From Rhodopirellula sp. SM50 (GTDB taxonomy: Bacteria > Planctomycetota > Planctomycetia > Pirellulales > Pirellulaceae): DNA of 64,000 nt. The position numbers were made by a program, and so were the translations under genes. The notes beneath the pieces were generated by a model, which saw only the letters and a list, made by a program, of their open reading frames with translations, made no database searches and was not told the DNA's origin. Below are positions 1-64,000 of the stretch, piece by piece (position 1 is the stretch's first letter; every line of letters begins with the position of its first letter). The DNA lies in assembly GCF_002289565.1 (NCBI RefSeq), contig NZ_NTFY01000076.1:1-64000 (forward strand), in the 5' to 3' direction.

Positions 1-166
1 GTGGTCAAAGTCACAGCGGCCGTAAATCGCTCCTCACGAACAACCACAGTCCATTCTAATGGAACTGTATTTTCGTTATACGAGCGGCCGGGCATCCAGG
101 CGCCCGCCCGAGGCCTTACGGCCAGCGGCTCACCATTGACTCAGCAGATCCCGACTAAATCGACAG
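1..166. repeat. Intergenic repeat, family C copy 1
   Basis: No credible gene is visible in bases 1-285. Positions 89-166 carry the sequence starting GCATCCAGGCGCCCGCCCGA and running through GGCCAGCGGCTCACCATTGA to ATCGACAG. It is almost identical to segments at 14706-14786 and 14911-14991, so it is one member of an interspersed repeat family. The first 88 bases show nothing I recognise. Confidence 0.7.
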
Positions 167-226
167 CCCGCGAGCCGTCCGGTTTCACCGTGAAAGACCG
201 GAGGGCTCGCGCCCTACCGCTAACAA
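167..226. repeat. Palindromic repeat, family B copy 1
   Basis: A left arm containing GCGAGCCGTCCGG pairs with the right arm CCGGAGGGCTCGCGCCC, and the unit ends in CCGCTAA. The same imperfect palindrome occurs at 3655-3727, 41668-41745, 44287-44353 and 48651-48723. It follows family C directly, so two repeat families are joined here. It lies downstream of the minus-strand gene at 286-777 and could act as a transcript end, but it has no U tract. Confidence 0.75.
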
Positions 227-285
227 AAAACATCCCGCTTGGCATCAAAGCAAGTGGCGTTGGGCGTGCGCCCCACTGTCAAACG

Positions 286-777
286 TCAACCACTCTGGGC
301 CAATCGCCGCCAGATCAACGCGACCAGCCAGAACGAAAAAACAACGGTCGGGGCGTCACACTCAGATGTCAGAATCTCGATCTTGCCGCGGCGGGTCAAC
401 GGATGATTGGGCCGCATCGTGGCGATCGATTCTTCGCCACGCCGTAGTGTGTAGCAGCGAGTGAATGGCGTATCCGGGGCCAGCAACAGCGGACCGCCCG
501 GCGCATCGATGTCAAAGTTTTGCCAGAAGACCGATGGTTTTTGCGCCGACGCGACTTCGGTTCCCTCATGCTCCAGGGTCCAATGTCCACTGAACACCCC
601 CTGTTTCTTGACCGCGAAAACGACGCCGTCGACGACGATTGAACCCTGCTCGCTGGACGATCGCAAGGCGGTTTGCCCGTTGAGGACGTCTCCCATCAGA
701 GAATAGTTCCACGAGCAAATGCCTTGCGGCAGGCATTGAATGATCGTGCTCGTCTGGTTTGAAATCGTGCTGGACAT
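286..777 (-). CDS. Hypothetical protein, possible LURP-one/scramblase-like fold
   Basis: This would be a 163-residue cytoplasmic protein. I chose the ATG at 777 (MSSTISNQTSTI) over an upstream one at 906, because the extra 43 residues are low in complexity and rich in Arg and Pro. The body has alternating beta-strand-like stretches: VVDGVVFAVKKQGVFSGHW, then TPFTRCYTLRRGEESIATM, then a hydrophobic C-terminal strand VVFSFWLVALIWRR. That pattern loosely recalls LURP-one-related or phospholipid-scramblase-like beta-barrel proteins, which is only a guess. No catalytic motif is visible. Confidence 0.55.
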   Translation of the reverse strand: MSSTISNQTSTIIQCLPQGICSWNYSLMGDVLNGQTALRSSSEQGSIVVDGVVFAVKKQGVFSGHWTLEHEGTEVASAQKPSVFWQNFDIDAPGGPLLLAPDTPFTRCYTLRRGEESIATMRPNHPLTRRGKIEILTSECDAPTVVFSFWLVALIWRRLAQSG

Positions 778-906
778 CGAAAACGCGCCGACAGGGATGG
801 ATGGCAGATGGGATTCAAAATCGAGTTCTTGTCGACCGGCTGTTCTCGCTGGGGCCGATTCCAATCGGAAACGGGGCGCACCATTGCAATGCAGATTTGG
901 ATTCAC

Positions 907-1043
907 TGTAGCGGGGGATTCAATGCGCGAGCAACCGCACCGTACCAGGCCGCACCGTACCAGGCCGCACCGGAACGCTCACGTCGTTAGAATGGTTCGG
1001 ACACCATTCTATCGAATCGATCGTTACAAAACTGGTTGCCCCC
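907..1043. repeat. Short intergenic segment with a 15-bp tandem repeat
   Basis: At about 945-980 the unit GCACCGTACCAGGCC occurs twice in full, followed by a partial third copy, GCACCGGAACG. The segment separates two divergent genes and should hold their promoters. I cannot place a -10/-35 pair with confidence. Confidence 0.55.
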
Positions 1044-2456
1044 ATGGCGTCTGACGCATCCCCCAAATCATCATCGTCAAGCAAACGAACCCTCCTTGTG
1101 CTGATGGTCTGTCTCGGACTCGCCGTCTTGCTGTGCGGCGGCCCGCTGACGTGGTGGGCCGCACGACGCTCGGCCGCCAGCGCCGACGTCGCCGATCGCC
1201 GCGAGGAAATCCGCGCGCGGGGGCTGCCGATTGACGACGCCTCAATGGAAGCCTTTCGTGTCCAAACCATGGGGCACGAAAAATCGGAACGTTGGATGAA
1301 CGTCTTGGAGGAAATCGAGTCGACGGCGTTTCAGAATTCTTGTCGCGGCGTCCCCGTGGTTGGCGTCACCGAAGACGACGCTGATTACGTTTATGGACAA
1401 CCCTATCGGTATCACGATCAAGTGCGACAGTTTCTTGACCGGTGGGCGCCGCTACGTGAAGAGATTCATGACATCACCGAAGGCACGGGCCCGATTTGGA
1501 CCGAAGTCCAGATGGATTCCTTCAACACCCTGTTGCCCTATGTCCAGTCATCGCGGAGCGTGGCGAGATTGCTGTCACTGGAGTTCGAAGACGCGCTTCG
1601 GCGTGACGATCGCCCCCAAGCGTTCGGCAGCTTGATGGCCATGCTGGGCGTGGCTCGGGCATTCGAAAAAGAGCCGCTCATCGTCTCGCAACTCGTCGTG
1701 ACGGCGATTCATTCGATGGCGCTCAAACACCTGAGGGTGGCGGTCGAGCATGATCTCTTCGATGATGCCCAACTGAAATCAATGCTTGAGCAATTGCGTG
1801 CCCTGGACGACTTCGGGACTCGCTACCGGCTCGCTATCGTGGGAGAACGCGCCATGTCGCAACCGGTCTTCGATGATTTGCAGCGTTTCGGGGAAGACGT
1901 CGGGATGCCGGCGGGAGGATTCAATCAACGGCCGATCGATGCCCTCGCCTCTTTGGAGATCATGGAAAAAGCCGAATCGGTCTCCACCGAGAACCTGTCT
2001 GACTTCTTTATTCAAACGGCCGCACTCGATTCGGATTTTAATCAGCAAATCCAACAGGCCGGCTGGTTGCAAAGGTTGGAAACCATGTTGACCAGCTTGA
2101 CCGTTCCGGCGCTCGGTGCGGCCGGCAAAGCGTTCGTCCGTTCGGCGATGGAAAATCGGATCGCCAAGATCGGCATCGGGCTTCGGCTGTTCGAGAAACG
2201 CCATGCCCGCTGGCCCGCCAGCTTGGACGAACTGATCGCCGCAGATTTGGGCGTTCCGTTGGGCCCCATCGATCCGGCCGGCGGGCTTCCGTTCGGCTAC
2301 CGCGTGATCGACGGCAACGCAGAGTTTTGGGGCTTTGATCCGCAAAGCCCCAGCGAAGGCACTCCGCCCGAACCGATCGATGTCGACCAACTCGGTGAAT
2401 ATGAGGAACACCTGAAGTACTGGTATTGGGAACTGCCCGTGGCCGAGTCACCGTAG
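1044..2456 (+). CDS. Membrane-anchored hypothetical protein
   Basis: This is a 470-residue protein with one N-terminal membrane segment at about residues 15-37 (TLLVLMVCLGLAVLLCGGPL), preceded by a Ser/Lys-rich cytoplasmic tail. The remainder is mostly helical and should lie outside the membrane. The last 90 residues contain RWPASLDEL, then DPAGGLPFGYRV and a Phe/Trp-rich strand. I have seen this layout near the C-terminus of planctomycete proteins of unknown function and of pseudopilin-like proteins. The stop overlaps the 3' end of the convergent amidohydrolase by 9 bp. I do not recognise a function. Confidence 0.8.
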   Translation: MASDASPKSSSSSKRTLLVLMVCLGLAVLLCGGPLTWWAARRSAASADVADRREEIRARGLPIDDASMEAFRVQTMGHEKSERWMNVLEEIESTAFQNSCRGVPVVGVTEDDADYVYGQPYRYHDQVRQFLDRWAPLREEIHDITEGTGPIWTEVQMDSFNTLLPYVQSSRSVARLLSLEFEDALRRDDRPQAFGSLMAMLGVARAFEKEPLIVSQLVVTAIHSMALKHLRVAVEHDLFDDAQLKSMLEQLRALDDFGTRYRLAIVGERAMSQPVFDDLQRFGEDVGMPAGGFNQRPIDALASLEIMEKAESVSTENLSDFFIQTAALDSDFNQQIQQAGWLQRLETMLTSLTVPALGAAGKAFVRSAMENRIAKIGIGLRLFEKRHARWPASLDELIAADLGVPLGPIDPAGGLPFGYRVIDGNAEFWGFDPQSPSEGTPPEPIDVDQLGEYEEHLKYWYWELPVAESP

Positions 2457-3395
2457 GTGTTGTGAGTTGATCCCATAGACGCGGATCGCGTTGTCACGCA
2501 TGCCCTTTTGCAGCGCCGGGTCTCCTTTGGAGACCAAGAACTCCTGCACGATCCGAACCACATCGTCGACGCTGCCGAAGTGCGTGCTGACGCCCCAGTT
2601 GGTCGCAAAGATCACTCGGTCTTCGCCGAACGCCGCAAAGCAGGGTTCCAGCACCGGAAGATACGTTTGCAGATCCGTGGGGGCTTGCTCGACGAACGGC
2701 TTGGTGCCGGCGAAGTTGACGATGCTGGAGATTTTCATGAAGACGTTTTCAAATGTCGCGCAACGGGTGACCGCCTGTTTCCATTGATCGCTCACCTTGC
2801 CATCGACCATGTTCGCGCGAAAGCAGTGATTGATCACGATCTTTAGCCGTGGAAATGCGGCGGCCAACTCGGCGACATCGTCTGCGTGGCTCGGTTCGAT
2901 CAGCAGATCAACGACCATTCCATCCGATTGAAGCGTTGCAAGGTTCTTGCGAGCCGTTTCGTTTTTGAGGTAGCCGGAAAGTTCATCGAACCGAAATCGA
3001 TAACCGTTCAGGTATCCGGTCTGCTTGTACCGCCGGTGATGCGTTTGAAAATCTTCCGATGAGAGGTCCGCGCGAGCGACATAGCCGCAAACGAGATCGG
3101 ATTTCGCCTGCTCGAGCAGCCAGTCGTTGAATTGATGCTGGTCCTGATCGACGGCCTCGACGACCAACGTCGATTGAATGCCCAGTCGATCGGCGAGTTC
3201 GCGATAGTCCTCGGGAACGACGACGTGGCCGAGCGTGTTCTGAGGTTCGCGTTTGACCGTTTGGTTCTCAAACGCGATCTGCTCGCGACCCTTGAAATGG
3301 GTGTGCGGGTCGATGATCCACGGCGGTTCGGCGATCGCAACGGTCGAGGCCAATGTCAAGAGAAGTGCCGCGGTGGTGCGTCGCATGGCTTTCAT
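2448..3395 (-). CDS. Secreted amidohydrolase (Amidohydro_2 type)
   Basis: This is a 315-residue metal-dependent hydrolase of the TIM-barrel amidohydrolase_2 group. Residues 1-22 form a Sec signal peptide (TTAALLLTLASTVAIAEP), so it should act in the periplasm. Just after cleavage comes DPHTHF, the HxH metal motif at the end of strand 1. Other metal or active-site candidates are INHCFR in mid-protein and FATNWGVSTHF near the end, where family members usually place the Asp; here it is replaced by the Asn of TNW. The family includes lactonases and decarboxylases acting on small organic acids, and the substrate cannot be read here. An in-frame ATG at 3386 is an alternative start. Confidence 0.85.
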   Translation of the reverse strand: MKAMRRTTAALLLTLASTVAIAEPPWIIDPHTHFKGREQIAFENQTVKREPQNTLGHVVVPEDYRELADRLGIQSTLVVEAVDQDQHQFNDWLLEQAKSDLVCGYVARADLSSEDFQTHHRRYKQTGYLNGYRFRFDELSGYLKNETARKNLATLQSDGMVVDLLIEPSHADDVAELAAAFPRLKIVINHCFRANMVDGKVSDQWKQAVTRCATFENVFMKISSIVNFAGTKPFVEQAPTDLQTYLPVLEPCFAAFGEDRVIFATNWGVSTHFGSVDDVVRIVQEFLVSKGDPALQKGMRDNAIRVYGINSQHLR

Positions 3396-3570
3396 GGGAT
3401 TTCCAAGGTTTCAAAGTCAGGTAGGACGACGGTCGCTGTTTTGACGCAATCATAATTCACAGGAGACCCCTCGTGGTCGATCGATCGCTTCCGGTGATGC
3501 GCAAAGGCGACCACCGGTGACTGGGTTTTACGCCTGCCGCTAAGTTAAAGTGTCGATTCCTCGGGTTGGG

Positions 3571-3637
3571 GCCCGTAGGCTCGCGCCAAACGGCTGATCA
3601 TCGTTTGACATCAGCCGGTTCGCGCCAGCGTCCGGGC
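3571..3637. repeat. Palindromic repeat, family G copy 1
   Basis: GCCCGTAGGCTCGCGCCAAA with CGGCTGAT pairs across a short loop with ATCAGCCGGTTCGCGCCAGC and GTCCGGGC. A second copy lies at 59258-59340 in the opposite arm order. It sits in the 377-bp gap 3396-3772, which otherwise holds only the family B repeat next to it. Confidence 0.7.
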
Positions 3638-3654
3638 CTCTTCATTGATGTGAC

Positions 3655-3727
3655 TTAGCGGCAGGGCGCGAGCCCTCCGGTGTTTGGGAATAGATGCGGA
3701 ACCGGAGGGCTTGCGCCCTGCCGCTAA
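3655..3727. repeat. Palindromic repeat, family B copy 2
   Basis: The outer arms TTAGCGG and CCGCTAA enclose GGGCGCGAGCCCTCCGGT and its partner ACCGGAGGGCTTGCGCCC. The unit ends only about 45 bp before the AMP nucleosidase start, so it may form a hairpin at the 5' end of that transcript. Confidence 0.8.
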
Positions 3728-3772
3728 AAGCTCGACTAGCCGGCGGATCGGGGATCGTTCACAATTGCGTTC

Positions 3773-4969
3773 ATGCATGAAACATTTCGAATCGATCCGG
3801 ATGTGTCCGAACAGGGGCTCGGTGAGCAGATCGCCGCCGCGTGCGAGCAGATGGAGGAAACGTATGCCGACGGTTTTTATTCCAAGTTGACCGTCTATCG
3901 GCATTGGTCCAAGCACAATCCCGAGTTGTCCGGCAAGATCGCCAGGCCGCGTGCCTATCGCTGGTACTTGCGCCGCGAGTTGCTGAAGCTGGCCCGCCGC
4001 GGTGCGGAGATCACGATCACGCGTTCCCGCCCGCGGGTCGATTTGAATTCTCCACAGTTGTTGGAGATGATCGATGAGACCGATTTTGATCTGACGCGTA
4101 AGAAGGTCTTTCTGTTCGGCCCCGAACGCAGTGAGCTGTCGATCAAGCGGCTGGAGCATTACACCGGGACCAACGCGGAGGATTTTCAACGTTACGTGTT
4201 GTTGACCAATTACAACATGCACATCGCGGCGTTCATTCGTCAGTTTCCTGATTGCGAGCGGTCCAAGCGTGAGGATGTGCAGATGCCGACGCTGCATCAT
4301 CGGGAACCGGACAATCGCGGCATCAGCATCGTCAACATCGGGGTCGGGCCGTCCAACGCCAAGAACCTGACGGATCATTTGGCGGTGCTACGGCCGGACG
4401 CGGTGTTGATGGTGGGGCACTGTGCGGGCGTTCGGAACCATCAAGAGATCGGCGACTTTGTATTGGCATCAGGCTACATGCGGGGCGATCACTTGTTGGA
4501 CGAAGCCTTGCCGCCGTCGGTGCCGATCACGCCCAGTTTTTTGCTCAATCGAGCGCTCGCCAGCGCGCTCGACGAAGCGGAATTGCCTTACCGGATCGGT
4601 GCGGTCTACACGACGGCGGATCGGAATTGGGAGCTTTCGCTGCGCAAGGCGTTGGATCATTTGCGGGTCAGCCGCAGCATCGCCGTCGACATGGAATCGG
4701 CCACGGTCGCCGCTAATGGTTTTCGATATCGAATCCCAAACGCCACGCTGTTGTGTGTCTCGGACAAACCCTTGCACGGGCAACCCAAATTGCCGGGCGC
4801 GGCGAGGGCCTTTTATGACGAAACGAAGAAACAGCACTTGGCCGTCGCGACCCATGCCATCGCCAGGATCAAGCAGGAGTATCCCGATGGGTTGCCCAAC
4901 AGTGATATCCGTGCACCCGAAGAATCGTTGTTGGAAGGTCCCGACGGGAGTTCCAAGGAATCCTGGTGA
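3773..4969 (+). CDS. amn: AMP nucleosidase
   Basis: The enzyme splits AMP into adenine and ribose 5-phosphate, adjusting adenylate pools and purine salvage in the cytoplasm. At 398 residues it is shorter than the E. coli enzyme (about 480). The N-terminal half has the AMN-specific domain with YSKLTVYRHWSKHNPELSGK and the conserved RPRAYRWYLRREL. The C-terminal half is the nucleoside-phosphorylase fold: IVNIGVGPSNAKN, MVGHCAGVR, GDFVLASGYMR, AVYTTADRNWE, and VDMESATVAANGF, whose Met-Glu contacts the ribose. LLCVSDKPLHG supplies the Asp of the active site. The start at 3773 lies just downstream of the family B palindrome. It is convergent with, and 9 bp from, the TPR gene. Confidence 0.93.
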   Translation: MHETFRIDPDVSEQGLGEQIAAACEQMEETYADGFYSKLTVYRHWSKHNPELSGKIARPRAYRWYLRRELLKLARRGAEITITRSRPRVDLNSPQLLEMIDETDFDLTRKKVFLFGPERSELSIKRLEHYTGTNAEDFQRYVLLTNYNMHIAAFIRQFPDCERSKREDVQMPTLHHREPDNRGISIVNIGVGPSNAKNLTDHLAVLRPDAVLMVGHCAGVRNHQEIGDFVLASGYMRGDHLLDEALPPSVPITPSFLLNRALASALDEAELPYRIGAVYTTADRNWELSLRKALDHLRVSRSIAVDMESATVAANGFRYRIPNATLLCVSDKPLHGQPKLPGAARAFYDETKKQHLAVATHAIARIKQEYPDGLPNSDIRAPEESLLEGPDGSSKESW

Positions 4970-4978
4970 GGAAGGGAC

Positions 4979-6247
4979 TCACCTGCGGTTTTGCGCGACG
5001 GCCAGGTAGCCCGCCGCGACCTGCAGACCGATGATGCTCCAGTTGAAATTTCGAAACGCTCGGGCCAGCGGGACGCCGCTGTCTTGGGCGACCGATTGAA
5101 CGACTCCGTAGACCGGCAGCAGTCCGACCAGCAACCCCAGTCCCCCGATCAACAGGCCGCGTTTGGCGGTCGGCATCGCGAAGGCGGCGGTGACGGGAAC
5201 GCACATCAACGTCCAGTAAAACGCGACCACGGCGGCGGCAAACCAGCCGCCCATCGCGATCGAGTAGATCGCACCGCCAGCGGCGCAAATCAAACACGAT
5301 GCCACCAAATTGGATCGCCAGATCATTCGAGACGTCAGCAGGTGACGCCCGAAATGGTGAAACCGCAGCAACGTGTTGAAGATCGCGTCGGAGGTCCACG
5401 TCAGCACGGCAAACACCATGTATGCCATCAAGATCAGCGGGATGAAGGGCCGAATCCATGGCACGCTGTCGCCGGCACCGCTGAGCACTTGGATCAACAG
5501 CCAGGCTCCAAAGATGATCGCGAATTGATGTTTCCGAGAAAGTCGGCTGAGCGCGATGTGGAACTTTCGGACCGAGCGAAACAGCAGGCTGCGGCTGCTG
5601 ATCGCGTCGATCATTCCTTCGCGGGCGAGTTCGTTGGTCGGGTCCAATCGCAACGCTTCGCGAAACGCATTTTGGGCTTCCTGATACTTACCGGAATTCA
5701 GCAGTGCCCAGCCGTGCGACGAGTGTGCGTAAGAATCCTCGGGGCTGTTCTTCAGATTCTTGGCGGCCGATTGAAGCGCTTCTCCGGTGCGGCCGAGACG
5801 TTCCAGCGCGATCGTCCGAATGTTGTTGCAGCCCGCGGATTCCGGGTCGATGGCGAGCCCCTGTTCGGACAGATCCAGCGCGGTCGGCCAGTCGCGGGTC
5901 GCCAATTTGATTTGCGCCGCTTGCGCGAAATAATCGGCGTCGTAAGGGTCCAGCCGGATGGCTTGCGAGATCGCCTCGTAGGCTTCGTCAAAATGGTTCC
6001 GTTTCCAAAGCACTCGGCTGCGGACGAAATGGACGAAGGGGACGTCCGGTTCCGCCGCGACGGCCAACTCGGCTTCGCGGGTTGCGTCTTCGTAGCGTGA
6101 TTCATCGGTGGCGGCGCAGATCGCCAGCAGCGCATGGGCGAATCCGTCATCCGGATTCTCGGCCAGCATCTGACGGATCTCACGCTCGGCCAGTTCAAAT
6201 CGCCCCTGGCCGATCAGCAGCTGGGCGCGGTCATAGCGTTGTGTCAT
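4979..6247 (-). CDS. TPR membrane protein
   Basis: This is a 422-residue protein. Residues 1 to about 215 are consecutive tetratricopeptide repeats (for example ALLAICAATDESRYEDATRE and SYAHSSHGWALLNSGKYQEA). Residues 240-420 hold about five hydrophobic segments, including FAIIFGAWLLIQVLSGAG and LLIGGLGLLVGLLPVYGVV. There is no signal peptide, so the TPR part is probably cytoplasmic and tethered by the C-terminal membrane domain. Its ATG overlaps the stop of the upstream TPR-AAA ATPase gene by 4 bp (6244-6247), which implies translational coupling. A membrane receptor or adaptor for that ATPase is a reasonable inference. No enzyme motif is seen. Confidence 0.85.
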   Translation of the reverse strand: MTQRYDRAQLLIGQGRFELAEREIRQMLAENPDDGFAHALLAICAATDESRYEDATREAELAVAAEPDVPFVHFVRSRVLWKRNHFDEAYEAISQAIRLDPYDADYFAQAAQIKLATRDWPTALDLSEQGLAIDPESAGCNNIRTIALERLGRTGEALQSAAKNLKNSPEDSYAHSSHGWALLNSGKYQEAQNAFREALRLDPTNELAREGMIDAISSRSLLFRSVRKFHIALSRLSRKHQFAIIFGAWLLIQVLSGAGDSVPWIRPFIPLILMAYMVFAVLTWTSDAIFNTLLRFHHFGRHLLTSRMIWRSNLVASCLICAAGGAIYSIAMGGWFAAAVVAFYWTLMCVPVTAAFAMPTAKRGLLIGGLGLLVGLLPVYGVVQSVAQDSGVPLARAFRNFNWSIIGLQVAAGYLAVAQNRR

Positions 6248-7626
6248 CGCTTGATCTTCAGGTAGTCCAAAATCGGGTCATAGGCACCGCCTTCGTTGGA
6301 ATAGAGCGCGTGGTTTCGTGCGGTAGAAAACCATTCGCCGGTGCTTGCTCGACAGCTTTTGACGGCCGACATCAGATCACCCGTCGTGATCGGTTTGGGC
6401 AAACCTGTTTTCACTGCTTCCTTCAGCTTGGTTTCAACCGCGGTGTCGACGACCGAGCTCAAATCCGCACCCGAAAAGTCGACGGTTTTGGCGGCGAGTT
6501 TTTCCAGGTTGATCTTCTCGGTGGGCTTTCCGGCAAGTGCCAGTTTGAAGATTTCGATGCGAGCTTCCGCGTCCGGCGGCGGGACAAAAATGATGCGGTC
6601 GAATCGGCCGGGGCGACGAAACGCGCTGTCTAAATGCCAGGGGGCGTTCGTGGCGGCAAGAAACAAGACGCCGTCATTGTCCGTCTCGACACCGTCCAGC
6701 TCGGACAAAAACTGGTTGATCAGATGTCGGCCGCTGCTGCGACGCATGTCCGATCGGCTGGCACCGAGCGCGTCGACTTCGTCAAAAAACACGACACAGG
6801 GGCGATTGCGACGGGCTTGTTGAAACAGGTTGTGGAGGTTCTTTTCGCTGTTGCCGACCCACATGTCCAAGACATCGCTGATTCCGACGCTCAAGAATCC
6901 CGCATCGATTTCTCCAGCCGTCGCCCGCGCGAGCATCGTCTTGCCGCATCCGGGCGGTCCGTACATCAAAATGCCCCCGCCGACTTTTTTTCCGTAGGCG
7001 GCAAACATCTCGGCATGTTGCAGCGGATAGATGATTTTGACTCGGATGTCTTCTTTCACATCGGTCATGCCGCCGACATCGTCGAACTTGATCGACGGGG
7101 TCTCCAGGTCCGCGAATGATTCGTCGTCGATGTCCTGTTGGTCGAACCCCGATTCGTCAACGTCTTCCAGCCAGCTGGCCGGTGTACGCTGGGCGGACTC
7201 GTCGGACTCGGATTCAAAGTTCAGGCCGAGCAGACTTTCGAACGCCGGGTCGGACAGATCGGGGTCGGCGTCGATCGCGTCTTTGTATTGGTTGATCGCC
7301 GACCGAGTTTCGCCCTGGCCATGGAGCACGCGGGCGTGCAGCAACAACGCCTCCGCCGGCGGATTCTTTTCAGCGACCAACGTTTCAAGGATTGCCAGGG
7401 CGTGCGAAAGCCGATTGGCGCGTCGGTAGCTGTCGGCGAGCCCGAGTTGCAGTTGGGTGTTGCCGGGGTGATGATGGAGCGCATCTCGATAGACCTGCGC
7501 GGCTTCCTCAGCCCGCGACATTTGCAGCAGCGTTTTGGCGAGGTGGTCCGCCAACGCAATGTTCTCAGGTGCCAAACGAACGGCTTGGAGCAAGGCATCC
7601 AATGCGACTTGGTTGGGGTCATTCAT
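6244..7626 (-). CDS. TPR-AAA+ ATPase
   Basis: This is a 460-residue cytoplasmic ATPase. Residues 1-110 are TPR repeats, 110-165 are an acidic linker (DESGFDQQDIDDESF), and 175 to about 420 are a classical AAA module. The AAA module starts at IKFDDVGGMTDVKEDI, then has Walker A GPPGCGKTMLARA, Walker B CVVFFDEVDALG, sensor 1 LFLAATNAPW and the arginine-finger region AFRRPGRFDRIIFVPPP. The module resembles the FtsH/Cdc48/SpoVK classical clade, but there is no HExxH protease site, so it is an unfoldase or remodeller. It is the first gene of a two-gene operon with the overlapping TPR membrane protein. Confidence 0.9.
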   Translation of the reverse strand: MNDPNQVALDALLQAVRLAPENIALADHLAKTLLQMSRAEEAAQVYRDALHHHPGNTQLQLGLADSYRRANRLSHALAILETLVAEKNPPAEALLLHARVLHGQGETRSAINQYKDAIDADPDLSDPAFESLLGLNFESESDESAQRTPASWLEDVDESGFDQQDIDDESFADLETPSIKFDDVGGMTDVKEDIRVKIIYPLQHAEMFAAYGKKVGGGILMYGPPGCGKTMLARATAGEIDAGFLSVGISDVLDMWVGNSEKNLHNLFQQARRNRPCVVFFDEVDALGASRSDMRRSSGRHLINQFLSELDGVETDNDGVLFLAATNAPWHLDSAFRRPGRFDRIIFVPPPDAEARIEIFKLALAGKPTEKINLEKLAAKTVDFSGADLSSVVDTAVETKLKEAVKTGLPKPITTGDLMSAVKSCRASTGEWFSTARNHALYSNEGGAYDPILDYLKIKR

Positions 7627-7680
7627 GACGGTTTCCTTTGTGGTAGCGACGAAAGGAATATAACTGTCGGATCTCTTGAT

Positions 7681-7737
7681 GTGGGATAGGCTTCCAGCCT
7701 GTCATTTCAGCATCGACAGGCTGGAAGCCTATCCCAC
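7681..7737. repeat. Long perfect hairpin, family A copy 1
   Basis: The 23-nt arm GTGGGATAGGCTTCCAGCCT plus GTC is followed by an 11-nt loop and its exact reverse complement, ending at 7737. A near-identical hairpin with a different loop lies at 39541-39601. It sits between the 44-residue gene and the AAA ATPase gene, both on the minus strand. It could insulate the two transcription units. Confidence 0.9.
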
Positions 7738-7755
7738 TTATTTTCCGTGCGTTGC

Positions 7756-7890
7756 TTATTTGCCCAGCCCGGCGATCGAGTGCACACAGGCAACGGTGGC
7801 GATCAAGCCGATCAGGGACAACACGATGATCGGCAACCATGATGGGCCGGCTTTGTCGAATCGATCGAAGAGTCTTTGGGAAGCGTTCAT
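7756..7890 (-). CDS. Small single-span membrane protein, 44 aa
   Basis: The ATG at 7890 opens a 44-residue frame. An amphipathic charged N-terminus (MNASQRLFDRFDKAGPSW) is followed by one membrane helix at about residues 19-39 (LPIIVLSLIGLIATVACVHS), and the protein ends in GLGK before TAA. There is no strong Shine-Dalgarno. The charged-helix-then-TM layout and a clean stop make it more credible than random sequence. The function is unknown, and homologues in related genomes would confirm it. Confidence 0.55.
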   Translation of the reverse strand: MNASQRLFDRFDKAGPSWLPIIVLSLIGLIATVACVHSIAGLGK

Positions 7891-8129
7891 GGATCGTTAG
7901 CGGTGGGAAGTGGCCGAGCAGAGGAAACCCGGTCCATGACATGCTAACAGTTGAGCATGTCCAGTACGACCGGCGGATCGCAGGATCGCAGACGCCGGTC
8001 CGACCGTTTTCCACCTGAGGACCATGTCGCGATCGAAGCCGGCGGTTAGAATGACACGCCGGCAGTGCTCTTTCATTCAGTCCTGAGGTCTTGGAAGCGG
8101 CGCCGTGAACCACGGTCGCTGATCGCCCC

Positions 8130-9236
8130 ATGATCTATCAACGTCTCCTTCGTCCGCTGTTGTTTCGCTTTGATCCGGAGTGGGCGCACGATCAGGCGAT
8201 CGCCTGGGGGGCGGCGGCCACGGGAATCCCCGGTCTGCTTCGCTGTGCGTCACGGATGCATCGCGTCGTCGATTCGCGTTTGAATATCCAGGTCGCCGGA
8301 ATCTGTTTCGAAAATCCGCTGGGTCTGGCCGCGGGGTACGACAAATCGGGACGCGCGGTCGCGGCGATGGCGTCCTTGGGGTTCGGCCACCTCGAAGTCG
8401 GTTCGGTTTCGGCGATGCCCTCGGCGGGAAACACCAAACCGCGTTTATGGCGATTGCCGATCGATCACGCGATCTGCGTTCATTACGGATTACCCAACGA
8501 CGGTGCCGCCGCGGTGGCGAAACGATTGCAGGGCCAGCGGATCAACGCGCCGCTGGGGATCAACCTGGTTAACACCAATCATGGCGAATGTTTGGACGCG
8601 TTGAGCCCCGACGAGATTCTTCAGGATTACGTCACCGCGGCCGAAACGTTGCGGGAGTGTGCGTCGTATTTCATGCTGAATCTGAGCTGTCCCAACACCT
8701 CCGATGGCCGAGCATTTTTTGACACGCCGGGACACCTCCGCGAGTTGCTTGAGCGACTGACATCGATTCCCATCGACGTTCCACTGTTCCTGAAGCTGTC
8801 GCCGGACTGGGACGACGCAGCAATCGATCGAATCTTGCAGACGGTGGATGGCTTTGAATCGGTCGCCGGGTTCATGTTCAATTTGTCGTCGCGGCGGAGG
8901 TCGGGTTTGGCGACACCACGCGAGATTTGGAACGATTGGCCCGGCGCGATTTCGGGTATGCCGACGAAGGAATGGATGGACCGACGGATCGTCAGGCTGT
9001 ACCGGCAAATGGATCGCCGGCGTTATCGAATCATCGCCGCCGGTGGAGTGGCAAGCGCCGAGGATGCTTATCGCAAACTCCGCTCGGGAGCATCGCTGGT
9101 TCAGTTGTTGACGGCGTTGGTGTATGAAGGTCCCGGCGTGGTCCGCCGGATCAATCGCGGGCTGTTGGGATTGTTGGAGCACGACGGCGTCTCACACGTG
9201 GCGGACATCGTGGGTGCGGATGTGGATTTGTCGTAG
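8130..9236 (+). CDS. pyrD: Dihydroorotate dehydrogenase, class 2-like with Cys at the base position
   Basis: The enzyme oxidises dihydroorotate to orotate in pyrimidine synthesis, using FMN. Its 368 residues include the class 2 type N-terminal amphipathic extension (MIYQRLLRPLLFRFDPEWAH) that docks to the membrane and quinone. Family motifs are NPLGLAAGYDKSG, GFGHLEVGSVS, LFLKLSPDW with the FMN lysine, and IAAGGVASAEDAYRKLRSGA with ASLVQLLTAL at the phosphate site. The catalytic loop reads NLSCPNT, with Cys187 where class 2 enzymes have Ser and class 1 enzymes have Cys. The usual NRMGFNN region reads VHYGLPN. It may be a divergent paralogue, since I cannot exclude a second pyrD elsewhere. Confidence 0.85.
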   Translation: MIYQRLLRPLLFRFDPEWAHDQAIAWGAAATGIPGLLRCASRMHRVVDSRLNIQVAGICFENPLGLAAGYDKSGRAVAAMASLGFGHLEVGSVSAMPSAGNTKPRLWRLPIDHAICVHYGLPNDGAAAVAKRLQGQRINAPLGINLVNTNHGECLDALSPDEILQDYVTAAETLRECASYFMLNLSCPNTSDGRAFFDTPGHLRELLERLTSIPIDVPLFLKLSPDWDDAAIDRILQTVDGFESVAGFMFNLSSRRRSGLATPREIWNDWPGAISGMPTKEWMDRRIVRLYRQMDRRRYRIIAAGGVASAEDAYRKLRSGASLVQLLTALVYEGPGVVRRINRGLLGLLEHDGVSHVADIVGADVDLS

Positions 9237-9239
9237 GGC

Positions 9240-9270
9240 ATACCGTGGCGTAAGCTTCTAGCTTGCGATC
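9240..9270. repeat. ASWKL-type repeat, degenerate copy
   Basis: TGGCGTAAGCTTCTAGCTTG is a one-mismatch relative of the TGGCGTAAGCTTCCAGCTTG motif, whose complement recurs at 12880-12904, 44409-44433 and in the tandem array at 52943-53070. It lies between two convergent genes. Confidence 0.6.
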
Positions 9271-9293
9271 CGGGCCGAAGGCCCGCACGATAC

Positions 9294-9977
9294 CTACTCG
9301 GCAGCCGGCTGCAGAACCAACGTGCCGAAGTTTGACGTGTCTTGCCAGGAATCGTCGTCGGTGTGATTCCATTTGGCGACCGCGCCGCGTTCTCCGCTGC
9401 CAGGGTCGTCGTTGACTTGCAGTTCGACGCCCAACTTTCGGCCGGCGGTAAGTTGATCGCCCTGGATCTTGATCGCCATTTCGATGACGTATCCCGTTTT
9501 GGTTTTGCGGGCAGCCGCTTTTAGGTTGGATTCGTCGAATCCGGCGCCTTGGCCCGACAGTTCGCCTTTGTAATTGACTCGGTATTGGGCGTCGTCGGGT
9601 TCATAATAGGTCGTTCGTTTTTGGTTTTCATCCAAGAAGAATTCGACCGAATCCTGGGCCCATGAATCACTCGCGTCTGCGGACAGGTTCGAGTCTTTGA
9701 CCTGCCAGAGCGCGTAGAGGTGTTCTTTGTCCCAAAGCACACGCACGGTCGCCGTCGCCATCTCGTCTTCGTCGACGGCTAGTAACCCTTCGACGGCCTT
9801 GTTGACGTTCACGCGGGGCGCCTTCTTCCACGCTTCGTCGACCTTGCCATCGATCTCGGGAGTTCCCTGGATCGCCGTGATCGTCGTTTCCTGTGGTTTG
9901 GGTTTCGTCTCATCCTGGGCGACGGTCGTGCTGACAAACGCGAGGCATGCGGCGGAAAGTAATGTCAGGCGGTTCAT
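9294..9977 (-). CDS. Secreted CBM9-like carbohydrate-binding protein
   Basis: This is a 227-residue exported protein. I chose the ATG at 9977 because MNRLTLLSAACLAFVSTTVA makes a clean signal peptide; a start at 9998 is also possible. The mature part matches the CBM9-like (DOMON-related) fold seen after xylanases: the opening IDGKVDEAWKKAP, then TVRVLWDKEHLYALWQVKD, SWAQDSVEFFLDEN and YVIEMAIKIQ. It probably binds a polysaccharide in the periplasm or at the surface. It is divergent from the sulfatase gene, with 108 bp between the starts, so the two may share control and substrate. Confidence 0.85.
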   Translation of the reverse strand: MNRLTLLSAACLAFVSTTVAQDETKPKPQETTITAIQGTPEIDGKVDEAWKKAPRVNVNKAVEGLLAVDEDEMATATVRVLWDKEHLYALWQVKDSNLSADASDSWAQDSVEFFLDENQKRTTYYEPDDAQYRVNYKGELSGQGAGFDESNLKAAARKTKTGYVIEMAIKIQGDQLTAGRKLGVELQVNDDPGSGERGAVAKWNHTDDDSWQDTSNFGTLVLQPAAE

Positions 9978-10085
9978 GATTGGAATTCCAAAGACCAAGG
10001 GAAGTGAAAAGTGGAATGCCCATCGATGTTATACTGTCGCCGGGGGAGACTCTGTGTCCGAAAAGACGTCCAATGGGGCCAATCG

Positions 10086-11663
10086 ATGAACTATTTCCGT
10101 TTGCTTGTGCTGGTGCTCTTGGGTGCGTCGTGTGTCGCCGCGGACGAGCGACCCAACATTCTGTTCATTTATACTGACGACCAGTCGTCGCGCACGGTGG
10201 GGTGCTATCCCGAGTCGTTTGACTGGGTGGAAACGCCCAATATCGACGAACTCGCCAAGACCGGCGTCCGGTTTTCTCATGCCTACATCGGGTCCTGGTG
10301 CATGCCCTCGCGGGCCACGCTGTTGACCGGGTTGCACCAGCACGGGATCGAGTCGATGCGGATGGTCGGCCAATATCCCGGCAGCGACTACGATCCGAAC
10401 CAGTGCCGGTTCTGGCCCAGCGTTTTCCGTGCCAACGGATACACCACGGCTCAGATCGGCAAGTGGCACACAGGGATCGATCCCGGTTACGGCCGCGACT
10501 GGGATTATCAAATCGTTTGGAACCGGCCACGTCACCCCCAGAATTCGCCCAACTATTACGACAACCAGTTGATCAGTAAGAACGGCGGCCCGCCGAAGAT
10601 GACCAAGGGATACAGCACCGACAACTACACCCATTGGGCGGTCGAGTACATTCACGGCAACGGCCGCACGCCGGACAAGCCCTGGTACCTGTGGCTCTGT
10701 TACGGAGCCGTGCACGGACCGTTCACGCCGGCCGACCGACATCGGAACGAGTACCCCGGCATCGATGTGCCGTTCCCCGCCGACGTCTATCCGCCTCGGC
10801 CGGGAAAGCCGAAGTACGTTCGCGAAATGGAGTTCTGGGAACCCGGCCCCGACGGCGTGCCGGTTGAACGCAAGGTCCGCGACTTAGGCCCCGTCGGCAT
10901 GAAGGACATTCCTGGACGCCCGCTCGCCGATTGGATTCGTCAATACCATCAGGGCGTGTTGGCCATCGACGAGGGAGTCGGCCGGCTGATGAAAGCACTC
11001 AAGGATTCCGGACAAGATGAAAACACCTTGGTCGTCTTTACGTCCGACCAAGGGTTTGCGTGGGGCCAAAAGGGATTCAAGTCCAAAGTCGCTCCGTATC
11101 GGGGGACGGTCGAAGCGCCGTTGATTATTCGTCCGCCCGGAAAGATCGCTGATCGTTGTGCCGGACGGGTCATCGAGCAACCGGTCAGCGGCGTCGACTT
11201 GCCGCCGACGTTCTTTCGCTATGCCGGAATCGATCTGCCTTGGAAGATGCACGGGTTTGATCTCAGTGAATTGTTTCAGTCGAAGGCGGAAAGCTGGAAT
11301 CACCATGCCATGCTGGTCCATACTGCAAAACAATACGGATCGGCGACCGATCAAATTCCCGCAACCGATGATCCTGACTTGTATCATGGGCCAGGAGTCC
11401 CCTGGTACGTGATGTTGTGTGAAGGGCGTTACAAGTACATCCGTAATCTGGTCGCCGGTGAAACCGAAGAGTTGTATGACATGGAAAACGACCGCGAGGA
11501 ATTGGTCAACCTCGCGCACGACCCGTCAAACGATCCTCTATTGGAACGATTGCGGAACGTGACGGTCGATGAATTGAAACGCACCGAAGCGGGATTCGTC
11601 GATCAGCTTCCGCCGATCGGGACCGAGCAAATCCGCAAAACGATGAAAGGAACTGAGGAATGA
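10086..11663 (+). CDS. Secreted sulfatase (Cys type)
   Basis: This is a 525-residue arylsulfatase-family enzyme that should hydrolyse sulfate esters, probably of polysaccharide, in the periplasm. The start at 10086 gives the signal peptide MNYFRLLVLVLLGASCVAA. The metal site is ILFIYTDDQ. The signature CMPSRATLLTG has Cys72, which must be converted to formylglycine, so a maturase is needed elsewhere in the genome. GKWHTG supplies the conserved Lys and His, and VVFTSDQGFAWG the second metal Asp. The last codons overlap the DUF6807 gene by 4 bp, so the two are translationally coupled. Confidence 0.93.
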   Translation: MNYFRLLVLVLLGASCVAADERPNILFIYTDDQSSRTVGCYPESFDWVETPNIDELAKTGVRFSHAYIGSWCMPSRATLLTGLHQHGIESMRMVGQYPGSDYDPNQCRFWPSVFRANGYTTAQIGKWHTGIDPGYGRDWDYQIVWNRPRHPQNSPNYYDNQLISKNGGPPKMTKGYSTDNYTHWAVEYIHGNGRTPDKPWYLWLCYGAVHGPFTPADRHRNEYPGIDVPFPADVYPPRPGKPKYVREMEFWEPGPDGVPVERKVRDLGPVGMKDIPGRPLADWIRQYHQGVLAIDEGVGRLMKALKDSGQDENTLVVFTSDQGFAWGQKGFKSKVAPYRGTVEAPLIIRPPGKIADRCAGRVIEQPVSGVDLPPTFFRYAGIDLPWKMHGFDLSELFQSKAESWNHHAMLVHTAKQYGSATDQIPATDDPDLYHGPGVPWYVMLCEGRYKYIRNLVAGETEELYDMENDREELVNLAHDPSNDPLLERLRNVTVDELKRTEAGFVDQLPPIGTEQIRKTMKGTEE

Positions 11664-12706
11664 ATCGCAGTGTGTTCGGCAATCGATGCCGTGTGGGGTG
11701 GTGGATGGTGCTGGCCATCTGTGTGATGGGACGATCGTCGATCGCACAGGGGTATCGTCCACCCCGGTGTGAGATCGTGCCGCTGGCCGATCATCAAGTC
11801 TCGCTACGAATCGACGGTCGCGAAAAGCTGCGTTGGCACTATGGCGAGCAGTACCCGCGACCGTTTTTTTATCCGTTCAACGGGCCGTCGGGAGAAACAT
11901 TGACGCGGATGGGGCACCCGGGCGCCCAGAATCATGATCACCATCGATCCGTCTGGTTTGCCCATCACAAAGTCGACGGCGTCAATTTTTGGGCCGACGG
12001 CACCGGATCGAAAATTCGACAAACCCACTGGTACCGTTACCGCGATGGAGATGAAGAAGCCGTCATGGCGACACACCTGGTGTGGATCGACGGCGAGGGT
12101 GTCGAGCGGATGCAACAGGACGTCGTCGTCGCGCTGATGGGCATTGACAACGATGCGGAAACGGCAGAGCATGCGGTCGAGTTTCAGTTGACGTTTCGTC
12201 CCGGCGAGGGACGGGACAAGGTGACGTTGGAGCAGACCAATTTCGGCGTCTTCGCCGTCCGGGTTGCCGCCAGTTTGTCAGCCTATTTCGGAGGCGGACG
12301 GTTGACCAACGATGCCGGGGTTCAAGGCGAACCACGCCTGCACGAAAAGCGGTCTCGGTGGATGGATTATTCCGGACCGATCGCGGTGCCGGTCGCGGGA
12401 GGACGCAAGCTGGTCGAGGAAGGGATCACGTATTTTGATCACCCCAGCAATCCGGGCTTTCCGACGCATTGGCATGTTCGTCAAGACGGCTGGATGGGGG
12501 CGTCACCCGGGATGAAGACCCCGATTGAGATTACGAGTGAGAATCCGCTGGTGCTTCGCTACCTGTTGTATGCCCATTCCGGGACTGTTGATCTGCAGCG
12601 CGCCGAAAACATTCACGAAGCGTTTGAGAATCGTCCGGGGTTTCGAATCCGTCAACCGAATCCAGACGAACCGCACCGGCAGTATGAGGTGGAGCGGATG
12701 CGGTAG
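11660..12706 (+). CDS. Secreted DUF6807 (PmoA-like) protein
   Basis: This is a 348-residue exported protein with an N-terminal hydrophobic segment (WWMVLAICVMGRSSIA). The body matches proteins annotated as PmoA family or DUF6807: RPFFYPFNGPSGETLTRMGH, HDHHRSVWFAHHKVDGVNFW, and a C-terminal GFPTHWHVRQDGWMGASP with LVLRYLLYAHSG. The His-rich stretch at about residues 93-107 could bind metal, but the family's chemistry is not established and the methane-oxygenase name is misleading. It overlaps the sulfatase stop (ATGA), so it probably works on the same secreted substrate. Confidence 0.85.
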   Translation: MNRSVFGNRCRVGWWMVLAICVMGRSSIAQGYRPPRCEIVPLADHQVSLRIDGREKLRWHYGEQYPRPFFYPFNGPSGETLTRMGHPGAQNHDHHRSVWFAHHKVDGVNFWADGTGSKIRQTHWYRYRDGDEEAVMATHLVWIDGEGVERMQQDVVVALMGIDNDAETAEHAVEFQLTFRPGEGRDKVTLEQTNFGVFAVRVAASLSAYFGGGRLTNDAGVQGEPRLHEKRSRWMDYSGPIAVPVAGGRKLVEEGITYFDHPSNPGFPTHWHVRQDGWMGASPGMKTPIEITSENPLVLRYLLYAHSGTVDLQRAENIHEAFENRPGFRIRQPNPDEPHRQYEVERMR

Positions 12707-12981
12707 TAGAAGGTGTTGGGCAAAACAATGGGGGCAAAACAATGGTGTGGCAGAATGATGGTGTGGCAGTTGGGGCTCCGCAGGTCTTATTCAGATCCAT
12801 CGCTCCTTGTCTCCTTGTCTCCTTGTCTCCATGTCTCCATGTCTCCTTATCTCCTTATCTCCCCATCCTCCTCCGAAGGATCGCAAGCTGGAAGCTTACG
12901 CCACTGGTTGGGGATCGTCGGCAAACGTGTTAAAAGAATGGCCGGTCGGATGGACTGTCATTCTTTTTAGTGAGCACAACG
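12707..12981. repeat. Intergenic segment with octamer microsatellite and ASWKL repeat
   Basis: At 12803-12858 seven consecutive octamers run CTCCTTGT three times, CTCCATGT twice and CTCCTTAT twice. At 12880-12904 there is an ASWKL-type unit, ATCGCAAGCTGGAAGCTTAC with GCCAC. Further upstream the phrases GGGCAAAACAATG and GTGTGGCAG each occur twice. No gene is visible. Confidence 0.8.
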
Positions 12982-14019
12982 ATGCAGCAACGTAGACTTG
13001 GACGCAGCGGAATCGTCGTCAGCGATATTTGTATGGGCACGATGACGTTTGGGCTTCAGTGTGATGAAGCCACCAGTCATCGCATTTGCGACACGGCCTT
13101 CGACGCCGGAATCGATTTTTTCGACGCCGCGGAAATCTATCCGGTGCCGCCGTCGGCCGAGCGATACGGGGTGACCGAAGAGATCGTGGGGCGATGGTTG
13201 AGCACCAAGCCGCGTGAATCGGTGATCGTGGCAACGAAGGTGACCGGTCCCGGGCACGGCTGGTTCAAGCCGCCGGTCCGCCATGGAAAAACCGCCTTGG
13301 ATCGCAGTCAAATCATCCGCGCGTGCGAAGATTCGCTGCGGCGGTTGGGCACCGATTACATCGACCTGTACCAGACGCACTGGCCCGATCACGGCATGCC
13401 GTATGAAGAGGTGTTGGGCGTGCTGACGGAACTGCGTGACGAAGGAAAAGTCCGTGTCATCGGCGCAAGCAACGAAACCTGTTGGGGCATGATGAAGGCT
13501 TGTTGGGCGGCGGACGTTTACGACGTCGATCGCTACGAGACGGTGCAAAATAATTTCAGTCTGATCAACCGTCGCTGTGAAAGTGAGTTGGCGCAGGTCT
13601 GTCGTCGCGAAGGCATTTCGTTGCTGCCCTATTCGCCGCTCGGCGGTGGCGTGCTGACGGGCAAGTACCAGGATGGGCCGCCGCCGGGGGCTCGCTTTAC
13701 CGACTACCTGACCGGCGACGGGGAACGTCAGAAACGGATGGCCAAACGTTTCGTCAACGACCGCACGCTGGAGACCACGCGACGTCTGGCCGAGATCGCA
13801 GGCAGCATCGGTGTCAGTGTGACCTCGCTGGCGGTGGCCTGGAGTCGCCAGCATGACTTCGTCGCGTCAACCATCATCGGCGCCACTTCCGTCGAACAAT
13901 TGAACGAATCGCTGGAAGCACGCGATCTGATTCTGACCGACGAAATCTTAGCCCGCATCGACGAGGTCGACTTCGAGATTCCGACGCCGATGACCGAAGA
14001 CGGCCTGCGACGTCTCTAG
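12982..14019 (+). CDS. Aldo/keto reductase
   Basis: This is a 345-residue NAD(P)H-dependent oxidoreductase of the AKR fold, cytoplasmic with no signal. I chose the ATG at 12982 ([19 protein letters not shown]); a GTG at 12970 would add four residues. The catalytic tetrad can be traced: Asp in [16 protein letters not shown] with its Tyr, Lys in IVATKVTG, and His in [11 protein letters not shown]. The cofactor end is [19 protein letters not shown]. It resembles the Tas/YghZ group of bacterial AKRs, whose natural substrates are mostly unknown. It stands alone, flanked by repeats. Confidence 0.92.
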
Positions 14020-14049
14020 TGCTCTGGCCGGAATGGCGCGGGCATAGGT

Positions 14050-14125
14050 GTTGGTGTGCAGGCTTTAGCCGCCCACTGTCGCTGCGTCGCAGCGACCGGG
14101 AATCGCCTAAAGGCTAGACACCAAC
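14050..14125. repeat. Palindromic repeat, family D copy 1
   Basis: The ends GTTGGTGTG and ACACCAAC are inverted. Inside, GCTTTAGCCGCC pairs loosely with GGCGATT/AAGGCTAG, and the centre CGCTGCGTCGCAGCG is itself palindromic. The same 76 bp occurs in reverse orientation at 43382-43457. It lies between the convergent reductase and lipoprotein genes. Confidence 0.85.
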
Positions 14126-14147
14126 GATTGCTGAATCCCTTTTTCGC

Positions 14148-14543
14148 TCAATTCTCGAACGTGCCGTAGGACCAGGTGACGGTTGTCGGCGGATGCAGCA
14201 CGGTTTGGCCGATGCCTTGGTTGGCGAATGCTCCGTCGACTTTGAAGGTCCAGCCTTGGCTGGCATCGGTTTTGACGTCGCCGATCGAATCGACAAACGC
14301 GGTCGAGCCGCTACCGGAAACGCTCACCGGCACTTGCTCCACCATCCGCATCACCGTTTCCAGCGTCGTTCCGTCGGCGATGTCTGGGACCTGAATCGAC
14401 TGCGTCGCCGCATCCGCGGATTGGATTTCGATGGTCACCACGCCGACAGCCGCATCGGCCGCCGGCGGTGGTGGCGTTTGGCCGCAACCGACGGCGACCA
14501 GTCCGACCATGAGGCAGAGCGAAGGAATGAAACAGGATCGCAC
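14148..14543 (-). CDS. DUF4430 lipoprotein
   Basis: This is a 131-residue exported lipoprotein. The lipobox LVAVGCG puts the acylated Cys at about residue 20. The mature domain reads like DUF4430, the transcobalamin C-terminal-like beta-grasp domain: DGTTLETVMRMVEQVP, STAFVDSIG, and the hallmark GWTFKVDGAFANQGIGQTVL ending in WSYGTFEN. These domains often sit on extracellular cobalamin-binding or surface proteins. No partner is encoded next to it, so its role is open. Confidence 0.85.
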   Translation of the reverse strand: MRSCFIPSLCLMVGLVAVGCGQTPPPPAADAAVGVVTIEIQSADAATQSIQVPDIADGTTLETVMRMVEQVPVSVSGSGSTAFVDSIGDVKTDASQGWTFKVDGAFANQGIGQTVLHPPTTVTWSYGTFEN

Positions 14544-14607
14544 GACGACTAACTCGCTTATTTAGATGCCAGGGAAACCAGTGACCGACTGGGGCTGACT
14601 TTAGCAC

Positions 14608-15013
14608 ATGCCAGCACGTGGCGTCAGCCAGTGGCGCGTGGGGGGGATTTATCACGCGCCGCTCGCTAACCGGCCTGTTGATTGAGTGAGCCGTGACGCG
14701 TAAGCGTCCGGGCATTCTGGCGCCCGCCCGAGGCCTTACGGCCAGCGGCTCACCATTGACTCGGCAGATCCCGAATCAATCGACAGGCCGTCACGCGTCC
14801 CGCTGGGATGGTATGCCAGCACGTGGCGTCAGCCAGTGGCGCGTGGGGGAGTGATTTATCACGCGCCGCTCGCTAACCGGCCTGTTGATTGAGTGAGCCG
14901 TGACGCGTAAGCGTCCGGGCATTCTGGCGCCCGCCCGAGGCCTTACGGCCAGCGGCTCACCATTGACTTAGCAGATCCCGAATCAATCGACAGGTCGTCA
15001 CGCTTCCCGCTGG
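14608..15013. repeat. Tandem duplication, two copies of 205 bp (families C and H)
   Basis: Copy 1 begins at 14608 and copy 2 at 14813, both with ATGCCAGCACGTGGCGTCAG. Each then holds ATCACGCGCCGCTCGCTAAC, a turn at TGACGCGTAAGCGTCCGGGC, the family C core GGCGCCCGCCCGAGGCCTTA, and the end ATCAATCGACAGG with CGTCACGC and CCCGCTGG. Differences are few, for example TCGGCAG against TTAGCAG, so the duplication is recent or kept homogeneous. No gene is seen in 14544-15022. Confidence 0.92.
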
Positions 15014-15022
15014 GGTGTCGCG

Positions 15023-15379
15023 TCAGTTCGTATGGATCGAACTTCCGTCGGAGAGTTTGCTGAGGAAATCGGGCAAGATGCCGACGTAGCAATTGCAGTG
15101 TTTGCAAACGCTGGCGGCAGTGCTGATGGCAACGCCACAGCGTGAACAGGGACGCAGCTTGGGTTCGCGCTCGACCGCCGGGGCGGGAGCCGTGGGGGCG
15201 TCACCGAGGATCCGCACTACGGCCGTGTCCGTCACATCCTGACGCACTTGGTAGCCGAACACGAATTTCTCGCTGCAACGCGGACAACGTACCGTCTCGC
15301 CGATCAGATTCGTGCCGCCGCGCAGCTTGTGTCCGCGCGGGCATCGGCAGGTGATTCGTTCTTGATCGTTTTGTTTCAT
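15023..15379 (-). CDS. Double zinc-ribbon protein
   Basis: This is a 118-residue cytoplasmic protein with two Cys-rich modules joined by an Ala/Pro linker. The N-terminal one has CRCPRGHKLRG and RCPRCSEKF. The C-terminal one has RPCSRCGVAIS and CKHCNCYVG, a zinc-ribbon/rubredoxin-like pair of CxxC knuckles. Such proteins bind one zinc per module and act in protein or nucleic-acid contacts. No catalytic domain is present and no function can be named. It is divergent from the cytochrome gene across 279 bp in which I see no repeat. Confidence 0.75.
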   Translation of the reverse strand: MKQNDQERITCRCPRGHKLRGGTNLIGETVRCPRCSEKFVFGYQVRQDVTDTAVVRILGDAPTAPAPAVEREPKLRPCSRCGVAISTAASVCKHCNCYVGILPDFLSKLSDGSSIHTN

Positions 15380-15658
15380 CTAATTCTTTCCCCTCGTTGA
15401 AGATGCGATTCCCTTCACACTCATTACAAACCCCGAGGACCCAGGCGGGTTCCGAATCAATTCGGGGCGCGAGCGAATTCGTCTTTCGCGTCGTCTTCTT
15501 GGCGGATTCAACCAGAACACACTGACAGCCCGCAAACCCCCGCTCGGGTGACGGCTGCCCCTTTCCTATATCGGACGCTCGGCACTGGATTCTTTGTGGT
15601 GCTAAACTGAATTAAACTGACGGAATCTAACCTGCCATTGCACCCGCCGAGTCACGTG

Positions 15659-16615
15659 ATGAAGACCCGAAATCGCACTTTACCCGTTGCCGTCTTAGTG
15701 GGTGGTTCGGTGCTCTTTTCTGCCCATTCGTACATCGCATGGGGCGAAGAAAAACGTGCGCCGGCGCCAAAGTTTTCTGCCGACGCGACCAAGGGCGTCT
15801 TCTTTGATTCCGTCGGCGATGCGATCCGCGGACAGCGCCCGACGTTGCAAGCGTTGCGAAAGAAAAATGCCCAGGCTTCGAGTGTGGTTGTAGATGCACC
15901 CGAAGGCGGGGGTGATGCGAAAGCCGGACCTTGGGACAAGTTGATCTCCCCGACCTCGATCGAAGACGAGATCAAGCGGATGAAGTTGCACTACGACTCC
16001 GTCGTCACGCAGCCCGGGCCGTTCAAGAGCGGAGGCTATGAGGAGGCTCGTTTGGACTTGATGGTGATGAGCAGTTTGTTTGCGATCATCAGCGAGTACG
16101 ACGGCGATGTTCGCTGGAAGGAAGATGCGGCGGTCGCGCGCGACCTGCTGGGGCGGACGGCGTTCAACTGCAACGCGGGGACGAACCAGGTGTTCAACGA
16201 AGCGCGGGCGCGAAAGGACGACTTGCAAGACCTGCTCTCAGGCACCGGACTGCGCGGCGGCAAGGCCGCCGAAACCAACGACTGGGCTTCGATCGCCGAC
16301 CGCGCCCCGTTGATGGAATACGCCGAATTGCTCAAGGAGCAACTCCGCAACGCGACCAGCAACGCCGATGATGTCAAAGCGGAACCGAACGACGTCCGCC
16401 GCCCGGCCGAGTTGCTGGCGATCTTGGGCCGGATCCTGGTCAAGGAAGGCATGGACGACTCGGACGATCCCGACTACGTGGCGCTGAGCGAAGCGATGAC
16501 CAAAGCCGCGCAGGGAGTAACCCGAGGTTTGGAGTTGGATGATTACGATGCGATCGGCAGAGCCGTCGGCGCGGTCACCCAGTCCTGTGACGATTGTCAC
16601 GGACAATACCGTTGA
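15659..16615 (+). CDS. Secreted c-type cytochrome, C-terminal CxxCH
   Basis: This is a 318-residue exported protein. I chose the ATG at 15659 (MKTRNRTLPVAVLVGGSVLF), which gives a signal peptide; an upstream start adds seven residues. The sequence is almost wholly helical, and the single haem motif CDDCHGQYR is at the extreme C-terminus (Cys310, Cys313, His314), as in the four-helix cytochrome c-prime/cytochrome c-556 fold. A distal Met or open site cannot be assigned. The gene abuts the convergent haem protein at 16616 with no spacer, and both are predicted periplasmic electron carriers. Confidence 0.85.
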   Translation: MKTRNRTLPVAVLVGGSVLFSAHSYIAWGEEKRAPAPKFSADATKGVFFDSVGDAIRGQRPTLQALRKKNAQASSVVVDAPEGGGDAKAGPWDKLISPTSIEDEIKRMKLHYDSVVTQPGPFKSGGYEEARLDLMVMSSLFAIISEYDGDVRWKEDAAVARDLLGRTAFNCNAGTNQVFNEARARKDDLQDLLSGTGLRGGKAAETNDWASIADRAPLMEYAELLKEQLRNATSNADDVKAEPNDVRRPAELLAILGRILVKEGMDDSDDPDYVALSEAMTKAAQGVTRGLELDDYDAIGRAVGAVTQSCDDCHGQYR

Positions 16616-17743
16616 TCAGCTTTTCTTCTTCAGCGTCATCATGTATTCCACGATGTCGATCAAGCCTTGCCGGCCGGTGATGTGGTGCAGGTTTTCCGGC
16701 ATGATGGACTTGTCGCTTTTCTTGATGGTCACGATGTCTTCGGATGGAATCTTGCGATTGATCGCATCGGCCGTTCGGATCACCACTTCATCGGCGGTCT
16801 GCGAAATTTTTAGCCCCGTGATCACTTGGCCTTCTTCGGTCAACACGCTGAAATTCTCGTAGTTGTGGCTGATGCCGGCGCTGGGCGCCAAAACGGCCGT
16901 CAACATTGCTTCGCGCGAAAGCTTGGTTCCGATCTCCGACAGATTGGGGCCGACGTCCTTGCCGTAGTTGTTGACGATGTGACAGTTGGCACAAGTCCCT
17001 GCGCCGCGAAACAGTTTCTCGCCTGCGGTGACATCCCCGGTCATCTTGGCCAGTTCGTCGATCGGGGGTAGCGGTTGAGAATCTTTTTGGGCCGGCTGCG
17101 GCAACACGTTCGCGGCGGCGTTGCGAATGCCGCCATCCTTGCTGCGCGCCAACAACGCGCCGGCAATCAGGAAGGTGTCGCCGACCAGCGTTTTCTCAGT
17201 CGCTAAATCGATCAACCGTTTTTCACCGTCTTTGGTTCGCGCCAACCCGGCGACGGCGGCGCGGCGCTGATCGTAGGGACGCTCGGCATCGGTCGCGACC
17301 TCGGACAGAAAATGATTGGCGCGTCCGTTACCGAGTAACCCGAGCGTTTCGATCACGCCGCGGGCTTGGTCGGGCGAGGCAAGCAAGTCGCGGATTTCTC
17401 GTCGTCCGGCATCGAGTTCCAACAACAACTCCGCCGATTCCACCGCCGCCGATCGATCGTCACCGACCAGCGCCACCGTCAGTTGCGATTCAATACCATC
17501 GGGTTTGAAACGTTTGACCAGTTTCATGAATTCCGGCGTGCCCTCGCTGCGCCGGATCTGCCGCATGACAGCGTCGGCCACTGCGGGATCGGAGCGGTAG
17601 TCGTAGTCATCGATCCGCTCGATCGCGCGCACGACGATGGCGTCTCGACGAGCCTGCGCGGCATTGTCGGCAGCAGGCGTGTCGGTTGGCGCGGTGATGA
17701 GGCACAGGAAGGCGATGGTCAGAATCAACGCGTGAAGTTTCAT
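16616..17743 (-). CDS. HEAT-repeat haem-binding protein (Planctomycete type)
   Basis: This is a 375-residue exported protein. The ATG at 17743 gives the signal peptide MKLHALILTIAFLCLITAP. Residues 40-230 are short helical repeats of HEAT type. From about residue 240 comes the putative haem-binding region known from Pirellula/Verrucomicrobia proteins: GEKLFRGAGTCANCHIVNNY, KDVGPNLSEIG, a mid-domain VLTEEGQVITGLKIS and a late PENLHHITGRQGLIDIVEYM. It follows the 1126-residue dehydrogenase gene after 53 bp on the same strand. It supplies exactly the haem module that protein lacks, so I infer an operon and an electron-transfer complex. Confidence 0.88.
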   Translation of the reverse strand: MKLHALILTIAFLCLITAPTDTPAADNAAQARRDAIVVRAIERIDDYDYRSDPAVADAVMRQIRRSEGTPEFMKLVKRFKPDGIESQLTVALVGDDRSAAVESAELLLELDAGRREIRDLLASPDQARGVIETLGLLGNGRANHFLSEVATDAERPYDQRRAAVAGLARTKDGEKRLIDLATEKTLVGDTFLIAGALLARSKDGGIRNAAANVLPQPAQKDSQPLPPIDELAKMTGDVTAGEKLFRGAGTCANCHIVNNYGKDVGPNLSEIGTKLSREAMLTAVLAPSAGISHNYENFSVLTEEGQVITGLKISQTADEVVIRTADAINRKIPSEDIVTIKKSDKSIMPENLHHITGRQGLIDIVEYMMTLKKKS

Positions 17744-17796
17744 CGGGGGTGGGCAGAGTGGTGGAATGAAATGGGGGATCAACGAAGCCAAGACGT

Positions 17797-20700
17797 TCAG
17801 GGAAGCAGCCGTTTCAAAGCGGCGCTTCGGATGTCCGAATCATGGAATTCGAGACTGCGAAAGTATCGATCCGTTTCACGCAACGGTCGGTTCGGATCGG
17901 CGATCAATGAGACCATGGCGTCTGCCGCTTTGGGGGCCCGGATTCTCCAGACCAGGTCTCGGCCGGCCGCCGTATCCCAGCGGCCGTCGACGGCATCCAG
18001 GTAGGCTTCGAAACAGGCTTCGGGGCGAATGTCGCTTCCGATCCCGAGGGCTTCCAGATACCAGCGGTCCTGGCCGTCATAGGCCGTTGCCAGTTTGGTC
18101 CACAGCGTCGGCATGGTGTCGCCGGTGTCGTAGCGGAGCGCGACGGCCAACTCGCGTCGCACCGCCGGCGATGGATCGTCGGCCGCGTCGGCCAGCCATT
18201 GAGACGGTTGGTCTGTCAGCTGCTTGGCCAAACGGATCGCCGTGACGCGAAGGTCTGGATTGGGATCGGCCAGCGCCTTGGCTACATAGTGCTCTCCGCG
18301 TCCGTCGATCTTACCGAGCAACCACAGCGCACGGGCTTGCAGCCGCGGATTGGAATCAGCGTAGAGTTTCAGCAACTCGGGTTCGGCATCGCGGCCCATC
18401 GCGTGCAGCGTTCTCCAGGCTCGCGAGCGGACGGCCAGGTTCGGGTTTCGCAGCGCTTCGACCGCACCGCCGGCGGTGGTGAAGTCGAACGTCGGGATGG
18501 TGTAAGCCGAGCCGGGAGGTGCCAGTCGAAACAGCCGTCCCCGGTCCGAGTCGCCTTGATTGTGTCCTCCCACGCCGGGATCGTACCAATCGGTCACGAA
18601 CAGCGAACCGTCCGGAGCGGTGCAGACATCGGCCGGTCGGAACCAGCGGTCGGTGGTTCCCGTCATCAATGGCTCGATCGTCGCGGTGTATCCGGCGCCG
18701 TCGGGTTTGGCGGGGTAAGCGCGGACGATGTTGGGGCCGGGGTCGCAGTGGATGATCTGGTCCCAAAATCGTTGCGGCAACAACCGGCCTTCGTAAAAGC
18801 AGATGCCGCTGGGCGAGCCGGCACCGGTTTGCAGCATATTGGGGACGACACCGGGATCGTTCAGGTGCCAGTGGCGGTGCATGATTTCGTCTTCTTGATT
18901 GATCCGTTCCTCGCGCCAGCCGCCGCCGGTGATTTCATCGCGATAACCGTAGTTGCCGTGTTCCATCACAAAGTTGATTCGCGTGCCGCGGTTGCCGTCA
19001 TCGTCGTTGTCACTTTGCCAGAGTGTGCCGAACGAATCGACGGTGGTTTCCCAATTGTTGCGAAAGTTGTGCGCCAGGACTTCGAAATTGGAACCGTCCA
19101 GATCGCATCGAAACGGCATGCCGCCGTACAGCGGTGCTCCGTTGTCGATGACGGGGCGGCCGTGAATGTCGATGACCGTTTCGCCATTGGAGTCTTTGAC
19201 TTGCTCGCCGGTGTTGCCGAAGTTCCAGTAGAGTTTTCCGTCGGGGCCGAACAGGAACGAATGGCCGGAGTGGTCGTGTTGGGGGTTGCCGACTCCGGTG
19301 AACATCGCGGTCTTGCTGTCCGGCACGTCATCGCCATCGGTATCGACGAAACGCCAGACGTTGGGCGAGGCGGTGACGATGACGTCGGTGCCGGTCGCGT
19401 TTTCGAGTACGCAGATGCCCATCGCCGAATCGATGTCGCGGCCTTGGTAAAACGTTTTTGCATCGTCCATGACTCCATCGCCGTCGGTGTCCTCCAGGAT
19501 CATGATCCGATCACCTTCGGGGCGTGCGCCTTGATTGCGTCGATAATTCATCACGTCGCAGACCCAAACGCGTCCGCGCGAATCGATATCCAGGTTGGTC
19601 AGGCTGCGGAGCAGCGGCTCACTGGCCGCCAGGGTGGCTTCCAGACCTGCGGCGATCGTGATCCCTTTGATCGCGTTGGCTGGGTCGCGCTGGTCGCCGT
19701 CGCTGGAGTTGTCCGGGGCGCTGCCCAGGGACGCCGGTGCGGCGCCGGCGTACACGGCCAATCGGACGCTCGTGCTGGTGCCGCCGTTTTGACGCGTTCC
19801 CCCGGTGTCCAGGGCGCCGGTCACCGTCAGTCGCGTGTAGCCCTCTGGGACCTTGAATTGGATGACGCTGTTGGCGTGGGTCCCGATGGCGTGTTTTCCG
19901 ATCACCTGGCCGTCGACCGACCAGGGGGCTCCGCTGCAGTTGAGATCCTTGCGAACGCTGCCCCAACCTGTCGTCGCGGAGTGCCATCCCAAGTCGACCA
20001 GTGACAGCGATCCGGCAGGACCGTGCAGGGTCGGGGCCACCCAGTCGACCCAATCGCATGCGAATCCATCACCGCCGTCATCGACGATGAGAAACAAGTC
20101 CGACACGCCAGCGATCGACGTATCGATTTCGACGCGGTGGCGTTTCGTTTGGCTGGTCAGCGTGCCGGAAAGGAAGATCGGTTTGGCGGAGTCAGTCGAC
20201 TTTTTTTTTTGCGCCGTCAATTGAAACCGCTTGGCGGTTTCTTCTTCATCAAAATCATCGGGTCGCTCGTAATCTTGGTCTTCCAACAGACGTTTGATTC
20301 CGATCGGTTCTTTGCCCAACGAGGAGCCCTCCGGACCAATGGTTTCACCCGCGGTCCAGAGGATCGCGTTGGTCACCAAACGTCGCACGTCGTCGTTGCC
20401 CCAGTTCCAATGGTAGTGTCCGCCGGTGAAGCCAAAGGAACGGCCGCCGTCGGGTCGATCGTAAGCCCAGGCGACCGTTTGGGGTTCGCCCGCGGCAACA
20501 CTCTTGCGAACATGGGGATTTCCATGGTGCGGCCCGTCGGGACGTTTCATGGTGTGATCGGGGGCGACCGCGGCCAGGATCGGCGTCACTTTCCCGAGTT
20601 CTGTAAACCGCAGGTGGAAGTACCACTCGTCGTCCGTTGCGAACGGCTCGACGCCGCGTGTGATCGGATGGTCGGGCAGCGACTTGAATTCCGCCACCCA

Positions 20701-21177
20701 ATGCGGATTGACGCTGTAGTTGATTTCGAAGTGGCCGCCGAGAAGCTCTTCCCAGTCTTTGCCGGGTTCACCCGGAACCATCTCGACCGCGTAGTGCAAG
20801 CACACCAACCCCGTTCCTTCGCCGAGACGTTGACGCAGCTGGTCTCGATGGTCCATCGCGACGTGCCGTCTGCCGCCGTCGCAGTAAATGACGATGGTGT
20901 CGGCGGCGGCGACTTGTTCATCCGAAGGCCAGCCGCGAACGAGCGTGACCCGAGCGGTGTCGCTGCTCTGTTGGATCGCGTCTTGCAGAATGCGCAGCCC
21001 CGCAAAGTGTTCATGGGCGCCGAATCGGTGCGACGGCGGGCCGGCGACCATCAGGATCTGTTTGGTCTCCGCGTCCGCGTCCGCGGCAACCGAGGACGTC
21101 GTCATCACGCCAAGGGAGAGGCAGAGCGACAGTGGAGCCAGAAGGAGCAACAGCCAAGACCGATGTCGACACATCAT
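17797..21177 (-). CDS. Secreted ThuA-NPCBM-PVC dehydrogenase-HEAT protein without a haem domain
   Basis: This is a 1126-residue protein. GAGG at 21187-21190, nine bases upstream, favours the ATG at 21177; the signal peptide is RHRSWLLLLLAPLSLCLSLG. Residues 40-290 form a ThuA-like domain (GPPSHRFGAHEHFAGLRIL, FGFTGGHYHWNWG). Residues 350-490 form an NPCBM-like lectin domain (VDLGWHSATTGWGSVRKDLN, IGTHANSVIQF). Residues 510-900 form the PVC-type membrane-bound dehydrogenase propeller (GRVWVCDVMNYR, DTDGDGVMDDAK). The last 200 residues are HEAT repeats. It ends at KRLLP with no CxxCH, whereas the usual architecture continues into a haem domain. That domain is encoded by the next gene. Confidence 0.88.
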   Translation of the reverse strand: MMCRHRSWLLLLLAPLSLCLSLGVMTTSSVAADADAETKQILMVAGPPSHRFGAHEHFAGLRILQDAIQQSSDTARVTLVRGWPSDEQVAAADTIVIYCDGGRRHVAMDHRDQLRQRLGEGTGLVCLHYAVEMVPGEPGKDWEELLGGHFEINYSVNPHWVAEFKSLPDHPITRGVEPFATDDEWYFHLRFTELGKVTPILAAVAPDHTMKRPDGPHHGNPHVRKSVAAGEPQTVAWAYDRPDGGRSFGFTGGHYHWNWGNDDVRRLVTNAILWTAGETIGPEGSSLGKEPIGIKRLLEDQDYERPDDFDEEETAKRFQLTAQKKKSTDSAKPIFLSGTLTSQTKRHRVEIDTSIAGVSDLFLIVDDGGDGFACDWVDWVAPTLHGPAGSLSLVDLGWHSATTGWGSVRKDLNCSGAPWSVDGQVIGKHAIGTHANSVIQFKVPEGYTRLTVTGALDTGGTRQNGGTSTSVRLAVYAGAAPASLGSAPDNSSDGDQRDPANAIKGITIAAGLEATLAASEPLLRSLTNLDIDSRGRVWVCDVMNYRRNQGARPEGDRIMILEDTDGDGVMDDAKTFYQGRDIDSAMGICVLENATGTDVIVTASPNVWRFVDTDGDDVPDSKTAMFTGVGNPQHDHSGHSFLFGPDGKLYWNFGNTGEQVKDSNGETVIDIHGRPVIDNGAPLYGGMPFRCDLDGSNFEVLAHNFRNNWETTVDSFGTLWQSDNDDDGNRGTRINFVMEHGNYGYRDEITGGGWREERINQEDEIMHRHWHLNDPGVVPNMLQTGAGSPSGICFYEGRLLPQRFWDQIIHCDPGPNIVRAYPAKPDGAGYTATIEPLMTGTTDRWFRPADVCTAPDGSLFVTDWYDPGVGGHNQGDSDRGRLFRLAPPGSAYTIPTFDFTTAGGAVEALRNPNLAVRSRAWRTLHAMGRDAEPELLKLYADSNPRLQARALWLLGKIDGRGEHYVAKALADPNPDLRVTAIRLAKQLTDQPSQWLADAADDPSPAVRRELAVALRYDTGDTMPTLWTKLATAYDGQDRWYLEALGIGSDIRPEACFEAYLDAVDGRWDTAAGRDLVWRIRAPKAADAMVSLIADPNRPLRETDRYFRSLEFHDSDIRSAALKRLLP

Positions 21178-21400
21178 TTCGAAAAGCCTCACGAGGCGGG
21201 CGGGGCGGGAAGCGGGCGGAGCGTAGCGATCCGACGGCACCGCATTAACGGCGCCGCAACCGCCCTAGTCTAGCAACAACCGTCGGAGCGGGGGAGCCAG
21301 TACTCAGTACCCAGTACCCCCAACCTGAAACCGATCCCCCCACACCCGCATTTCCTGCGTTGTGGTTGACTTTGGGGGCGTGATGGGTTCGAACTAATGC

Positions 21401-24379
21401 ATGGAAATCGATCGACAACGCATTCAAGACGACTTGCGGGGCATCGTGCGCGGCGACGTGATGTGCGATGCCGTGTCGACGACATTGTATGCCACCGATG
21501 CGAGCATCTATGAAATCCAGCCGGTCGGTGTGGTGCGACCGCGTTCGGCCGCCGATGTGGTCGCGTTGGTGCAGTACGCCAGCGAGCAGGACTTGCCGAT
21601 CCACCCGCGCGGCAGCGGCAGTGGCGTGGCGGGGGAGTCGGTCGGCCCAGGATTGGTGGTCGATTTTTCACGCTACATGCGTCGGATGCAGTTCGATCCG
21701 CTCAAGTCGCTCGCGACGGTACAAGCCGGGCTGCCGATCGCGGAGCTCAATCGCAATTTAAAACCGCTGGGCCGCTGGTACGGACCCGACCCGGCGACCC
21801 GCAGCATCACGACGATGGGCAGCGTGCTGGCGATCAACGCATCGGGCAGCCACTACCTGCGCAGCGGTTCGGCCCGCGACAACATCGAATCGCTGCGTTT
21901 CGTCACCGTGGACGGCGAATTGCTGGACGTCTCGAAGCATCATCCCAACGATCCGGGAGCGGTAGGCCGACTGGCCCGTGGGTTGCTGGAGATTCAGACG
22001 CAATATCAAGACAGTTTGGAAAAATTAAAAGACGCACCACCGGCCCGTGGCGGCTATCGGTTTGACGGCCTGGTCGACGACCTGGGACGCGTCGATTTGG
22101 CGAAGTTTCTGGTGGGGACACAAGGAACGCTGGGGCTGATCGTGGACGCCACGGTTGCGACGGAGCCGATTCCGAAGCACCGTGGGGTCGTGATGCTGTT
22201 CTTCCATCGCTTGGAATCGGCGGCGCGGTGCGCCGTCCGCTCGCTGGGTTATGGACCCGTCGCATGCGACCTGATGGGGCGGCGGTTGCTGGGGATCGCG
22301 CGGGAAACCGAGCGGCAATTTGAAGAGGTTTTGCCGCAGGAGGCCGAAGCGATGTTGTTGCTGGAGCTTCAGGGAGACTCGCTGGCCGAATTGACCGACC
22401 GCATCGAGATTCTGCGCGATGATTTGTCGCGTGGACCGGACGCCGCATTCGTCGCCAATTCGGCGACCGACCAGGCCACGCGAGACCAGTTCTGGGCGTT
22501 GTGCCGTCGCGTCACGCCGCGGCTGAGTCGGTTGAAGGGCCCGGGAATGCCGATCCCGTTCACCGAGGACATCGCGGTGCCGGCAGAGAAGTTGCCGGAA
22601 GCTTTGGCGGCGATTCAAAAGACGTTGCGAGACAACGAATGCACGGCCACGGTGTTTGCCCATGCCGGCCACGGTCATCTGCATGTGCGGCCGTTTGTCG
22701 ATTTGTCATCCGCCGCGGAACGCAAGAAAATTCGTCGGGTCGCCGAGCAGGTGGCCGAAGTCGTTTGGCAATTTAACGGGCACGTCAGTGTCGAGCATGC
22801 CGCCGGGCTCAGCCGCAGCGCGTTGTTGCCCAAACAGTTCGGTGAGTTCTGGCCGGCGATGGGACAGGTCAAGCGGCTGTTCGACCCACATCATCGGTTG
22901 AACCCGGGCAAGCTGTTCGGGGCCGTCCTGCAACAGCCCAACGAAAACATTCGTCCGATCGGTGAGACGATCGAAGTCACCTCGGAAACGCGAACGCTGA
23001 TCAAGGCCGCCGACCGGATCGTGCAGGCGGCGCGGATTCAAAACACCGCCGTTGCCGAATTGCCGGTCCTGCAGCAGTGGTCGCCCGGCCAGATGATCGA
23101 CGTGGTGGCCGAGTCGTGTAACGGGTGCGCCCGCTGCAGGACGACGGCGAATTCCGAGCGGCAATGCCCGGTGTTTCGCACCACGCGGAGCGAAGAGGCG
23201 TCGCCGCGAGCGAAGGCAAATTTGTTACGCGGCGTGTTGAGCGGCAAGATCGATGTCGAAGCGCTCACCGGCGATCGCGCCAAAGCGGTCGCGGACCTGT
23301 GTTTCAATTGCCATCAGTGCCGATTGGAATGTCCTGCCAGCGTGGACATCCCCAAAATCGTCGGTGAATTGAAGGCCCAGTATGTGGCGACCAATGGGCA
23401 ACCGCTGTCGGATCGATTGATCTGCCGGCTCGATATCATCGCCGCGATCGGCTCTCGGTTTCCTTGGTTTTCCAATCTGTTGATCCGCAACGGTCTCTCC
23501 CGGTGGCTGGCCGACAAGTTGTTCGGTTTGTCGGCCTCACGCGAATTGCCGCCGATCGCATCGGGCAGTTTCATGCGGTATTCCGCACGCCGCCGCTGGA
23601 CCAAACAGCCGGCCGGCGAAGGCGCCAAGGTGCTTTATTTCGTCGACCACTACGCGAACTATCACGATCCCGACCTCGGTCGCGCGTTGGCCGAGATCCT
23701 GCAACAAAACGGGATCGCGATTTACGTCCCCACGTCACAGTCCGGCAGCGGCATGGCGCGGATCACGGCGGGGGATTTGAAAGGCGCACGCCGTATCGCG
23801 CGCCGGAATGTGCGGATGTTGGCCGAGGCGGTTCGATCGGGCTACCAAATCGTTGCCACCGAACCGGCGGCGGTGCTCTGTTTGAAACACGAGTACCCCA
23901 ACCTGCTCGACGACGAAGATGCCCATCTGGTCGCCAAGAACGCTTTCGAAGCGTGCGAGTTTCTGCGTGGCCTGCACGCAGAAGGAAAACTTGATCGCGA
24001 GTTTCAAACCATCGACTTGGAATTCGCCTACCACCGGCCCTGCCACTTGCGTGTCTTGGATCCGGACATCGCGTCGATCGAATTGTTGAAATTGATTCCC
24101 GGCTTGAGTGTTCAGCATGTCGAAGCCGGATGTAGCGGGATGGCCGGAACCTGGGGATTGCAGCGAAAGAACTATCGCAATAGTCTGCGAATCGGTTGGC
24201 CGATGATTTCGGCGTTGCGGCACAGCGGGGCGCAACTTGCGTGTACCGAATGTAGCGCCTGTAAAATGCAAATCCAACACGGGACCGACCTCCAGACCCT
24301 TCACCCACTCAAGCTGCTCGCGTATGCCTATGGCCGATTGCCGAAGGTCGGCGAGGAGCTCGGATTGCCACCCGGATGA
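21401..24379 (+). CDS. FAD-linked oxidase fused to 4Fe-4S/CCG domain (GlcD-GlcF or D-lactate dehydrogenase type)
   Basis: This is a 992-residue cytoplasmic oxidoreductase. Residues 40-220 are a PCMH-type FAD domain (LPIHPRGSGSGVAGESVGPG, MGSVLAINASGSHYLRSG). Residues 230-530 are the FAD oxidase C domain (VFAHAGHGHLHVRPFVD). Near 573 comes CNGCARCRTTANSERQCPVF and near 634 CFNCHQCRLECPASVD, two 4Fe-4S clusters. CCG motifs follow: YHRPCHLRVLD, EAGCSGMAGTWG and CTECSACKMQ. Such fusions oxidise D-lactate, glycolate or a similar 2-hydroxy acid and pass electrons to quinone. The stop overlaps the moaD start by 4 bp, linking it to the Moco genes. Confidence 0.9.
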   Translation: MEIDRQRIQDDLRGIVRGDVMCDAVSTTLYATDASIYEIQPVGVVRPRSAADVVALVQYASEQDLPIHPRGSGSGVAGESVGPGLVVDFSRYMRRMQFDPLKSLATVQAGLPIAELNRNLKPLGRWYGPDPATRSITTMGSVLAINASGSHYLRSGSARDNIESLRFVTVDGELLDVSKHHPNDPGAVGRLARGLLEIQTQYQDSLEKLKDAPPARGGYRFDGLVDDLGRVDLAKFLVGTQGTLGLIVDATVATEPIPKHRGVVMLFFHRLESAARCAVRSLGYGPVACDLMGRRLLGIARETERQFEEVLPQEAEAMLLLELQGDSLAELTDRIEILRDDLSRGPDAAFVANSATDQATRDQFWALCRRVTPRLSRLKGPGMPIPFTEDIAVPAEKLPEALAAIQKTLRDNECTATVFAHAGHGHLHVRPFVDLSSAAERKKIRRVAEQVAEVVWQFNGHVSVEHAAGLSRSALLPKQFGEFWPAMGQVKRLFDPHHRLNPGKLFGAVLQQPNENIRPIGETIEVTSETRTLIKAADRIVQAARIQNTAVAELPVLQQWSPGQMIDVVAESCNGCARCRTTANSERQCPVFRTTRSEEASPRAKANLLRGVLSGKIDVEALTGDRAKAVADLCFNCHQCRLECPASVDIPKIVGELKAQYVATNGQPLSDRLICRLDIIAAIGSRFPWFSNLLIRNGLSRWLADKLFGLSASRELPPIASGSFMRYSARRRWTKQPAGEGAKVLYFVDHYANYHDPDLGRALAEILQQNGIAIYVPTSQSGSGMARITAGDLKGARRIARRNVRMLAEAVRSGYQIVATEPAAVLCLKHEYPNLLDDEDAHLVAKNAFEACEFLRGLHAEGKLDREFQTIDLEFAYHRPCHLRVLDPDIASIELLKLIPGLSVQHVEAGCSGMAGTWGLQRKNYRNSLRIGWPMISALRHSGAQLACTECSACKMQIQHGTDLQTLHPLKLLAYAYGRLPKVGEELGLPPG

Positions 24380-24636
24380 CTTCCACAGCCCCGTTGCGTA
24401 TTCTGCTGTTTGCCGGTGTCCGTGATGCCGCCGGTTGCGACGTCGCGAACGTCGCGGTCGATCACCCCGTCACCGCGGCGAAAGTCATCGAGACCGTGGC
24501 GACCCAGATCCCCGCGGCGGCCCCGTTGATCGGCGTCAGCCGGTTGGCCGTTGATGGCCAGTACGTCGCGGCGGATCACGTGATCGATCGCACCGACGTG
24601 GAACTCGCGTTGATCCCGCCGGTCAGCGGCGGTTAG
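24376..24636 (+). CDS. moaD: Molybdopterin synthase sulfur carrier MoaD
   Basis: This is an 86-residue beta-grasp protein ending in the Gly-Gly tail (LALIPPVSGG) that is thiocarboxylated and donates sulfur for molybdopterin. Other family features are LRILLFAGVRDAAGCD at the start and LAVDGQYVAADHVI, the segment before the last strand. Length is normal for MoaD. It overlaps the upstream oxidoreductase stop (ATGA) and lies 70 bp before moaE. A ThiS-type role is less likely because of the MoaE neighbour. Confidence 0.92.
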   Translation: MTSTAPLRILLFAGVRDAAGCDVANVAVDHPVTAAKVIETVATQIPAAAPLIGVSRLAVDGQYVAADHVIDRTDVELALIPPVSGG

Positions 24637-24706
24637 CCGAGACGGTCCGCGACGTTGTCACGCGGACGGTGGTTTGCGCCGGCTTTCATTTCCCGGAAAC
24701 GTGTTG

Positions 24707-25135
24707 ATGATTTTCATTCGCCTTGTTCAGACAGCGATCGAACTTTCCGATTGGTCGTCCAAAATTGATGATCCGGATACCGGGGCACATGCCTGGTTCG
24801 CCGGAGTGACACGCCGAAAGACAACGACGGCTTCGGGGGCCGTGCGGATCACCAAAACGCTTCATTACCAGGCCCATGAATCGATGGCCGAAGCGCAACT
24901 GCGGCAACTCGCCGAACAAGCAAAACAAAGGCATTCCCTCGCCGCCGTGGTGATCGTGCATCGGTTGGGTGAAGTTCCGATCGGCCAGGCGAGTGTCTTG
25001 GTCGGATGCAGCAGCGCCCATCGCAGCGACGCCTTCGCCGCTCTGCCGTGGATGATGGACCGATTGAAAGCCGACGTGCCGATTTGGAAACGAGAAACCT
25101 ACCTGGACGAATCGACCGAGTGGATTCATCCATGA
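24707..25135 (+). CDS. moaE: Molybdopterin synthase catalytic subunit MoaE
   Basis: This is a 142-residue subunit that, with MoaD, inserts two sulfurs into precursor Z. I chose the ATG at 24707 (MIFIRLVQTAIEL). Typical motifs are GAHAWFAGVTRR, LHYQAHESMAEAQL, IVHRLGEVPIGQASVLVGCS and the catalytic lysine region DVPIWKRETY. Its first 40 residues keep the family order. The stop overlaps the ATG of the cysteine desulfurase by 4 bp. Confidence 0.93.
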   Translation: MIFIRLVQTAIELSDWSSKIDDPDTGAHAWFAGVTRRKTTTASGAVRITKTLHYQAHESMAEAQLRQLAEQAKQRHSLAAVVIVHRLGEVPIGQASVLVGCSSAHRSDAFAALPWMMDRLKADVPIWKRETYLDESTEWIHP

Positions 25136-26313
25136 ATCGTCGCATCTACCTGGACCACGCCGCGACGTGTTTTCCCAAGCCTGCGGTCGTGCTCGATGCG
25201 ATGCACGCGTTCTCGGTGCGTGATGAAGCCGCCGCCGGTCGGGGAGCATACCGGGCCTCGCGAAACGCCGGCGAGATCATCGCTCGGTTGCGGCGCGAAC
25301 TCGCGGCATGGATCGGCGCCGCCAGCGACCAAGAAATCTCGCTTCACACCGGTGGCACGGCAGCCTTGAACGCCGCGCTGTTGGGGATGCTGCGACCCGG
25401 CGATCACGTCGTGACCACCGCGGCCGAGCACAACAGCGTGCTCCGTCCCCTGCAGCACTTGGTCGCGAACCAAACCATCACCTGGACCGTCGTGCCGGTC
25501 AACGCGCACGGTCAAGTCCATGCAGCGGAGGTCATCGCGGCCATCACGCCGCAGACACGGATGGTGTCGATCGTTCATGCCGCCAATGTCAACGGAGCGC
25601 TGCAGCCGGTCGAAGAAATCGGGCGCCGGCTGAACCGTCAGTTCGCCGGTGCTGACAAGCCGCTGTTGATGAGCGACGCGGCGCAAACGTTTGGTCATTT
25701 ACCGCTGAGCGTCTCCCAAGCTCACCTCGATGTGCTGGCCGCTCCGGGACACAAGGGCGGCGCCGGACCGTTGGGAACCGGGTTCTTGTATGTCCGTCGC
25801 GAGGTCCAGGATCGGATACGTCCGACGGTGTTCGGTGGGACCGGGACGCGTTCGGAATCGCTGGAGATGCCGCACGACTACCCGGCCAGTTTCGAGGCGG
25901 GCAACATGAATGTTCCGGCCTATGCCGGATGGTTGGCCGGGCTGCGCAGCCGTTGTGATGGCTCCTCACCGCCACAGGCACTCGAGCGTTCGCGGACTCT
26001 GATGGCGGAGCTGTCGTCCGAACTCTATCGGGGACTGGAATCGATCCCCGGCGTTCGCATCATTGGTCGTCCCCACGCACCTGTGTTGCCGGTGGCCAGC
26101 ATCGCGATCGATGGTTTGCCGGCCGCCGACGTCGCGATGATTCTAGACAGTGAATTCGGAATCGAAGTCCGGTCGGGGTTGCACTGCGCGGCGTTGATTC
26201 ACGAGGCGATCGATTCGCCGCCCGATGGAACCGTGCGGATCAGTTGCGGTGAATCGACGACGACGGAGGAGTTGGGATGTTTGTTCAGCGCGTTGGCGGA
26301 ACTGTGTAGGTGA
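25132..26313 (+). CDS. Class V aminotransferase, cysteine desulfurase-like
   Basis: This is a 393-residue PLP enzyme. It opens with YLDHAATCFPKPAVVLDAM and GRGAYRASRNA, a pattern closer to the TIGR01977-type cysteine desulfurase family than to IscS. The PLP lysine is in LAAPGHKGGAG, the cofactor Asp in MSDAAQTFGH, and the persulfide cysteine in VRSGLHCAALIHE. It should take sulfur from cysteine. Because it is translationally coupled to moaE and follows moaD, I infer that it feeds the MoaD thiocarboxylate. No MoeB-like adenylating enzyme is seen in the window. Confidence 0.88.
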   Translation: MNRRIYLDHAATCFPKPAVVLDAMHAFSVRDEAAAGRGAYRASRNAGEIIARLRRELAAWIGAASDQEISLHTGGTAALNAALLGMLRPGDHVVTTAAEHNSVLRPLQHLVANQTITWTVVPVNAHGQVHAAEVIAAITPQTRMVSIVHAANVNGALQPVEEIGRRLNRQFAGADKPLLMSDAAQTFGHLPLSVSQAHLDVLAAPGHKGGAGPLGTGFLYVRREVQDRIRPTVFGGTGTRSESLEMPHDYPASFEAGNMNVPAYAGWLAGLRSRCDGSSPPQALERSRTLMAELSSELYRGLESIPGVRIIGRPHAPVLPVASIAIDGLPAADVAMILDSEFGIEVRSGLHCAALIHEAIDSPPDGTVRISCGESTTTEELGCLFSALAELCR

Positions 26314-26384
26314 TGCTGTGCATCACATTCTGAAAGGTCCCTGAGACCGATCGGCGTTGTTCGTCGCGATGCGATGGGCAAGAA

Positions 26385-26581
26385 GGTTGGTCAAAAAATT
26401 GGTTGGTCAAAAAATTGGTTGGTCAAAAAATTGGTTGGTCAAAAAATAAGATAAGCGACACTGTACACGAGTACGAGTGAATCAATCAGAATCAACCACA
26501 AAGGCCGTGCTGAACCTCAGTTGTCGATTCACGGTCGCGTTGGGGAACGCTTCATTTTTTGACCACCAAATTTTTTGACCC
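26385..26581. repeat. 16-bp tandem repeat with inverted partner copies
   Basis: GGTTGGTCAAAAAATT is repeated four times at 26385-26448, the last copy ending ATA. At 26554-26581 the complement appears as ATTTTTTGACCACCAAATTT with TTTGACCC, nearly two inverted units. Transcripts across the 105-bp spacer could fold into a long A/U-rich stem. The 394-bp gap 26314-26707 holds no other feature I can support. Confidence 0.85.
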
Positions 26582-26707
26582 ATTTCTCGGCGTCCAACGG
26601 GCGTAATGAATCAAAGATGGTGGCGTTCAGCGAGAATTGTCGGAAAAGAGTGTCGACTTGTCTGACGGAACCGGCACCGAATCCACTTCATTTTCTTGTC
26701 ACCCATT

Positions 26708-29700
26708 TCACTCGCCGAAGACGACGGCCTGGTACAGGTGGAACGTGCCTTTGCCGTCCAAACCGATCCGGATGTATTGCCCCTTGGTGTCTGCGGGGAA
26801 ATCGATCATCCACTCGCCCTTGAGTTTGTCGGCTTTCCAGACCTGGTCGTACGACTGGCCATCCATGCTGACCCAGACCGTCAGCCCTTCGGCTCGGGAG
26901 TAGAACTGCTGGGACAAACGGTTTCGCAGCAACAGGTGTTTGAGCGTCGCGGGTTCCTTCAGCCGAAGGGTGACGTAAGGCGACTGCACGTCGTGGTCGC
27001 TGTGGAAGGCGAAATCGAATCCCTCGCGGCCGACGGGCGTCAGCAACAGGTGGGGGTCGGAGTTCCAGGTGCCGTTGCCAAAGTTCCGTCCCAGTTTGAT
27101 GGCTGCATCGTGAGAGATTTCGGGCACGCCGTTGTGCGACCGCAGTTTCGGCTCGGTGCGGTACTTGGCACTCGTCCATCCGCCACGCTGTGACAGCTTG
27201 CTGATCGCACGTTGCGAGGACAGGTAGGCGAGCAGGTCCAATACTTGGATCGGCGCGATTTGTTTGACCAATCCTTCGGGCATCGAACTGGCCTTCATCG
27301 GTTTTTCGATCTCGATGTCGTCCAGGGGAATATCGACCTGTTTGCCGTTGGCGATTCCCAGCGAAAGGGTGTCATCGGTTTTTGCGATCACAAATCCGTT
27401 GAAGGTATCGCCGTCGACGGTCAGGATATTGACCGTCTCGTAGCCTTTGCTGATCTCGGCATTGGGCATCACGATCGAGCGGATGATTTTTTCTTTGTCG
27501 AACCGCGATCCGATATCGGACAGGTCCGGTCCGAACTTCTTGCCCAGGTCGCCGATCTGGTGACAGGCCGAGCAGACTTGTTTGAACACGTCTTCCCCAC
27601 GGCCGGCGTTTCCACCGCGCAGCCCGGCCAGGGTTTTGATGGCCGCGTTTCGGTCCGCTTCGGATGCATCGACGTCATCGGCGATTTCAAGCGGGATGAC
27701 GGCAGCGCCGCCAGGGCCTGCCATGCGTTGGAATCGCAAGAAGTAATTCTTGGCTTGCTCGGAACTGTTGGCCAGGAAGTTGTCGGATTTTTGAGCTTCC
27801 GACCACGCCGGTTCCAGCGCGTGCAAGGTGTGTTCGAGCGTGTAATCGATCCAGTAGTCGACCGGATGATCGGTCACCGCCAACGCCAATTCGGTCGCGT
27901 CGGGGGTGTCCAGGAAGCTGATTCCGCGCAGGGCTTCCAGTCGAACACGCGGGTGCGGATCGGAAGTTGCGGCTGCCAGATAGTCGTGGGCGGCATCGAT
28001 CCGCAGAATTTCGTTGGTGACGGTATGAATGGCCGCGGCGCGGGCTCGATAGTCGTTCGATGCCAAGACGCGGTCGATCAGATCCGTGTCGACGCTTCGA
28101 AAGCTCTCTTGAATCCACATCGCTTCACATAGCCGTCGTGGATCCTCCGTGTCGGCGATCCAGTTCGCAATCGCTGCCAACACGTTGTCTTGCGGGCGGT
28201 CGCGCAAGACGCGTCGCACCCGATAGCGGGTGCGCAGTTCCGGCACCAGCAGCTGATCGAGCAATTCGACTTCGCTGAGCTGGGTCAAATCGACGATCGG
28301 TAACAACGGTTTGTTCTTGTTGACCAGACGATAGACACGGCCGTGCGTGTGGTCTCGGTTGGGGTCCCGTTGGGAGTACTGCATGTGACCGATCAACGCG
28401 TTGCACCAGTCGCCGAACCAAACCGCTCCATCGGGTCCGATTTTGGGATCGACGGGGCGAAAGATCATGTCGGTCGAGGACAGCAGGTCGGCGACCCGTT
28501 CGCCCTCGTAGCCCGCGCCGTCGCTTTCGTAACGAAGGTTGAATCGCGGCATGCCGTGCATATTGATCACGCAGGCATAAATGAATTGTCCCTGCATCTC
28601 GTCGGGCAGATGTCGTGACAACAGGAACTCGTTGCCGACGGCCGGACGCATGCCCTCGTTATCAAAGACCGGTCGGAGCGTCTTGCGGGTGTCGACCTCT
28701 TTGCCGGCCAGCGGGGCGATCCAATGTTGTTTCGCGTTTGTCCCGTCGCCGACGATCCCGTTGCCCCACTCGTCAAAGACCAGGCACCAGGGGTTCCCGT
28801 AACCCGGTGTGCGATAGTGGAGGACCCGTTGCGAGATCGGATCGAAAACGTAGGCACCGGCGGTGCTCTTGTTGCGGAACGGACCCCAGGGCGTTTCCAG
28901 CGTGGTCGACAGCGAGACGCCTTCGAGCATGTGCAACTGGCCGCCGTGGGAAAACTCCCAGGCGCCCATGGTGTGGTGCGTGTCATCGGTGGCGATGCCG
29001 TCGATCAATTGAATCACTTCATCGGCTTGGTCATCACCGTCGTTGTCCTTGAGAAACAGGATTCGCGGTTCGTCCACCACCAGAACGCCGCCGTCATAGA
29101 ACTCGAATCCGGTCGGGCAGATCAGCTTGTCGTAGAATGTCTTGCAGACGTCCGCTTTGCCATCGCCGTCGGTGTCTTCGAAGATCAACAGCCGGTCGTT
29201 CGGCGGCGCCGCGCCCGGTTGCCATTGCGGATAGTTGGCCATGCACGAGACCCACAAGCGGCCCTTGGCGTCGAAGGCGATTTGATTGGGATTGGCCAGT
29301 TCGGGGAATTCACGTTCGGACGCGAACAGTTGGACTTCCATCCCGTCGGGAACCGTCATCATGTCGATCGATTCTTCGGGCGTCGGATAAACGAGTTGCT
29401 GCGGTTCTCGCATCTTGCGAAAGTTCTCGTCACGCGTTCCGAACATCGTTTCGGGGGTGACGACCTCGCCGGTGCCGGAGTCGTCCGGCCGGTCGGCGAC
29501 AGGTTTGCCCTGGGCCAGATCCCAAATGTATTGGTCTCGTACGGCGACCATCTCTCGAATCTTGCGGTATTCGCTCGGGAAGGTCTCGGTGTCCCAGGTG
29601 CGGCGACCGCCGTAGACGTACCAGCCGTTGAGCATCCGGTAGTCTTGCAGGTGTAGCCACGATTTGTCGTTGACCCACTTTTGCACCAACTGAAACTGGT

Positions 29701-30439
29701 CGTCGTCGAACGATTGCGAATCGCTGAAGAGCGCGCGATCGAGCAATTGCGACACCCAGCGGTCACCGCGTTCGTTCAGATGCAGCCCGTTGATGGTGTA
29801 TTGGGTTCCCGGTTCGGCGTCAAAGGCTGCTTTGGATTCGCTGAACAGGTCGACGAACGGCAGGTTTTCTTCGGCAGCGAGTTTTTCGATGGCGTCGCGG
29901 TAGATCTTCATCGCCGCGTTCCGCTCGCCGGCATCGGGATGCAGGGGATGGCCGGTGGATTCAAACGCGATCGGGCTGACGAGCACGAATTGCGCTTTGC
30001 CGCCGGAATAGATCGCGTTCATCTGGGACAAATAGTCGCGATAGGCAGCGACAAAGGCGGCGACGGTCGCGTCGTCGGTGCCGGCGTAAGATTCGTTGGC
30101 GCCGAAGAAACACAGGTAGGCCTCGGGGCCAAAGACGGCCAGTGGATCGTCGATCTTGGTGTAGCTGCCCGGCCGCTGGCGGTTGCCGACTTCATCAGCC
30201 GGCCAACAGAAATTACGGAACCGGATGTTCGTGCCAGCGTGCCGCAACTGCAGTCGGGTTTCAAAGTTCCCGTACAGGTTCATCCGCTCGCCGAGCGAGT
30301 TGCCGACCAGTGCCAGTTTGATTCCCTCCCGCAGCTGCAGTGCGGGGGATTCCGCCGATGCGATCGGGGACGCGATAAACAGCTGGCATGCGGCCAGAAA
30401 GACGGAGAGGGATGCCGAGAGATAGCCGAGACGTCTCAT
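26708..30439 (-). CDS. Secreted SGNH-PVC dehydrogenase-HEAT-haem protein
   Basis: This is a 1243-residue exported protein with a signal peptide at residues 1-29. Residues 38-250 are an SGNH hydrolase-like domain: block I LVGNSLGERM with Ser48, RNFCWPADE, CFFGANES and INGLHLNERG. Residues 340-760 are the PVC-type membrane-bound dehydrogenase propeller (VQLFASEREFPELANPNQIA, EDTDGDGKADVCK). HEAT repeats follow to about 900. A haem domain has VFKQVCSACHQIGDLGKKFG at about 955. The last 150 residues are a beta-sandwich resembling a discoidin-like module. All parts sit in one chain, the complete version of the two split systems in this window. It is divergent from the YdcF gene. Confidence 0.88.
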   Translation of the reverse strand: MRRLGYLSASLSVFLAACQLFIASPIASAESPALQLREGIKLALVGNSLGERMNLYGNFETRLQLRHAGTNIRFRNFCWPADEVGNRQRPGSYTKIDDPLAVFGPEAYLCFFGANESYAGTDDATVAAFVAAYRDYLSQMNAIYSGGKAQFVLVSPIAFESTGHPLHPDAGERNAAMKIYRDAIEKLAAEENLPFVDLFSESKAAFDAEPGTQYTINGLHLNERGDRWVSQLLDRALFSDSQSFDDDQFQLVQKWVNDKSWLHLQDYRMLNGWYVYGGRRTWDTETFPSEYRKIREMVAVRDQYIWDLAQGKPVADRPDDSGTGEVVTPETMFGTRDENFRKMREPQQLVYPTPEESIDMMTVPDGMEVQLFASEREFPELANPNQIAFDAKGRLWVSCMANYPQWQPGAAPPNDRLLIFEDTDGDGKADVCKTFYDKLICPTGFEFYDGGVLVVDEPRILFLKDNDGDDQADEVIQLIDGIATDDTHHTMGAWEFSHGGQLHMLEGVSLSTTLETPWGPFRNKSTAGAYVFDPISQRVLHYRTPGYGNPWCLVFDEWGNGIVGDGTNAKQHWIAPLAGKEVDTRKTLRPVFDNEGMRPAVGNEFLLSRHLPDEMQGQFIYACVINMHGMPRFNLRYESDGAGYEGERVADLLSSTDMIFRPVDPKIGPDGAVWFGDWCNALIGHMQYSQRDPNRDHTHGRVYRLVNKNKPLLPIVDLTQLSEVELLDQLLVPELRTRYRVRRVLRDRPQDNVLAAIANWIADTEDPRRLCEAMWIQESFRSVDTDLIDRVLASNDYRARAAAIHTVTNEILRIDAAHDYLAAATSDPHPRVRLEALRGISFLDTPDATELALAVTDHPVDYWIDYTLEHTLHALEPAWSEAQKSDNFLANSSEQAKNYFLRFQRMAGPGGAAVIPLEIADDVDASEADRNAAIKTLAGLRGGNAGRGEDVFKQVCSACHQIGDLGKKFGPDLSDIGSRFDKEKIIRSIVMPNAEISKGYETVNILTVDGDTFNGFVIAKTDDTLSLGIANGKQVDIPLDDIEIEKPMKASSMPEGLVKQIAPIQVLDLLAYLSSQRAISKLSQRGGWTSAKYRTEPKLRSHNGVPEISHDAAIKLGRNFGNGTWNSDPHLLLTPVGREGFDFAFHSDHDVQSPYVTLRLKEPATLKHLLLRNRLSQQFYSRAEGLTVWVSMDGQSYDQVWKADKLKGEWMIDFPADTKGQYIRIGLDGKGTFHLYQAVVFGE

Positions 30440-30788
30440 GGGGGACCTGGATAGAAAAACTTGGACGGATAGCCGGATCGAATACGAATTGAAAAACGTT
30501 TCGGATCGGCCCCGATGGGGAGGCAGGATTCAACAGAACGGACAGAAATCCACGTTCCAGAGCAACAGTATAACCCGCCTCGGAAAAAAAGCGTCACCGG
30601 GCATTTTGTCCCCTCGATCGAATCGTTCGCCGAGGGGTTCGCCGACGCGGATCGGGATGCAACTTTTTCAGCCACAACCGCTATCGAGCAGCTATGCTTG
30701 GCGCGACCGACCCGCAAATCCGTTGCGAGGAACGTCATCCTGCCGCCGACATGAACCATCGAACCTCGAACAAGGAACACCACCAACC
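30440..30788. promoter_or_regulatory. Divergent intergenic region, no recognisable element
   Basis: These 349 bp separate the divergent SGNH-dehydrogenase and YdcF-like genes and must contain at least one promoter. I see no repeat-family member and no clear operator. The region includes the run CGGAAAAAAAGCG at about 30580. Nothing more can be supported. Confidence 0.3.
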
Positions 30789-31745
30789 ATGGGCTCGCGT
30801 GATGAAGCCTCCGACCCACCGGGGCCGCCGGATTCGTCGGCAACGTCGAATGGATGGTTCAAAGCATGGGCGGTTGGCATCGGCGCCGCCGGCGCGTTGG
30901 CACTGCTGCTGATCGTCTGGACGGGAGTGCAAGGGGGAAGGTCGCCGGCGGAGCGTGCCGCCACCAGCCTGGCCATGCCGGTCGCGTTGATCTGGCTGCT
31001 GTTGTTCGCCGGCATGATCGCCAATGGGATCCGCAAGCAAACGCGGTTGGCGACCTTGTTTGGACTCGCTTGGTTGGCCGTGGGAATCACGTTCAACGGC
31101 TCGGTCGCCGGCCGCTTCTTGCGTTCGCTGGAGTATCCTGTGGCGTCCGATCCGGCAGCGAATCTGGAGTCGACGCTGGATGCGGTGGTCCTGCTCGGTG
31201 GCTACGCCGCCGACAACCGATTCGAGGTTCCCCAGCTTGGCAACGACGGTCAGCGGCTGTTGTTCGCCGCCCAGCTCTGGCATGCGGGCAAGACGAAAAC
31301 GCTGATCAGCACCGGAACGGCAACCGGTGATGCCCGGGATCCGTCGCTGATCGGGCGTGAATTGTTGACGTCCATCGGTGTTCCCGATCACGTCATCTTT
31401 GAGGTGTCGGGCGTCAACACCGATGCGGAAATGGTGCATTTAAAAGCCTTTTTTGAAGATCCGCCGGATCAGTGGCTGCAGCTCGTCGGGGCGACGAGGG
31501 ACCAATTCAGTGCAGGCCCACAGGCGGGCGGCCCCTCGATCGGGCTGGTCACCTCTGCCGTCCATCTGTCCAGGGCCATGCGATTGGCGGACAAGCGGGG
31601 GGTGACGTTTGCCCCGCTGGGCTGCGATTTCAATGGGCGGCCGGCTGGCCGGTTCGAGCTCCGCGATTTGATCCCCTCTTCCGGCGCGGGGAAAACGTTT
31701 GCGGTCGCATTAAAGGAGCAACTGGCGCGAATTGTGGGAAGGTGA
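30789..31745 (+). CDS. YdcF/SanA-like DUF218 membrane protein
   Basis: This is a 318-residue protein. I chose the ATG at 30789 (MGSRDEASDPPGPP). Three hydrophobic segments lie within residues 25-115 (AVGIGAAGALALLLIVWTG, ALIWLLLFAGMIANG, LFGLAWLAVGITFNG). The DUF218 domain follows: DAVVLLGGYAAD, then a phosphate-loop-like LISTGTATGDAR and the closing LVTSAVHLSRAMRLADKRG. The family includes ElyC and SanA, linked to envelope and peptidoglycan precursor functions, but the reaction is not settled. Confidence 0.85.
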   Translation: MGSRDEASDPPGPPDSSATSNGWFKAWAVGIGAAGALALLLIVWTGVQGGRSPAERAATSLAMPVALIWLLLFAGMIANGIRKQTRLATLFGLAWLAVGITFNGSVAGRFLRSLEYPVASDPAANLESTLDAVVLLGGYAADNRFEVPQLGNDGQRLLFAAQLWHAGKTKTLISTGTATGDARDPSLIGRELLTSIGVPDHVIFEVSGVNTDAEMVHLKAFFEDPPDQWLQLVGATRDQFSAGPQAGGPSIGLVTSAVHLSRAMRLADKRGVTFAPLGCDFNGRPAGRFELRDLIPSSGAGKTFAVALKEQLARIVGR

Positions 31746-32480
31746 AAGGGGGGGGAGTAATGCCCGCAAAACTCGTGATCACGCGAGATTTCGATTGGGA
31801 ATTCACTTGTCACACCCGTAGAATGAGGTAGCAACAAACCATTGGGTCCTCTCGCGAGGTGTCAGGGAGCCGCTCAGTGGGCATTTTCGGCGGGTAAAGC
31901 CGGCGGAGGTCCGCCAGCAGGGATGTTTTGATCCACCAGATTGACATGTTTTCGAGAAAAGAGCGGGCAGTTGGCGATTTTTGAGTACTTCGGTGACATT
32001 CCTCGTCAACTTGCTCCCCCTTGGGGTGTGACAAGACCGTCCAGACGTAGTGACAGTATCTATTTCTGTGTGCGAATATCGGTCATACTCCCAGCCACTC
32101 GAAATTAGTAGCAAAACACGCTCCAGGATGGATCGAGTTCCAAACTGGTGGTGTGGGGGCGGTGAATGGCTGCAAGCCGACATTGTTGTTTTAGAGACGC
32201 TCGTTCCGGCAGGAACGAACGAAAAAGGACGACGGTGCGGCAGGATGCCGAGTGGTCAAGACCGAAGGGTCAAGACGCTGTCCGGTTCGCCAGCCTGGTG
32301 CCGGTGAGACGAGCAGTAAGTAAGAGAAAAAGGGGTGTGGTTGGACAACAACCAAAAGCGCCCAAGCATTTGTAATTTCACATTTCTCGCCCCGCGAATT
32401 GAATTCCCCCTACTGAAGTAAGTGGTAGCGTTCGCAGGGTAGAGAGATCCCAAACCCCTGGAATCAGAAAAGGAGATTCT
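31746..32480. promoter_or_regulatory. 735-bp leader region upstream of the response regulator
   Basis: This is the longest gene-free stretch in the window and is poorer in GC than its surroundings. I find no believable gene in it. Stretches with self-complementarity include GGCGGGTAAAGCCGGCGGAG with TCCGCC near 31890, and the GGTCAAGACC / GGGTCAAGACG pair near 32255-32275. It may hold a long 5' UTR, a small RNA or a decayed gene. A strong Shine-Dalgarno AAGGAG (32470-32475) precedes the ATG at 32481. Confidence 0.4.
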
Positions 32481-33113
32481 ATGAGTAAGAATCTATTAGT
32501 TGTCGACGACCATTTGGTCATTCGAATGGGTCTGAAGGCGATGTTGGAAGGGACCGATTTGGTCGTTGCCGAAGAAGCTTGTAACGCGGCGGAAGCATTG
32601 GCGGCCGTGGAGCGCTCGGTACCGGATTGTGTGCTGATGGACATTCGCATGGACGGCGGCGATGGCCTGAACACGCTGGGACGATTGAAACTGGATCATC
32701 CCGATCTGCCGATCGTTCTTTATTCGGCTTATGACAATCCGACCTACATCGCCCGTGCGGTGGCCCTCGGAGCAGCCGGCTACGTGCTCAAATCGGCACC
32801 GCGTGACCGATTGATCGATGCCTTGAACACGGCCGCAAGCGGTGAATCGGCATGGACGCGCGAAGAATTGCGACGCGTCACCGGTGCCCTGGCGACGCCG
32901 CGATTGAGCCAAGAGTTGGACGTCCCGTTGACGCATCGCGAAAGCGAAGTGCTTCGTCAGATGGCCCAAGGCTTGACCAACAAGGAAATCGCCAAGATGC
33001 TCGGCATCAGCTACGAGACGGTCAAGGAACACGTCCAGCACATCTTGCGCAAGATCGGCGTGACCGACCGCACGCAAGCGGCTGTCTGGGCCGTGCGAAA
33101 GAACTTGGTTTGA
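32481..33113 (+). CDS. NarL/FixJ-type response regulator
   Basis: This is a 210-residue two-component regulator. The receiver domain has the acidic pair Asp10 and Asp11 (LLVVDDHL), the phospho-acceptor Asp54 (VLMDIRMDGG), a Ser at 82 in the Thr/Ser position and Lys104 (GYVLKSAPRD). The C-terminal LuxR HTH reads LTHRESEVLRQMAQGLTNKE and then IAKMLGISYETVKEHVQHIL. It should dimerise on phosphorylation and bind DNA. No histidine kinase lies nearby, so it is an orphan. The strong SD and the clean terminator point to a single-gene transcript. Confidence 0.93.
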   Translation: MSKNLLVVDDHLVIRMGLKAMLEGTDLVVAEEACNAAEALAAVERSVPDCVLMDIRMDGGDGLNTLGRLKLDHPDLPIVLYSAYDNPTYIARAVALGAAGYVLKSAPRDRLIDALNTAASGESAWTREELRRVTGALATPRLSQELDVPLTHRESEVLRQMAQGLTNKEIAKMLGISYETVKEHVQHILRKIGVTDRTQAAVWAVRKNLV

Positions 33114-33137
33114 CCCTGACGTCCAACCATCGAACCC

Positions 33138-33177
33138 AAAACGGCCGTCTCTGCCGATGCAAGACGGCCGTTTTTTT
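33138..33177 (+). terminator. Rho-independent terminator of the response regulator gene
   Basis: AAAACGGCCGTCT pairs perfectly with AGACGGCCGTTTT over an 11-nt loop and runs into TTTTTTT. It starts 25 bp after the stop codon. The U tract touches the TAA of the convergent dinB gene, and the A run before the stem could serve as a weaker U tract for the opposite strand, so it may work both ways. Confidence 0.93.
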
Positions 33178-34351
33178 ATTGGCGTTTTCTCCAGCGATGG
33201 CTGGCCGCACGGTACACCGTTTTTGCGCCCAACTGTTGCGAGAGTCGATCGACGACTTGATCGACCTTTCGTTCGGCTTGCCGTTGCAGGGGATCGTCGA
33301 ACAAGGAAAGCTGCACCGGTCGGTCCGAGGCGACCAGCGATCCGAGTGACACCCCCAGCAACCGCACTGCACGCGGTTCGCTGTGTCGCATCTGATCGAG
33401 CAACTCCGAGGCGATTTGGATGACGTCACCCGTCCGGTCGGTTGGTGATCCGGTGCTCCGTGATTTCGTGAACGTCTTGAAATCTTCTCGACGGTATTTC
33501 AGCGTGATCGTGGCCGTCTTTTGTTTGCTGGTCCGCAACCGCATCGTCGTCTGTTCGCACAGGAAACAGAGCACAGCGTGCAGCAGTTCGGCATCGGTCT
33601 GGTCGTCTGAGAACGTCCGCTCGTGGCTGATCTGTTTGGCATGGCGGTCTGGCACGACCGCGCGGGAATCGATGCCGTTGGCCAATTTCCAGAGATGGTC
33701 TCCCCAATCCCCGAGATGGGACACCAACAGCGAGAGATCGTAGCGGCGGATGTCTCGTATCGTCTTCAGCCCCAAGCGATGCAGCCGATGTTGCCCGACC
33801 GAGCCGACGCCCCAAAGTTTTTCAACCGGCAGCGGGTCCAAGAACGCCGTCAATTCCGACTCACCGACGACGACAAATCCGTTCGGTTTGTCCAGGTCGC
33901 TGGCAATCTTGGCGACAAACTTTCGCGGCGCGATTCCGACGCTGGCGGTCAGTTGCAGTTCGTCTTGAATCGCATCCTTGATCCGACGCCCGACCGTCTC
34001 GGCATCGCCATGCAATCGCTCGGTGCCGGAAACATCCAGAAACGCTTCGTCCAAAGACAACGGTTGGATGATCGGTGTGAACCGCCCAAAGATCTCTCGA
34101 ACCTGTCGCCCCACCTCGACATAGTCAGACATCCGGCAGCGGACGAAGACTGCATGCGGACAAAGCTGGGCGGCGCGACGGCCCGGCATCGCGCTGTGGA
34201 TCCCATACTCACGGGCTTCATAGCTGGCCGCCGCCACCACGCCGCGCCCCGTCTTGCTGCCCCCGACGACCACCGGTTGGCCTTTCAGTTCCGGGTGATC
34301 GCGTTGTTCAATGGACGCATAAAAGGCGTCCATGTCGATGTGCAAGATCAT
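33176..34351 (-). CDS. dinB: DNA polymerase IV (Y family)
   Basis: This is a 391-residue error-prone translesion polymerase. The ATG at 34351 gives the canonical start MILHIDMDAFYASIEQRDHP with the first catalytic Asp residues. The rest of the active site is PLSLDEAFLDVSGTERL (Asp-Glu). SVGIAPRKFVAKIASDLDKP is the palm/thumb signature, and the little-finger domain follows (ERTFSDDQTD). PVQLSLFDDP near the C-terminus is a beta-clamp-binding motif of QLSLF type. It overlaps the upstream deaminase stop by 4 bp, so its translation is probably coupled to that gene, not under its own LexA-type control. Confidence 0.94.
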   Translation of the reverse strand: MILHIDMDAFYASIEQRDHPELKGQPVVVGGSKTGRGVVAAASYEAREYGIHSAMPGRRAAQLCPHAVFVRCRMSDYVEVGRQVREIFGRFTPIIQPLSLDEAFLDVSGTERLHGDAETVGRRIKDAIQDELQLTASVGIAPRKFVAKIASDLDKPNGFVVVGESELTAFLDPLPVEKLWGVGSVGQHRLHRLGLKTIRDIRRYDLSLLVSHLGDWGDHLWKLANGIDSRAVVPDRHAKQISHERTFSDDQTDAELLHAVLCFLCEQTTMRLRTSKQKTATITLKYRREDFKTFTKSRSTGSPTDRTGDVIQIASELLDQMRHSEPRAVRLLGVSLGSLVASDRPVQLSLFDDPLQRQAERKVDQVVDRLSQQLGAKTVYRAASHRWRKRQ

Positions 34352-35586
34352 GGCATTCGACCCCGCAGGATCGTGGTCTTGATCCAGCGATCGTCCCAGG
34401 CAAACATCAACGTCGACAACGGCTGGGGGGAGTCTCGCCAAGGGAGGTCCGGTCGGATGACCAGCAAATCGGCGGAGCAACCGACGGCGACGCGACCAGC
34501 GTCGGTCCAACCCAACGCATCGGCGTTACCCGCGGTGATTTGGTGCCAAGCCTGGGCCGCGGTCGGGATCCACGCCGAATCATCAACCCCCCGACCCGCC
34601 GTCATTGAAATCCGTGCTGCCGTTTCAATCATCGCGCGGCCGACGCGAACCATGCTCCGCTCAAACCCTGCGCCGATGTCGCTGCCGAGCGTCAACGTGA
34701 TTCCGTGGGAAAGGTGCGAATGGCGGTTCATCATCCCGCTGCCGAGAAAGGAATTGGCCGTCGGACAATGGGCGATAATGCCGCCTTGCCGTGCCAGACG
34801 AGTTTGTGAGGCCGAATCGAGGTGGATGCCATGGCCGAAAATGCTGCGTCGCGTCGCCAGTCCGGCGGCGGAGTAGACGTCAAGATAGTCTCTGCCGCCA
34901 AAACGCTGGGCAACGGCGTCGCATTCGGCGAGCGTTTCCGCCAAATGCGTTTGAATGACGGCTCCGTGCGATGCCGCCAGTGTGCCGGCATGCTCCATTA
35001 GGGTCTCGCTGCAGGAGAGAGCAAAGCGGGGTGTGACCGCGGCCGCCATCCGCTGGTCGGTCGGAAACTGTTCCAGCGTGCGAGCCACCTCGTCGGCCAA
35101 CTGCTGTGGCGGACGCAATAGCTCCGGCGGCGCGTCCCGGTCCATCATCACTTGGCCGATCACGCCCCGAAATCCGATCTCACGAAATGCTTTCAAAGCT
35201 GCCATCGTCGCGTCATGGGCCACGGTCGCGTAGGCACAAACGCCCGTGGTTCCCACCGCCAGGCATTGCCGCGCCACCCGGTCGATCATCGATCGAGCGA
35301 AATCGAGATCGTTCCAACGTCGTTCGGCGGGAAAAATCACTTCCCGCAGCCAGGGCAACAAACGCAATCCGGCCACACCGATGACGTCAAATTGGGGCAG
35401 ATGAAGGTGGGCGTCGATGAATCCGGGGCAAATCAGGGTATCGGGATCACCCTGATCGACGCGGCCCGACACGTTTTGGAATTCGACGCCGACGATTCGG
35501 TCCTCGGCAATCTGGACGATTCCCGGTCGGATCGTGGCATGCCCATCGGGCTGGGACTGCAGGATTTGGCCGCCAAGGGTGATCAT
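34348..35586 (-). CDS. guaD: Guanine deaminase-like amidohydrolase
   Basis: This is a 412-residue zinc or iron hydrolase of the subtype III amidohydrolase superfamily. The ATG at 35586 (MITLGGQILQSQPDG) gives the normal family start; the open frame extends to 35712 without conserved sequence. Motifs match guanine deaminase: CPGFIDAHLHLPQFDVIG, a metal His in VIQTHLAE, FGHGIHLD, HCPTANSFLGSGMM and LGSDIGAGFERSMV. Guanine would be converted to xanthine. Related enzymes deaminate 8-oxoguanine or other aminopurines, and that cannot be told from sequence alone. The stop TGA shares bases with the dinB ATG. Confidence 0.85.
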   Translation of the reverse strand: MITLGGQILQSQPDGHATIRPGIVQIAEDRIVGVEFQNVSGRVDQGDPDTLICPGFIDAHLHLPQFDVIGVAGLRLLPWLREVIFPAERRWNDLDFARSMIDRVARQCLAVGTTGVCAYATVAHDATMAALKAFREIGFRGVIGQVMMDRDAPPELLRPPQQLADEVARTLEQFPTDQRMAAAVTPRFALSCSETLMEHAGTLAASHGAVIQTHLAETLAECDAVAQRFGGRDYLDVYSAAGLATRRSIFGHGIHLDSASQTRLARQGGIIAHCPTANSFLGSGMMNRHSHLSHGITLTLGSDIGAGFERSMVRVGRAMIETAARISMTAGRGVDDSAWIPTAAQAWHQITAGNADALGWTDAGRVAVGCSADLLVIRPDLPWRDSPQPLSTLMFAWDDRWIKTTILRGRMP

Positions 35587-35849
35587 CGTGACCGGATTGT
35601 TCAGTGGAGTGGGGCGATTGGGAGGTTTGATGCCGGATGCATGTCTTTCCGGATCGGAATATCTTGCCAGGCTTGCCGAGGCTTTGGGTTCGTTACTTGT
35701 TGTGGCAATCATGCCTGATAGACGGATTCGGTACCAGTATCGCGGTCAGTTTGACTGTAGGGGATGCAACGGGCACGACGATCACCAGGGATGAGCGGAG
35801 GAAGCGCTCTTGGAGTTCCGTTCTGTTTGCCGTTGACCTATGTACGCCT

Positions 35850-35855
35850 AAAGGT
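35850..35855 (+). promoter_or_regulatory. Ribosome-binding site deciding the secretin start
   Basis: AAAGGT lies about 8 bases before a GTG at 35863. The GTG start gives a typical signal peptide (HRLKTVVTPVAVGLRRALSL). The alternatives at 35764 and 35791 lack a good Shine-Dalgarno and add a non-conserved leader. Confidence 0.5.
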
Positions 35856-35862
35856 GTTGCCC

Positions 35863-38800
35863 GTGCACCGTTTGAAAACCGTTGTCACCCCCGTCGCCGT
35901 CGGTCTCAGGCGAGCGCTGAGTCTAAAGCTGGTCGCGGCGATTGCCGTTTCGACCGCTTGTGCCCAATCGCCACAGTATCGTCCGTCTCAGGTCGTCCCC
36001 GGCAGCGCGCCGTCGCGAATGCCGTCGATGGACGCCGAAGCCTACCAGCGGTATGTGCAGCAGTCGGTGCAGGGAACGACCGGCGCGGCTGCCCATTCGA
36101 TGATTCGCACGGTTGCCGCGACCACTCCAGCCACTTCGATCGGTGATTCTCCGCAACTGCGTAAACTGGCCGTGCCGGCGGCCCACGCCGACGCGATCGC
36201 GACGACGCTCAGCCTGCGATACCAAGATCTGCCGGGCATCACGATTTCACCTGACCCGGCGAACAGCCAATTGGTGATCATGGCTCCGGCCAAGACCCAG
36301 GCGGTGATCGCATCGCAGGTCAAAACACTCGTCGCCGGTGCGGTTCGCCAAGCATCCTCGGTGACCGCCAGCCCCGTCAGCGTGCGACTGCAGAACATTT
36401 CCTGGCGCGAGTTCGAGCGCGACTTGAAGCAGGCCGCCGGACAAGATGTTCCGATGACGACCCGCAACAACGGCAATCAGGTGACGTTCCAGATGAACGT
36501 GCCTCCGATGCAGGGGACGTTGGTCGAAGTGGACCGCCGACAAAACCAAGTCACCGTCCGGGCACCCGATCCCGCCATCCCCGGTTGGGAAAAAATGATT
36601 CGTGCCCTCGACCGAGTGCCCAATCGCTACGACGACGTCACCCAAGTGCACCGATTGCAACAAGCCGACATGGCACCGGTGCAACGCACCATGCGATTGC
36701 TCCGCGCACTCCGCGGCGATGGGATGTCCAATTCCAATCCCGGTGTGTTTCGCAATGCGGTGATGCAAGCCGATCAGGGCAGTGCACCGGGCGCGGGTGA
36801 TCAGGGCGGATTGCCCGCCGACGTGGAAGCCGCCATCGAAGGGGCCGGTCCGCTGGGTGATGTGCAAATCGAATACGTTCCGGAACTGGGCCAGATCATC
36901 GTCAAGGGAGCGACCCGAGACGTTCAACGCGTGATGGAATTGATCAAGGAGATCGAATCCAAAGCAGAACTGACCCAGCCCGATTCGAAGGTCGTCGCGC
37001 TCGAGCACGCCGATGCCAACGCGGTCGCGGAACTGTTGACTCAGCTCTACGACGACGTGCTGTCGACTCGCCAAGGCGACGTCAGCATTACCTCGCTGGA
37101 CAGCCCCAACGCATTGTTGTTGATCGGTCGCGCCGAAGCGATCGCGTCGCTGGAAGAACTGATCAAAAAGATCGACCAGCCGGTGGAAGAAGCCAGCCGG
37201 TTGCGTGTGTTCCGATTGCAGAACGCCTCGGCCGTGGACGCTCAAGATGCGATTTTGACCTTCTTCAGCAACCGACCCGGGATCGAAGAAGACGTTCGCA
37301 ACGGCTTGGGACCGCGTGTTCGAATTTCGGCCGACTACCGCACCAATTCGCTGATCGTCAGTGCCGCGCCGCGTGACATGACCGAGGTCACTCGGTTGAT
37401 CAACGAACTCGACGTCGAAAAGACTCCGGCGACCAGTGAGTTGCGAGTTTTCCAGCTCAACAACGCCGTTGCCGAAGATCTGGCCACCACGCTTCAAGAC
37501 GCCTTCGCGGCCGGCGAAGTCGCCACCGCCGGCGATGCCACCGCACCGTCGACCTCGCTCTCGATCCTGACGGTCGACAGCGACGAGCGACGGATGGTGG
37601 AGTCGGGCATCTTGGCCGGAGCCACGATCACCGCGGAAACGAATTCGAACTCGATCGTCGTTCGCGCCCCTTCCTCGAGCATGCCGCTGATCGCGGAACT
37701 GATCCGACAATTGGACAAAGCCCCCGGCATTGACTCGCTGGTGAAAGTGTTCACGATCGAAAACGGTGACGCGGCTCAGTTGGCCGCCTCGTTGGAGACC
37801 CTGTTCGGGTCCGACGCAGCGACCAGCGGAACCAGCGTCGGTGGTGCAAACGCCGCCGGATTGCCTTCGGCCACCGCGTCCGCCGACAGCTCGCTTGTGC
37901 CGCTGCGTTTCTCGACCGACATCCGTACCAACAGCATCGTGGCCAGCGGATCGTCGTCGGACTTGGAAGTCGTCGAAAGCATCTTGCTGCGACTCGATAG
38001 CGAAGGGTTCGCCGAACGGATCACCGAAGTGATTTGGCTGAAGAACAACGAAGCGACGTTGGTCGCCGCGGCGATCACCAACTACGTCAACGAGCGTCAA
38101 CAGTCGCAAACCACGATCCAGCAATACCAACAAGGTCTGGGCCCCTACGATCTTCTCGATCGCGACATCGTGGCGATCGCCGAAGAGAACTTCAACAGCA
38201 TCCTGTTGAGCGTCTCGCCGCGGCTGTACGAAGAAGTTCGATTGCTGATCGAGCGACTCGACCGTCGACGCCCGATGGTGCTGATCAAGGTGTTGTTGGC
38301 TGAAGTGTCTTTGGAGGATTCGTTTGAGATCGGCACCGAACTCGGGTTGCAGGACTCACTCGCCTTCAGCCGTGGTCAAGCCGCCGGAGCCTTTGGGAGC
38401 ACGCTCGATCCGGGCGATCCGGGATTCAATTTTAACAACGCGGGTGTCTCAAACTCGAATGACTTTGGACAAGGCAATCTGGCCGCCAGCACGGTGTCGA
38501 CCTTCGGCCTTGGACAGAGCAACACGGCCATCGGCTACGGTGGATTCGTGCTCAATGCCGCCAGCGATTCCGTCAGCCTGCTGTTCCGAACACTGCAAGA
38601 AGCCAATCGTGCGCAAATCATCAGTCGTCCACAGTTGATGACGGCTGATAACACGGAAGCACTGATCAACGTTGGACGCCAAATCGCAAGATTTCGCGGC
38701 AGCACGGTTACGAACAATAATGTGACGCAAAACATCGAGGACATCACCGTCGGATTGATTCTGAACATTCGTCCGAGAGTGGGAAGTGACGGTACGATCT

Positions 38801-39528
38801 TGATGGAAGTGAACGTCACACGATCCGATCGTGACGAAGGAAGTGGAACGGACGTGCCCGATGGTGCTGGCGCAACCGTTCGGATCGACGACATCGTCGA
38901 TACAACCGCTCAGGCGACGCTCTCTGTGCTCAGCGGCCAAACTGTGATCATGGGGGGGCTGATTCAAAAGAATCGTACCAACAGAAGTCGCCGTCTTCCC
39001 TACTTGTCTAGCATTCCGCTCTTGGGCAACCTCTTCAAGTATGACTACGAAACTGAACGTCGTAGCGAGCTGCTTGTCGTGTTGACGCCGATGTTGGTCA
39101 CCGGCGAACAGGACTTGGAGTACATCAAGCAAACCGAGTCGAGCCGGATGAGTTGGTGCTTGGCCGACGTGGTGGAGGCTCACGGCGACGTGGGCCTGAG
39201 CGGCGGCTACGGATTGTGGGGGCCGGCGATCGGCCCGACGATCTATCCCGACGTGCACCCGACGATCGACGGAGAAGTCGTCGTCGGCGAACTGCCCCCG
39301 GGTGTGATCACCGACCAGAACAAGCCTGTCGTCGGTCAGCCGGCCGGCGAATCGATTCTGAATCCGACGTTCGGAACCGAAAACCTGGCACCGGCCAACC
39401 GCAGCGATTCACTGCCCGCACCGCGGCCCGATGTGAACCAGTCTTCGTTCCAGAGGCCCGCCGGCATGATCGGCAGCGAAGCCGACCAGACCCTGCCGGC
39501 CGGTTGGGTCAACCAAGTCAGCCAGTAA
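35863..39528 (+). CDS. Giant secretin (GspD/PilQ-like)
   Basis: This is a 1221-residue outer-membrane secretin, nearly twice the length of GspD. After the signal peptide (RALSLKLVAAIAVSTACAQ), residues 80-850 hold a long series of NolW/secretin_N-type repeats, recognisable by the recurring IxxLDxxxE pattern (LIKKIDQPVEEASRL, LIRQLDKAPGIDSLVKV, LIERLDRRRPMVLIKVLLAE). The secretin beta-barrel follows: RAQIISRPQLMTADNTEALI, then VLSGQTVIMGGLIQKNRTNR and LPYLSSIPLLGNLFKYDYET. It ends in a Pro/Gly-rich tail. It should form the export channel for type II secretion or pili. No other secretion ATPase or pseudopilin operon gene adjoins it. A start at 35764 is possible. Confidence 0.9.
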   Translation: MHRLKTVVTPVAVGLRRALSLKLVAAIAVSTACAQSPQYRPSQVVPGSAPSRMPSMDAEAYQRYVQQSVQGTTGAAAHSMIRTVAATTPATSIGDSPQLRKLAVPAAHADAIATTLSLRYQDLPGITISPDPANSQLVIMAPAKTQAVIASQVKTLVAGAVRQASSVTASPVSVRLQNISWREFERDLKQAAGQDVPMTTRNNGNQVTFQMNVPPMQGTLVEVDRRQNQVTVRAPDPAIPGWEKMIRALDRVPNRYDDVTQVHRLQQADMAPVQRTMRLLRALRGDGMSNSNPGVFRNAVMQADQGSAPGAGDQGGLPADVEAAIEGAGPLGDVQIEYVPELGQIIVKGATRDVQRVMELIKEIESKAELTQPDSKVVALEHADANAVAELLTQLYDDVLSTRQGDVSITSLDSPNALLLIGRAEAIASLEELIKKIDQPVEEASRLRVFRLQNASAVDAQDAILTFFSNRPGIEEDVRNGLGPRVRISADYRTNSLIVSAAPRDMTEVTRLINELDVEKTPATSELRVFQLNNAVAEDLATTLQDAFAAGEVATAGDATAPSTSLSILTVDSDERRMVESGILAGATITAETNSNSIVVRAPSSSMPLIAELIRQLDKAPGIDSLVKVFTIENGDAAQLAASLETLFGSDAATSGTSVGGANAAGLPSATASADSSLVPLRFSTDIRTNSIVASGSSSDLEVVESILLRLDSEGFAERITEVIWLKNNEATLVAAAITNYVNERQQSQTTIQQYQQGLGPYDLLDRDIVAIAEENFNSILLSVSPRLYEEVRLLIERLDRRRPMVLIKVLLAEVSLEDSFEIGTELGLQDSLAFSRGQAAGAFGSTLDPGDPGFNFNNAGVSNSNDFGQGNLAASTVSTFGLGQSNTAIGYGGFVLNAASDSVSLLFRTLQEANRAQIISRPQLMTADNTEALINVGRQIARFRGSTVTNNNVTQNIEDITVGLILNIRPRVGSDGTILMEVNVTRSDRDEGSGTDVPDGAGATVRIDDIVDTTAQATLSVLSGQTVIMGGLIQKNRTNRSRRLPYLSSIPLLGNLFKYDYETERRSELLVVLTPMLVTGEQDLEYIKQTESSRMSWCLADVVEAHGDVGLSGGYGLWGPAIGPTIYPDVHPTIDGEVVVGELPPGVITDQNKPVVGQPAGESILNPTFGTENLAPANRSDSLPAPRPDVNQSSFQRPAGMIGSEADQTLPAGWVNQVSQ

Positions 39529-39540
39529 GTGGTCTAACAA

Positions 39541-39601
39541 AAGTGGGATAGGCTTCCAGCCTGTCGCCCGCAACGTGACAGGCTGGAAGCCTATCCCACT
39601 T
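39541..39601. repeat. Long perfect hairpin, family A copy 2
   Basis: A 25-nt arm beginning AAGTGGGATAGGCTTCCAGC and ending CTGTC pairs perfectly with 39577-39601 around an 11-nt loop. It is the same stem as at 7681-7737 with a different loop and two extra pairs. It lies 12 bp after the secretin stop and could attenuate transcription between the secretin and the lipoprotein gene. Confidence 0.92.
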
Positions 39602-39655
39602 CTTGCACCCGCACCTCAGTCTCCACCCGATCCTACACGAACGATCTGAATCGAT

Positions 39656-40627
39656 ATGTCACACACAGCACGCAGCACCAAAGCATTGGCCGTCGCCGTT
39701 CTCGCTGCCGGGTCGCTCGTCGCCGGCGGATGCACCAGCCCGGCGACTCGGGGCGATTCGAAACTCGCCAACTTTTTCGAAACGCCGCAGTGGATGAAAA
39801 AGGCTCCCTGGTCCAAGCGCGAGGACGAGCCGCCGACTCCTTATCCGGGACCGGTCAAGATGGCGACGACCTGGTCGCCCGATGTGCTGGTCCAAACCGG
39901 CAAGACGCCGACGCGTGGATTCGGCGGACGATTGTTCTTCTTTGACGAAAAGACGAAAGCGGTTCCGGTCGAAGGCACCTTGACGGTGCACGGATTCGAA
40001 ATCGGTGCCGACGGCAAAGACTCGCAAGTCAAACCGTTTAAATTCACGCCGGAACAGTTCACCAAGCATTTCAGCCAAAGCGATTTCGGCGCCAGCTACA
40101 GCATCTGGATTCCATGGGATGCCGCCGGCGGGGAAGAGAAACGGATTTCCTTGGTTCCCACCTTCCAAACCACCGAAGGCAAGATCGTGCAGGGCAGTCC
40201 GACTAAGGTCATTCTGCCCGGTCGCAAGCCGAATCACGAGGCCGGCGTGGCCAACAATTATCTGTCGCCCCAGTATCGCGGGCACCAAGACGCGATCGCG
40301 CAACATGCGACGCGTCCCAGCGGACTGGTGACCACGACGATTCGGCGTCATTCCGCATCGCCTGATGGAACAAGCACGCTGCCCAGCGGATCGCTGCAAG
40401 ACCGCGTCAACGCGATCGCGGCGACGTATCGCAACGCGACCGGGGAAGGTAGCACGCCGTTCATCGATGTTCCGTCGACCGCCCCAACGTTCGCTCCACA
40501 AGCACCCGGTGTGATGCCCGCCAGTGCGGTGATGTCGGACCAGGGAAGCAACCCCGTGCGATCGGCCGGCGCGGCGGTGACCGCACCGCGTCGCATCCAA
40601 TCGCCCGTCGCAGGCAGCGACAGGTAA
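39656..40627 (+). CDS. Lipoprotein of unknown function next to the secretin
   Basis: This is a 323-residue exported lipoprotein with lipobox LVAGGCTS, giving an acylated Cys at about residue 26. The mature N-terminus has FFETPQWMKKAPW and then a beta-rich domain (WSPDVLVQTGKTPTRGFGGR, GTLTVHGFEIGADG, ASYSIWIPWDAAGGEEKRIS). The last 110 residues are Pro/Ser/Ala-rich and probably disordered. The position 127 bp after the secretin suggests a pilotin-like or stabilising role, which is inference from context only. It is followed 3 bp later by the channel gene. Confidence 0.8.
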   Translation: MSHTARSTKALAVAVLAAGSLVAGGCTSPATRGDSKLANFFETPQWMKKAPWSKREDEPPTPYPGPVKMATTWSPDVLVQTGKTPTRGFGGRLFFFDEKTKAVPVEGTLTVHGFEIGADGKDSQVKPFKFTPEQFTKHFSQSDFGASYSIWIPWDAAGGEEKRISLVPTFQTTEGKIVQGSPTKVILPGRKPNHEAGVANNYLSPQYRGHQDAIAQHATRPSGLVTTTIRRHSASPDGTSTLPSGSLQDRVNAIAATYRNATGEGSTPFIDVPSTAPTFAPQAPGVMPASAVMSDQGSNPVRSAGAAVTAPRRIQSPVAGSDR

Positions 40628-40630
40628 CCG

Positions 40631-41542
40631 ATGAGCCGACGTCGATCCAAAGCCGAACAGCGTCCCGACGGTCCGCCCTGGCGCGTGACCATGCACGACG
40701 TCATCTTTGAATCGGACACGCCGGCCGGTTGGGTGTTCGACGTGGGACTGTTGCTGGCGATTTTGACGAGCGTCACCCTGGTGGCGGTCGAGACGATCCC
40801 CTCGGTCGCCGAGCGGAACTGGCTGATCCTGGGGCGGTTTGAATGGTTCTTGACCGTCCTGTTCACGATCGAGTACGGCGCGCGGCTAGCCTGTGCCAAA
40901 CACCCGCTGCGGTACGCCGTCAGTTTTTGGGGCGTGATCGATCTGCTCAGTGTGTTGCCGACCTATGTCGGGTTCTTTTTCGTCGAGAGCGACGCCAACT
41001 CCTTCGTCATCCTCCGCAGCATTCGACTGCTCCGCGCGTTCCGCGTGCTGAAGCTGTGGCGAATGATGGACGACGCCGAGGAACTGTCGCAGGCGATTTG
41101 GAAAGCCCGGCACAAGATCATCGTGTTCTTAATCGTCGTCTTGGTCGCCGTGACCATCAGCGGCACGTTGATGTACTTCGTCGAAAACGTGATTCCGCGG
41201 ATGACACGGGGAGAATCGCCACTGGATGATTCGGAGTTTGTCGCCAGCCAATTCGATTCCATTCCCCAGGCGATGTATTGGGCCATCGTGACGATGACGA
41301 CCGTCGGCTATGGCGACATCGTCCCCAAGACCACGATCGGAAAGTTCATCTCCGCGACGCTGATTCTGCTCGGTTACAGTCTAATTATCGTGCCCAGCGG
41401 GTTTGTCACCGCCGAGCTGACGTCCAAAAAATCTGCGGAACCCGCCGCTGAAACGAAGTGTCCACGCTGCACGTCCGCCGAACACCATGACGATGCCGTC
41501 TACTGCTATCGCTGTGGCGAAAGGCTGGCGGCAGACGGCTGA
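40631..41542 (+). CDS. Voltage-gated potassium-channel-like protein with C-terminal zinc ribbon
   Basis: This is a 303-residue six-helix ion channel. S1 to S6 can be traced: S1 VFDVGLLLAILTSVTLVAVE, S2 WFLTVLFTIEYGARLAC, S3 GVIDLLSVLPTYVGFF, S4 with spaced arginines (RSIRLLRAFRVLKLWRM), S5 IIVFLIVVLVAVTISGTL, and the selectivity filter TMTTVGYGDIVP before S6. The cytoplasmic tail ends in a zinc ribbon with CPRCTSAEHH and YCYRCGERL. It most likely passes K+ across the inner membrane under voltage control. It starts 3 bp after the lipoprotein stop, so the two are co-transcribed. Confidence 0.92.
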   Translation: MSRRRSKAEQRPDGPPWRVTMHDVIFESDTPAGWVFDVGLLLAILTSVTLVAVETIPSVAERNWLILGRFEWFLTVLFTIEYGARLACAKHPLRYAVSFWGVIDLLSVLPTYVGFFFVESDANSFVILRSIRLLRAFRVLKLWRMMDDAEELSQAIWKARHKIIVFLIVVLVAVTISGTLMYFVENVIPRMTRGESPLDDSEFVASQFDSIPQAMYWAIVTMTTVGYGDIVPKTTIGKFISATLILLGYSLIIVPSGFVTAELTSKKSAEPAAETKCPRCTSAEHHDDAVYCYRCGERLAADG

Positions 41543-41667
41543 TCGGTTGCGTGCGTCTCACGATCGGTCTCGATTTTCCAGGGCAACCGTGCGTGAATCG
41601 ATTCGACGTGGCGGCCATCCCCGATAAGGCAACGCTGTGAAGCATTTTCCACTGTGTTTTTCGGGTG

Positions 41668-41745
41668 TTAGCGGAACGGCGCGAGCCGTCCGGTCGCGTT
41701 TCAAAAACACCGTGAAAGACCGGAGGGCTCGCGCCCTACCGCTAA
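41668..41745. repeat. Palindromic repeat, family B copy 3
   Basis: GTTAGCGGAACGGCGCGAGC and CCGTCCGGT face ACCGGAGGGCTCGCGCCC-like right-arm sequence ending CCGCTAA. It is followed by AATACCCCGCTTGGCGT, as after the copies at 167 and 44287. A second palindrome, GGCGGTGCTCGC / CTCGACCGCC, lies at about 41770-41800 and recurs at about 48770-48795. The 352-bp gap 41543-41894 holds nothing else. Confidence 0.78.
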
Positions 41746-41894
41746 CAAAAATACCCCGCTTGGCGTCCCGGCGGTGCTCGCTTTTCTCGACCGCCGGCTA
41801 CTGGCTGCCACCCCATCCGGAATGCACGACCACTGCCGGACATCGTGGTAAACTGCTGTTTTACCAGTGCGTCGCATCCATTGACACCGATCCT

Positions 41895-43313
41895 ATGAAA
41901 TCCGCTTTCCGAACCCTTGCCGCGATCCCGTTACTGTTCTGTTTTTGCAGCCTTGCTTCATGCGATCAGCCGCCAGTGAAATCCACCACCGGCGAGACGC
42001 CTGATGCAACCGCAGCGATTGAGCCGATGGAGCTCGGCGATGTGGATTGGCCGCGTCTGTTGGGGAAACACTTTGACGGCGTCGCCGAGGTTTCCGGCAA
42101 GGCATTCGATTGGAGCAAAACGCCTGAAATTGCTTGGCGGCTGCCCGTCGGCGATGGCTATGGGCTGGGCTGCGTCGTCGACGGACGCTACTACCACGCC
42201 GACGCCGTGCGGCGCGATCAGTCGTCCGGCGGGCGGCAGATGGTCGAGCGGTTGCGGGCATTTGATCTAAACGATGCCCGTTTGATCTGGTCGGTCGAGC
42301 GTCCACTGGAGTACCGAGACCTGTATGGTTATGAAACCGGTCCGCGAGGGACGCCGGCCAGCGACGGCACATCGATCATCACTTTCGGCTGTGACGGCGT
42401 ATTGTGTTGTCGCGATCTCGCCGATGGTACGTTGAAATGGAGCGTCTCGACGAACGAAGCCTATGGCGTGGTCCAAAATTTCTTCGGCGTCGGATCGTCA
42501 CCGTTGTTGTTGGATTCGATGGTGATCGTTCCCGTCGGTGGCAGCCCCCCGGAAGATCAACAGATCGCGCCGGGCCGACTCGATCGGGTGATCCCCAACG
42601 GATCGGCGCTGGTCGCGTTCGATTTGGCCAGCGGCGACGAGGTTTGGAAATGCGGTGATGACCTGGCCAGTTACAGCAGCCCCCGTACGATGAAGATCGG
42701 TGATCAAACGGTGGTGCTGTTGTACGCCCGCAATCATCTGTTGGCCGTCGACCCTGCACTCGGCAAAGTGCTGTGGAAGGTGCCGCACCGAGCGGACATG
42801 CTGGAAAGTGTCAACGCGATGATGCCGGTTGTGGACGGCGATCGTGTTTTCATCAGCGAGTGTTATCAGGTGGGTAGCCGACTGTTGAAGGTGTCTGTCC
42901 AGCAGCCGACCACGCTCTGGCTGGATCCGCCCCGAAATCGTCGCGCCCAGGCGATGCGTTGCCACTGGTCGACGCCGATCTTGGTGGACGGTTTCCTGTA
43001 TGGCTGCAGCGGGCGAAACAATCCGGACAGCGATTTTCGTTGCGTCGAACTGGCCAGCGGCAAGGTGCAGTGGAGCGACGACCGGGGGATGCGAACGTCG
43101 GTCACCCGCGTCGGCGAGCACTTGGTCGTGTTGGACGAATACGGGCGGATCGAAATCGTGCGTCCCAATTCCGAGAAGCTGGAAATCGTGGCGGAATATG
43201 ATTTCAGCGACCAGATTCGGACCCCCTGCTGGGCGGCACCGATTGTCGTCGGCAATCGTATGCTCGTCCGCGGCGACCGTCATGTCTTGGGCCTGGCGAT
43301 CCCCACCCGCTGA
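41895..43313 (+). CDS. PQQ-like beta-propeller lipoprotein
   Basis: This is a 472-residue protein. The start at 41895 gives a lipoprotein signal (PLLFCFCSLASCDQ). The mature part is a seven- or eight-bladed quinoprotein-like propeller with repeated blade motifs: YYHADAVRRDQ, LRAFDLNDARLIWSVE, GVLCCRDLADGTLKWSVS, ALVAFDLASGDEVWKCGDDL, LLAVDPALGKVLWKVPH and RCVELASGKVQWSDDRG. The true PQQ-dehydrogenase active-site residues are not evident, so this is more likely a BamB-like scaffold or binding protein than an enzyme. It is probably membrane-anchored and periplasmic. Confidence 0.87.
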   Translation: MKSAFRTLAAIPLLFCFCSLASCDQPPVKSTTGETPDATAAIEPMELGDVDWPRLLGKHFDGVAEVSGKAFDWSKTPEIAWRLPVGDGYGLGCVVDGRYYHADAVRRDQSSGGRQMVERLRAFDLNDARLIWSVERPLEYRDLYGYETGPRGTPASDGTSIITFGCDGVLCCRDLADGTLKWSVSTNEAYGVVQNFFGVGSSPLLLDSMVIVPVGGSPPEDQQIAPGRLDRVIPNGSALVAFDLASGDEVWKCGDDLASYSSPRTMKIGDQTVVLLYARNHLLAVDPALGKVLWKVPHRADMLESVNAMMPVVDGDRVFISECYQVGSRLLKVSVQQPTTLWLDPPRNRRAQAMRCHWSTPILVDGFLYGCSGRNNPDSDFRCVELASGKVQWSDDRGMRTSVTRVGEHLVVLDEYGRIEIVRPNSEKLEIVAEYDFSDQIRTPCWAAPIVVGNRMLVRGDRHVLGLAIPTR

Positions 43314-43381
43314 CTCGCTACACCAATCGAGTTGGGCATGTTAGGATCGGCAGAGAAAGCCGCGAGAAGGGAGCAGTTACC

Positions 43382-43457
43382 GTTGGTGTCTAGCCTTTAG
43401 GCGATTCCGGGTCGCTGCGTCGCAGCGACAGTGGGCGGCTAAAGCCTGCACACCAAC
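43382..43457. repeat. Palindromic repeat, family D copy 2
   Basis: This is the reverse-oriented match to 14050-14125, beginning GTTGGTGTCTAGCCTTTAGG and ending CTGCACACCAAC. It differs from the other copy by only one or two bases. It lies between the propeller lipoprotein and Nudix genes. Confidence 0.85.
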
Positions 43458-43556
43458 ACCAATGCCCGTGCACTTCGCAGCATTTGGTTTGGTGGCTGCC
43501 CCTTTTTCGCTCCAAAGCCTCTTTCACTGATCGTTTCCCGCCCTGCCCAAGCATTC

Positions 43557-44177
43557 ATGTCCACCCACGAAGAACACGTTCTGGTCATTCCCGCATCGGT
43601 CATCGACGAAATCGGTGTGATCGACGGATTCGAATCCGACATCAATCGATTCCTCGGACCGATCCTGCAGAGTGACCAATTGTCCTATCGACCACGCTCG
43701 GCGATGGAAGTCGATCCCAGTTTCAAACAATTGATCCCCTACGTCGTCTTGGAATGGACCGATGCGTCGGGCCGACTCCATGTTTTTGCCTACACCCGCG
43801 GCGGCGGTGGCGGCGAAGAACGGTTGCACGCCAAACGAAGTATCGGAATCGGTGGGCACATCAGCCGCGAAGACGCCGCCGACGGCAACGACGCTTACGC
43901 CACCGGCATGCAACGCGAGCTGGCTGAAGAAATTCAATTGGATGCCCAGTACACCGAAACCCGCGAAGGTTTGATTTACGATCCGTCCAACGAAGTCGGA
44001 CAGGTTCACTTGGGCGTGGTGCATCGGTTTGTGCTCGATTCGCCGCAGGTCGCCAGCAACGAAGTCGATTTGGCCGAAGGCGGATTCGTCTCGATTGACG
44101 CGTTGCGCGAGCAGCATGAACAACTCGAGACGTGGAGTCAGTTGGCGCTTGACGCGCTGTATGGACAAGTGGGGTAA
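43557..44177 (+). CDS. Nudix-like hydrolase
   Basis: This is a 206-residue cytoplasmic protein. A loose Nudix box runs from GIGGHISREDAADGNDAY to ATGMQRELAEEIQL, with the REL-EE core that binds metal and an insertion relative to the standard GX5EX7REUXEEXGU spacing. Before it lies YVVLEWTDASGRLHVFAYTR, a typical first beta-strand pair. It should hydrolyse a nucleoside-diphosphate-linked compound, but the substrate is unknown. The length, with about 70 residues before the domain, matches phosphoesterase-type Nudix proteins. Confidence 0.85.
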   Translation: MSTHEEHVLVIPASVIDEIGVIDGFESDINRFLGPILQSDQLSYRPRSAMEVDPSFKQLIPYVVLEWTDASGRLHVFAYTRGGGGGEERLHAKRSIGIGGHISREDAADGNDAYATGMQRELAEEIQLDAQYTETREGLIYDPSNEVGQVHLGVVHRFVLDSPQVASNEVDLAEGGFVSIDALREQHEQLETWSQLALDALYGQVG

Positions 44178-44433
44178 GCTTCCCGCTTGCCTCGCAAGCT
44201 GGGGGCATACGCCCGACGCCATCGACTTTCGGTCAGAAGGTGTTAGCGGAACGGCGCGAGCCGTCCGGTTTCGCTTTCTGAAGGTGTTAGCGGAACGGCG
44301 CGAGCCGTCCGGTTGCACCGTGAAAGGCCGGAGGGCTCGCGCCCTACCGCTAACAAGAACACTCCGCTTGGCGTCAAAGTAGATGGCATTGAGCTTACGC
44401 CACGGGGATCGCAAGCTGGAAGCTTACGCCACT
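44178..44433. repeat. Composite repeat block: family B copy 4 and ASWKL units
   Basis: 44243-44279 is an extra left arm of family B (TTAGCGGAACGGCGCGAGCC), followed at 44287-44353 by a full palindrome ending CCGCTAA. 44388-44433 carries GAGCTTACGCCACGGGGATC and then GCAAGCTGGAAGCTTACGCC. Just after the Nudix stop, TAAGCTTCCCGCTTGCC and its partner GCAAGCTGGGGGCATACGCC form another related palindrome at 44176-44209. Confidence 0.8.
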
Positions 44434-44435
44434 TT

Positions 44436-44440
44436 GGAGG
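44436..44440 (+). promoter_or_regulatory. GGAGG ribosome-binding site adjoining a repeat
   Basis: A perfect GGAGG sits four bases before the desulfurase ATG at 44445 and only two or three bases after the end of the ASWKL repeat unit. The repeat therefore forms the immediate 5' UTR of this gene. Confidence 0.7.
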
Positions 44441-44444
44441 GTCG

Positions 44445-45611
44445 ATGATTTATTTGGACAATCACGCGACGACGCCGTGCGATCCACGCGTCGCCCAACA
44501 GATGATGCCGTGGTTGGTCGAGCATTTCGGCAACCCACACAGCACGTCTCACGAAATGGGGCGTGAAGCAAAGTCGGCGATGGATGCCGCGCTGGCGATG
44601 ATCGCCTCGCAGCTCGGGGTCGCCGCCGATGCCGTGTTGATCACCAGCGGGGCGACCGAGAGCAATAACTTGGCGATCGATGGGATCTGCCGCCACCCGC
44701 GACAGCGAAGGCGTCATGTGGTCACCAGCACGATCGAACATCCCGCCGTTTTGGATGTCGTCGCCAGGCTGGAAAAAGACGGTTTTCGTGTCACGCGCGT
44801 TCCGGTCCATCGCTTCGATCACCCGCTCGCCGGACAGGTCGATCTGGAGCAATTGTCTGCGGCAATGGATGATGACACCGCACTTGTTTCGGTGCATTGG
44901 GCGAACAACGAAATCGGCGTGATCCAACCGATGTCGCAGATCGCCGCCATCGCTCACCAGTCCGGCGCGCTCCTGCACAGCGATGCGACCCAAGCGGTCG
45001 GACGGATCGCGGTTGATTTGCAACGCGTCGACGTGGATCTGATCAGCGCGTCGGCCCACAAGTTCTACGGCCCCAAGGGTGTCGGTGTGCTGACCATGGC
45101 CGGTGGGATTCCCGGACGTCGCGTCCGATTGAAACCGATGATCGTCGGCGGTGGTCAACAACGAAACCTGCGCAGCGGGACAATGGCTCCGGCCAACGTC
45201 ATCGCGCTGGCCACCGCGCTCGACTTGGCCGTCGCGGAATCATCCCAGGTCGCCCGGCGGGTCGCTGACTTGCGGCTGCGACTTTGGGACGGATTGCAGC
45301 AGGGTATCGACGGCATCTGCCTGAACGGACCGCCGCTCGAATCGTCGATGCGCCTGGAGGGCAATCTGAATTGCCGGCTGCCGGGGATCGAAGGCGAATC
45401 GTGGATGGCCGCCTGCAGCGACGTCGCGTTCAGCAGCGGGTCGGCCTGCAGCAGCGTCGACGCCAAACCCAGCCACGTGTTGACGGGATTGGGGTTGAGC
45501 GAAAGTGAAGCTCGGCGGAGCGTCCGATTCGGAATCGGGAAATTCAACACGTCCGAGCAGATCGATCGGGCGGTCGAGATCTTGGTCGCCGGTTATCGAA
45601 GCCTGGCGTGA
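44445..45611 (+). CDS. Cysteine desulfurase, IscS/NifS type
   Basis: This is a 388-residue PLP enzyme making persulfide from cysteine for Fe-S clusters and thio-cofactors. It opens with IYLDNHATTPCDPRVAQQMM and FGNPHSTSHEMGREA. GATESNNLAIDG binds the phosphate, LHSDATQAVGRI gives the PLP Asp, and SASAHKFYGPKGVGVL the Schiff-base lysine. The persulfide loop is FSSGSACSSVDAKPSHVL, with the extended loop of the IscS class. It is a different subfamily from the desulfurase at 25132. No IscU, IscR or SufBCD neighbours it, so its acceptor is unknown. Confidence 0.92.
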   Translation: MIYLDNHATTPCDPRVAQQMMPWLVEHFGNPHSTSHEMGREAKSAMDAALAMIASQLGVAADAVLITSGATESNNLAIDGICRHPRQRRRHVVTSTIEHPAVLDVVARLEKDGFRVTRVPVHRFDHPLAGQVDLEQLSAAMDDDTALVSVHWANNEIGVIQPMSQIAAIAHQSGALLHSDATQAVGRIAVDLQRVDVDLISASAHKFYGPKGVGVLTMAGGIPGRRVRLKPMIVGGGQQRNLRSGTMAPANVIALATALDLAVAESSQVARRVADLRLRLWDGLQQGIDGICLNGPPLESSMRLEGNLNCRLPGIEGESWMAACSDVAFSSGSACSSVDAKPSHVLTGLGLSESEARRSVRFGIGKFNTSEQIDRAVEILVAGYRSLA

Positions 45612-45873
45612 GTAGGGGCGTCGGCGTTGGGAACGCCGCAAAGCAATTTGCGTCGTTGGGAAAGGCTTTTGCGTCACTCCGGCGACGGGACATTGCGTGG
45701 GTGTCACAAAACGCGACGGATTATCGCCTAATCGTTGTGAGAATCTTCGATACTCCGCGCAACCGACGGATTCTTCGCTACCGTCTTGGGGGGCGGCAAT
45801 GCATAATATCACGCCGTTCTTATCGGACCTTTTCCCACCCCAAGCTTCCCACCAACCGATCTCTCTACCAACA

Positions 45874-48576
45874 ATGAATCGACCCATCCGGATGTTTGCT
45901 TTGGCCGCTTCGGCGGCGCTGGCTTGCCTGCTGTTTTCCAACGCCACCCTCGCCGCCGATCTGAAACTGCAAAAAGGCGACCACATCTGCCTGGTCGGTA
46001 ATGCTCTGGGTGAGCGGATGCAGGTTCAAAATGAATGGGAAACCCTGTTGCACACCCGTTTTCCCGAACTGCAATTGGTGGTGCGAAATCTGTGTTTTCC
46101 CGGTGACGAACCCTACCTGCGGATTCGTTCGAAAAACTTCGGTGATCCGACCAGCCACCTGACGCACAGCCAGGCTTCGGTGGTGATGTATTTCTTCGGA
46201 TACAACGAGTCGTTTGCCGGCGAGAAAGGTCTCAAGCAATACAAGTCCGACCTGACCAAGCTGGTCACGGAGACGAAGACGGCGGACTACGGCAAGGGAC
46301 GCCCGCAAGTCGTCTTGGTGTCGCCGATCGCGTTCGAAGGCTCGGACGATCCGAATCTTTCTGACGGCAAAGAACAAAATAGAAACTTGGCACTGTACAC
46401 CGAAGCGATGTCGGACGTCGCATCGCAAACCGATGTCGTCTTCGTCGATTTATTCACGCCGACCCGGGCGCTGTTCGAAAAATCACCGCAGCGTTTGACG
46501 ATCAACGGGTTTCACTTGAACGACGTCGGATACGAAAGGTTGGCGCCGATCTTGGACCAGGCATTGTTCGGCAACAAGCTCGCCGCGGCGATCAATCCGG
46601 ATCTGAAGAACGAGATCGACGACAAAAACTTTCACTGGTTCCATCGCTATCGCGCCGTCAACGGGTTTTCCATCTACGGTGACCGTGGCTTGGCGGGGCA
46701 AGACGGAGACCGCAAGTACAACAACCGCGTCGTGATGGAACGTGAACGCGCGATTTTGGACGAGATGACGGCGAATCGCGACGCCCGCGTTTGGGCGGTC
46801 GCCGCCGGCAAGCCGGTCCCGAAGACCATCGATGACTCCAATACACTGCCATTCCTCAACCCCACCACGAACGTCGGCACGCCGAACGACCGAAATGCCA
46901 AAGCCGGCAAGCTCGGATCGCTGGAGTACCTGCCCGCCGCCGAGCAAATCAAATTGTTCGATTTGGCCGACGGTTATGAAATCCAGTTGGTCGCATCGGA
47001 AGAACAATTCCCCGAGTTGTCCAACCCGGTCGCGCTGAACTTCGATAGCAAGGGACGATTGTGGGTCGCGACGATGAAGTCGTATCCGCACTGGAAACCC
47101 AAGTCCCCGATGAACGACAAACTGTTGATCTTTGAAGACAATGACGGCGACCATGCGGCCGATGTCTGCAAAGTGTTTGCCGAGGGTTTGCATCAACCCA
47201 CAGGATTCGAACTCGGCCACGGCGGCGCCTACGTGTCTCGCCAGCCCGACATCTGGTTCATCAAAGACACCGACGGTGATGACAAAGCCGACGTGGTGAC
47301 GCGACAATTGATCGGTTTCGATTCGGCCGACTCGCACCACGGCATTGCGGCCTTTGAATGGGGCCCCGGTGGCAACCTGTACTTCGAAGAAGGCACCTTC
47401 AAGTTCTCGGCCGTGGAATCACCCTACGGCGTGCGTCGATTGGCCGAGGCCGGGATCTGGAAATACAATCCCCGAACCGAACGTTTGGACGTTCACGCCT
47501 CGTTCGCGTTCGCCAACCCCTGGGGTTACTGCTACGACAAATGGGGACAAGACTTCATCGGTGACGCATCACCCGGAAACGCGTATTGGGCTGCTCCGAT
47601 CAGCGGTCATGTCGAGTATCCCAACAAGCACCCCGGCGGCAGCCAACACCGACGTGTCGCGTCGATGGCCGGCGGAGACCCCACTTACAAATTCCCGACG
47701 TTCTATCCCAAACGGATTCGACCGTTGGCCGGATGTGCGATCGTCTCCAGTCGCCATTTTCCCGACGACATGCAAGGCAACTTCCTGGTCACCAACGTGA
47801 TCGGTGAACGCGCGATTCTGAACCACAAGATCACGCCCGCGGAAAACGGCAGCGGTTTTGTCGGCGAGGAAGTCGAGATGCTGCTCTCGTGTCGCGACGG
47901 CAATTTCCGACCCGTCGATCTCCAGTTCGCCCCGGACGGCTCGCTGTACATCGTCGACTGGCACAACGCCTTGATCGGTCACTTGCAACACAACCTGCGC
48001 GATCCCAGTCGCGATCATTCCCACGGTCGCATCTGGCGCGTCACGCACAAGGAACGTCCGTTGTTGCAGCCCGCCAAGATCGATGGCGCGACGATTCCCC
48101 AATTGCTGGAATTGCTGAAGTCACCCGAAGACCGAACACGTTATCGGGCACGACGTGAATTGGCCGCACGCGACAGCGGACCGGTGTTGAAGTCGCTCGA
48201 CGCCTGGGTGGCCGGCTTGGACGGATCGGATCCCAACGTCGAACATCAGCAAATGGAAGCCCTGTGGATGTACCAAACGCACAACCAGGTGCGGACCGAT
48301 TTGCTGGATAAGCTGTCGGCTTCGGAGAACGATCGAGCCCGTGCGGCATGTGTCCGGTTGACGTCACACATGATGCACGCGATCCCCGATCACGCCGATC
48401 GATTCGCAAAAGCCGTTCACGATGAGCATCCGACGGTTCGCTTGGAAGCCGTTCGTGCGATCAGTTTCCTCGAAGGAGACGATGCGATCGAAATGGTCCT
48501 CGGCGTGCTGGAACACGACATGGACGACTACTTGCAGTACACGCTCGATGAAACGATGCGTCAACTGGAACAGTAG
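45874..48576 (+). CDS. Secreted SGNH-like PVC dehydrogenase without haem domain, Ser replaced by Ala
   Basis: This is a 900-residue exported protein. The ATG at 45874 gives the signal peptide MNRPIRMFALAASAALACLL. Residues 35-240 form an SGNH-like domain related to that at 26708-30439, but block I is LVGNALGERM: Ala44 stands where the nucleophilic Ser48 of the paralogue sits. RNLCFPGDE, YFFGYNES and INGFHLNDVG are kept. The dehydrogenase propeller spans about 360-720 (VQ-type start IQLVASEEQFPELSNPVALN, IFEDNDGDHAADVCK). HEAT repeats then run to the end (YLQYTLDETMRQLEQ). The protein stops where the paralogue goes on to its haem domain. Confidence 0.88.
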   Translation: MNRPIRMFALAASAALACLLFSNATLAADLKLQKGDHICLVGNALGERMQVQNEWETLLHTRFPELQLVVRNLCFPGDEPYLRIRSKNFGDPTSHLTHSQASVVMYFFGYNESFAGEKGLKQYKSDLTKLVTETKTADYGKGRPQVVLVSPIAFEGSDDPNLSDGKEQNRNLALYTEAMSDVASQTDVVFVDLFTPTRALFEKSPQRLTINGFHLNDVGYERLAPILDQALFGNKLAAAINPDLKNEIDDKNFHWFHRYRAVNGFSIYGDRGLAGQDGDRKYNNRVVMERERAILDEMTANRDARVWAVAAGKPVPKTIDDSNTLPFLNPTTNVGTPNDRNAKAGKLGSLEYLPAAEQIKLFDLADGYEIQLVASEEQFPELSNPVALNFDSKGRLWVATMKSYPHWKPKSPMNDKLLIFEDNDGDHAADVCKVFAEGLHQPTGFELGHGGAYVSRQPDIWFIKDTDGDDKADVVTRQLIGFDSADSHHGIAAFEWGPGGNLYFEEGTFKFSAVESPYGVRRLAEAGIWKYNPRTERLDVHASFAFANPWGYCYDKWGQDFIGDASPGNAYWAAPISGHVEYPNKHPGGSQHRRVASMAGGDPTYKFPTFYPKRIRPLAGCAIVSSRHFPDDMQGNFLVTNVIGERAILNHKITPAENGSGFVGEEVEMLLSCRDGNFRPVDLQFAPDGSLYIVDWHNALIGHLQHNLRDPSRDHSHGRIWRVTHKERPLLQPAKIDGATIPQLLELLKSPEDRTRYRARRELAARDSGPVLKSLDAWVAGLDGSDPNVEHQQMEALWMYQTHNQVRTDLLDKLSASENDRARAACVRLTSHMMHAIPDHADRFAKAVHDEHPTVRLEAVRAISFLEGDDAIEMVLGVLEHDMDDYLQYTLDETMRQLEQ

Positions 48577-48650
48577 GTCTCGTGGATAGAGCCCGAATGG
48601 GGTTAACGCAGATTCTGCCACCCCGATGAGCGACGCTGTGCAGCATTTTT

Positions 48651-48723
48651 TTAGCGGAAGGGCGCGAGCCCTCCGGTGTTTCGGTAACGGTGAGGAACCG
48701 GAGGGCTTGCGCCCTGCCGCTAA
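48651..48723. repeat. Palindromic repeat, family B copy 5
   Basis: TTAGCGGAAGGGCGCGAGCC and CTCCGGT pair with ACCGGAGGGCTTGCGCCC and CCGCTAA. It lies in the 310-bp gap between the dehydrogenase and its proposed cupredoxin-cytochrome partner. GGCGGTGGTCGC / CTCGACCGCC follows at about 48770, as also seen after copy 3. Confidence 0.8.
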
Positions 48724-48886
48724 CACCATGTGGAACGCCGGAAACTAATTTTTCACAGCTGATCCGGCGGTGGTCGCTTCGCTCGACCGCCGGCTAATGG
48801 CTGCTATGCCTTCGGGATCTAGTTTTCGAAATCTAGGTCACACGCCAAGATACCACACCCCATCACTTTCACCTTTCATTCAAACC

Positions 48887-50785
48887 ATGCGTTTGCTTTC
48901 ACGCTTTTTCATCGTCGTCGTCTTGGTCCAGATCACCATCGTGGCCCCTTGTCTGGCAAAGGACGCCGAGCCACCGACAATCTTTTTAGACAAGTCGCCA
49001 CGCATCGTCGCGTATCAATTGGGGCGGCTCAACGACGAGCGTTTGTTGCTCGTTCCCCGATCAACGGACGACAAGAAGTACATCCCGGTCTATGAAGCCA
49101 TCGTGGGGCGACCGGCGATGGCGGCGGGCATTCGGGACGAAGCGTTTGCGGCGCTTGCGAAACTGAAAGACAGTTCGGTTGCGGCGGAAATGCTGGCGAC
49201 GATCACCAATTCGAAGAGGGACACCCCGGATGCGAGGCGATTGGTCGATCTGTTGACCGGGCTGATGTTAAAACGTTCCGCGGCGGAATTGACGGCGCTC
49301 CAGCCCATGCTGTCAGAGGTGGCCCGCGATGACGACCCCGCGCTGCGTTCGATCGCGTTGGCGGGACTGATCGTCGCCGGCGACACGGACACGGCGCGAT
49401 CGATCGCCGAATCGGACGCCGACGCCACCATCGCGATGCTGGCCGCCATCCGCAAATTGCCCAACAAAAAACTGAAAGTGGCTCAGCGTGACTACGCAGT
49501 GTCCCACTTCGAATCTGCCGATTCGCTCGACGTCAAACTCGCCGCGATCGACGCGTTGTCCCGCATTCCCGCCGATCAAGACGACACCTACCAGCGATTG
49601 ATCACTCAGGTCGATGATCCGGCAACGCGAGTCGCCGCCTGCCGCGGACTGATGCGACTGCCACCGTCCGTTTTTCAAGCCGACAGCTCACTCGAGGCCG
49701 CCGAAGCACTGGTTGCGTTCGCCGAAGCCACGCCGGCGGCCGAGCGGACGACCGACGCGTTCATCGACGCGATGCAGTTGGTCGATCGGCTGCTGACGAA
49801 GATCCCGCCACAGCAATCCCGATCATTGCGGAGCCGGCTTCGCGAAGTCACCGTCCGGGTCGTGAAGATCGGGACGGTCGAAGAAGAGATGCGTTACGAC
49901 GTTGCGTACTTTGCGGTCGAAGCCGGACGTCCGGTGCAGATTCTTTTGGAAAATCACGATCTGATGCCCCACAATCTTGTGATCACCCAGCCGGGCGCAC
50001 TCAAGGGAGTCGCGATGGCGGGGTTGGCGGCCGGCCCCGAAGGCAGCGGCGGATTGCCGTATGTCCCGGATTCACCCAACGTCATCGCGGCGAGCGAGAT
50101 GGTCGCGCCGGACAACTCGACACGAATCACTCTGACCGCTCCGTCGGAGCCGGGCGAGTATCCGTATGTCTGCACGTTTCCCCAACACTGGTATCGTATG
50201 TACGGCGTGATGGTCGTGGTCGACGACCTGGATGCCTGGAACCAAAATCCGGTCGAACCGGCCAATCCACTCGGCAGCACCCGCTCGTTCGTCCAAGCGT
50301 GGACATTGGAAGACTTCGCGGGGGACTTTGATTCAGACCTTCGCGGCCGTTCACCGGAGATCGGCGAAAAAGTCTTCAACGAAGCATCCTGTGTGGGATG
50401 CCACAAAATCAACAACGTCGGCGGCGCGGTCGGACCCGAACTGACCGACACCTATACCAAATGGAAATCGGATCACGTGGGGATCCTACGCGAGATCTTG
50501 GTCCCCTCGCACAAGATCGACAGCAAGTACGCGATGCAGATCATTCTGACCGTCGATGGCAAAACGCTGTCGGGCATCGTGGTCGATGAAAATGACGACA
50601 CCGTCACGTTGTTGACCAACCCCGAAGCCAAAGAACCGGTGATCATCCTGCAAGACGACATCGAAGTCATCAAACGCAGTGCAACATCGATGATGCCCAA
50701 AGCGTTGATGGACCAGTACACCAAAGACGAAGTGCTGGATTTGATGGCGTACTTGAAATCGGTCGACGAGGCGCGGGAGAAGTAG
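48887..50785 (+). CDS. Secreted HEAT-cupredoxin-cytochrome c fusion
   Basis: This is a 632-residue exported protein. Residues 1-24 are a signal peptide (LLSRFFIVVVLVQITIVAPC). Residues 30-320 are HEAT-like helical repeats. Residues about 325-450 form a type 1 blue-copper domain: His362 in DLMPHNLVITQPG, then Cys429, His434 and Met438 in YPYVCTFPQHWYRMYGVMVV, the full azurin/auracyanin ligand set. From 480 comes a Planctomycete-type haem domain with Cys502, Cys505 and His506 (NEASCVGCHKINNVGGAVGP) and the tail DEVLDLMAYLKSVDE. It is predicted to carry electrons from the haem-less dehydrogenase encoded 310 bp upstream. Confidence 0.9.
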   Translation: MRLLSRFFIVVVLVQITIVAPCLAKDAEPPTIFLDKSPRIVAYQLGRLNDERLLLVPRSTDDKKYIPVYEAIVGRPAMAAGIRDEAFAALAKLKDSSVAAEMLATITNSKRDTPDARRLVDLLTGLMLKRSAAELTALQPMLSEVARDDDPALRSIALAGLIVAGDTDTARSIAESDADATIAMLAAIRKLPNKKLKVAQRDYAVSHFESADSLDVKLAAIDALSRIPADQDDTYQRLITQVDDPATRVAACRGLMRLPPSVFQADSSLEAAEALVAFAEATPAAERTTDAFIDAMQLVDRLLTKIPPQQSRSLRSRLREVTVRVVKIGTVEEEMRYDVAYFAVEAGRPVQILLENHDLMPHNLVITQPGALKGVAMAGLAAGPEGSGGLPYVPDSPNVIAASEMVAPDNSTRITLTAPSEPGEYPYVCTFPQHWYRMYGVMVVVDDLDAWNQNPVEPANPLGSTRSFVQAWTLEDFAGDFDSDLRGRSPEIGEKVFNEASCVGCHKINNVGGAVGPELTDTYTKWKSDHVGILREILVPSHKIDSKYAMQIILTVDGKTLSGIVVDENDDTVTLLTNPEAKEPVIILQDDIEVIKRSATSMMPKALMDQYTKDEVLDLMAYLKSVDEAREK

Positions 50786-50941
50786 TCGGTTGGGTGGCAA
50801 TCGCACGTCGTGGTCGAGCGATCGCCACGTGTCATGTCGCCGCTCATCGATCTGATCGCATCGAGGACGCAAACCGGCGGGTTGCACGCGACGCTGGAAG
50901 CCCCAGCCTGAGGACAGCTCCCAGTGCCTGATTTGAATGAT

Positions 50942-51014
50942 CCCACGGATGGCAGAGCGAACCCACGGATGAAAAGCAGCCAGGAATCCGTGGGTACGCC
51001 CTGCCATCCGTGGG
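50942..51014. repeat. Palindromic repeat, family E copy 1
   Basis: CCCACGGATGGCAGAGCGAA and a second CCCACGGAT face ATCCGTGGGT and CTGCCATCCGTGGG, so both outer and inner arms pair. A near copy is at 61011-61083. It is in the 425-bp gap 50786-51210, whose remainder holds a family F unit at 51129-51149 and otherwise nothing recognised. Confidence 0.85.
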
Positions 51015-51128
51015 TGTTCTCCGTTGCTGTGGCACCGGAGATCGTTTTTCGATCCGATTGATCCAGGGAAGACGATTTCGGGACAGTCCATGGCTCCCCC
51101 GCACGACATCGGCCGATGGACGCTGCAG

Positions 51129-51149
51129 TAGGCATGCTGTGCATGCCAA
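51129..51149. repeat. Family F palindrome, copy 1
   Basis: GTAGGCATGCTGTGCATGCC, where GGCATGC and GCATGCC are inverted around TGT. Related units are at 53365-53385 and 53521-53541. GGCACAGCCTGAGCTACG follows here. Confidence 0.6.
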
Positions 51150-51210
51150 CGGGCCGTCAGGCACAGCCTGAGCTACGCTCGAACGGTCTCTCTTCGGTTA
51201 TAGTTGTCCA

Positions 51211-52833
51211 ATGGCCACCGACGAAAACAGCACGCACAATACCCATTCGAACCAGACTCCGGTCGACGGCGATGAGGCCTTGGACGAGATTCTGGCGGAG
51301 TATCTGCAGCGTCTCGAAGACGGGCAGTCGCCCGACCCGTCGGAGTATTTGGCACGCTACCCGCAGCATGCCGACGAACTGTGTAGCTTTTTTCGCAATC
51401 ATCATTGGATGGGCGAGACGCCGCCGCCGCAGATCATGTCGCTGTGTGGTCAGGAGATCGGATCGTACCGGATCGAATCCGAGATCGCTCGCGGAGGCAT
51501 GGGGGTTGTGTACCGTGCGCGTCAGACGGGACTTGATCGCCCGGTCGCGGTGAAGTTGATCAGCAGCGGAGTGCTGGCCAGCGAAGAAGAACGCAAACGG
51601 TTTCGCATGGAAGCCGAATCGGCGGCCCGCTTGGATCATCCGGGCATCATTTCGATCCATGAGATCGGGACGTGGAACGGCCACGAATACTTTTCAATGA
51701 CATTGGTCGACGGGCCGACGTTGCAACAGTTTGTCGATGACCAGTCGTTGAGTGATACCCGGGCCGCCGAACTGGTCCGCGAGATTGCCCGAGCGGTCGC
51801 CTACGCGCATCGGGCGGGGATCGTGCATCGTGACCTCAAACCGGACAACATTCTGATCGACCAGGAAGGCCGACCGCTGGTGACCGATTTCGGGTTGGCC
51901 AAGTGGAGTCGCGAGGGGGCGATGTTGACACGGACGGGACAGGTGTTGGGGACTCCCAATTACATGAGTCCGGAACAGGCGTCCGGTAACGCGGGATCGG
52001 GAGTCGCCTCGGACGTTTATTCTCTCGGCGCGATGCTCTACGCACTGATCACCGGCGTGCCTCCGCACGAGGGATCCAACCCGGCCGAAGTGATCCGAAG
52101 CGTGTTGCAAGACGAACCGAGTTTGCCACGCAGCTACCGCCCGCAATTGTCTCGCGATCTCGAGAACATCTGTCTCAAAGCGATTCGGTACGAACCGGAA
52201 TGTCGCTACCAATCCGCCGATGAACTGGCCGACGATCTAGATCGCTTTCTTGCCGGTGACACCATCAAGGCGGCCGGCAGCGGATTGATCGAACGGGTGG
52301 CCCGCGAGATCGGTCGCGACCAACACCAAGATCATTTTCTTCATTGGCACGAGACGTTACTGTTGCTGGGGGTGATCATCTTCGTCACGCACGTGTTGAT
52401 TTTTGTCTTGCTGAGGATGAATTTTCCACCGTCGATCGCCTATTGGATTCCGCGTCTGACGATGTTCGCGCTGATCATCGGAACGATTTATCGAGCACGC
52501 GACGGGTCGCTGTCTCCGCGCAGTATCGCCGAACGTCCGGTCTGGTCGATCTGGCTCGGCTACCTGAGCGCATTGGCGGTCATCAATATCTTGCTGGTCA
52601 TCGGCGGCATCAATCATTCCGCGTTGTTTCCGCTTGCCTCCGCACTCAGCGGATTTGCCTTTGTGGCGATGGCCGGTCACATCTGGGGCGGCTCGGCCCT
52701 GGCGGGCATCGCATTTTTTCTGGTCGCCCCGCTGATGGCCTGGTGGCCTGAGATCGCTCCGCTGTTGTTCGGGACGATGTATCTGGTCTCGATCCTGGCG
52801 ATCAGCCAGCATTACCGCCGCCGGAACAAATGA
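51211..52833 (+). CDS. Hanks-type Ser/Thr protein kinase with multi-span C-terminus
   Basis: This is a 540-residue kinase. Residues 1-85 are an acidic leader with YLQRLEDGQSPDPSEYLARY, common before planctomycete kinases. The catalytic domain at about 86-355 has the glycine loop IARGGMGVVYRAR, Lys in PVAVKLIS, the catalytic loop IVHRDLKPDNILID, DFGLAKWS, and activation-segment GTPNYMSPEQASG. After a linker, about five membrane helices fill 380-530 (LLLLGVIIFVTHVLIFVLL, LASALSGFAFVAMAGHIWGG). The kinase lies in the cytoplasm. The membrane part has no known ligand domain, so the signal is unknown. Confidence 0.93.
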   Translation: MATDENSTHNTHSNQTPVDGDEALDEILAEYLQRLEDGQSPDPSEYLARYPQHADELCSFFRNHHWMGETPPPQIMSLCGQEIGSYRIESEIARGGMGVVYRARQTGLDRPVAVKLISSGVLASEEERKRFRMEAESAARLDHPGIISIHEIGTWNGHEYFSMTLVDGPTLQQFVDDQSLSDTRAAELVREIARAVAYAHRAGIVHRDLKPDNILIDQEGRPLVTDFGLAKWSREGAMLTRTGQVLGTPNYMSPEQASGNAGSGVASDVYSLGAMLYALITGVPPHEGSNPAEVIRSVLQDEPSLPRSYRPQLSRDLENICLKAIRYEPECRYQSADELADDLDRFLAGDTIKAAGSGLIERVAREIGRDQHQDHFLHWHETLLLLGVIIFVTHVLIFVLLRMNFPPSIAYWIPRLTMFALIIGTIYRARDGSLSPRSIAERPVWSIWLGYLSALAVINILLVIGGINHSALFPLASALSGFAFVAMAGHIWGGSALAGIAFFLVAPLMAWWPEIAPLLFGTMYLVSILAISQHYRRRNK

Positions 52834-52942
52834 ATTGATCTACCGCCGGGGCGGATGGTTTCGGTACGCTGCAAAGCAAGCATCTTTGCTCGCCTCAAGT
52901 GGGGTAAGCATCTTGCTTGCCATTGGCTGAAGAAGAATTCAC

Positions 52943-53070
52943 AAGCTGGAAGCTGACACCACGGATCGCAAGCTGGAAGCTGACACCACGGATCGCAAGC
53001 TGGAAGCTTACGCCACGGATCGCAAGCTGGAAGCTTAGGGTACGGATCGCAAGCTGGAAGCTTACGCCAC
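52943..53070. repeat. 27-bp tandem array of ASWKL repeats
   Basis: There are about five units of GCAAGCTGGAAGC followed by TTACGCCACGGATC or TGACACCACGGATC. In one forward frame they would read ASWKLTPRI repeatedly. A single inverted relative, TGGGGTAAGCATCTTGCTTG, precedes the array at about 52900. The array runs up to the start of the small lipoprotein gene. Confidence 0.9.
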
Positions 53071-53085
53071 TTGATGGGATGGAAG

Positions 53086-53367
53086 ATGGACACACGATTG
53101 AATCGACGATGCCGTTGTGGCGGTTTGGGACTTGCCTTGGCCATGACTGGCCTGACGGGCTGCCAGAGCTTGGTCAACCGCGGCTGGGTGGCTCCGCCGG
53201 GGCCGATGAATTACCAGCAAGCCAACGCGGTCGTCCACGACCCCTTTCCACAAGCCGACATCGGTCCGGACGACAAATCCATGCGCCCCCCGGACTACCA
53301 GAACCCGTTAGCGCTTCCGGTGCGGAACCAGATGAAAAACCAGGTCACGCCCTGGTTGTTGCCGTAG
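53086..53367 (+). CDS. Small lipoprotein
   Basis: This is a 93-residue exported protein. The ATG at 53086 (MDTRLNRRCRCGG) is followed by a hydrophobic stretch LGLALAMTGLTGCQS whose lipobox LTGC acylates a Cys at about residue 27. An in-frame ATG at 53074 would start inside the end of the tandem repeat. The mature part is short and polar with several Pro residues (APPGPMNYQQANAVVHDPFP, RPPDYQNPLALPVRNQ). There is no recognisable domain. Similar short planctomycete lipoproteins of unknown function exist. Confidence 0.65.
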   Translation: MDTRLNRRCRCGGLGLALAMTGLTGCQSLVNRGWVAPPGPMNYQQANAVVHDPFPQADIGPDDKSMRPPDYQNPLALPVRNQMKNQVTPWLLP

Positions 53368-53541
53368 GGCATGCTGTGCATGCCGCAAGAACTTGTTCCC
53401 AGGCTCCGCCTGGGGACACACTGTCTCGGAGGCTCCGCCTCGCATTCGGCCGGCAGAGCCGGCGGTCGATGGCGTTCCCAGGCGGGAGCCTGGGAACGAG
53501 TTGCTCGCATCGGTTGCTGCCGTAGGGCGTGCGGTGCATGC
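53365..53541. repeat. Composite palindromic block, family F copies 2 and 3
   Basis: GTAGGGCATGCTGTGCATGC begins the block and GTAGGGCGTGCGGTGCATGC ends it, both followed by CGCAAGAACT. Between them, TTCCCAGGCTCCGCCTGGG is itself a hairpin, and its relative GTTCCCAGGCGGGAGCCTGG with GAAC pairs back across GGAGGCTCCGCC and GCCGGCAGAGCCGGCGG. No coding sense is visible. Confidence 0.8.
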
Positions 53542-53554
53542 CGCAAGAACTGAT

Positions 53555-54679
53555 TCAGCGCGTCGAGAACTTAAAGATCGTCTTGGTCGCGTACTCGTCG
53601 TCCGGTTTCAGGATCGTCGACGGGAAGTTCGGCTGATTGGGGCTGTCGGGATAGTGTTGGGTTTCCAAGCAAAAGCCGCCGCGGTGGACGTAGCTCTTGC
53701 CCGACTTTCCGGTCAGTCGTCCGTCGAGAAAGTTTCCACTGTAGAACTGGATGCCCGGTTCGGTGGTTGAAATCTCCAGCACCCGTCCGCTCTTGGGTTC
53801 GTAAACGGTCGCGGCCAATGTCATCTCGCCGGTTTGGCCGCCCTTGTCCAGGACCCAGTTGTGGTCGTAACCGCCGCCGAATTTCAACTGTTCGTTTTCA
53901 GCTGCGATGTCGCGTCCGATCGGTTTTGCGGTCGTGAAATCAAACGGGGTTCCCTGGACGGCCGGGGTCTTGCCGGTCGGGATCAGGGTTGCATCGACGG
54001 GGGTGAAACGGCGGGCGTTGATCATCAGTTCGTGACCCAGAATCGTGCCCTCACCCTCGCCCTTGAGATTGAAGTACGTGTGTTGGGTGAGGTTGATCGG
54101 GGTCGCTTTATCCGTCGTCGCCAGGTAATCGATTTCGATCGCATTCTCATCGGTCAACCGATAGGTCACCGAGCAATTCAGATTTCCCGGGTAGCCTTCT
54201 TCACCGTCCTTGGCCAGGTAGGTCAGCGTCACCGCGTTGGCTTCCTCGTCGACGCTTCCGTTCCAGATGACTTTGTCAAAGCCGATGATCCCGCCGTGCA
54301 GGCTGTTCGGCGGGTTGTTGATCGCCAGCGAGTACTCTTGGTCATCGATGGTGAACTTGCCGTTCGCGATTCGATTCCCGTAGCGACCGACGACGGCACC
54401 AAAATACGGTTTGTCGACGGCGTTGGTGTAGCTGGCGATGTCGTTGTACCCGAGTGCAATGTCGGCCATGTTTCCTTCGCGATCCGGGACCACGATGGAC
54501 ATGATGATCGCACCATAATTGGTGATTCGCACCGTCATGCCGTTGGCATTTTTTAACGTGTAGAACTGGATGTCATCGGCCGTTTCGACTTCAACCGCCT
54601 TGCCGGCCTGTGGAAGCAACAGAACGGACATCAGGACGAGGCCGAAGCATGGCCAGAGGAGCGCGGAGATTCGTTTCAT
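53555..54679 (-). CDS. galM: Secreted aldose 1-epimerase
   Basis: This is a 374-residue mutarotase interconverting alpha and beta anomers of aldoses such as galactose or glucose. Residues 1-28 are a signal peptide (LLWPCFGLVLMSVLLLPQAG), so it acts in the periplasm. Family motifs are YGAIIMSIVVPDREG, the substrate Arg in YGNRIANGKF, His in NSLHGGIIGFDK, the catalytic His in LTQHTYFNLKG, the Asp in GGYDHNWVL and the catalytic Glu in CLETQHYPDSPNQPNFPST. It starts 36 bp after the zinc dehydrogenase gene on the same strand, so the two probably share an mRNA. Confidence 0.94.
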   Translation of the reverse strand: MKRISALLWPCFGLVLMSVLLLPQAGKAVEVETADDIQFYTLKNANGMTVRITNYGAIIMSIVVPDREGNMADIALGYNDIASYTNAVDKPYFGAVVGRYGNRIANGKFTIDDQEYSLAINNPPNSLHGGIIGFDKVIWNGSVDEEANAVTLTYLAKDGEEGYPGNLNCSVTYRLTDENAIEIDYLATTDKATPINLTQHTYFNLKGEGEGTILGHELMINARRFTPVDATLIPTGKTPAVQGTPFDFTTAKPIGRDIAAENEQLKFGGGYDHNWVLDKGGQTGEMTLAATVYEPKSGRVLEISTTEPGIQFYSGNFLDGRLTGKSGKSYVHRGGFCLETQHYPDSPNQPNFPSTILKPDDEYATKTIFKFSTR

Positions 54680-54715
54680 GATCGGAAGAATTGGGAGGGA
54701 TAAATTTGGGAGAGA

Positions 54716-55759
54716 CTACGCCGACACGCCCGGTTGAATGACCACCTTCATCGCACCCTTCTCACCGGCATAAAGACGTGAGAACCATTCGGGGCCTTCT
54801 TCGAGTGTTGCCGTGGCGGTAATCAGCGGTGCGACCTGAATCGCGCCGCTCCGCATCAATTCAATGCATGCAGGGTACTCACCACAGGAGGCGCATGTGC
54901 CAAAAACGTTCAATTCTCGGGTGACGATCGCCTGCAAGGGAACTTCGACGCGCGGTGCCAGATTGCCGACCAGCGTGATCGAGCCGCCTTTGCGCAAGCA
55001 GGCGATGGCGGTGTCGATCGTTGCGCTGGCGCCGACGACTTCCAACGCGACATCGGCGCCGCGGCCGCCGGTCAATTTCCGAACCTCTTCGGCGACATCG
55101 ACCTCATCGGCCTTGAGCGCCACGTCGGCCCCCAGTGACAACGCGGCATCCAAGCGGTCTTGGTCCAAATCCACCGCGATCACTCTGGCGCAGCCGGCCA
55201 GTCGGATCGCTTGGATCGTCAACAATCCGATCATGCCGCTGCCGACGACCACCGCCGTGTCGCCCAATTGGACCGGCGTTCGGTTGGCCGCATGGACGGC
55301 CACCGAGACCGCTTCGATCAACGCGGCGTGTTCAAACGGCATCTCGTCGGGCAAGCGGTAGCAAATGTGTTGGGGCACCGAGACCAGTTCGGCGAACGCA
55401 CCGTGACGGCGGTACTCGCCACACGAGACGCCCAGAACGGTGCGGTTGTCGCACAGGTTGATCTCGCCGCGGCGGCAATGAAAACAATCGCCACAGGAAA
55501 CGGTGGAATCGAAGGTCACGTGGTCGCCGACGGCGAAACCGGTCACTTCGCTGCCAATTTCGGCAACGATCCCGGACGCTTCGTGTCCCATCACCAAGGG
55601 CGGAATCCGACGTCCGCTGCTGCCGTCGTACCCGTGGATGTCGCTGCCGCAGATGCCACACGCTTTCACTTGAACCAGCAGATCTTTCGGCCCGACCGTG
55701 GGGTTGTCCACTTCGGTGACTTCCAAGTGTTTGTATTCGGTCAACAGCATCGCTTTCAT
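54716..55759 (-). CDS. Zinc-dependent alcohol/sugar-alcohol dehydrogenase
   Basis: This is a 347-residue medium-chain dehydrogenase. The catalytic zinc ligands are Cys in ACGICGSDIHGYDG and His in VMGHEASGIVAEIG. The structural-zinc lobe is VSCGDCFHCRRGEINLC with four cysteines. The Rossmann fold shows VVVGSGMIGLLTIQAIRLAG, and the following Asp (VIAVDLDQDRLDAA) favours NAD+. It resembles galactitol-1-phosphate, sorbitol or threonine dehydrogenases, and the substrate cannot be decided. With galM downstream, a polyol or sugar route is likely. Confidence 0.92.
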   Translation of the reverse strand: MKAMLLTEYKHLEVTEVDNPTVGPKDLLVQVKACGICGSDIHGYDGSSGRRIPPLVMGHEASGIVAEIGSEVTGFAVGDHVTFDSTVSCGDCFHCRRGEINLCDNRTVLGVSCGEYRRHGAFAELVSVPQHICYRLPDEMPFEHAALIEAVSVAVHAANRTPVQLGDTAVVVGSGMIGLLTIQAIRLAGCARVIAVDLDQDRLDAALSLGADVALKADEVDVAEEVRKLTGGRGADVALEVVGASATIDTAIACLRKGGSITLVGNLAPRVEVPLQAIVTRELNVFGTCASCGEYPACIELMRSGAIQVAPLITATATLEEGPEWFSRLYAGEKGAMKVVIQPGVSA

Positions 55760-55863
55760 GCGTCAAGATCTCGGTCAGGGGTGAGGTGAAACGGATTCGG
55801 ACCGTTAGCCTAAAAGATAACGGATTTAACGCAATGAGATGCAGCTTGGAGCGTTTGCGAGTC

Positions 55864-56763
55864 TTATCCAAACAGAATTGCGATCACGACCGAAATCGTG
55901 ATCAACAGGGCTCCGCCGAGGCGAAACACCATCGTTTTTCGCGATAAATCCGCTTCGCTGCCGCCCCAGATCAACGCCGCCCCCCAAGCCAGCAAGACGC
56001 CCCAGATGCCCCGCATCGAATACACCACGTTCACCCGCGGTGCGTCGCCGAAGGCGGACAGCGTAAAGACGATGCACAACGCCTGTAAACCGATCAGCAA
56101 GCCGCCGATCAGCAGGGAGCGCCGGACCGCCGGGATCGCAAATTTTTCCCGCTGGAAACCGACCAAAAAGACGGTCGAGTAGCTGGCGACGAACCAGAAC
56201 ATGATCGGCAAAAAACGCCCTGATGACCACGCCGCGATCGGCGAGGAGCAAAACCGCTGGACCAGCACGTCAAAAATTGAAAACGACGTGCTGGCAGCCA
56301 TCGCACTGAGAATCGTGTAGCCGATGCGGCTGTGGGTGCCCGCCCCGGTCCACTGAACCAGCGCGATGCCGATGGTCGCCAGTGTCGCCGCCAACCAAAT
56401 CGCCGTCGGCAGGCTTTGGCCACCGATCAACGTTGCCAAAATCGCCACCAACAACACTTTGACGCCGAACAGCGGCGCCGCGATCGAAACGTCGCCGTGC
56501 GTGATCGCGAAAAACGTCCCCATCTGGCCGCTGATGTAAAACACCGCCACGAGCGCGGGTTGCCAGAGCAAGTAGACATTGACCGGTTCGCTTTCGAGAA
56601 ACCAGAACCCCGAAAACAGCGTCGCAGCCCACAGATTGGCGACCAACGATACCGTCCACGGATTCGCCCCTTCGAGGGTTGCCCGTTTCAAAAACAGCAG
56701 GCCACAAGCGAATAGAACGCTGGCGGCGAGAGGAAACAGCAGGTGATAGGAGTCGTCGAGCAC
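55864..56763 (-). CDS. EamA-type DMT transporter
   Basis: This is a 299-residue integral membrane protein with ten predicted helices in two halves. Examples are LLFPLAASVLFACGLLFLKR, VLLVAILATLIGGQSLPTA, TIGIALVQWTGAG in half one, and LLIGGLLIGLQALCIVFTL and LGGALLITISVVIAILFG in half two. It fits the drug/metabolite transporter fold without a signal peptide. It follows the dehydrogenase gene's start by 104 bp in the minus orientation, so it could be the first gene of that operon and move its substrate. Substrate and direction are unknown. Confidence 0.87.
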   Translation of the reverse strand: MLDDSYHLLFPLAASVLFACGLLFLKRATLEGANPWTVSLVANLWAATLFSGFWFLESEPVNVYLLWQPALVAVFYISGQMGTFFAITHGDVSIAAPLFGVKVLLVAILATLIGGQSLPTAIWLAATLATIGIALVQWTGAGTHSRIGYTILSAMAASTSFSIFDVLVQRFCSSPIAAWSSGRFLPIMFWFVASYSTVFLVGFQREKFAIPAVRRSLLIGGLLIGLQALCIVFTLSAFGDAPRVNVVYSMRGIWGVLLAWGAALIWGGSEADLSRKTMVFRLGGALLITISVVIAILFG

Positions 56764-56874
56764 GGCAGGCTGGGGGTGGCGGAGGGACCGATAGCCTAGC
56801 GGACCGGCGGCAAAGGGGAAGTCACGCTGCGGTGGGAGATCGGCAATGACTTGGTGATGTCATACAATCGCGTC

Positions 56875-57549
56875 ATGAAACGCTTCACCGCCACTGGCAT
56901 CCCTGTCGTTTGGTCCGCCATGGTTTGGACCCTGCTGATCGGCTGTACCGGCTGCGGCACGTCCGCGCCGCCGGAGCCGCTGGTCGTCATCGATACCCAG
57001 TCGGATTTGCGGCACGATCACAAACATCTTCACGGTGATCCGCACCGCCATGACCACGACCATGGTGGCAACTTCAGCGGCGCTCACGCGCATCTCCACG
57101 CCCATGGGCACCGCCATTGGCCCGCTCCACATGGAGGACAGATCGTGAGTTTGCGCTGGCGGGGCGAGCTGACTTCGGCGAGCCAGCCAGCGACGCGCCC
57201 CGTTCCATTGGGGCCACATCTGGAGATCGTCGAGGGGTTGCCGGAGCGATTGACGGTTTACTTCCTCGCGGAATCCAACGACGGTCAGTGGGGCTCCTGG
57301 GATGTCGGTCCTTCGCCCCCTGTCCTTCGCCTTACCATCGAAACCGACGCATTGACTCTGGATCTGGAAAAAAACGGTCAGGAAGGCGGATACGAGGCAA
57401 CGTTGCCACCCCAAATACAAACGCTGTTCGCGGAGCAAGACAGCGAAATCCGGCTCACGGACTGGGCAATGGACGTGGCGGGCCACGCGTTTGATGTTTC
57501 AGAGAATGTCGTCTACCGGATGGGTGAACTGGACGTGGTTGTAGAGTAA
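56875..57549 (+). CDS. Histidine-rich lipoprotein
   Basis: This is a 224-residue exported lipoprotein. The ATG at 56875 precedes the signal MVWTLLIGCTGCG; either Cys of CTGC could be acylated. Right after it lies a histidine-rich stretch of about 44 residues with 15 His (RHDHKHLHGDPHRHDHDHGG, HAHLHAHGHRHWPAPHGG), typical of zinc, nickel or copper scavenging or chaperone proteins. The rest is a beta-rich domain (HLEIVEGLPERLTVYFLAES, VLRLTIETDALTLDL) like the domains that follow such His-rich tracts. It is 71 bp upstream of the DUF1559 gene. Metal identity is not shown. Confidence 0.87.
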   Translation: MKRFTATGIPVVWSAMVWTLLIGCTGCGTSAPPEPLVVIDTQSDLRHDHKHLHGDPHRHDHDHGGNFSGAHAHLHAHGHRHWPAPHGGQIVSLRWRGELTSASQPATRPVPLGPHLEIVEGLPERLTVYFLAESNDGQWGSWDVGPSPPVLRLTIETDALTLDLEKNGQEGGYEATLPPQIQTLFAEQDSEIRLTDWAMDVAGHAFDVSENVVYRMGELDVVVE

Positions 57550-57620
57550 TCTGTTCAGACCGATGAGAAAATTCAGCCGCCAGATCCCCCGCCCTTGTTC
57601 AAACTTACCTTCGAAACGTC

Positions 57621-58556
57621 ATGACTCAAGCATCGCCCCGCCGGTCCGCCTTCACTCTCGTCGAATTGTTGGTCGTGATCGCGATTATCGGAATCCTGGT
57701 CGGCTTGCTGCTGCCGGCGGTCCAAGCGGCGCGAGAAGCAGCTCGGCGAATGTCTTGCCAGAACAATCTGAAACAGCTGGCCCTTGGGCTTCACAATTAC
57801 GAATCGACGTTCAAAGTTTTTCCCTCCGGCTACTTGCACAAGCCCGGTCCCCAGGGAACTCCCATGCGGCCGGCCAACCACATGGGGCTGGCTTGGGGAG
57901 CGGCGATGTTGCCACAACTGGAGCAGGGGCAAGTCGCAGTGTTGTTTGATTACAACCGACCGATTTGGACGCCGGAAAATCAGCAGGCGCGCGAGCTTCC
58001 GTTAGAGGTGTTCCTGTGCCCCAGCGATACGTATTCGGCCGATGCGTTCGTGATTCGCGATGAGTCTTCCGACCCGATCGAGCAGTACGCGGCAGCCAGT
58101 TACGCGGCCAACTGGGGACCCGCCGACGCATCAACGAACTTGGACGACACTCCGACCGCCAGCCGAGGCGTGTTTTACCGCAACAGTCGGACGCGGGTGG
58201 CGGCGATCATCGATGGACTGTCCAACACCCTGGCGTTCGGCGAACGCCACAACGGACCGATCCCCATGAGCCAAACGACCGCCGGTGGTCACAGTTCGTT
58301 TGAGAACGCTTGGAGTGCGGCGGTTCGTGATATCGACGAACTCGATGATGACCACGGACACATGGTGCTGTTTGAAACCCAATTTCGACCCAACCAGAAA
58401 GATGGTGATGACAAAGGTCTCGCCGCTCCTCATGTCGGTCTTTGCCAATTTGCGCTCTGCGACGGATCCGTCCGAGCGATCACCGAAAACATCGACGCCG
58501 AACTCTACGACGCCTTGGCGACACGTCGCGGCAACGAGATTGTCGAAGAGTTTTAG
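57621..58556 (+). CDS. DUF1559 prepilin-like protein
   Basis: This is a 311-residue type IV pilin-like protein of the expanded planctomycete DUF1559 family. The N-terminus is a class III signal: [20 protein letters not shown] with Phe +1 and Glu +5, continuing into a hydrophobic helix and then [21 protein letters not shown]1559 features follow: [20 protein letters not shown], then a beta-rich head and the closing [16 protein letters not shown]. It needs a PilD-type peptidase for export. Such proteins are numerous in planctomycetes and their assembly into a pilus is uncertain. Confidence 0.94.
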
Positions 58557-58650
58557 TGAATCGGTGCGGCTCAGTTTTGGGGGTTAGGGGACCGCGAGTC
58601 CTTGTTTGCTTTTTCCGTTTTCGTAAAACGCTGACGATCCGAGGGAGTTG

Positions 58651-59148
58651 ATGGAGGCATTGATCAGGCTCGCCGCGGAATCCGACGCGCCAGTCATCTG
58701 CGAGATCTATAACCACTACGTTCGCACTTCCACGTGTACGTTTCACACCGAGCCTGAATCGGTCGAAGATCGGCTGGCCTGGCTGAGGGCGCATGGCGAG
58801 CGGTATCCGGTGACGGTTTATTGTGTCGACGAGACCGTCGTCGGCTGGGCTTCGCTGACTCAGTGGCATCCGCGCCCGGCTTATTCCGAAACCGCCGAGG
58901 TTTCCTTTTACATCGACAGCCGGTGGCATCGACGCGGGATCGGGCGGGCGCTGTTGAGAGATCTGATCGAACGCGCGTCAGCACTCGGGTTTCACGTCTT
59001 GATCGGTGGGGTCTGCACCGAGCACATCGCCAGCATGGAACTGCAGAAGTCGCTCGGTTTTAAGGAAGTCGCCCGATTCACCGAAGTCGGTCGAAAATTT
59101 GATCGCTGGCTGGACGTCGCGTACTTTCAATTGACCTTACAGCAATGA
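58651..59148 (+). CDS. GNAT N-acetyltransferase (phosphinothricin-type)
   Basis: This is a 165-residue GNAT. The ATG at 58651 follows GAGGGAG. Acetyl-CoA site: SFYIDSRWHRRGIGRALLRD, with the Q/RxxGxG/A pattern RRGIGRA. Near the start IYNHYVRTSTCTFHTEP matches Pat/Bar-like and YncA-like enzymes, as does HIASMELQKSLGFKEVARFT near the end. It acetylates an amino group of a small molecule or amino acid analogue. The substrate here is unknown, and the gene stands alone. Confidence 0.9.
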   Translation: MEALIRLAAESDAPVICEIYNHYVRTSTCTFHTEPESVEDRLAWLRAHGERYPVTVYCVDETVVGWASLTQWHPRPAYSETAEVSFYIDSRWHRRGIGRALLRDLIERASALGFHVLIGGVCTEHIASMELQKSLGFKEVARFTEVGRKFDRWLDVAYFQLTLQQ

Positions 59149-59257
59149 AGTCCGCACGTATCGGGGCATTGCGTCACCCGCCACGTGGCTGATGCCACGT
59201 GCTGGGATGTCAGCGGGACGGGTGACGAGCTGTCGATTTAATCCGATCACATGTGGG

Positions 59258-59340
59258 ATCAGCCGTTTCGCGCGAGCGTACGGGCATGTCGCTCGAAGAA
59301 AACGCACCAGGGCCCGTAAGGCTCGCGCAAAACGGCTGAT
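59258..59340. repeat. Palindromic repeat, family G copy 2
   Basis: ATCAGCCGTTTCGCGCGAGC with GTACGGGC faces GCCCGTAAGGCTCGCGCAAA with ACGGCTGAT. It corresponds to the element at 3571-3637 with its arms in the opposite order. Upstream, ATGCCACGTGCTGGGATGTC shows the start of a family H-like segment, and CAATCGACAGCCCGGG after it recalls the end of family C. Confidence 0.75.
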
Positions 59341-59376
59341 TCAATCGACAGCCCGGGGAGCGACCGCCAGGTGCTG

Positions 59377-60840
59377 CTAAACCGGTGATTCCCAGCCCTG
59401 ACGATAATCGCGGCGGATCAGTTTGCTCAGGTCATCACGTCCGCGGATGGTCATCGATCGGGAATCCCACTGCAGTGTTTCGTCGGGGTTGCGCTGGGCG
59501 ATCACGCCCAACAAGATCATCTCGGTCATCGGACCGGAATGGCCGAAGTGCGATTCGGCTTGATCGATCTTGCCGGAGACCGCGTCCATCCATTCGACGT
59601 AGCTGTTTTGTTCGCCGGCCCGCGGCAGCGACCGGTCCGGCCAATCGAACCCGTCGATCGACTCGCCCGTTTCCAACACCCAATTGTTGCGGGATCGATT
59701 GAAGAACAGTTTGCCGGCGTCTCCGATGATCACGCTTCCATAGCGTGAAAAATCGACGTCCCCCAAGACTTCTTTGCTGGGATGGTTGTACTCGTCACCG
59801 TTCTTGATCAATTGCCAACTCTGGCGATCAAATTTGGCATCGATGTAGCCGTCGTACCAGTGAAACGCGAACCCGTCTTTTGCAGAATACGGTGTCGCAT
59901 CAAATTCCCATTTCAAGACCGAGTTGATCGGCGGAGAAAGATCGGTGGCGCCGGCTTGGGTGGCCCGAACACTGCGCGCCGATTTGGCATCCATCGCCCA
60001 GAAACCCATGTCCATGATGTGACAGGCCATGTCGCCAAGGGCACCGGTTCCATAGTCCCACCATCCGCGCCAGGAGAACGGTGCGATGCGTGAACTGTAA
60101 TCGACAAACGGCGCCGGCCCGCACCATTGTTGCCAATCGATCGCATCGGGGACGGGTTCCTTTTCGGGCGGCTTGGCAAAGCCTTGCGGCCAGATCGGTC
60201 GGTTGGTCCAGGCATGGATTTCTTGAACCTTGCCGACGATGCCCGCGCGGACCAGTTCGACGCAGCGTCGCATGTGGTCGTTGGCGTGGGCCTGGTTTCC
60301 CATTTGCGTTTTGACGCCGGTGCGGGTGGCCAGTTCGTTGAGCATCCGTGCTTCCCAAATCCCATGCGTCAACGGTTTTTGGCAATAGACATGTTTGCCC
60401 GCCAGCATCGCCATCGCGGAGGCGTGGAAGTGGTGGTGGTCGGGCGTCGAGACGGTCACGGCGTCGACCTTGTCTCCCACGTCGGCCAGCATTTCACGGT
60501 AGTCGCGGTAGAAAGAGGCATCGCTGTATTGCGCTCGCACGCCGGAAAGTTTTTTCAAACGCGAGGCAGCTTTCTTGTCACCCGGTAGATTGCCCAGGCG
60601 TCGTGCATCGACGACGTCCACCAGCGAGACGACCTGAAACCCCGCCTTGGCGGCACCATTGATATCCGACAGTCCCTTGCCGCCGGCGCCGATCGCCGCC
60701 AGCGTCGGTTTTTCAAGTTTCTTGTCGGCCAACGCGGGAAAGAAGTGAAAGCCGGCGGCCGCCCCAAACGTCGCCGCCGCGGTTCGATGAAACGTCCGCC
60801 GAGAGACACGCGAGGGCTTGGGGTTTTGTCGCGACGTCAT
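59377..60840 (-). CDS. Tat-exported Gfo/Idh/MocA oxidoreductase
   Basis: This is a 487-residue NAD(P)-dependent sugar oxidoreductase. The N-terminus carries a twin-arginine signal: SRVSRRTFHRTAAATFGAAA. The Rossmann fold begins TLAAIGAGGKGLSDINGAA and VVSLVDVVDARRL. VDAVTVSTPDHHHFHASAMA with HVYCQKPLTHGIWEARML replaces the usual EKP by QKP. The C-terminal domain is beta-rich (WRGWWDYGTGALGDMACHIM, typical of planctomycete and Bacteroidetes exported family members). Tat export fits a folded protein with bound cofactor. Substrate unknown, probably a glycan-derived sugar. Confidence 0.92.
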   Translation of the reverse strand: MTSRQNPKPSRVSRRTFHRTAAATFGAAAGFHFFPALADKKLEKPTLAAIGAGGKGLSDINGAAKAGFQVVSLVDVVDARRLGNLPGDKKAASRLKKLSGVRAQYSDASFYRDYREMLADVGDKVDAVTVSTPDHHHFHASAMAMLAGKHVYCQKPLTHGIWEARMLNELATRTGVKTQMGNQAHANDHMRRCVELVRAGIVGKVQEIHAWTNRPIWPQGFAKPPEKEPVPDAIDWQQWCGPAPFVDYSSRIAPFSWRGWWDYGTGALGDMACHIMDMGFWAMDAKSARSVRATQAGATDLSPPINSVLKWEFDATPYSAKDGFAFHWYDGYIDAKFDRQSWQLIKNGDEYNHPSKEVLGDVDFSRYGSVIIGDAGKLFFNRSRNNWVLETGESIDGFDWPDRSLPRAGEQNSYVEWMDAVSGKIDQAESHFGHSGPMTEMILLGVIAQRNPDETLQWDSRSMTIRGRDDLSKLIRRDYRQGWESPV

Positions 60841-61173
60841 GGGGCAATCCTATGGACGTGGGAGGGGGAGTGCTTGAAGATAACAAATGCCGGCAGGTGG
60901 CGTGTGACCTCGCGGCTAGGCTGTGTCCGGGAATAAGACTGCTCACTCTAAGATTCAATCTGAACGAAACACTCTAGCTGTTTTACCGGGCCAACCATCG
61001 AAAGATGATACCCACGGATGGCAGCGCGAACCCACGGATGACAGGGTGCCAAAAATCCGTGGGTTCGCGCTGCCATCCGTGGGCTCAGTAGTAATTTCAT
61101 CGCTCCGCACGTTACAGCCCGCCCCCTTTTCTGATCGACAACCCTAACCCAAAACTAAAAACTGGTCAAAGCA
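60841..61173. repeat. Intergenic segment with family E palindrome copy 2
   Basis: At 61011-61083 CCCACGGATGGCAGCGCGAA with a second CCCACGGAT pairs to ATCCGTGGGTTCGCGC and TGCCATCCGTGGG. This copy is a better palindrome than the one at 50942-51014. The flanks hold no gene and no further feature that I can support. Confidence 0.8.
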
Positions 61174-64000
61174 CTAGGGGTGTGGACGGTCTTCGTCCGA
61201 TGACATCCACTGCCCGGCGGGTTTTAACCCTTCGGTTTGCCAGACGTGCACGACACCGGTTTGGCCGGAGGAAAACACGCGGCTTGCGTCCGCGCTGATC
61301 CCGAGGGTGAACAGGAAATCGCCCGGGGCAGCTGCTGCCGCGACCGACCCGCCGTTGTTGGTTTCGTGAATCCGCAATTGTCCGTCGGCACAGCTGCTGG
61401 CCACGCGTGTGCTGTCGCCCACAAATGCCACCGCGGTGACTTCATCGGGAAATCCGCCGATGGTGCGTTTTTGTTGGCCGGTTTCCACGTCCCATGTCTT
61501 GATCGTTCCGTCGGCGCTTCCGCTGGCAATCAGGCGACCGTCCTGTTTCCAAGCCACCGAGAGGACATGGTGGGTGTGTCCATCGAGTGCACCGACGACT
61601 GCTTCGGTCTGCACATCCAACAAGCGGATGGTCTTGTCGGCCGATGCGGTCACGAGCAGACGGTCATCGGGCGAGAAACGAACACACAGCACCGAATCAC
61701 TGTGCAGATCGTCGAACCGACGCAACACGTCACCGCTGGACGTGGAGACGATCAGCACTTGTCCTCGTCGGCTGGGGGTCCCACTGCCGATCGCGATCGA
61801 TCGGCCGTCGCCGCGGAAATCCAATGACGTCACGCGGTCGGAAAGAAGGTCGGACTCAAGCCCACCGATCGTTCGCTCGAGAACCCACCGCTGTCGTGAA
61901 TCAATCATCAAGGGAGGTCCGCTGTGACGATGGACGACCAGCTGGTGTTGATCCAGGAAGTAGGCGTCGGCGAAAACGTTGGAGCCTTTGGCGTCGGAAA
62001 GCTGGAATCGTTCCAGCGGCGTCGCATCAGTCAATTGAAAGGTCCGCACGCCGCCATCGACATCGACCACGGCGAGCGACGCCTCGTCGTCGGACAACGC
62101 GATGGATACGATCGCGGCAGATTGATTCTGGCGATCCACGGCGCTGGTGTGGCGATGTTTCAGATCCGTCAGACGATTGTTTCGCTTCCGCAGGATCTCT
62201 TGGTGCTTGGGCAGATTCGCAGACGCACGATCTCGCGTCTTGTTTGCCGTCACCAAAGCTTGCTCGCGCTCGGCTGCGTCGGCCTGTTTCTTTTCGACCT
62301 CTTTCTCGACCGCGGCAAGGGACTCGCGCTGTTTGGTGAGTGTTGCTTTGGCGGATTCGAGCTGCTTGGCCGCGTCAGCCGCCGCCGCTTTGGACTTCGT
62401 CAGGGTTTCGCCGGCGACCGCGCTGGTTTGCGTGACGCTGGCCAGTTTCGTTTTCTTTTCTTCGACTTGCTTTGCAATGGCCTCGGCGGACTGTTTCGCA
62501 GCGGCCAGCATTCGATTGGCTTCGTCGACTTTCGCCTGGGCCAATTGAACTTGCGTGACGGCCGTCGCGGATTGTTGTTCCAACGGTTGCAAGGCGGTTT
62601 TCAACGCTTCCATTTGAGCCTGGTTTTTGGCGATCAAGGCTTCGGCATCCGCAGCGGCCCGCGTCGCCGCGTCGATCTTCGCTTGGGACTCGACGATGCT
62701 TTTCTCGGTGCCCGCGATCTGTTTGCTCGTTTCGTCTCGCTGCTTGGCTTTTTCATCGAGTTCCTTGACCGCTTTTTCACGAGCCTCGGTCACTTTGGCC
62801 AGCGCCGCTTCCTCTTTTTCCAGCAACTGATTGAGTTCTTTCGTCTTGCCCTGCAGTGTTTGTAGCCACGACTGTTCGCGTTTGACATCCCGATCCAGCG
62901 AGGCGATTTGAAGCTGCGATTGGCGGTTACCGAGATACGTCTGCATCAGCTTTCCGTCAGCGAGGTCCCAGCGTTTTGCGATCCCATCGCTACCACCGGT
63001 GACGATGGTCTTGCCCGCTTTGTCGATGGCGAGTGCTTGAATGCTCGAACCGTGGGCAAGTTCAATCACAACCTTGTCAGACGCTGCGTCGATCAGTTTG
63101 GCAACGCCCGATGCGGTGCCGACGACCAAGGTGCCGGGAGCGGAAAACGCGATCGAGGTGGCATCGCTGATCGCGTCGATCGATTGCGAGGGGTGCGGTT
63201 GGTCACCGTCAAACAACCGGACTTGACCGTCAATGCCGAGGGAGGCGACGAAGTTGCTGTCGGGGCTCTGTGTGACTGCAGCGATGGCATGATCCAGTTT
63301 GAGCCGTGCGATGGATGCTCCATCTTGAGCACCATAGATGACAATGTCTCCGCTTTCGTATCCCACGACCAGTTGTTCGGGTTGCGACCAGACGATCCCG
63401 GCGACCCGTCCAAGGCTCGGCAGGGTGTGCCGCAACTCCGGTGACGCGGTCTGCCAGATTTCGACGTCACCGATGGCATTGACGACTGCGACCGAACCCC
63501 GGTCGGGACTGACGGTGGTTGGCCCGGATGCGTGGCGAAGGGCAAGCGGAACGACGGGTTCGGTCGGTTGTCGTTTCCAGATTCGAACGGTTCGGTAGCC
63601 GCCGGTGGCAATGCGATCGGCCCAGGGGGAAAATGCGATGGCTTGGACGACGTCAAAGTCCGCGACGCCGGGCTGGGGAAGGCTTTCGTCGATCAGATTC
63701 CCAACGTGCTGACCGGACTGTGAATCGCGCAGTTCAACCCGATTGGCGTGCCCGACCGCGATCCAGCGGTTGTCCGGTGAAACGGCGAGCGAATAACTGT
63801 TGCGAATCGAATCGGGGATGGGTTGCCAATCGATCGCATCGTCGACGGCGTGTGCGTCCAAGATCGCGCCCTGGTTGATCCAGGTCCGCAACAACGCAAG
63901 CTCTTGGGGTGTCAATCGTTTGGCGCCCACCGTGTTGTCGTCCGGTGGCATCGGATCATCGTCATCGCTGACGCGTCGATACAGAACACTCGATTCGGGT
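61174..64000 (-). CDS. Cytochrome-WD40-coiled-coil protein, partial (N-terminus off the window)
   Basis: The frame is open to base 64000, so the true start lies beyond the edge. About 940 residues are visible. The first 50 (YRRVSDDDDPMPPDDNTVGA, then LTPQELALLRTWINQGA) are the end of a planctomycete cytochrome C (PSCyt1-like) domain, whose CxxCH is out of view. WD40 blades follow to about residue 350 (SLAVSPDNRWIAVGHANRVE, AIDKAGKTIVTGGSDGIAKR). A long coiled coil spans roughly 350-620, and another WD40 set ends the protein (SVLCVRFSPDDRLLVTASAD, SVAWKQDGRLIASGSADGTI). It is probably a secreted haem protein with a scaffold function. An ATG at 63951 lies inside the cytochrome domain and is not the start. 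Confidence 0.88.
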   Translation of the reverse strand, partial: PESSVLYRRVSDDDDPMPPDDNTVGAKRLTPQELALLRTWINQGAILDAHAVDDAIDWQPIPDSIRNSYSLAVSPDNRWIAVGHANRVELRDSQSGQHVGNLIDESLPQPGVADFDVVQAIAFSPWADRIATGGYRTVRIWKRQPTEPVVPLALRHASGPTTVSPDRGSVAVVNAIGDVEIWQTASPELRHTLPSLGRVAGIVWSQPEQLVVGYESGDIVIYGAQDGASIARLKLDHAIAAVTQSPDSNFVASLGIDGQVRLFDGDQPHPSQSIDAISDATSIAFSAPGTLVVGTASGVAKLIDAASDKVVIELAHGSSIQALAIDKAGKTIVTGGSDGIAKRWDLADGKLMQTYLGNRQSQLQIASLDRDVKREQSWLQTLQGKTKELNQLLEKEEAALAKVTEAREKAVKELDEKAKQRDETSKQIAGTEKSIVESQAKIDAATRAAADAEALIAKNQAQMEALKTALQPLEQQSATAVTQVQLAQAKVDEANRMLAAAKQSAEAIAKQVEEKKTKLASVTQTSAVAGETLTKSKAAAADAAKQLESAKATLTKQRESLAAVEKEVEKKQADAAEREQALVTANKTRDRASANLPKHQEILRKRNNRLTDLKHRHTSAVDRQNQSAAIVSIALSDDEASLAVVDVDGGVRTFQLTDATPLERFQLSDAKGSNVFADAYFLDQHQLVVHRHSGPPLMIDSRQRWVLERTIGGLESDLLSDRVTSLDFRGDGRSIAIGSGTPSRRGQVLIVSTSSGDVLRRFDDLHSDSVLCVRFSPDDRLLVTASADKTIRLLDVQTEAVVGALDGHTHHVLSVAWKQDGRLIASGSADGTIKTWDVETGQQKRTIGGFPDEVTAVAFVGDSTRVASSCADGQLRIHETNNGGSVAAAAAPGDFLFTLGISADASRVFSSGQTGVVHVWQTEGLKPAGQWMSSDEDRPHP

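Follow-up and report, generated by a model that had tools for sequence, protein, structure and literature searches.

Two adjacent genes in the window (the whole stretch of 64,000 nucleotides that was analysed), here called A and B, appear to encode the halves of a single secreted machine in a planctomycete resembling Stieleria (Table 1). Gene A lies in an open reading frame spanning 45697-48576, of which the ATG at 45874 is the likely start. Its product belongs to the TIGR02604 family (223.4 bits, cut-off 122.2) and matched the Pfam profiles of DUF7133 (228.3 bits, cut-off 27) and the SGNH domain (42.9 bits, cut-off 32.9). The product of B combines a Copper-bind domain (34.4 bits, cut-off 21.2) with a haem domain of the TIGR02603 family (90.0 bits, cut-off 68.15).

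Table 1. Location of the genes, domains and other elements in the window
Feature	Position	Strand	Details
Gene A	45874..48576	+	900 aa, probably secreted; SGNH-like domain, DUF7133/TIGR02604 propeller, HEAT repeats
SGNH-like domain of A	46033..46539	+	residues 54-222, PF13472; degenerate catalytic motifs
DUF7133 propeller of A	46939..48054	+	residues 356-727, PF23500; fold like AA12 and soluble PQQ sugar dehydrogenases
HEAT repeats, C-terminus of A	48301..48540	+	residues 810-889, HEAT_2 PF13646; AlphaFold2 model
A-B intergenic gap	48577..48886		310 bp
REP-type palindrome in the gap	48644..48730		inverted repeat, 34-nt arms, 85% complementary
Gene B	48887..50785	+	ATG 48887, 632 aa, probably secreted; helical part, cupredoxin, c-type haem domain
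Type-1 copper domain of B	49862..50218	+	residues 326-444, PF00127; ligands H362, C429, H434, M438
TIGR02603 haem domain of B	50360..50761	+	residues 492-625; CxxCH 502-506, probable axial Met603
Fused paralogue	26708..30439	-	SGNH, DUF7133, HEAT, haem, F5/8C; no cupredoxin (Pfam, TIGR02603)
Second split pair, enzyme half	17797..21240	-	ThuA, NPCBM, DUF7133, HEAT (profiles)
Second split pair, haem half	16616..17791	-	TIGR02603 (profile)

The SGNH-like domain of A has the profile and the fold of the SGNH hydrolases, its Foldseek matches being acetylxylan and other GDSL esterases, but judged by its residues it is without the catalytic Ser (GDS) and the Asp of DxxH. Among 40 of the 58 A sequences, selected by manual thinning ahead of the count, Ser occupied the nucleophile position in 2 and the DxxH Asp was present in 3; the DxxH His was found in 38 and the block III Asn in 36. 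The AlphaFold2 model of A (pLDDT 89.2, pTM 0.91) contains a six-bladed propeller as in sGDH and AA12, a fold that alone is no proof of function. With VIA-align, the modelled propeller matched TrAA12 6h7t at Z 27.0 (rmsd 3.0, 305 residues aligned) and CcPDH 6jt5 at Z 26.3, and the top 15 rows were all AA12 and PQQ-type sugar dehydrogenases (Z 24.1-27.0), a ranking that applies to the families on the VIA list and does not exclude others. The propellers of the DFPase and SMP30/gluconolactonase hydrolase type scored level with the lowest PQQ rows (Z 23.2-24.0). When solved structures were searched with the A profile, HEAT-type and GDSL chains were retrieved and no PQQ dehydrogenase.

We then inspected the residues of A that would correspond to the active site of sGDH, the equivalences being deduced from how the motifs are spaced and from a paralogue that aligns weakly. 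H489, the counterpart of the catalytic His144, is kept in 39 of the 40 homologues, R679 in 39 and N548 in all 40. This Asn is the second member of the sGDH dyad Arg228-Asn229, whose Arg assists PQQ in sGDH and AA12; the Arg position is Ala547 in A and holds an Arg in none of the 40, so that the Arg/Asx dyad at the PQQ ketones is lacking. No homologue (0/40) has an Arg at the Arg408-like position either, a position for which AA12 is reported to use a different Arg (PMC6881789). As for the cofactor, PqqC was found in 0/30 near genomes, in a search in which no control exceeded the cut-off; in a sample of the phylum 9/294 genomes gave a match (1 over the cut-off) and 0/14 control genomes did, so the model can find its target in the phylum. 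PqqE exceeded the cut-off in 0/30 genomes, with weak matches in 30/30 and in 14/14 controls. Judged from these profile searches, an absence of PQQ-synthesis genes from the 30 near genomes is suggested, not proven. The first-pass annotation had called A an SGNH-dehydrogenase-HEAT protein: the domains are as described, but the word dehydrogenase rests on the fold, with the dyad Arg missing throughout.

These observations leave some room for a reading in which A is no redox enzyme, its propeller being a metal-dependent lactonase or hydrolase or purely a binding domain, B receiving its electrons from elsewhere and the pairing serving localisation on a glycan or scaffold. The scores of the hydrolase-type propellers, the missing dyad Arg and the undetected PQQ-synthesis genes, the latter with weak controls, all fit such a protein, but the AA12 and PQQ dehydrogenases score higher, the His144-like residue, the C-terminal Arg and the Asn are conserved, and fungi and E. 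coli are described as using PQQ from the environment without synthesising it themselves (PMC6881810, PMC6881789). We consider a non-redox A unlikely; that its propeller is a dehydrogenase is, from the model, likely but unproven.

The metal sites of B were conserved throughout. The four copper ligands, a type-1 set, as well as the CxxCH and the probable axial Met603, are invariant in the 30/30 aligned sequences (30 of 40 copper-haem sequences, hand-thinned before counting). The azurin equivalog TIGR02695 reached 35.6 bits against a cut-off of 105.1, and B is thus not an azurin by that measure. B had been described as the next gene on the same strand encoding a HEAT, blue-copper and haem protein, of which the copper and haem parts are confirmed by PF00127 and TIGR02603. 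The HEAT part gave no match in Pfam; the N-terminal part of B may be a helical repeat, because the weaker Foldseek matches of the model of a fused homologue include HEAT/ARM proteins.

Linkage of the two genes across relatives, on which the first-pass annotation had let its pairing stand or fall, was extensive. Among 60 genomes searched (own included), B was present in 22/22 in which A has an orthologue at ≥55% identity, spanning nearly the full query in all of them at 43% identity or more, except 32% in one (G017). A further genome (G008), of 85% completeness, carries part of B at the start of a contig and lacks an orthologue of A. The two genes are adjacent on one strand in 18 of the 22, fused in 2 (open frames of 1543 aa in G041 and 1551 aa in G025) and separate, that is unlinked, in 2 (G019, G029), so 20 of the 22 have them adjacent or fused. 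In a second set of 80 named loci, which partly overlaps with the 22 genomes, 23 were adjacent, 49 fused, 2 without an A upstream (L116, L148) and 6 not scorable. The 27 orthologue loci among these comprised 23 adjacent, 1 fused, 1 separate and 2 not scorable, and more distant planctomycete relatives had one long chain at 48/53 loci. The fused orthologue, of Rhodopirellula europaea 6C, is a 1605-aa frame in which Pfam recovers SGNH, DUF7133, HEAT, copper and haem domains. Since domains in the relatives were called by phmmer with single window sequences on stop-to-stop frames, distant domains may have been missed. The evidence is good that A and B form a conserved pair and make up one electron-transfer unit between them.

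Another reading is that B is a general high-potential carrier that merely lies beside A and serves other enzymes, for instance other TIGR02604 proteins. B is found without A next to it at the four places named above (G019, G029, L116, L148), and among the matches listed, down to about E 6e-23, at least two genomes lacking an A orthologue at ≥55% identity (G018, G038) have separate frames matching only the copper-haem part. This explanation is nevertheless improbable, given the repeated fusion of A and B (L046, L047, L099), adjacency in 18/22 genomes with co-occurrence in all, and the occurrence of a fused copper-haem paralogue (L084) in this genome itself. One could also cite the fused orthologues and suspect that faulty assembly or sequencing divided a single fused gene, but the probability of this is practically negligible: in 12 further congeners A and B lie in separate frames, with gap lengths that differ, which rules out a frameshift or misassembly.

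Whether neighbours, fused or separate, the halves appear to have changed their state repeatedly. In a B tree of 49 rows the fused orthologues L046, L047 and L099 failed to group as a single clade (AU p 0.018), a result that may partly be a long-branch effect because the tree has long branches (L049, L148, L047, L108). The CUP-HEM tree (40 rows) gave 3 changes of label; in the 58-row A tree, which came from a short search and has L084 as a long branch, the count was 14 among 5 states. The two trees thus agree on repeated changes of the label; fission and fusion are not told apart by the trees. The highest hydropathy over 11 residues was -0.33 in the linker of L046, -1.28 in that of L047 and 0.92 in that of L099, vs 3.1 at the start of B in the window. 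The linkers of L046 and L047 are thus without a signal-peptide-like stretch, which is compatible with either direction of change.

The gap between A and B, together with the repeat in it, had been taken to weaken the case for an operon. Gap and repeat are both real, but the repeat carries little weight against an ancestral operon because it is a REP-type element found genome-wide: its core has 357 + 351 = 708 matches in the genome at ≤1 mismatch (reversed control 0), and there are 8 Y1_Tnp matches, in line with the hundreds of copies and the RAYT-type transposase genes that define such elements. A genomic location was assigned only for the copy in this gap. It is predicted to form a hairpin of -60.8 kcal/mol (z -7.6) without a T-run behind it, and a scan of 48577-48886 listed no intrinsic terminator; no promoter-like site was found there by the sigma-70 consensus, which may not fit planctomycetes. 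In relatives the gaps had a median length of 165 and a range of -32 to 620 (40 pairs, 3 from repeated genomes; start codons picked by rule); the median excludes 2 of the 42 pairings scanned, which involve the more distant of two tandem A copies (gap 2962). That REP elements generally give rise to the gap was rejected, the core occurring twice in the window gap and in 0/42 pairings of the relatives (≤2 mismatches). Other exact 12-nt inverted repeats were found in 10/42 of these; in the window gap none was counted, the arms being imperfect.

The window contains further variants of the same design. The observation that A, which has no CxxCH in its sequence, ends where its paralogue at 26708-30439 (39% identical to A) continues into a haem domain was borne out, the paralogue carrying TIGR02603; its HEAT_2 (25.1 bits, cut-off 27.7) and F5/8C (25.5 bits, cut-off 28.2) matches both fall slightly short. 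It is not the best comparison for A-B because it is without a cupredoxin, and nearer fused counterparts are the orthologues L046, L047 and L099 of other genomes and, elsewhere in the same genome, the copper-haem fused chain L084 (a 1357-aa frame). Two split pairs and one fused chain do lie close together, all within 34.2 kb (about 35 kb had been given). The head of the second split pair was found in 26 genomes, in 16 of them with an adjoining separate haem gene, in 7 in one frame with it, and in the remaining 3 with no haem gene in the stretch examined. The whole genome encodes 22 TIGR02604 proteins over the cut-off, and for 19 of them TIGR02603 matches a frame that coincides in place and length; 2 of the 3 without it lie in this window. 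The varying arrangement of both pairs agrees with the earlier suggestion of a modular electron outlet.

Taken together, A and B are probably the subunits of a single oxidoreductase, periplasmic or secreted, which is also encountered as one continuous chain; the order would be SGNH-like domain, quinoprotein-like propeller, HEAT scaffold, cupredoxin and haem. The propeller of A would most likely oxidise a sugar or sugar-like substrate, and B would pass the electrons out via its type-1 copper and His/Met haem, either to a terminal oxidase or to a soluble carrier of high potential. Docking would probably involve the helical repeats of both proteins, and the degenerate SGNH domain would most likely bind glycan rather than hydrolyse esters. 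No domain contact can be read from the model of the fused chain because its global confidence is moderate (pTM 0.68). Ten hand-picked neighbouring genes at 9 other loci included 5 that we read as of carbohydrate type (2 sulfatases, an alpha-amylase, an enolase-superfamily member and ThuA), a zinc alcohol dehydrogenase, a Y1 transposase and 3 without a match. More tentatively, A-B may represent, along with its fused homologues, a class of glycan dehydrogenases coupled to copper and haem that is widespread in planctomycetes and forms a bacterial counterpart to the fungal AA12-AA8 enzymes. In this reading the SGNH domain would have turned glycan-binding, the cofactor would be scavenged PQQ or another one bound without the dyad Arg, and repeated fission and fusion of the copper-haem half would let the outlet be shared or exchanged among enzyme heads.

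In the literature searched, which mostly excluded subscription journals, we found no assigned function for the TIGR02604 family. The fusion in relatives shows which copper-haem protein partners which propeller, and therefore reconstitution of the two proteins would directly test whether the family are dehydrogenases. If so, there would be a periplasmic or extracellular route of sugar oxidation in bacteria that seem not to synthesise PQQ.

Several known systems resemble parts of the pair. The planctomycete-specific cytochrome (PSCyt/PSD) proteins of Verrucomicrobia are described as multi-domain c-type proteins with carbohydrate-binding parts, their genes often near sulfatases and with a suggested role in carbohydrate metabolism, but they have different domains and that account describes no propeller-cupredoxin pair (PMC5615132). 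For the haem domain of B the closest solved structure is Kustd1711 (7zs0), the calcium-tuned dihaem cytochrome of Kuenenia stuttgartiensis (136 profile positions, E 1.7e-28, CxxCH and SxMP Met aligned), whose haems are reported at about +350 mV with bound calcium (PMC11791136); unlike B it has two haem domains, and the chain as described there has no copper domain or propeller. The copper domain is closest to the auracyanin/azurin cupredoxins, which have the His-Cys-His-Met ligands in common with it (auracyanin 6kol: E 1.1e-20 by profile, rmsd 1.5 and TM 0.87 by the fused-homologue model), but in B it is embedded in a multi-domain chain. With the PVC-type haem-binding CxxCH proteins (TIGR02604/TIGR02603, DUF7133), A and B jointly share both domains over the cut-offs, here on separate genes and with a cupredoxin ahead of the haem. 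Compared with the fungal AA12 pyranose dehydrogenases, such as CcPDH (AA8 cytochrome b, AA12 PQQ propeller, CBM1), A-B is divided over two genes, is without the dyad Arg, has a putative cofactor, carries a c-type TIGR02603 haem and type-1 copper instead of AA8 cytochrome b and an SGNH-like domain in place of CBM1, yet it has a propeller of the same fold, a haem domain, an additional glycan-related part and the catalytic-His motif.

The split pair of genes A, the proposed enzyme half, and B, the proposed copper-haem half, is confirmed as an observation: profile matches recovered the coordinates and domains of the first-pass annotation (see table), including those of the fused SGNH-DUF7133-HEAT-haem paralogue and of the second split pair nearby. 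For B the cupredoxin and haem domains were recovered, and the HEAT label had no Pfam match behind it. Both N-termini resemble a signal peptide (in A as judged by eye). Genome-wide, 22 TIGR02604 proteins scored above the cut-off; 19 of them share their frame with a haem domain, and of the 3 that lack one, two lie in the window. The window also encodes a secretin, in which the number of Secretin_N stretches seems high.

Features of the window discussed in the text
Feature	Coordinates	Strand	Composition
Gene A	45874-48576	+	900 residues; SGNH-like domain, DUF7133/TIGR02604 domain, HEAT repeats
Gene B	48887-50785	+	632 residues; helical region, cupredoxin, TIGR02603 haem domain
Gap palindrome	48644-48730		34-nt arms
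Second gap palindrome	48763-48796		GC-rich
Fused paralogue	26708-30439		same head as A, TIGR02603, F5/8C-like domain; without cupredoxin
Second split pair, head	17797-21240		ThuA-type head
Second split pair, outlet	16616-17791		haem half
Secretin	35764-39528		seven Secretin_N stretches

A and B were each searched in 60 genomes (our own included), after which the regions were retrieved and the domains mapped. At a threshold of at least 55% identity an A orthologue was present in 22 genomes, and all 22 contained a match to B over nearly its whole length, with an identity of at least 43% except in G017 (32%). Of the 22 genomes, 20 keep the two genes adjacent, with A directly before B (18; 13 members of the genus, all but G008, and G017, G021, G026, G027 and G033), or fused in one open frame (2; G025 and G041), and in two (G019, G029) they lie apart. 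The tail of A still precedes B in G027, where a contig break falls inside A (L052). In G008, which is 85% complete and in 1210 contigs, a fragment of B lies at the start of a contig and an A orthologue is lacking; G018 and G038, likewise without an A orthologue, hold separate frames that match just the copper-haem part of B. In Blastopirellula sp. NORP48 (L048 and L117, identical in sequence) two tandem copies of A precede a single B.

For a second sample the copper-haem alignment was scanned against genome contigs and the best 80 of 586 confirmed loci were taken; this set overlaps the 60 genomes (at least L091, L101 and L117 repeat G005, G027 and G033) and therefore the two sets of counts are not additive. 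Within these best 80 the orthologue group comprised 27 loci (L091-L117; at least 52% identity in the copper-haem part), of which 23 have A and B adjacent, one has them fused (L099, Rhodopirellula europaea 6C), one (L116) lacks A in the 2.2 kb upstream of B, and two were not scorable. The other 53 of the best 80 (at most 45% identity) include 48 long fused chains of the type SGNH-DUF7133-HEAT-...-cupredoxin-haem, some cut at contig ends; four run off the contig and one (L148) is without A upstream.

The 310-bp gap between A and B contains a palindrome with a predicted fold of -60.8 kcal/mol (z -7.6). With up to one mismatch allowed and both arms counted, its 17-base core matches the genome 708 times, against 0 for the reversed control, and the genome contains 8 Y1_Tnp matches; this identifies the palindrome as a REP-type repeat. 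At L100, a Y1_Tnp gene was found downstream of the A-B pair. In 40 pairs of relatives (start codons assigned by rule, 3 duplicates included) the gap ranged from -32 to 620 bp, with a median of 165, and the core was absent from all 40. The repeat had been held to weaken the operon case; as a genome-wide element of REP type whose core is absent from the relatives' gaps, it would not speak against a putative ancestral A-B operon. The hairpin could conceivably lower or stabilise either half. The fold of the second palindrome does not clearly exceed chance (z -1.5).

The idea of a modular electron outlet receives strong support from the fused relatives. In the B tree (49 rows after removal of 3 duplicates, three of the 49 being distant fused chains used as outgroup) the three fused orthologues were scattered, and forcing them together cost 48.6 log-likelihood units (AU p 0.018); the tree contains long branches, which calls for caution on this scatter. 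The A tree required 14 changes among five states. Less similar A relatives fall outside its orthologue clade: in nine (L071-L073, L075, L076, L078, L081-L083) a separate haem-only gene adjoins A, no cupredoxin being found in these haem proteins (596-668-aa frames; Pfam checked for two of the nine), and in four (L074, L077, L079, L080) no haem gene was found beside A in the stretch covered. The second pair, sampled in 26 genomes via ThuA-type heads at E 1e-150 or better, varied as well, with a separate adjoining haem gene in 16, head and haem in one frame in seven (L186, L187, L193-L196, L198), and no haem gene found in the short stretch covered in three (L177, L188, L189). Joining or separation of the outlet half has thus occurred repeatedly, in two head lineages. 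Two congeners carry the ThuA part of the 17797-21240 homologue in an open frame of its own (L183/L199 in G012, L185/L201 in G011), the chain being either split at two places or frameshifted. Our own genome also encodes a fused copper-haem relative in a frame of 1357 aa (L084, G000:C67), whose branch is very long.

The SGNH-like domain of A is clear in fold and profile. Ser occupies the nucleophile position in just 2 of 40 sequences and the DxxH Asp is present in just 3, while the block III Asn is kept in 36 and the His in 38; judged from these residues, esterase activity via the usual triad is unlikely, and glycan binding is our guess. Five of ten neighbouring genes at other loci, a small hand-picked sample, were carbohydrate-type by reading of their matches, which is consistent with a glycan substrate.

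The model of A was confident (pLDDT 89.2, pTM 0.91). The top matches of its propeller (residues 353-726) were PQQ-type sugar dehydrogenases, fungal AA12 enzymes among them (Z 24.1-27.0), with the DFPase and SMP30 propellers next (Z 23.2-24.0). With equivalences to sGDH assigned by motif spacing, H489 (His144) is kept in 39 of 40 homologues, N548 (Asn229) in 40 and R679 (Arg406) in 39; Arg406 of sGDH is in contact with PQQ. The sole direct sequence match to sGDH, a weak one at E about 0.1, is that of the paralogue 17797-21240 rather than of A. The label "dehydrogenase" is backed by the fold and the kept His, Asn and Arg but not by the dyad position, which is Arg in none of the 40 homologues, and neither is the Arg408-like position; A is probably a dehydrogenase. 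PqqC was not found in 30 genomes, nor PqqE above the cut-off, both with weak controls; fungi and E. coli use PQQ without synthesising it, by the accounts in PMC6881789 and PMC6881810.

In B the four copper ligands, CxxCH and a probable axial Met are invariant in all 30 aligned sequences. Among copper domains of solved structure, that of auracyanin comes nearest (E 1.1e-20 by profile; rmsd 1.5 in the fused-chain model). Type-1 copper and such haem centres are high-potential as a rule, so a downhill path is plausible, in which electrons would pass from the substrate-reduced propeller of A to the copper and haem of B, in either order. In B orthologues from genera other than that of the window, a His-rich stretch (HxHxH-like) often follows the signal peptide (L044, L048, L051, L052, L092, L094, L097, L098, L100, L105, L115), and fused L046 and L047 have it in the linker; it is absent from B of the window. 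Over 41 rows the mean was 2.9 His per 30 residues, where the composition of the protein body would predict 0.41, and 22 of the rows had at least three, some of the counted stretches reaching into the signal peptide or untranslated leader. It may possibly serve in copper loading.

Among solved structures, the haem domain of B is nearest by profile to that of Kustd1711 (E 1.7e-28), whose haems are given in PMC11791136 as about +350 mV with calcium bound. A resembles fungal AA12 in its propeller fold (Z up to 27.0), whereas the dyad Arg, which is about 94% conserved in AA12 as stated in PMC6881810 and positioned at O-5 of PQQ in CcPDH as described in PMC6881789, is replaced in A by Ala547.
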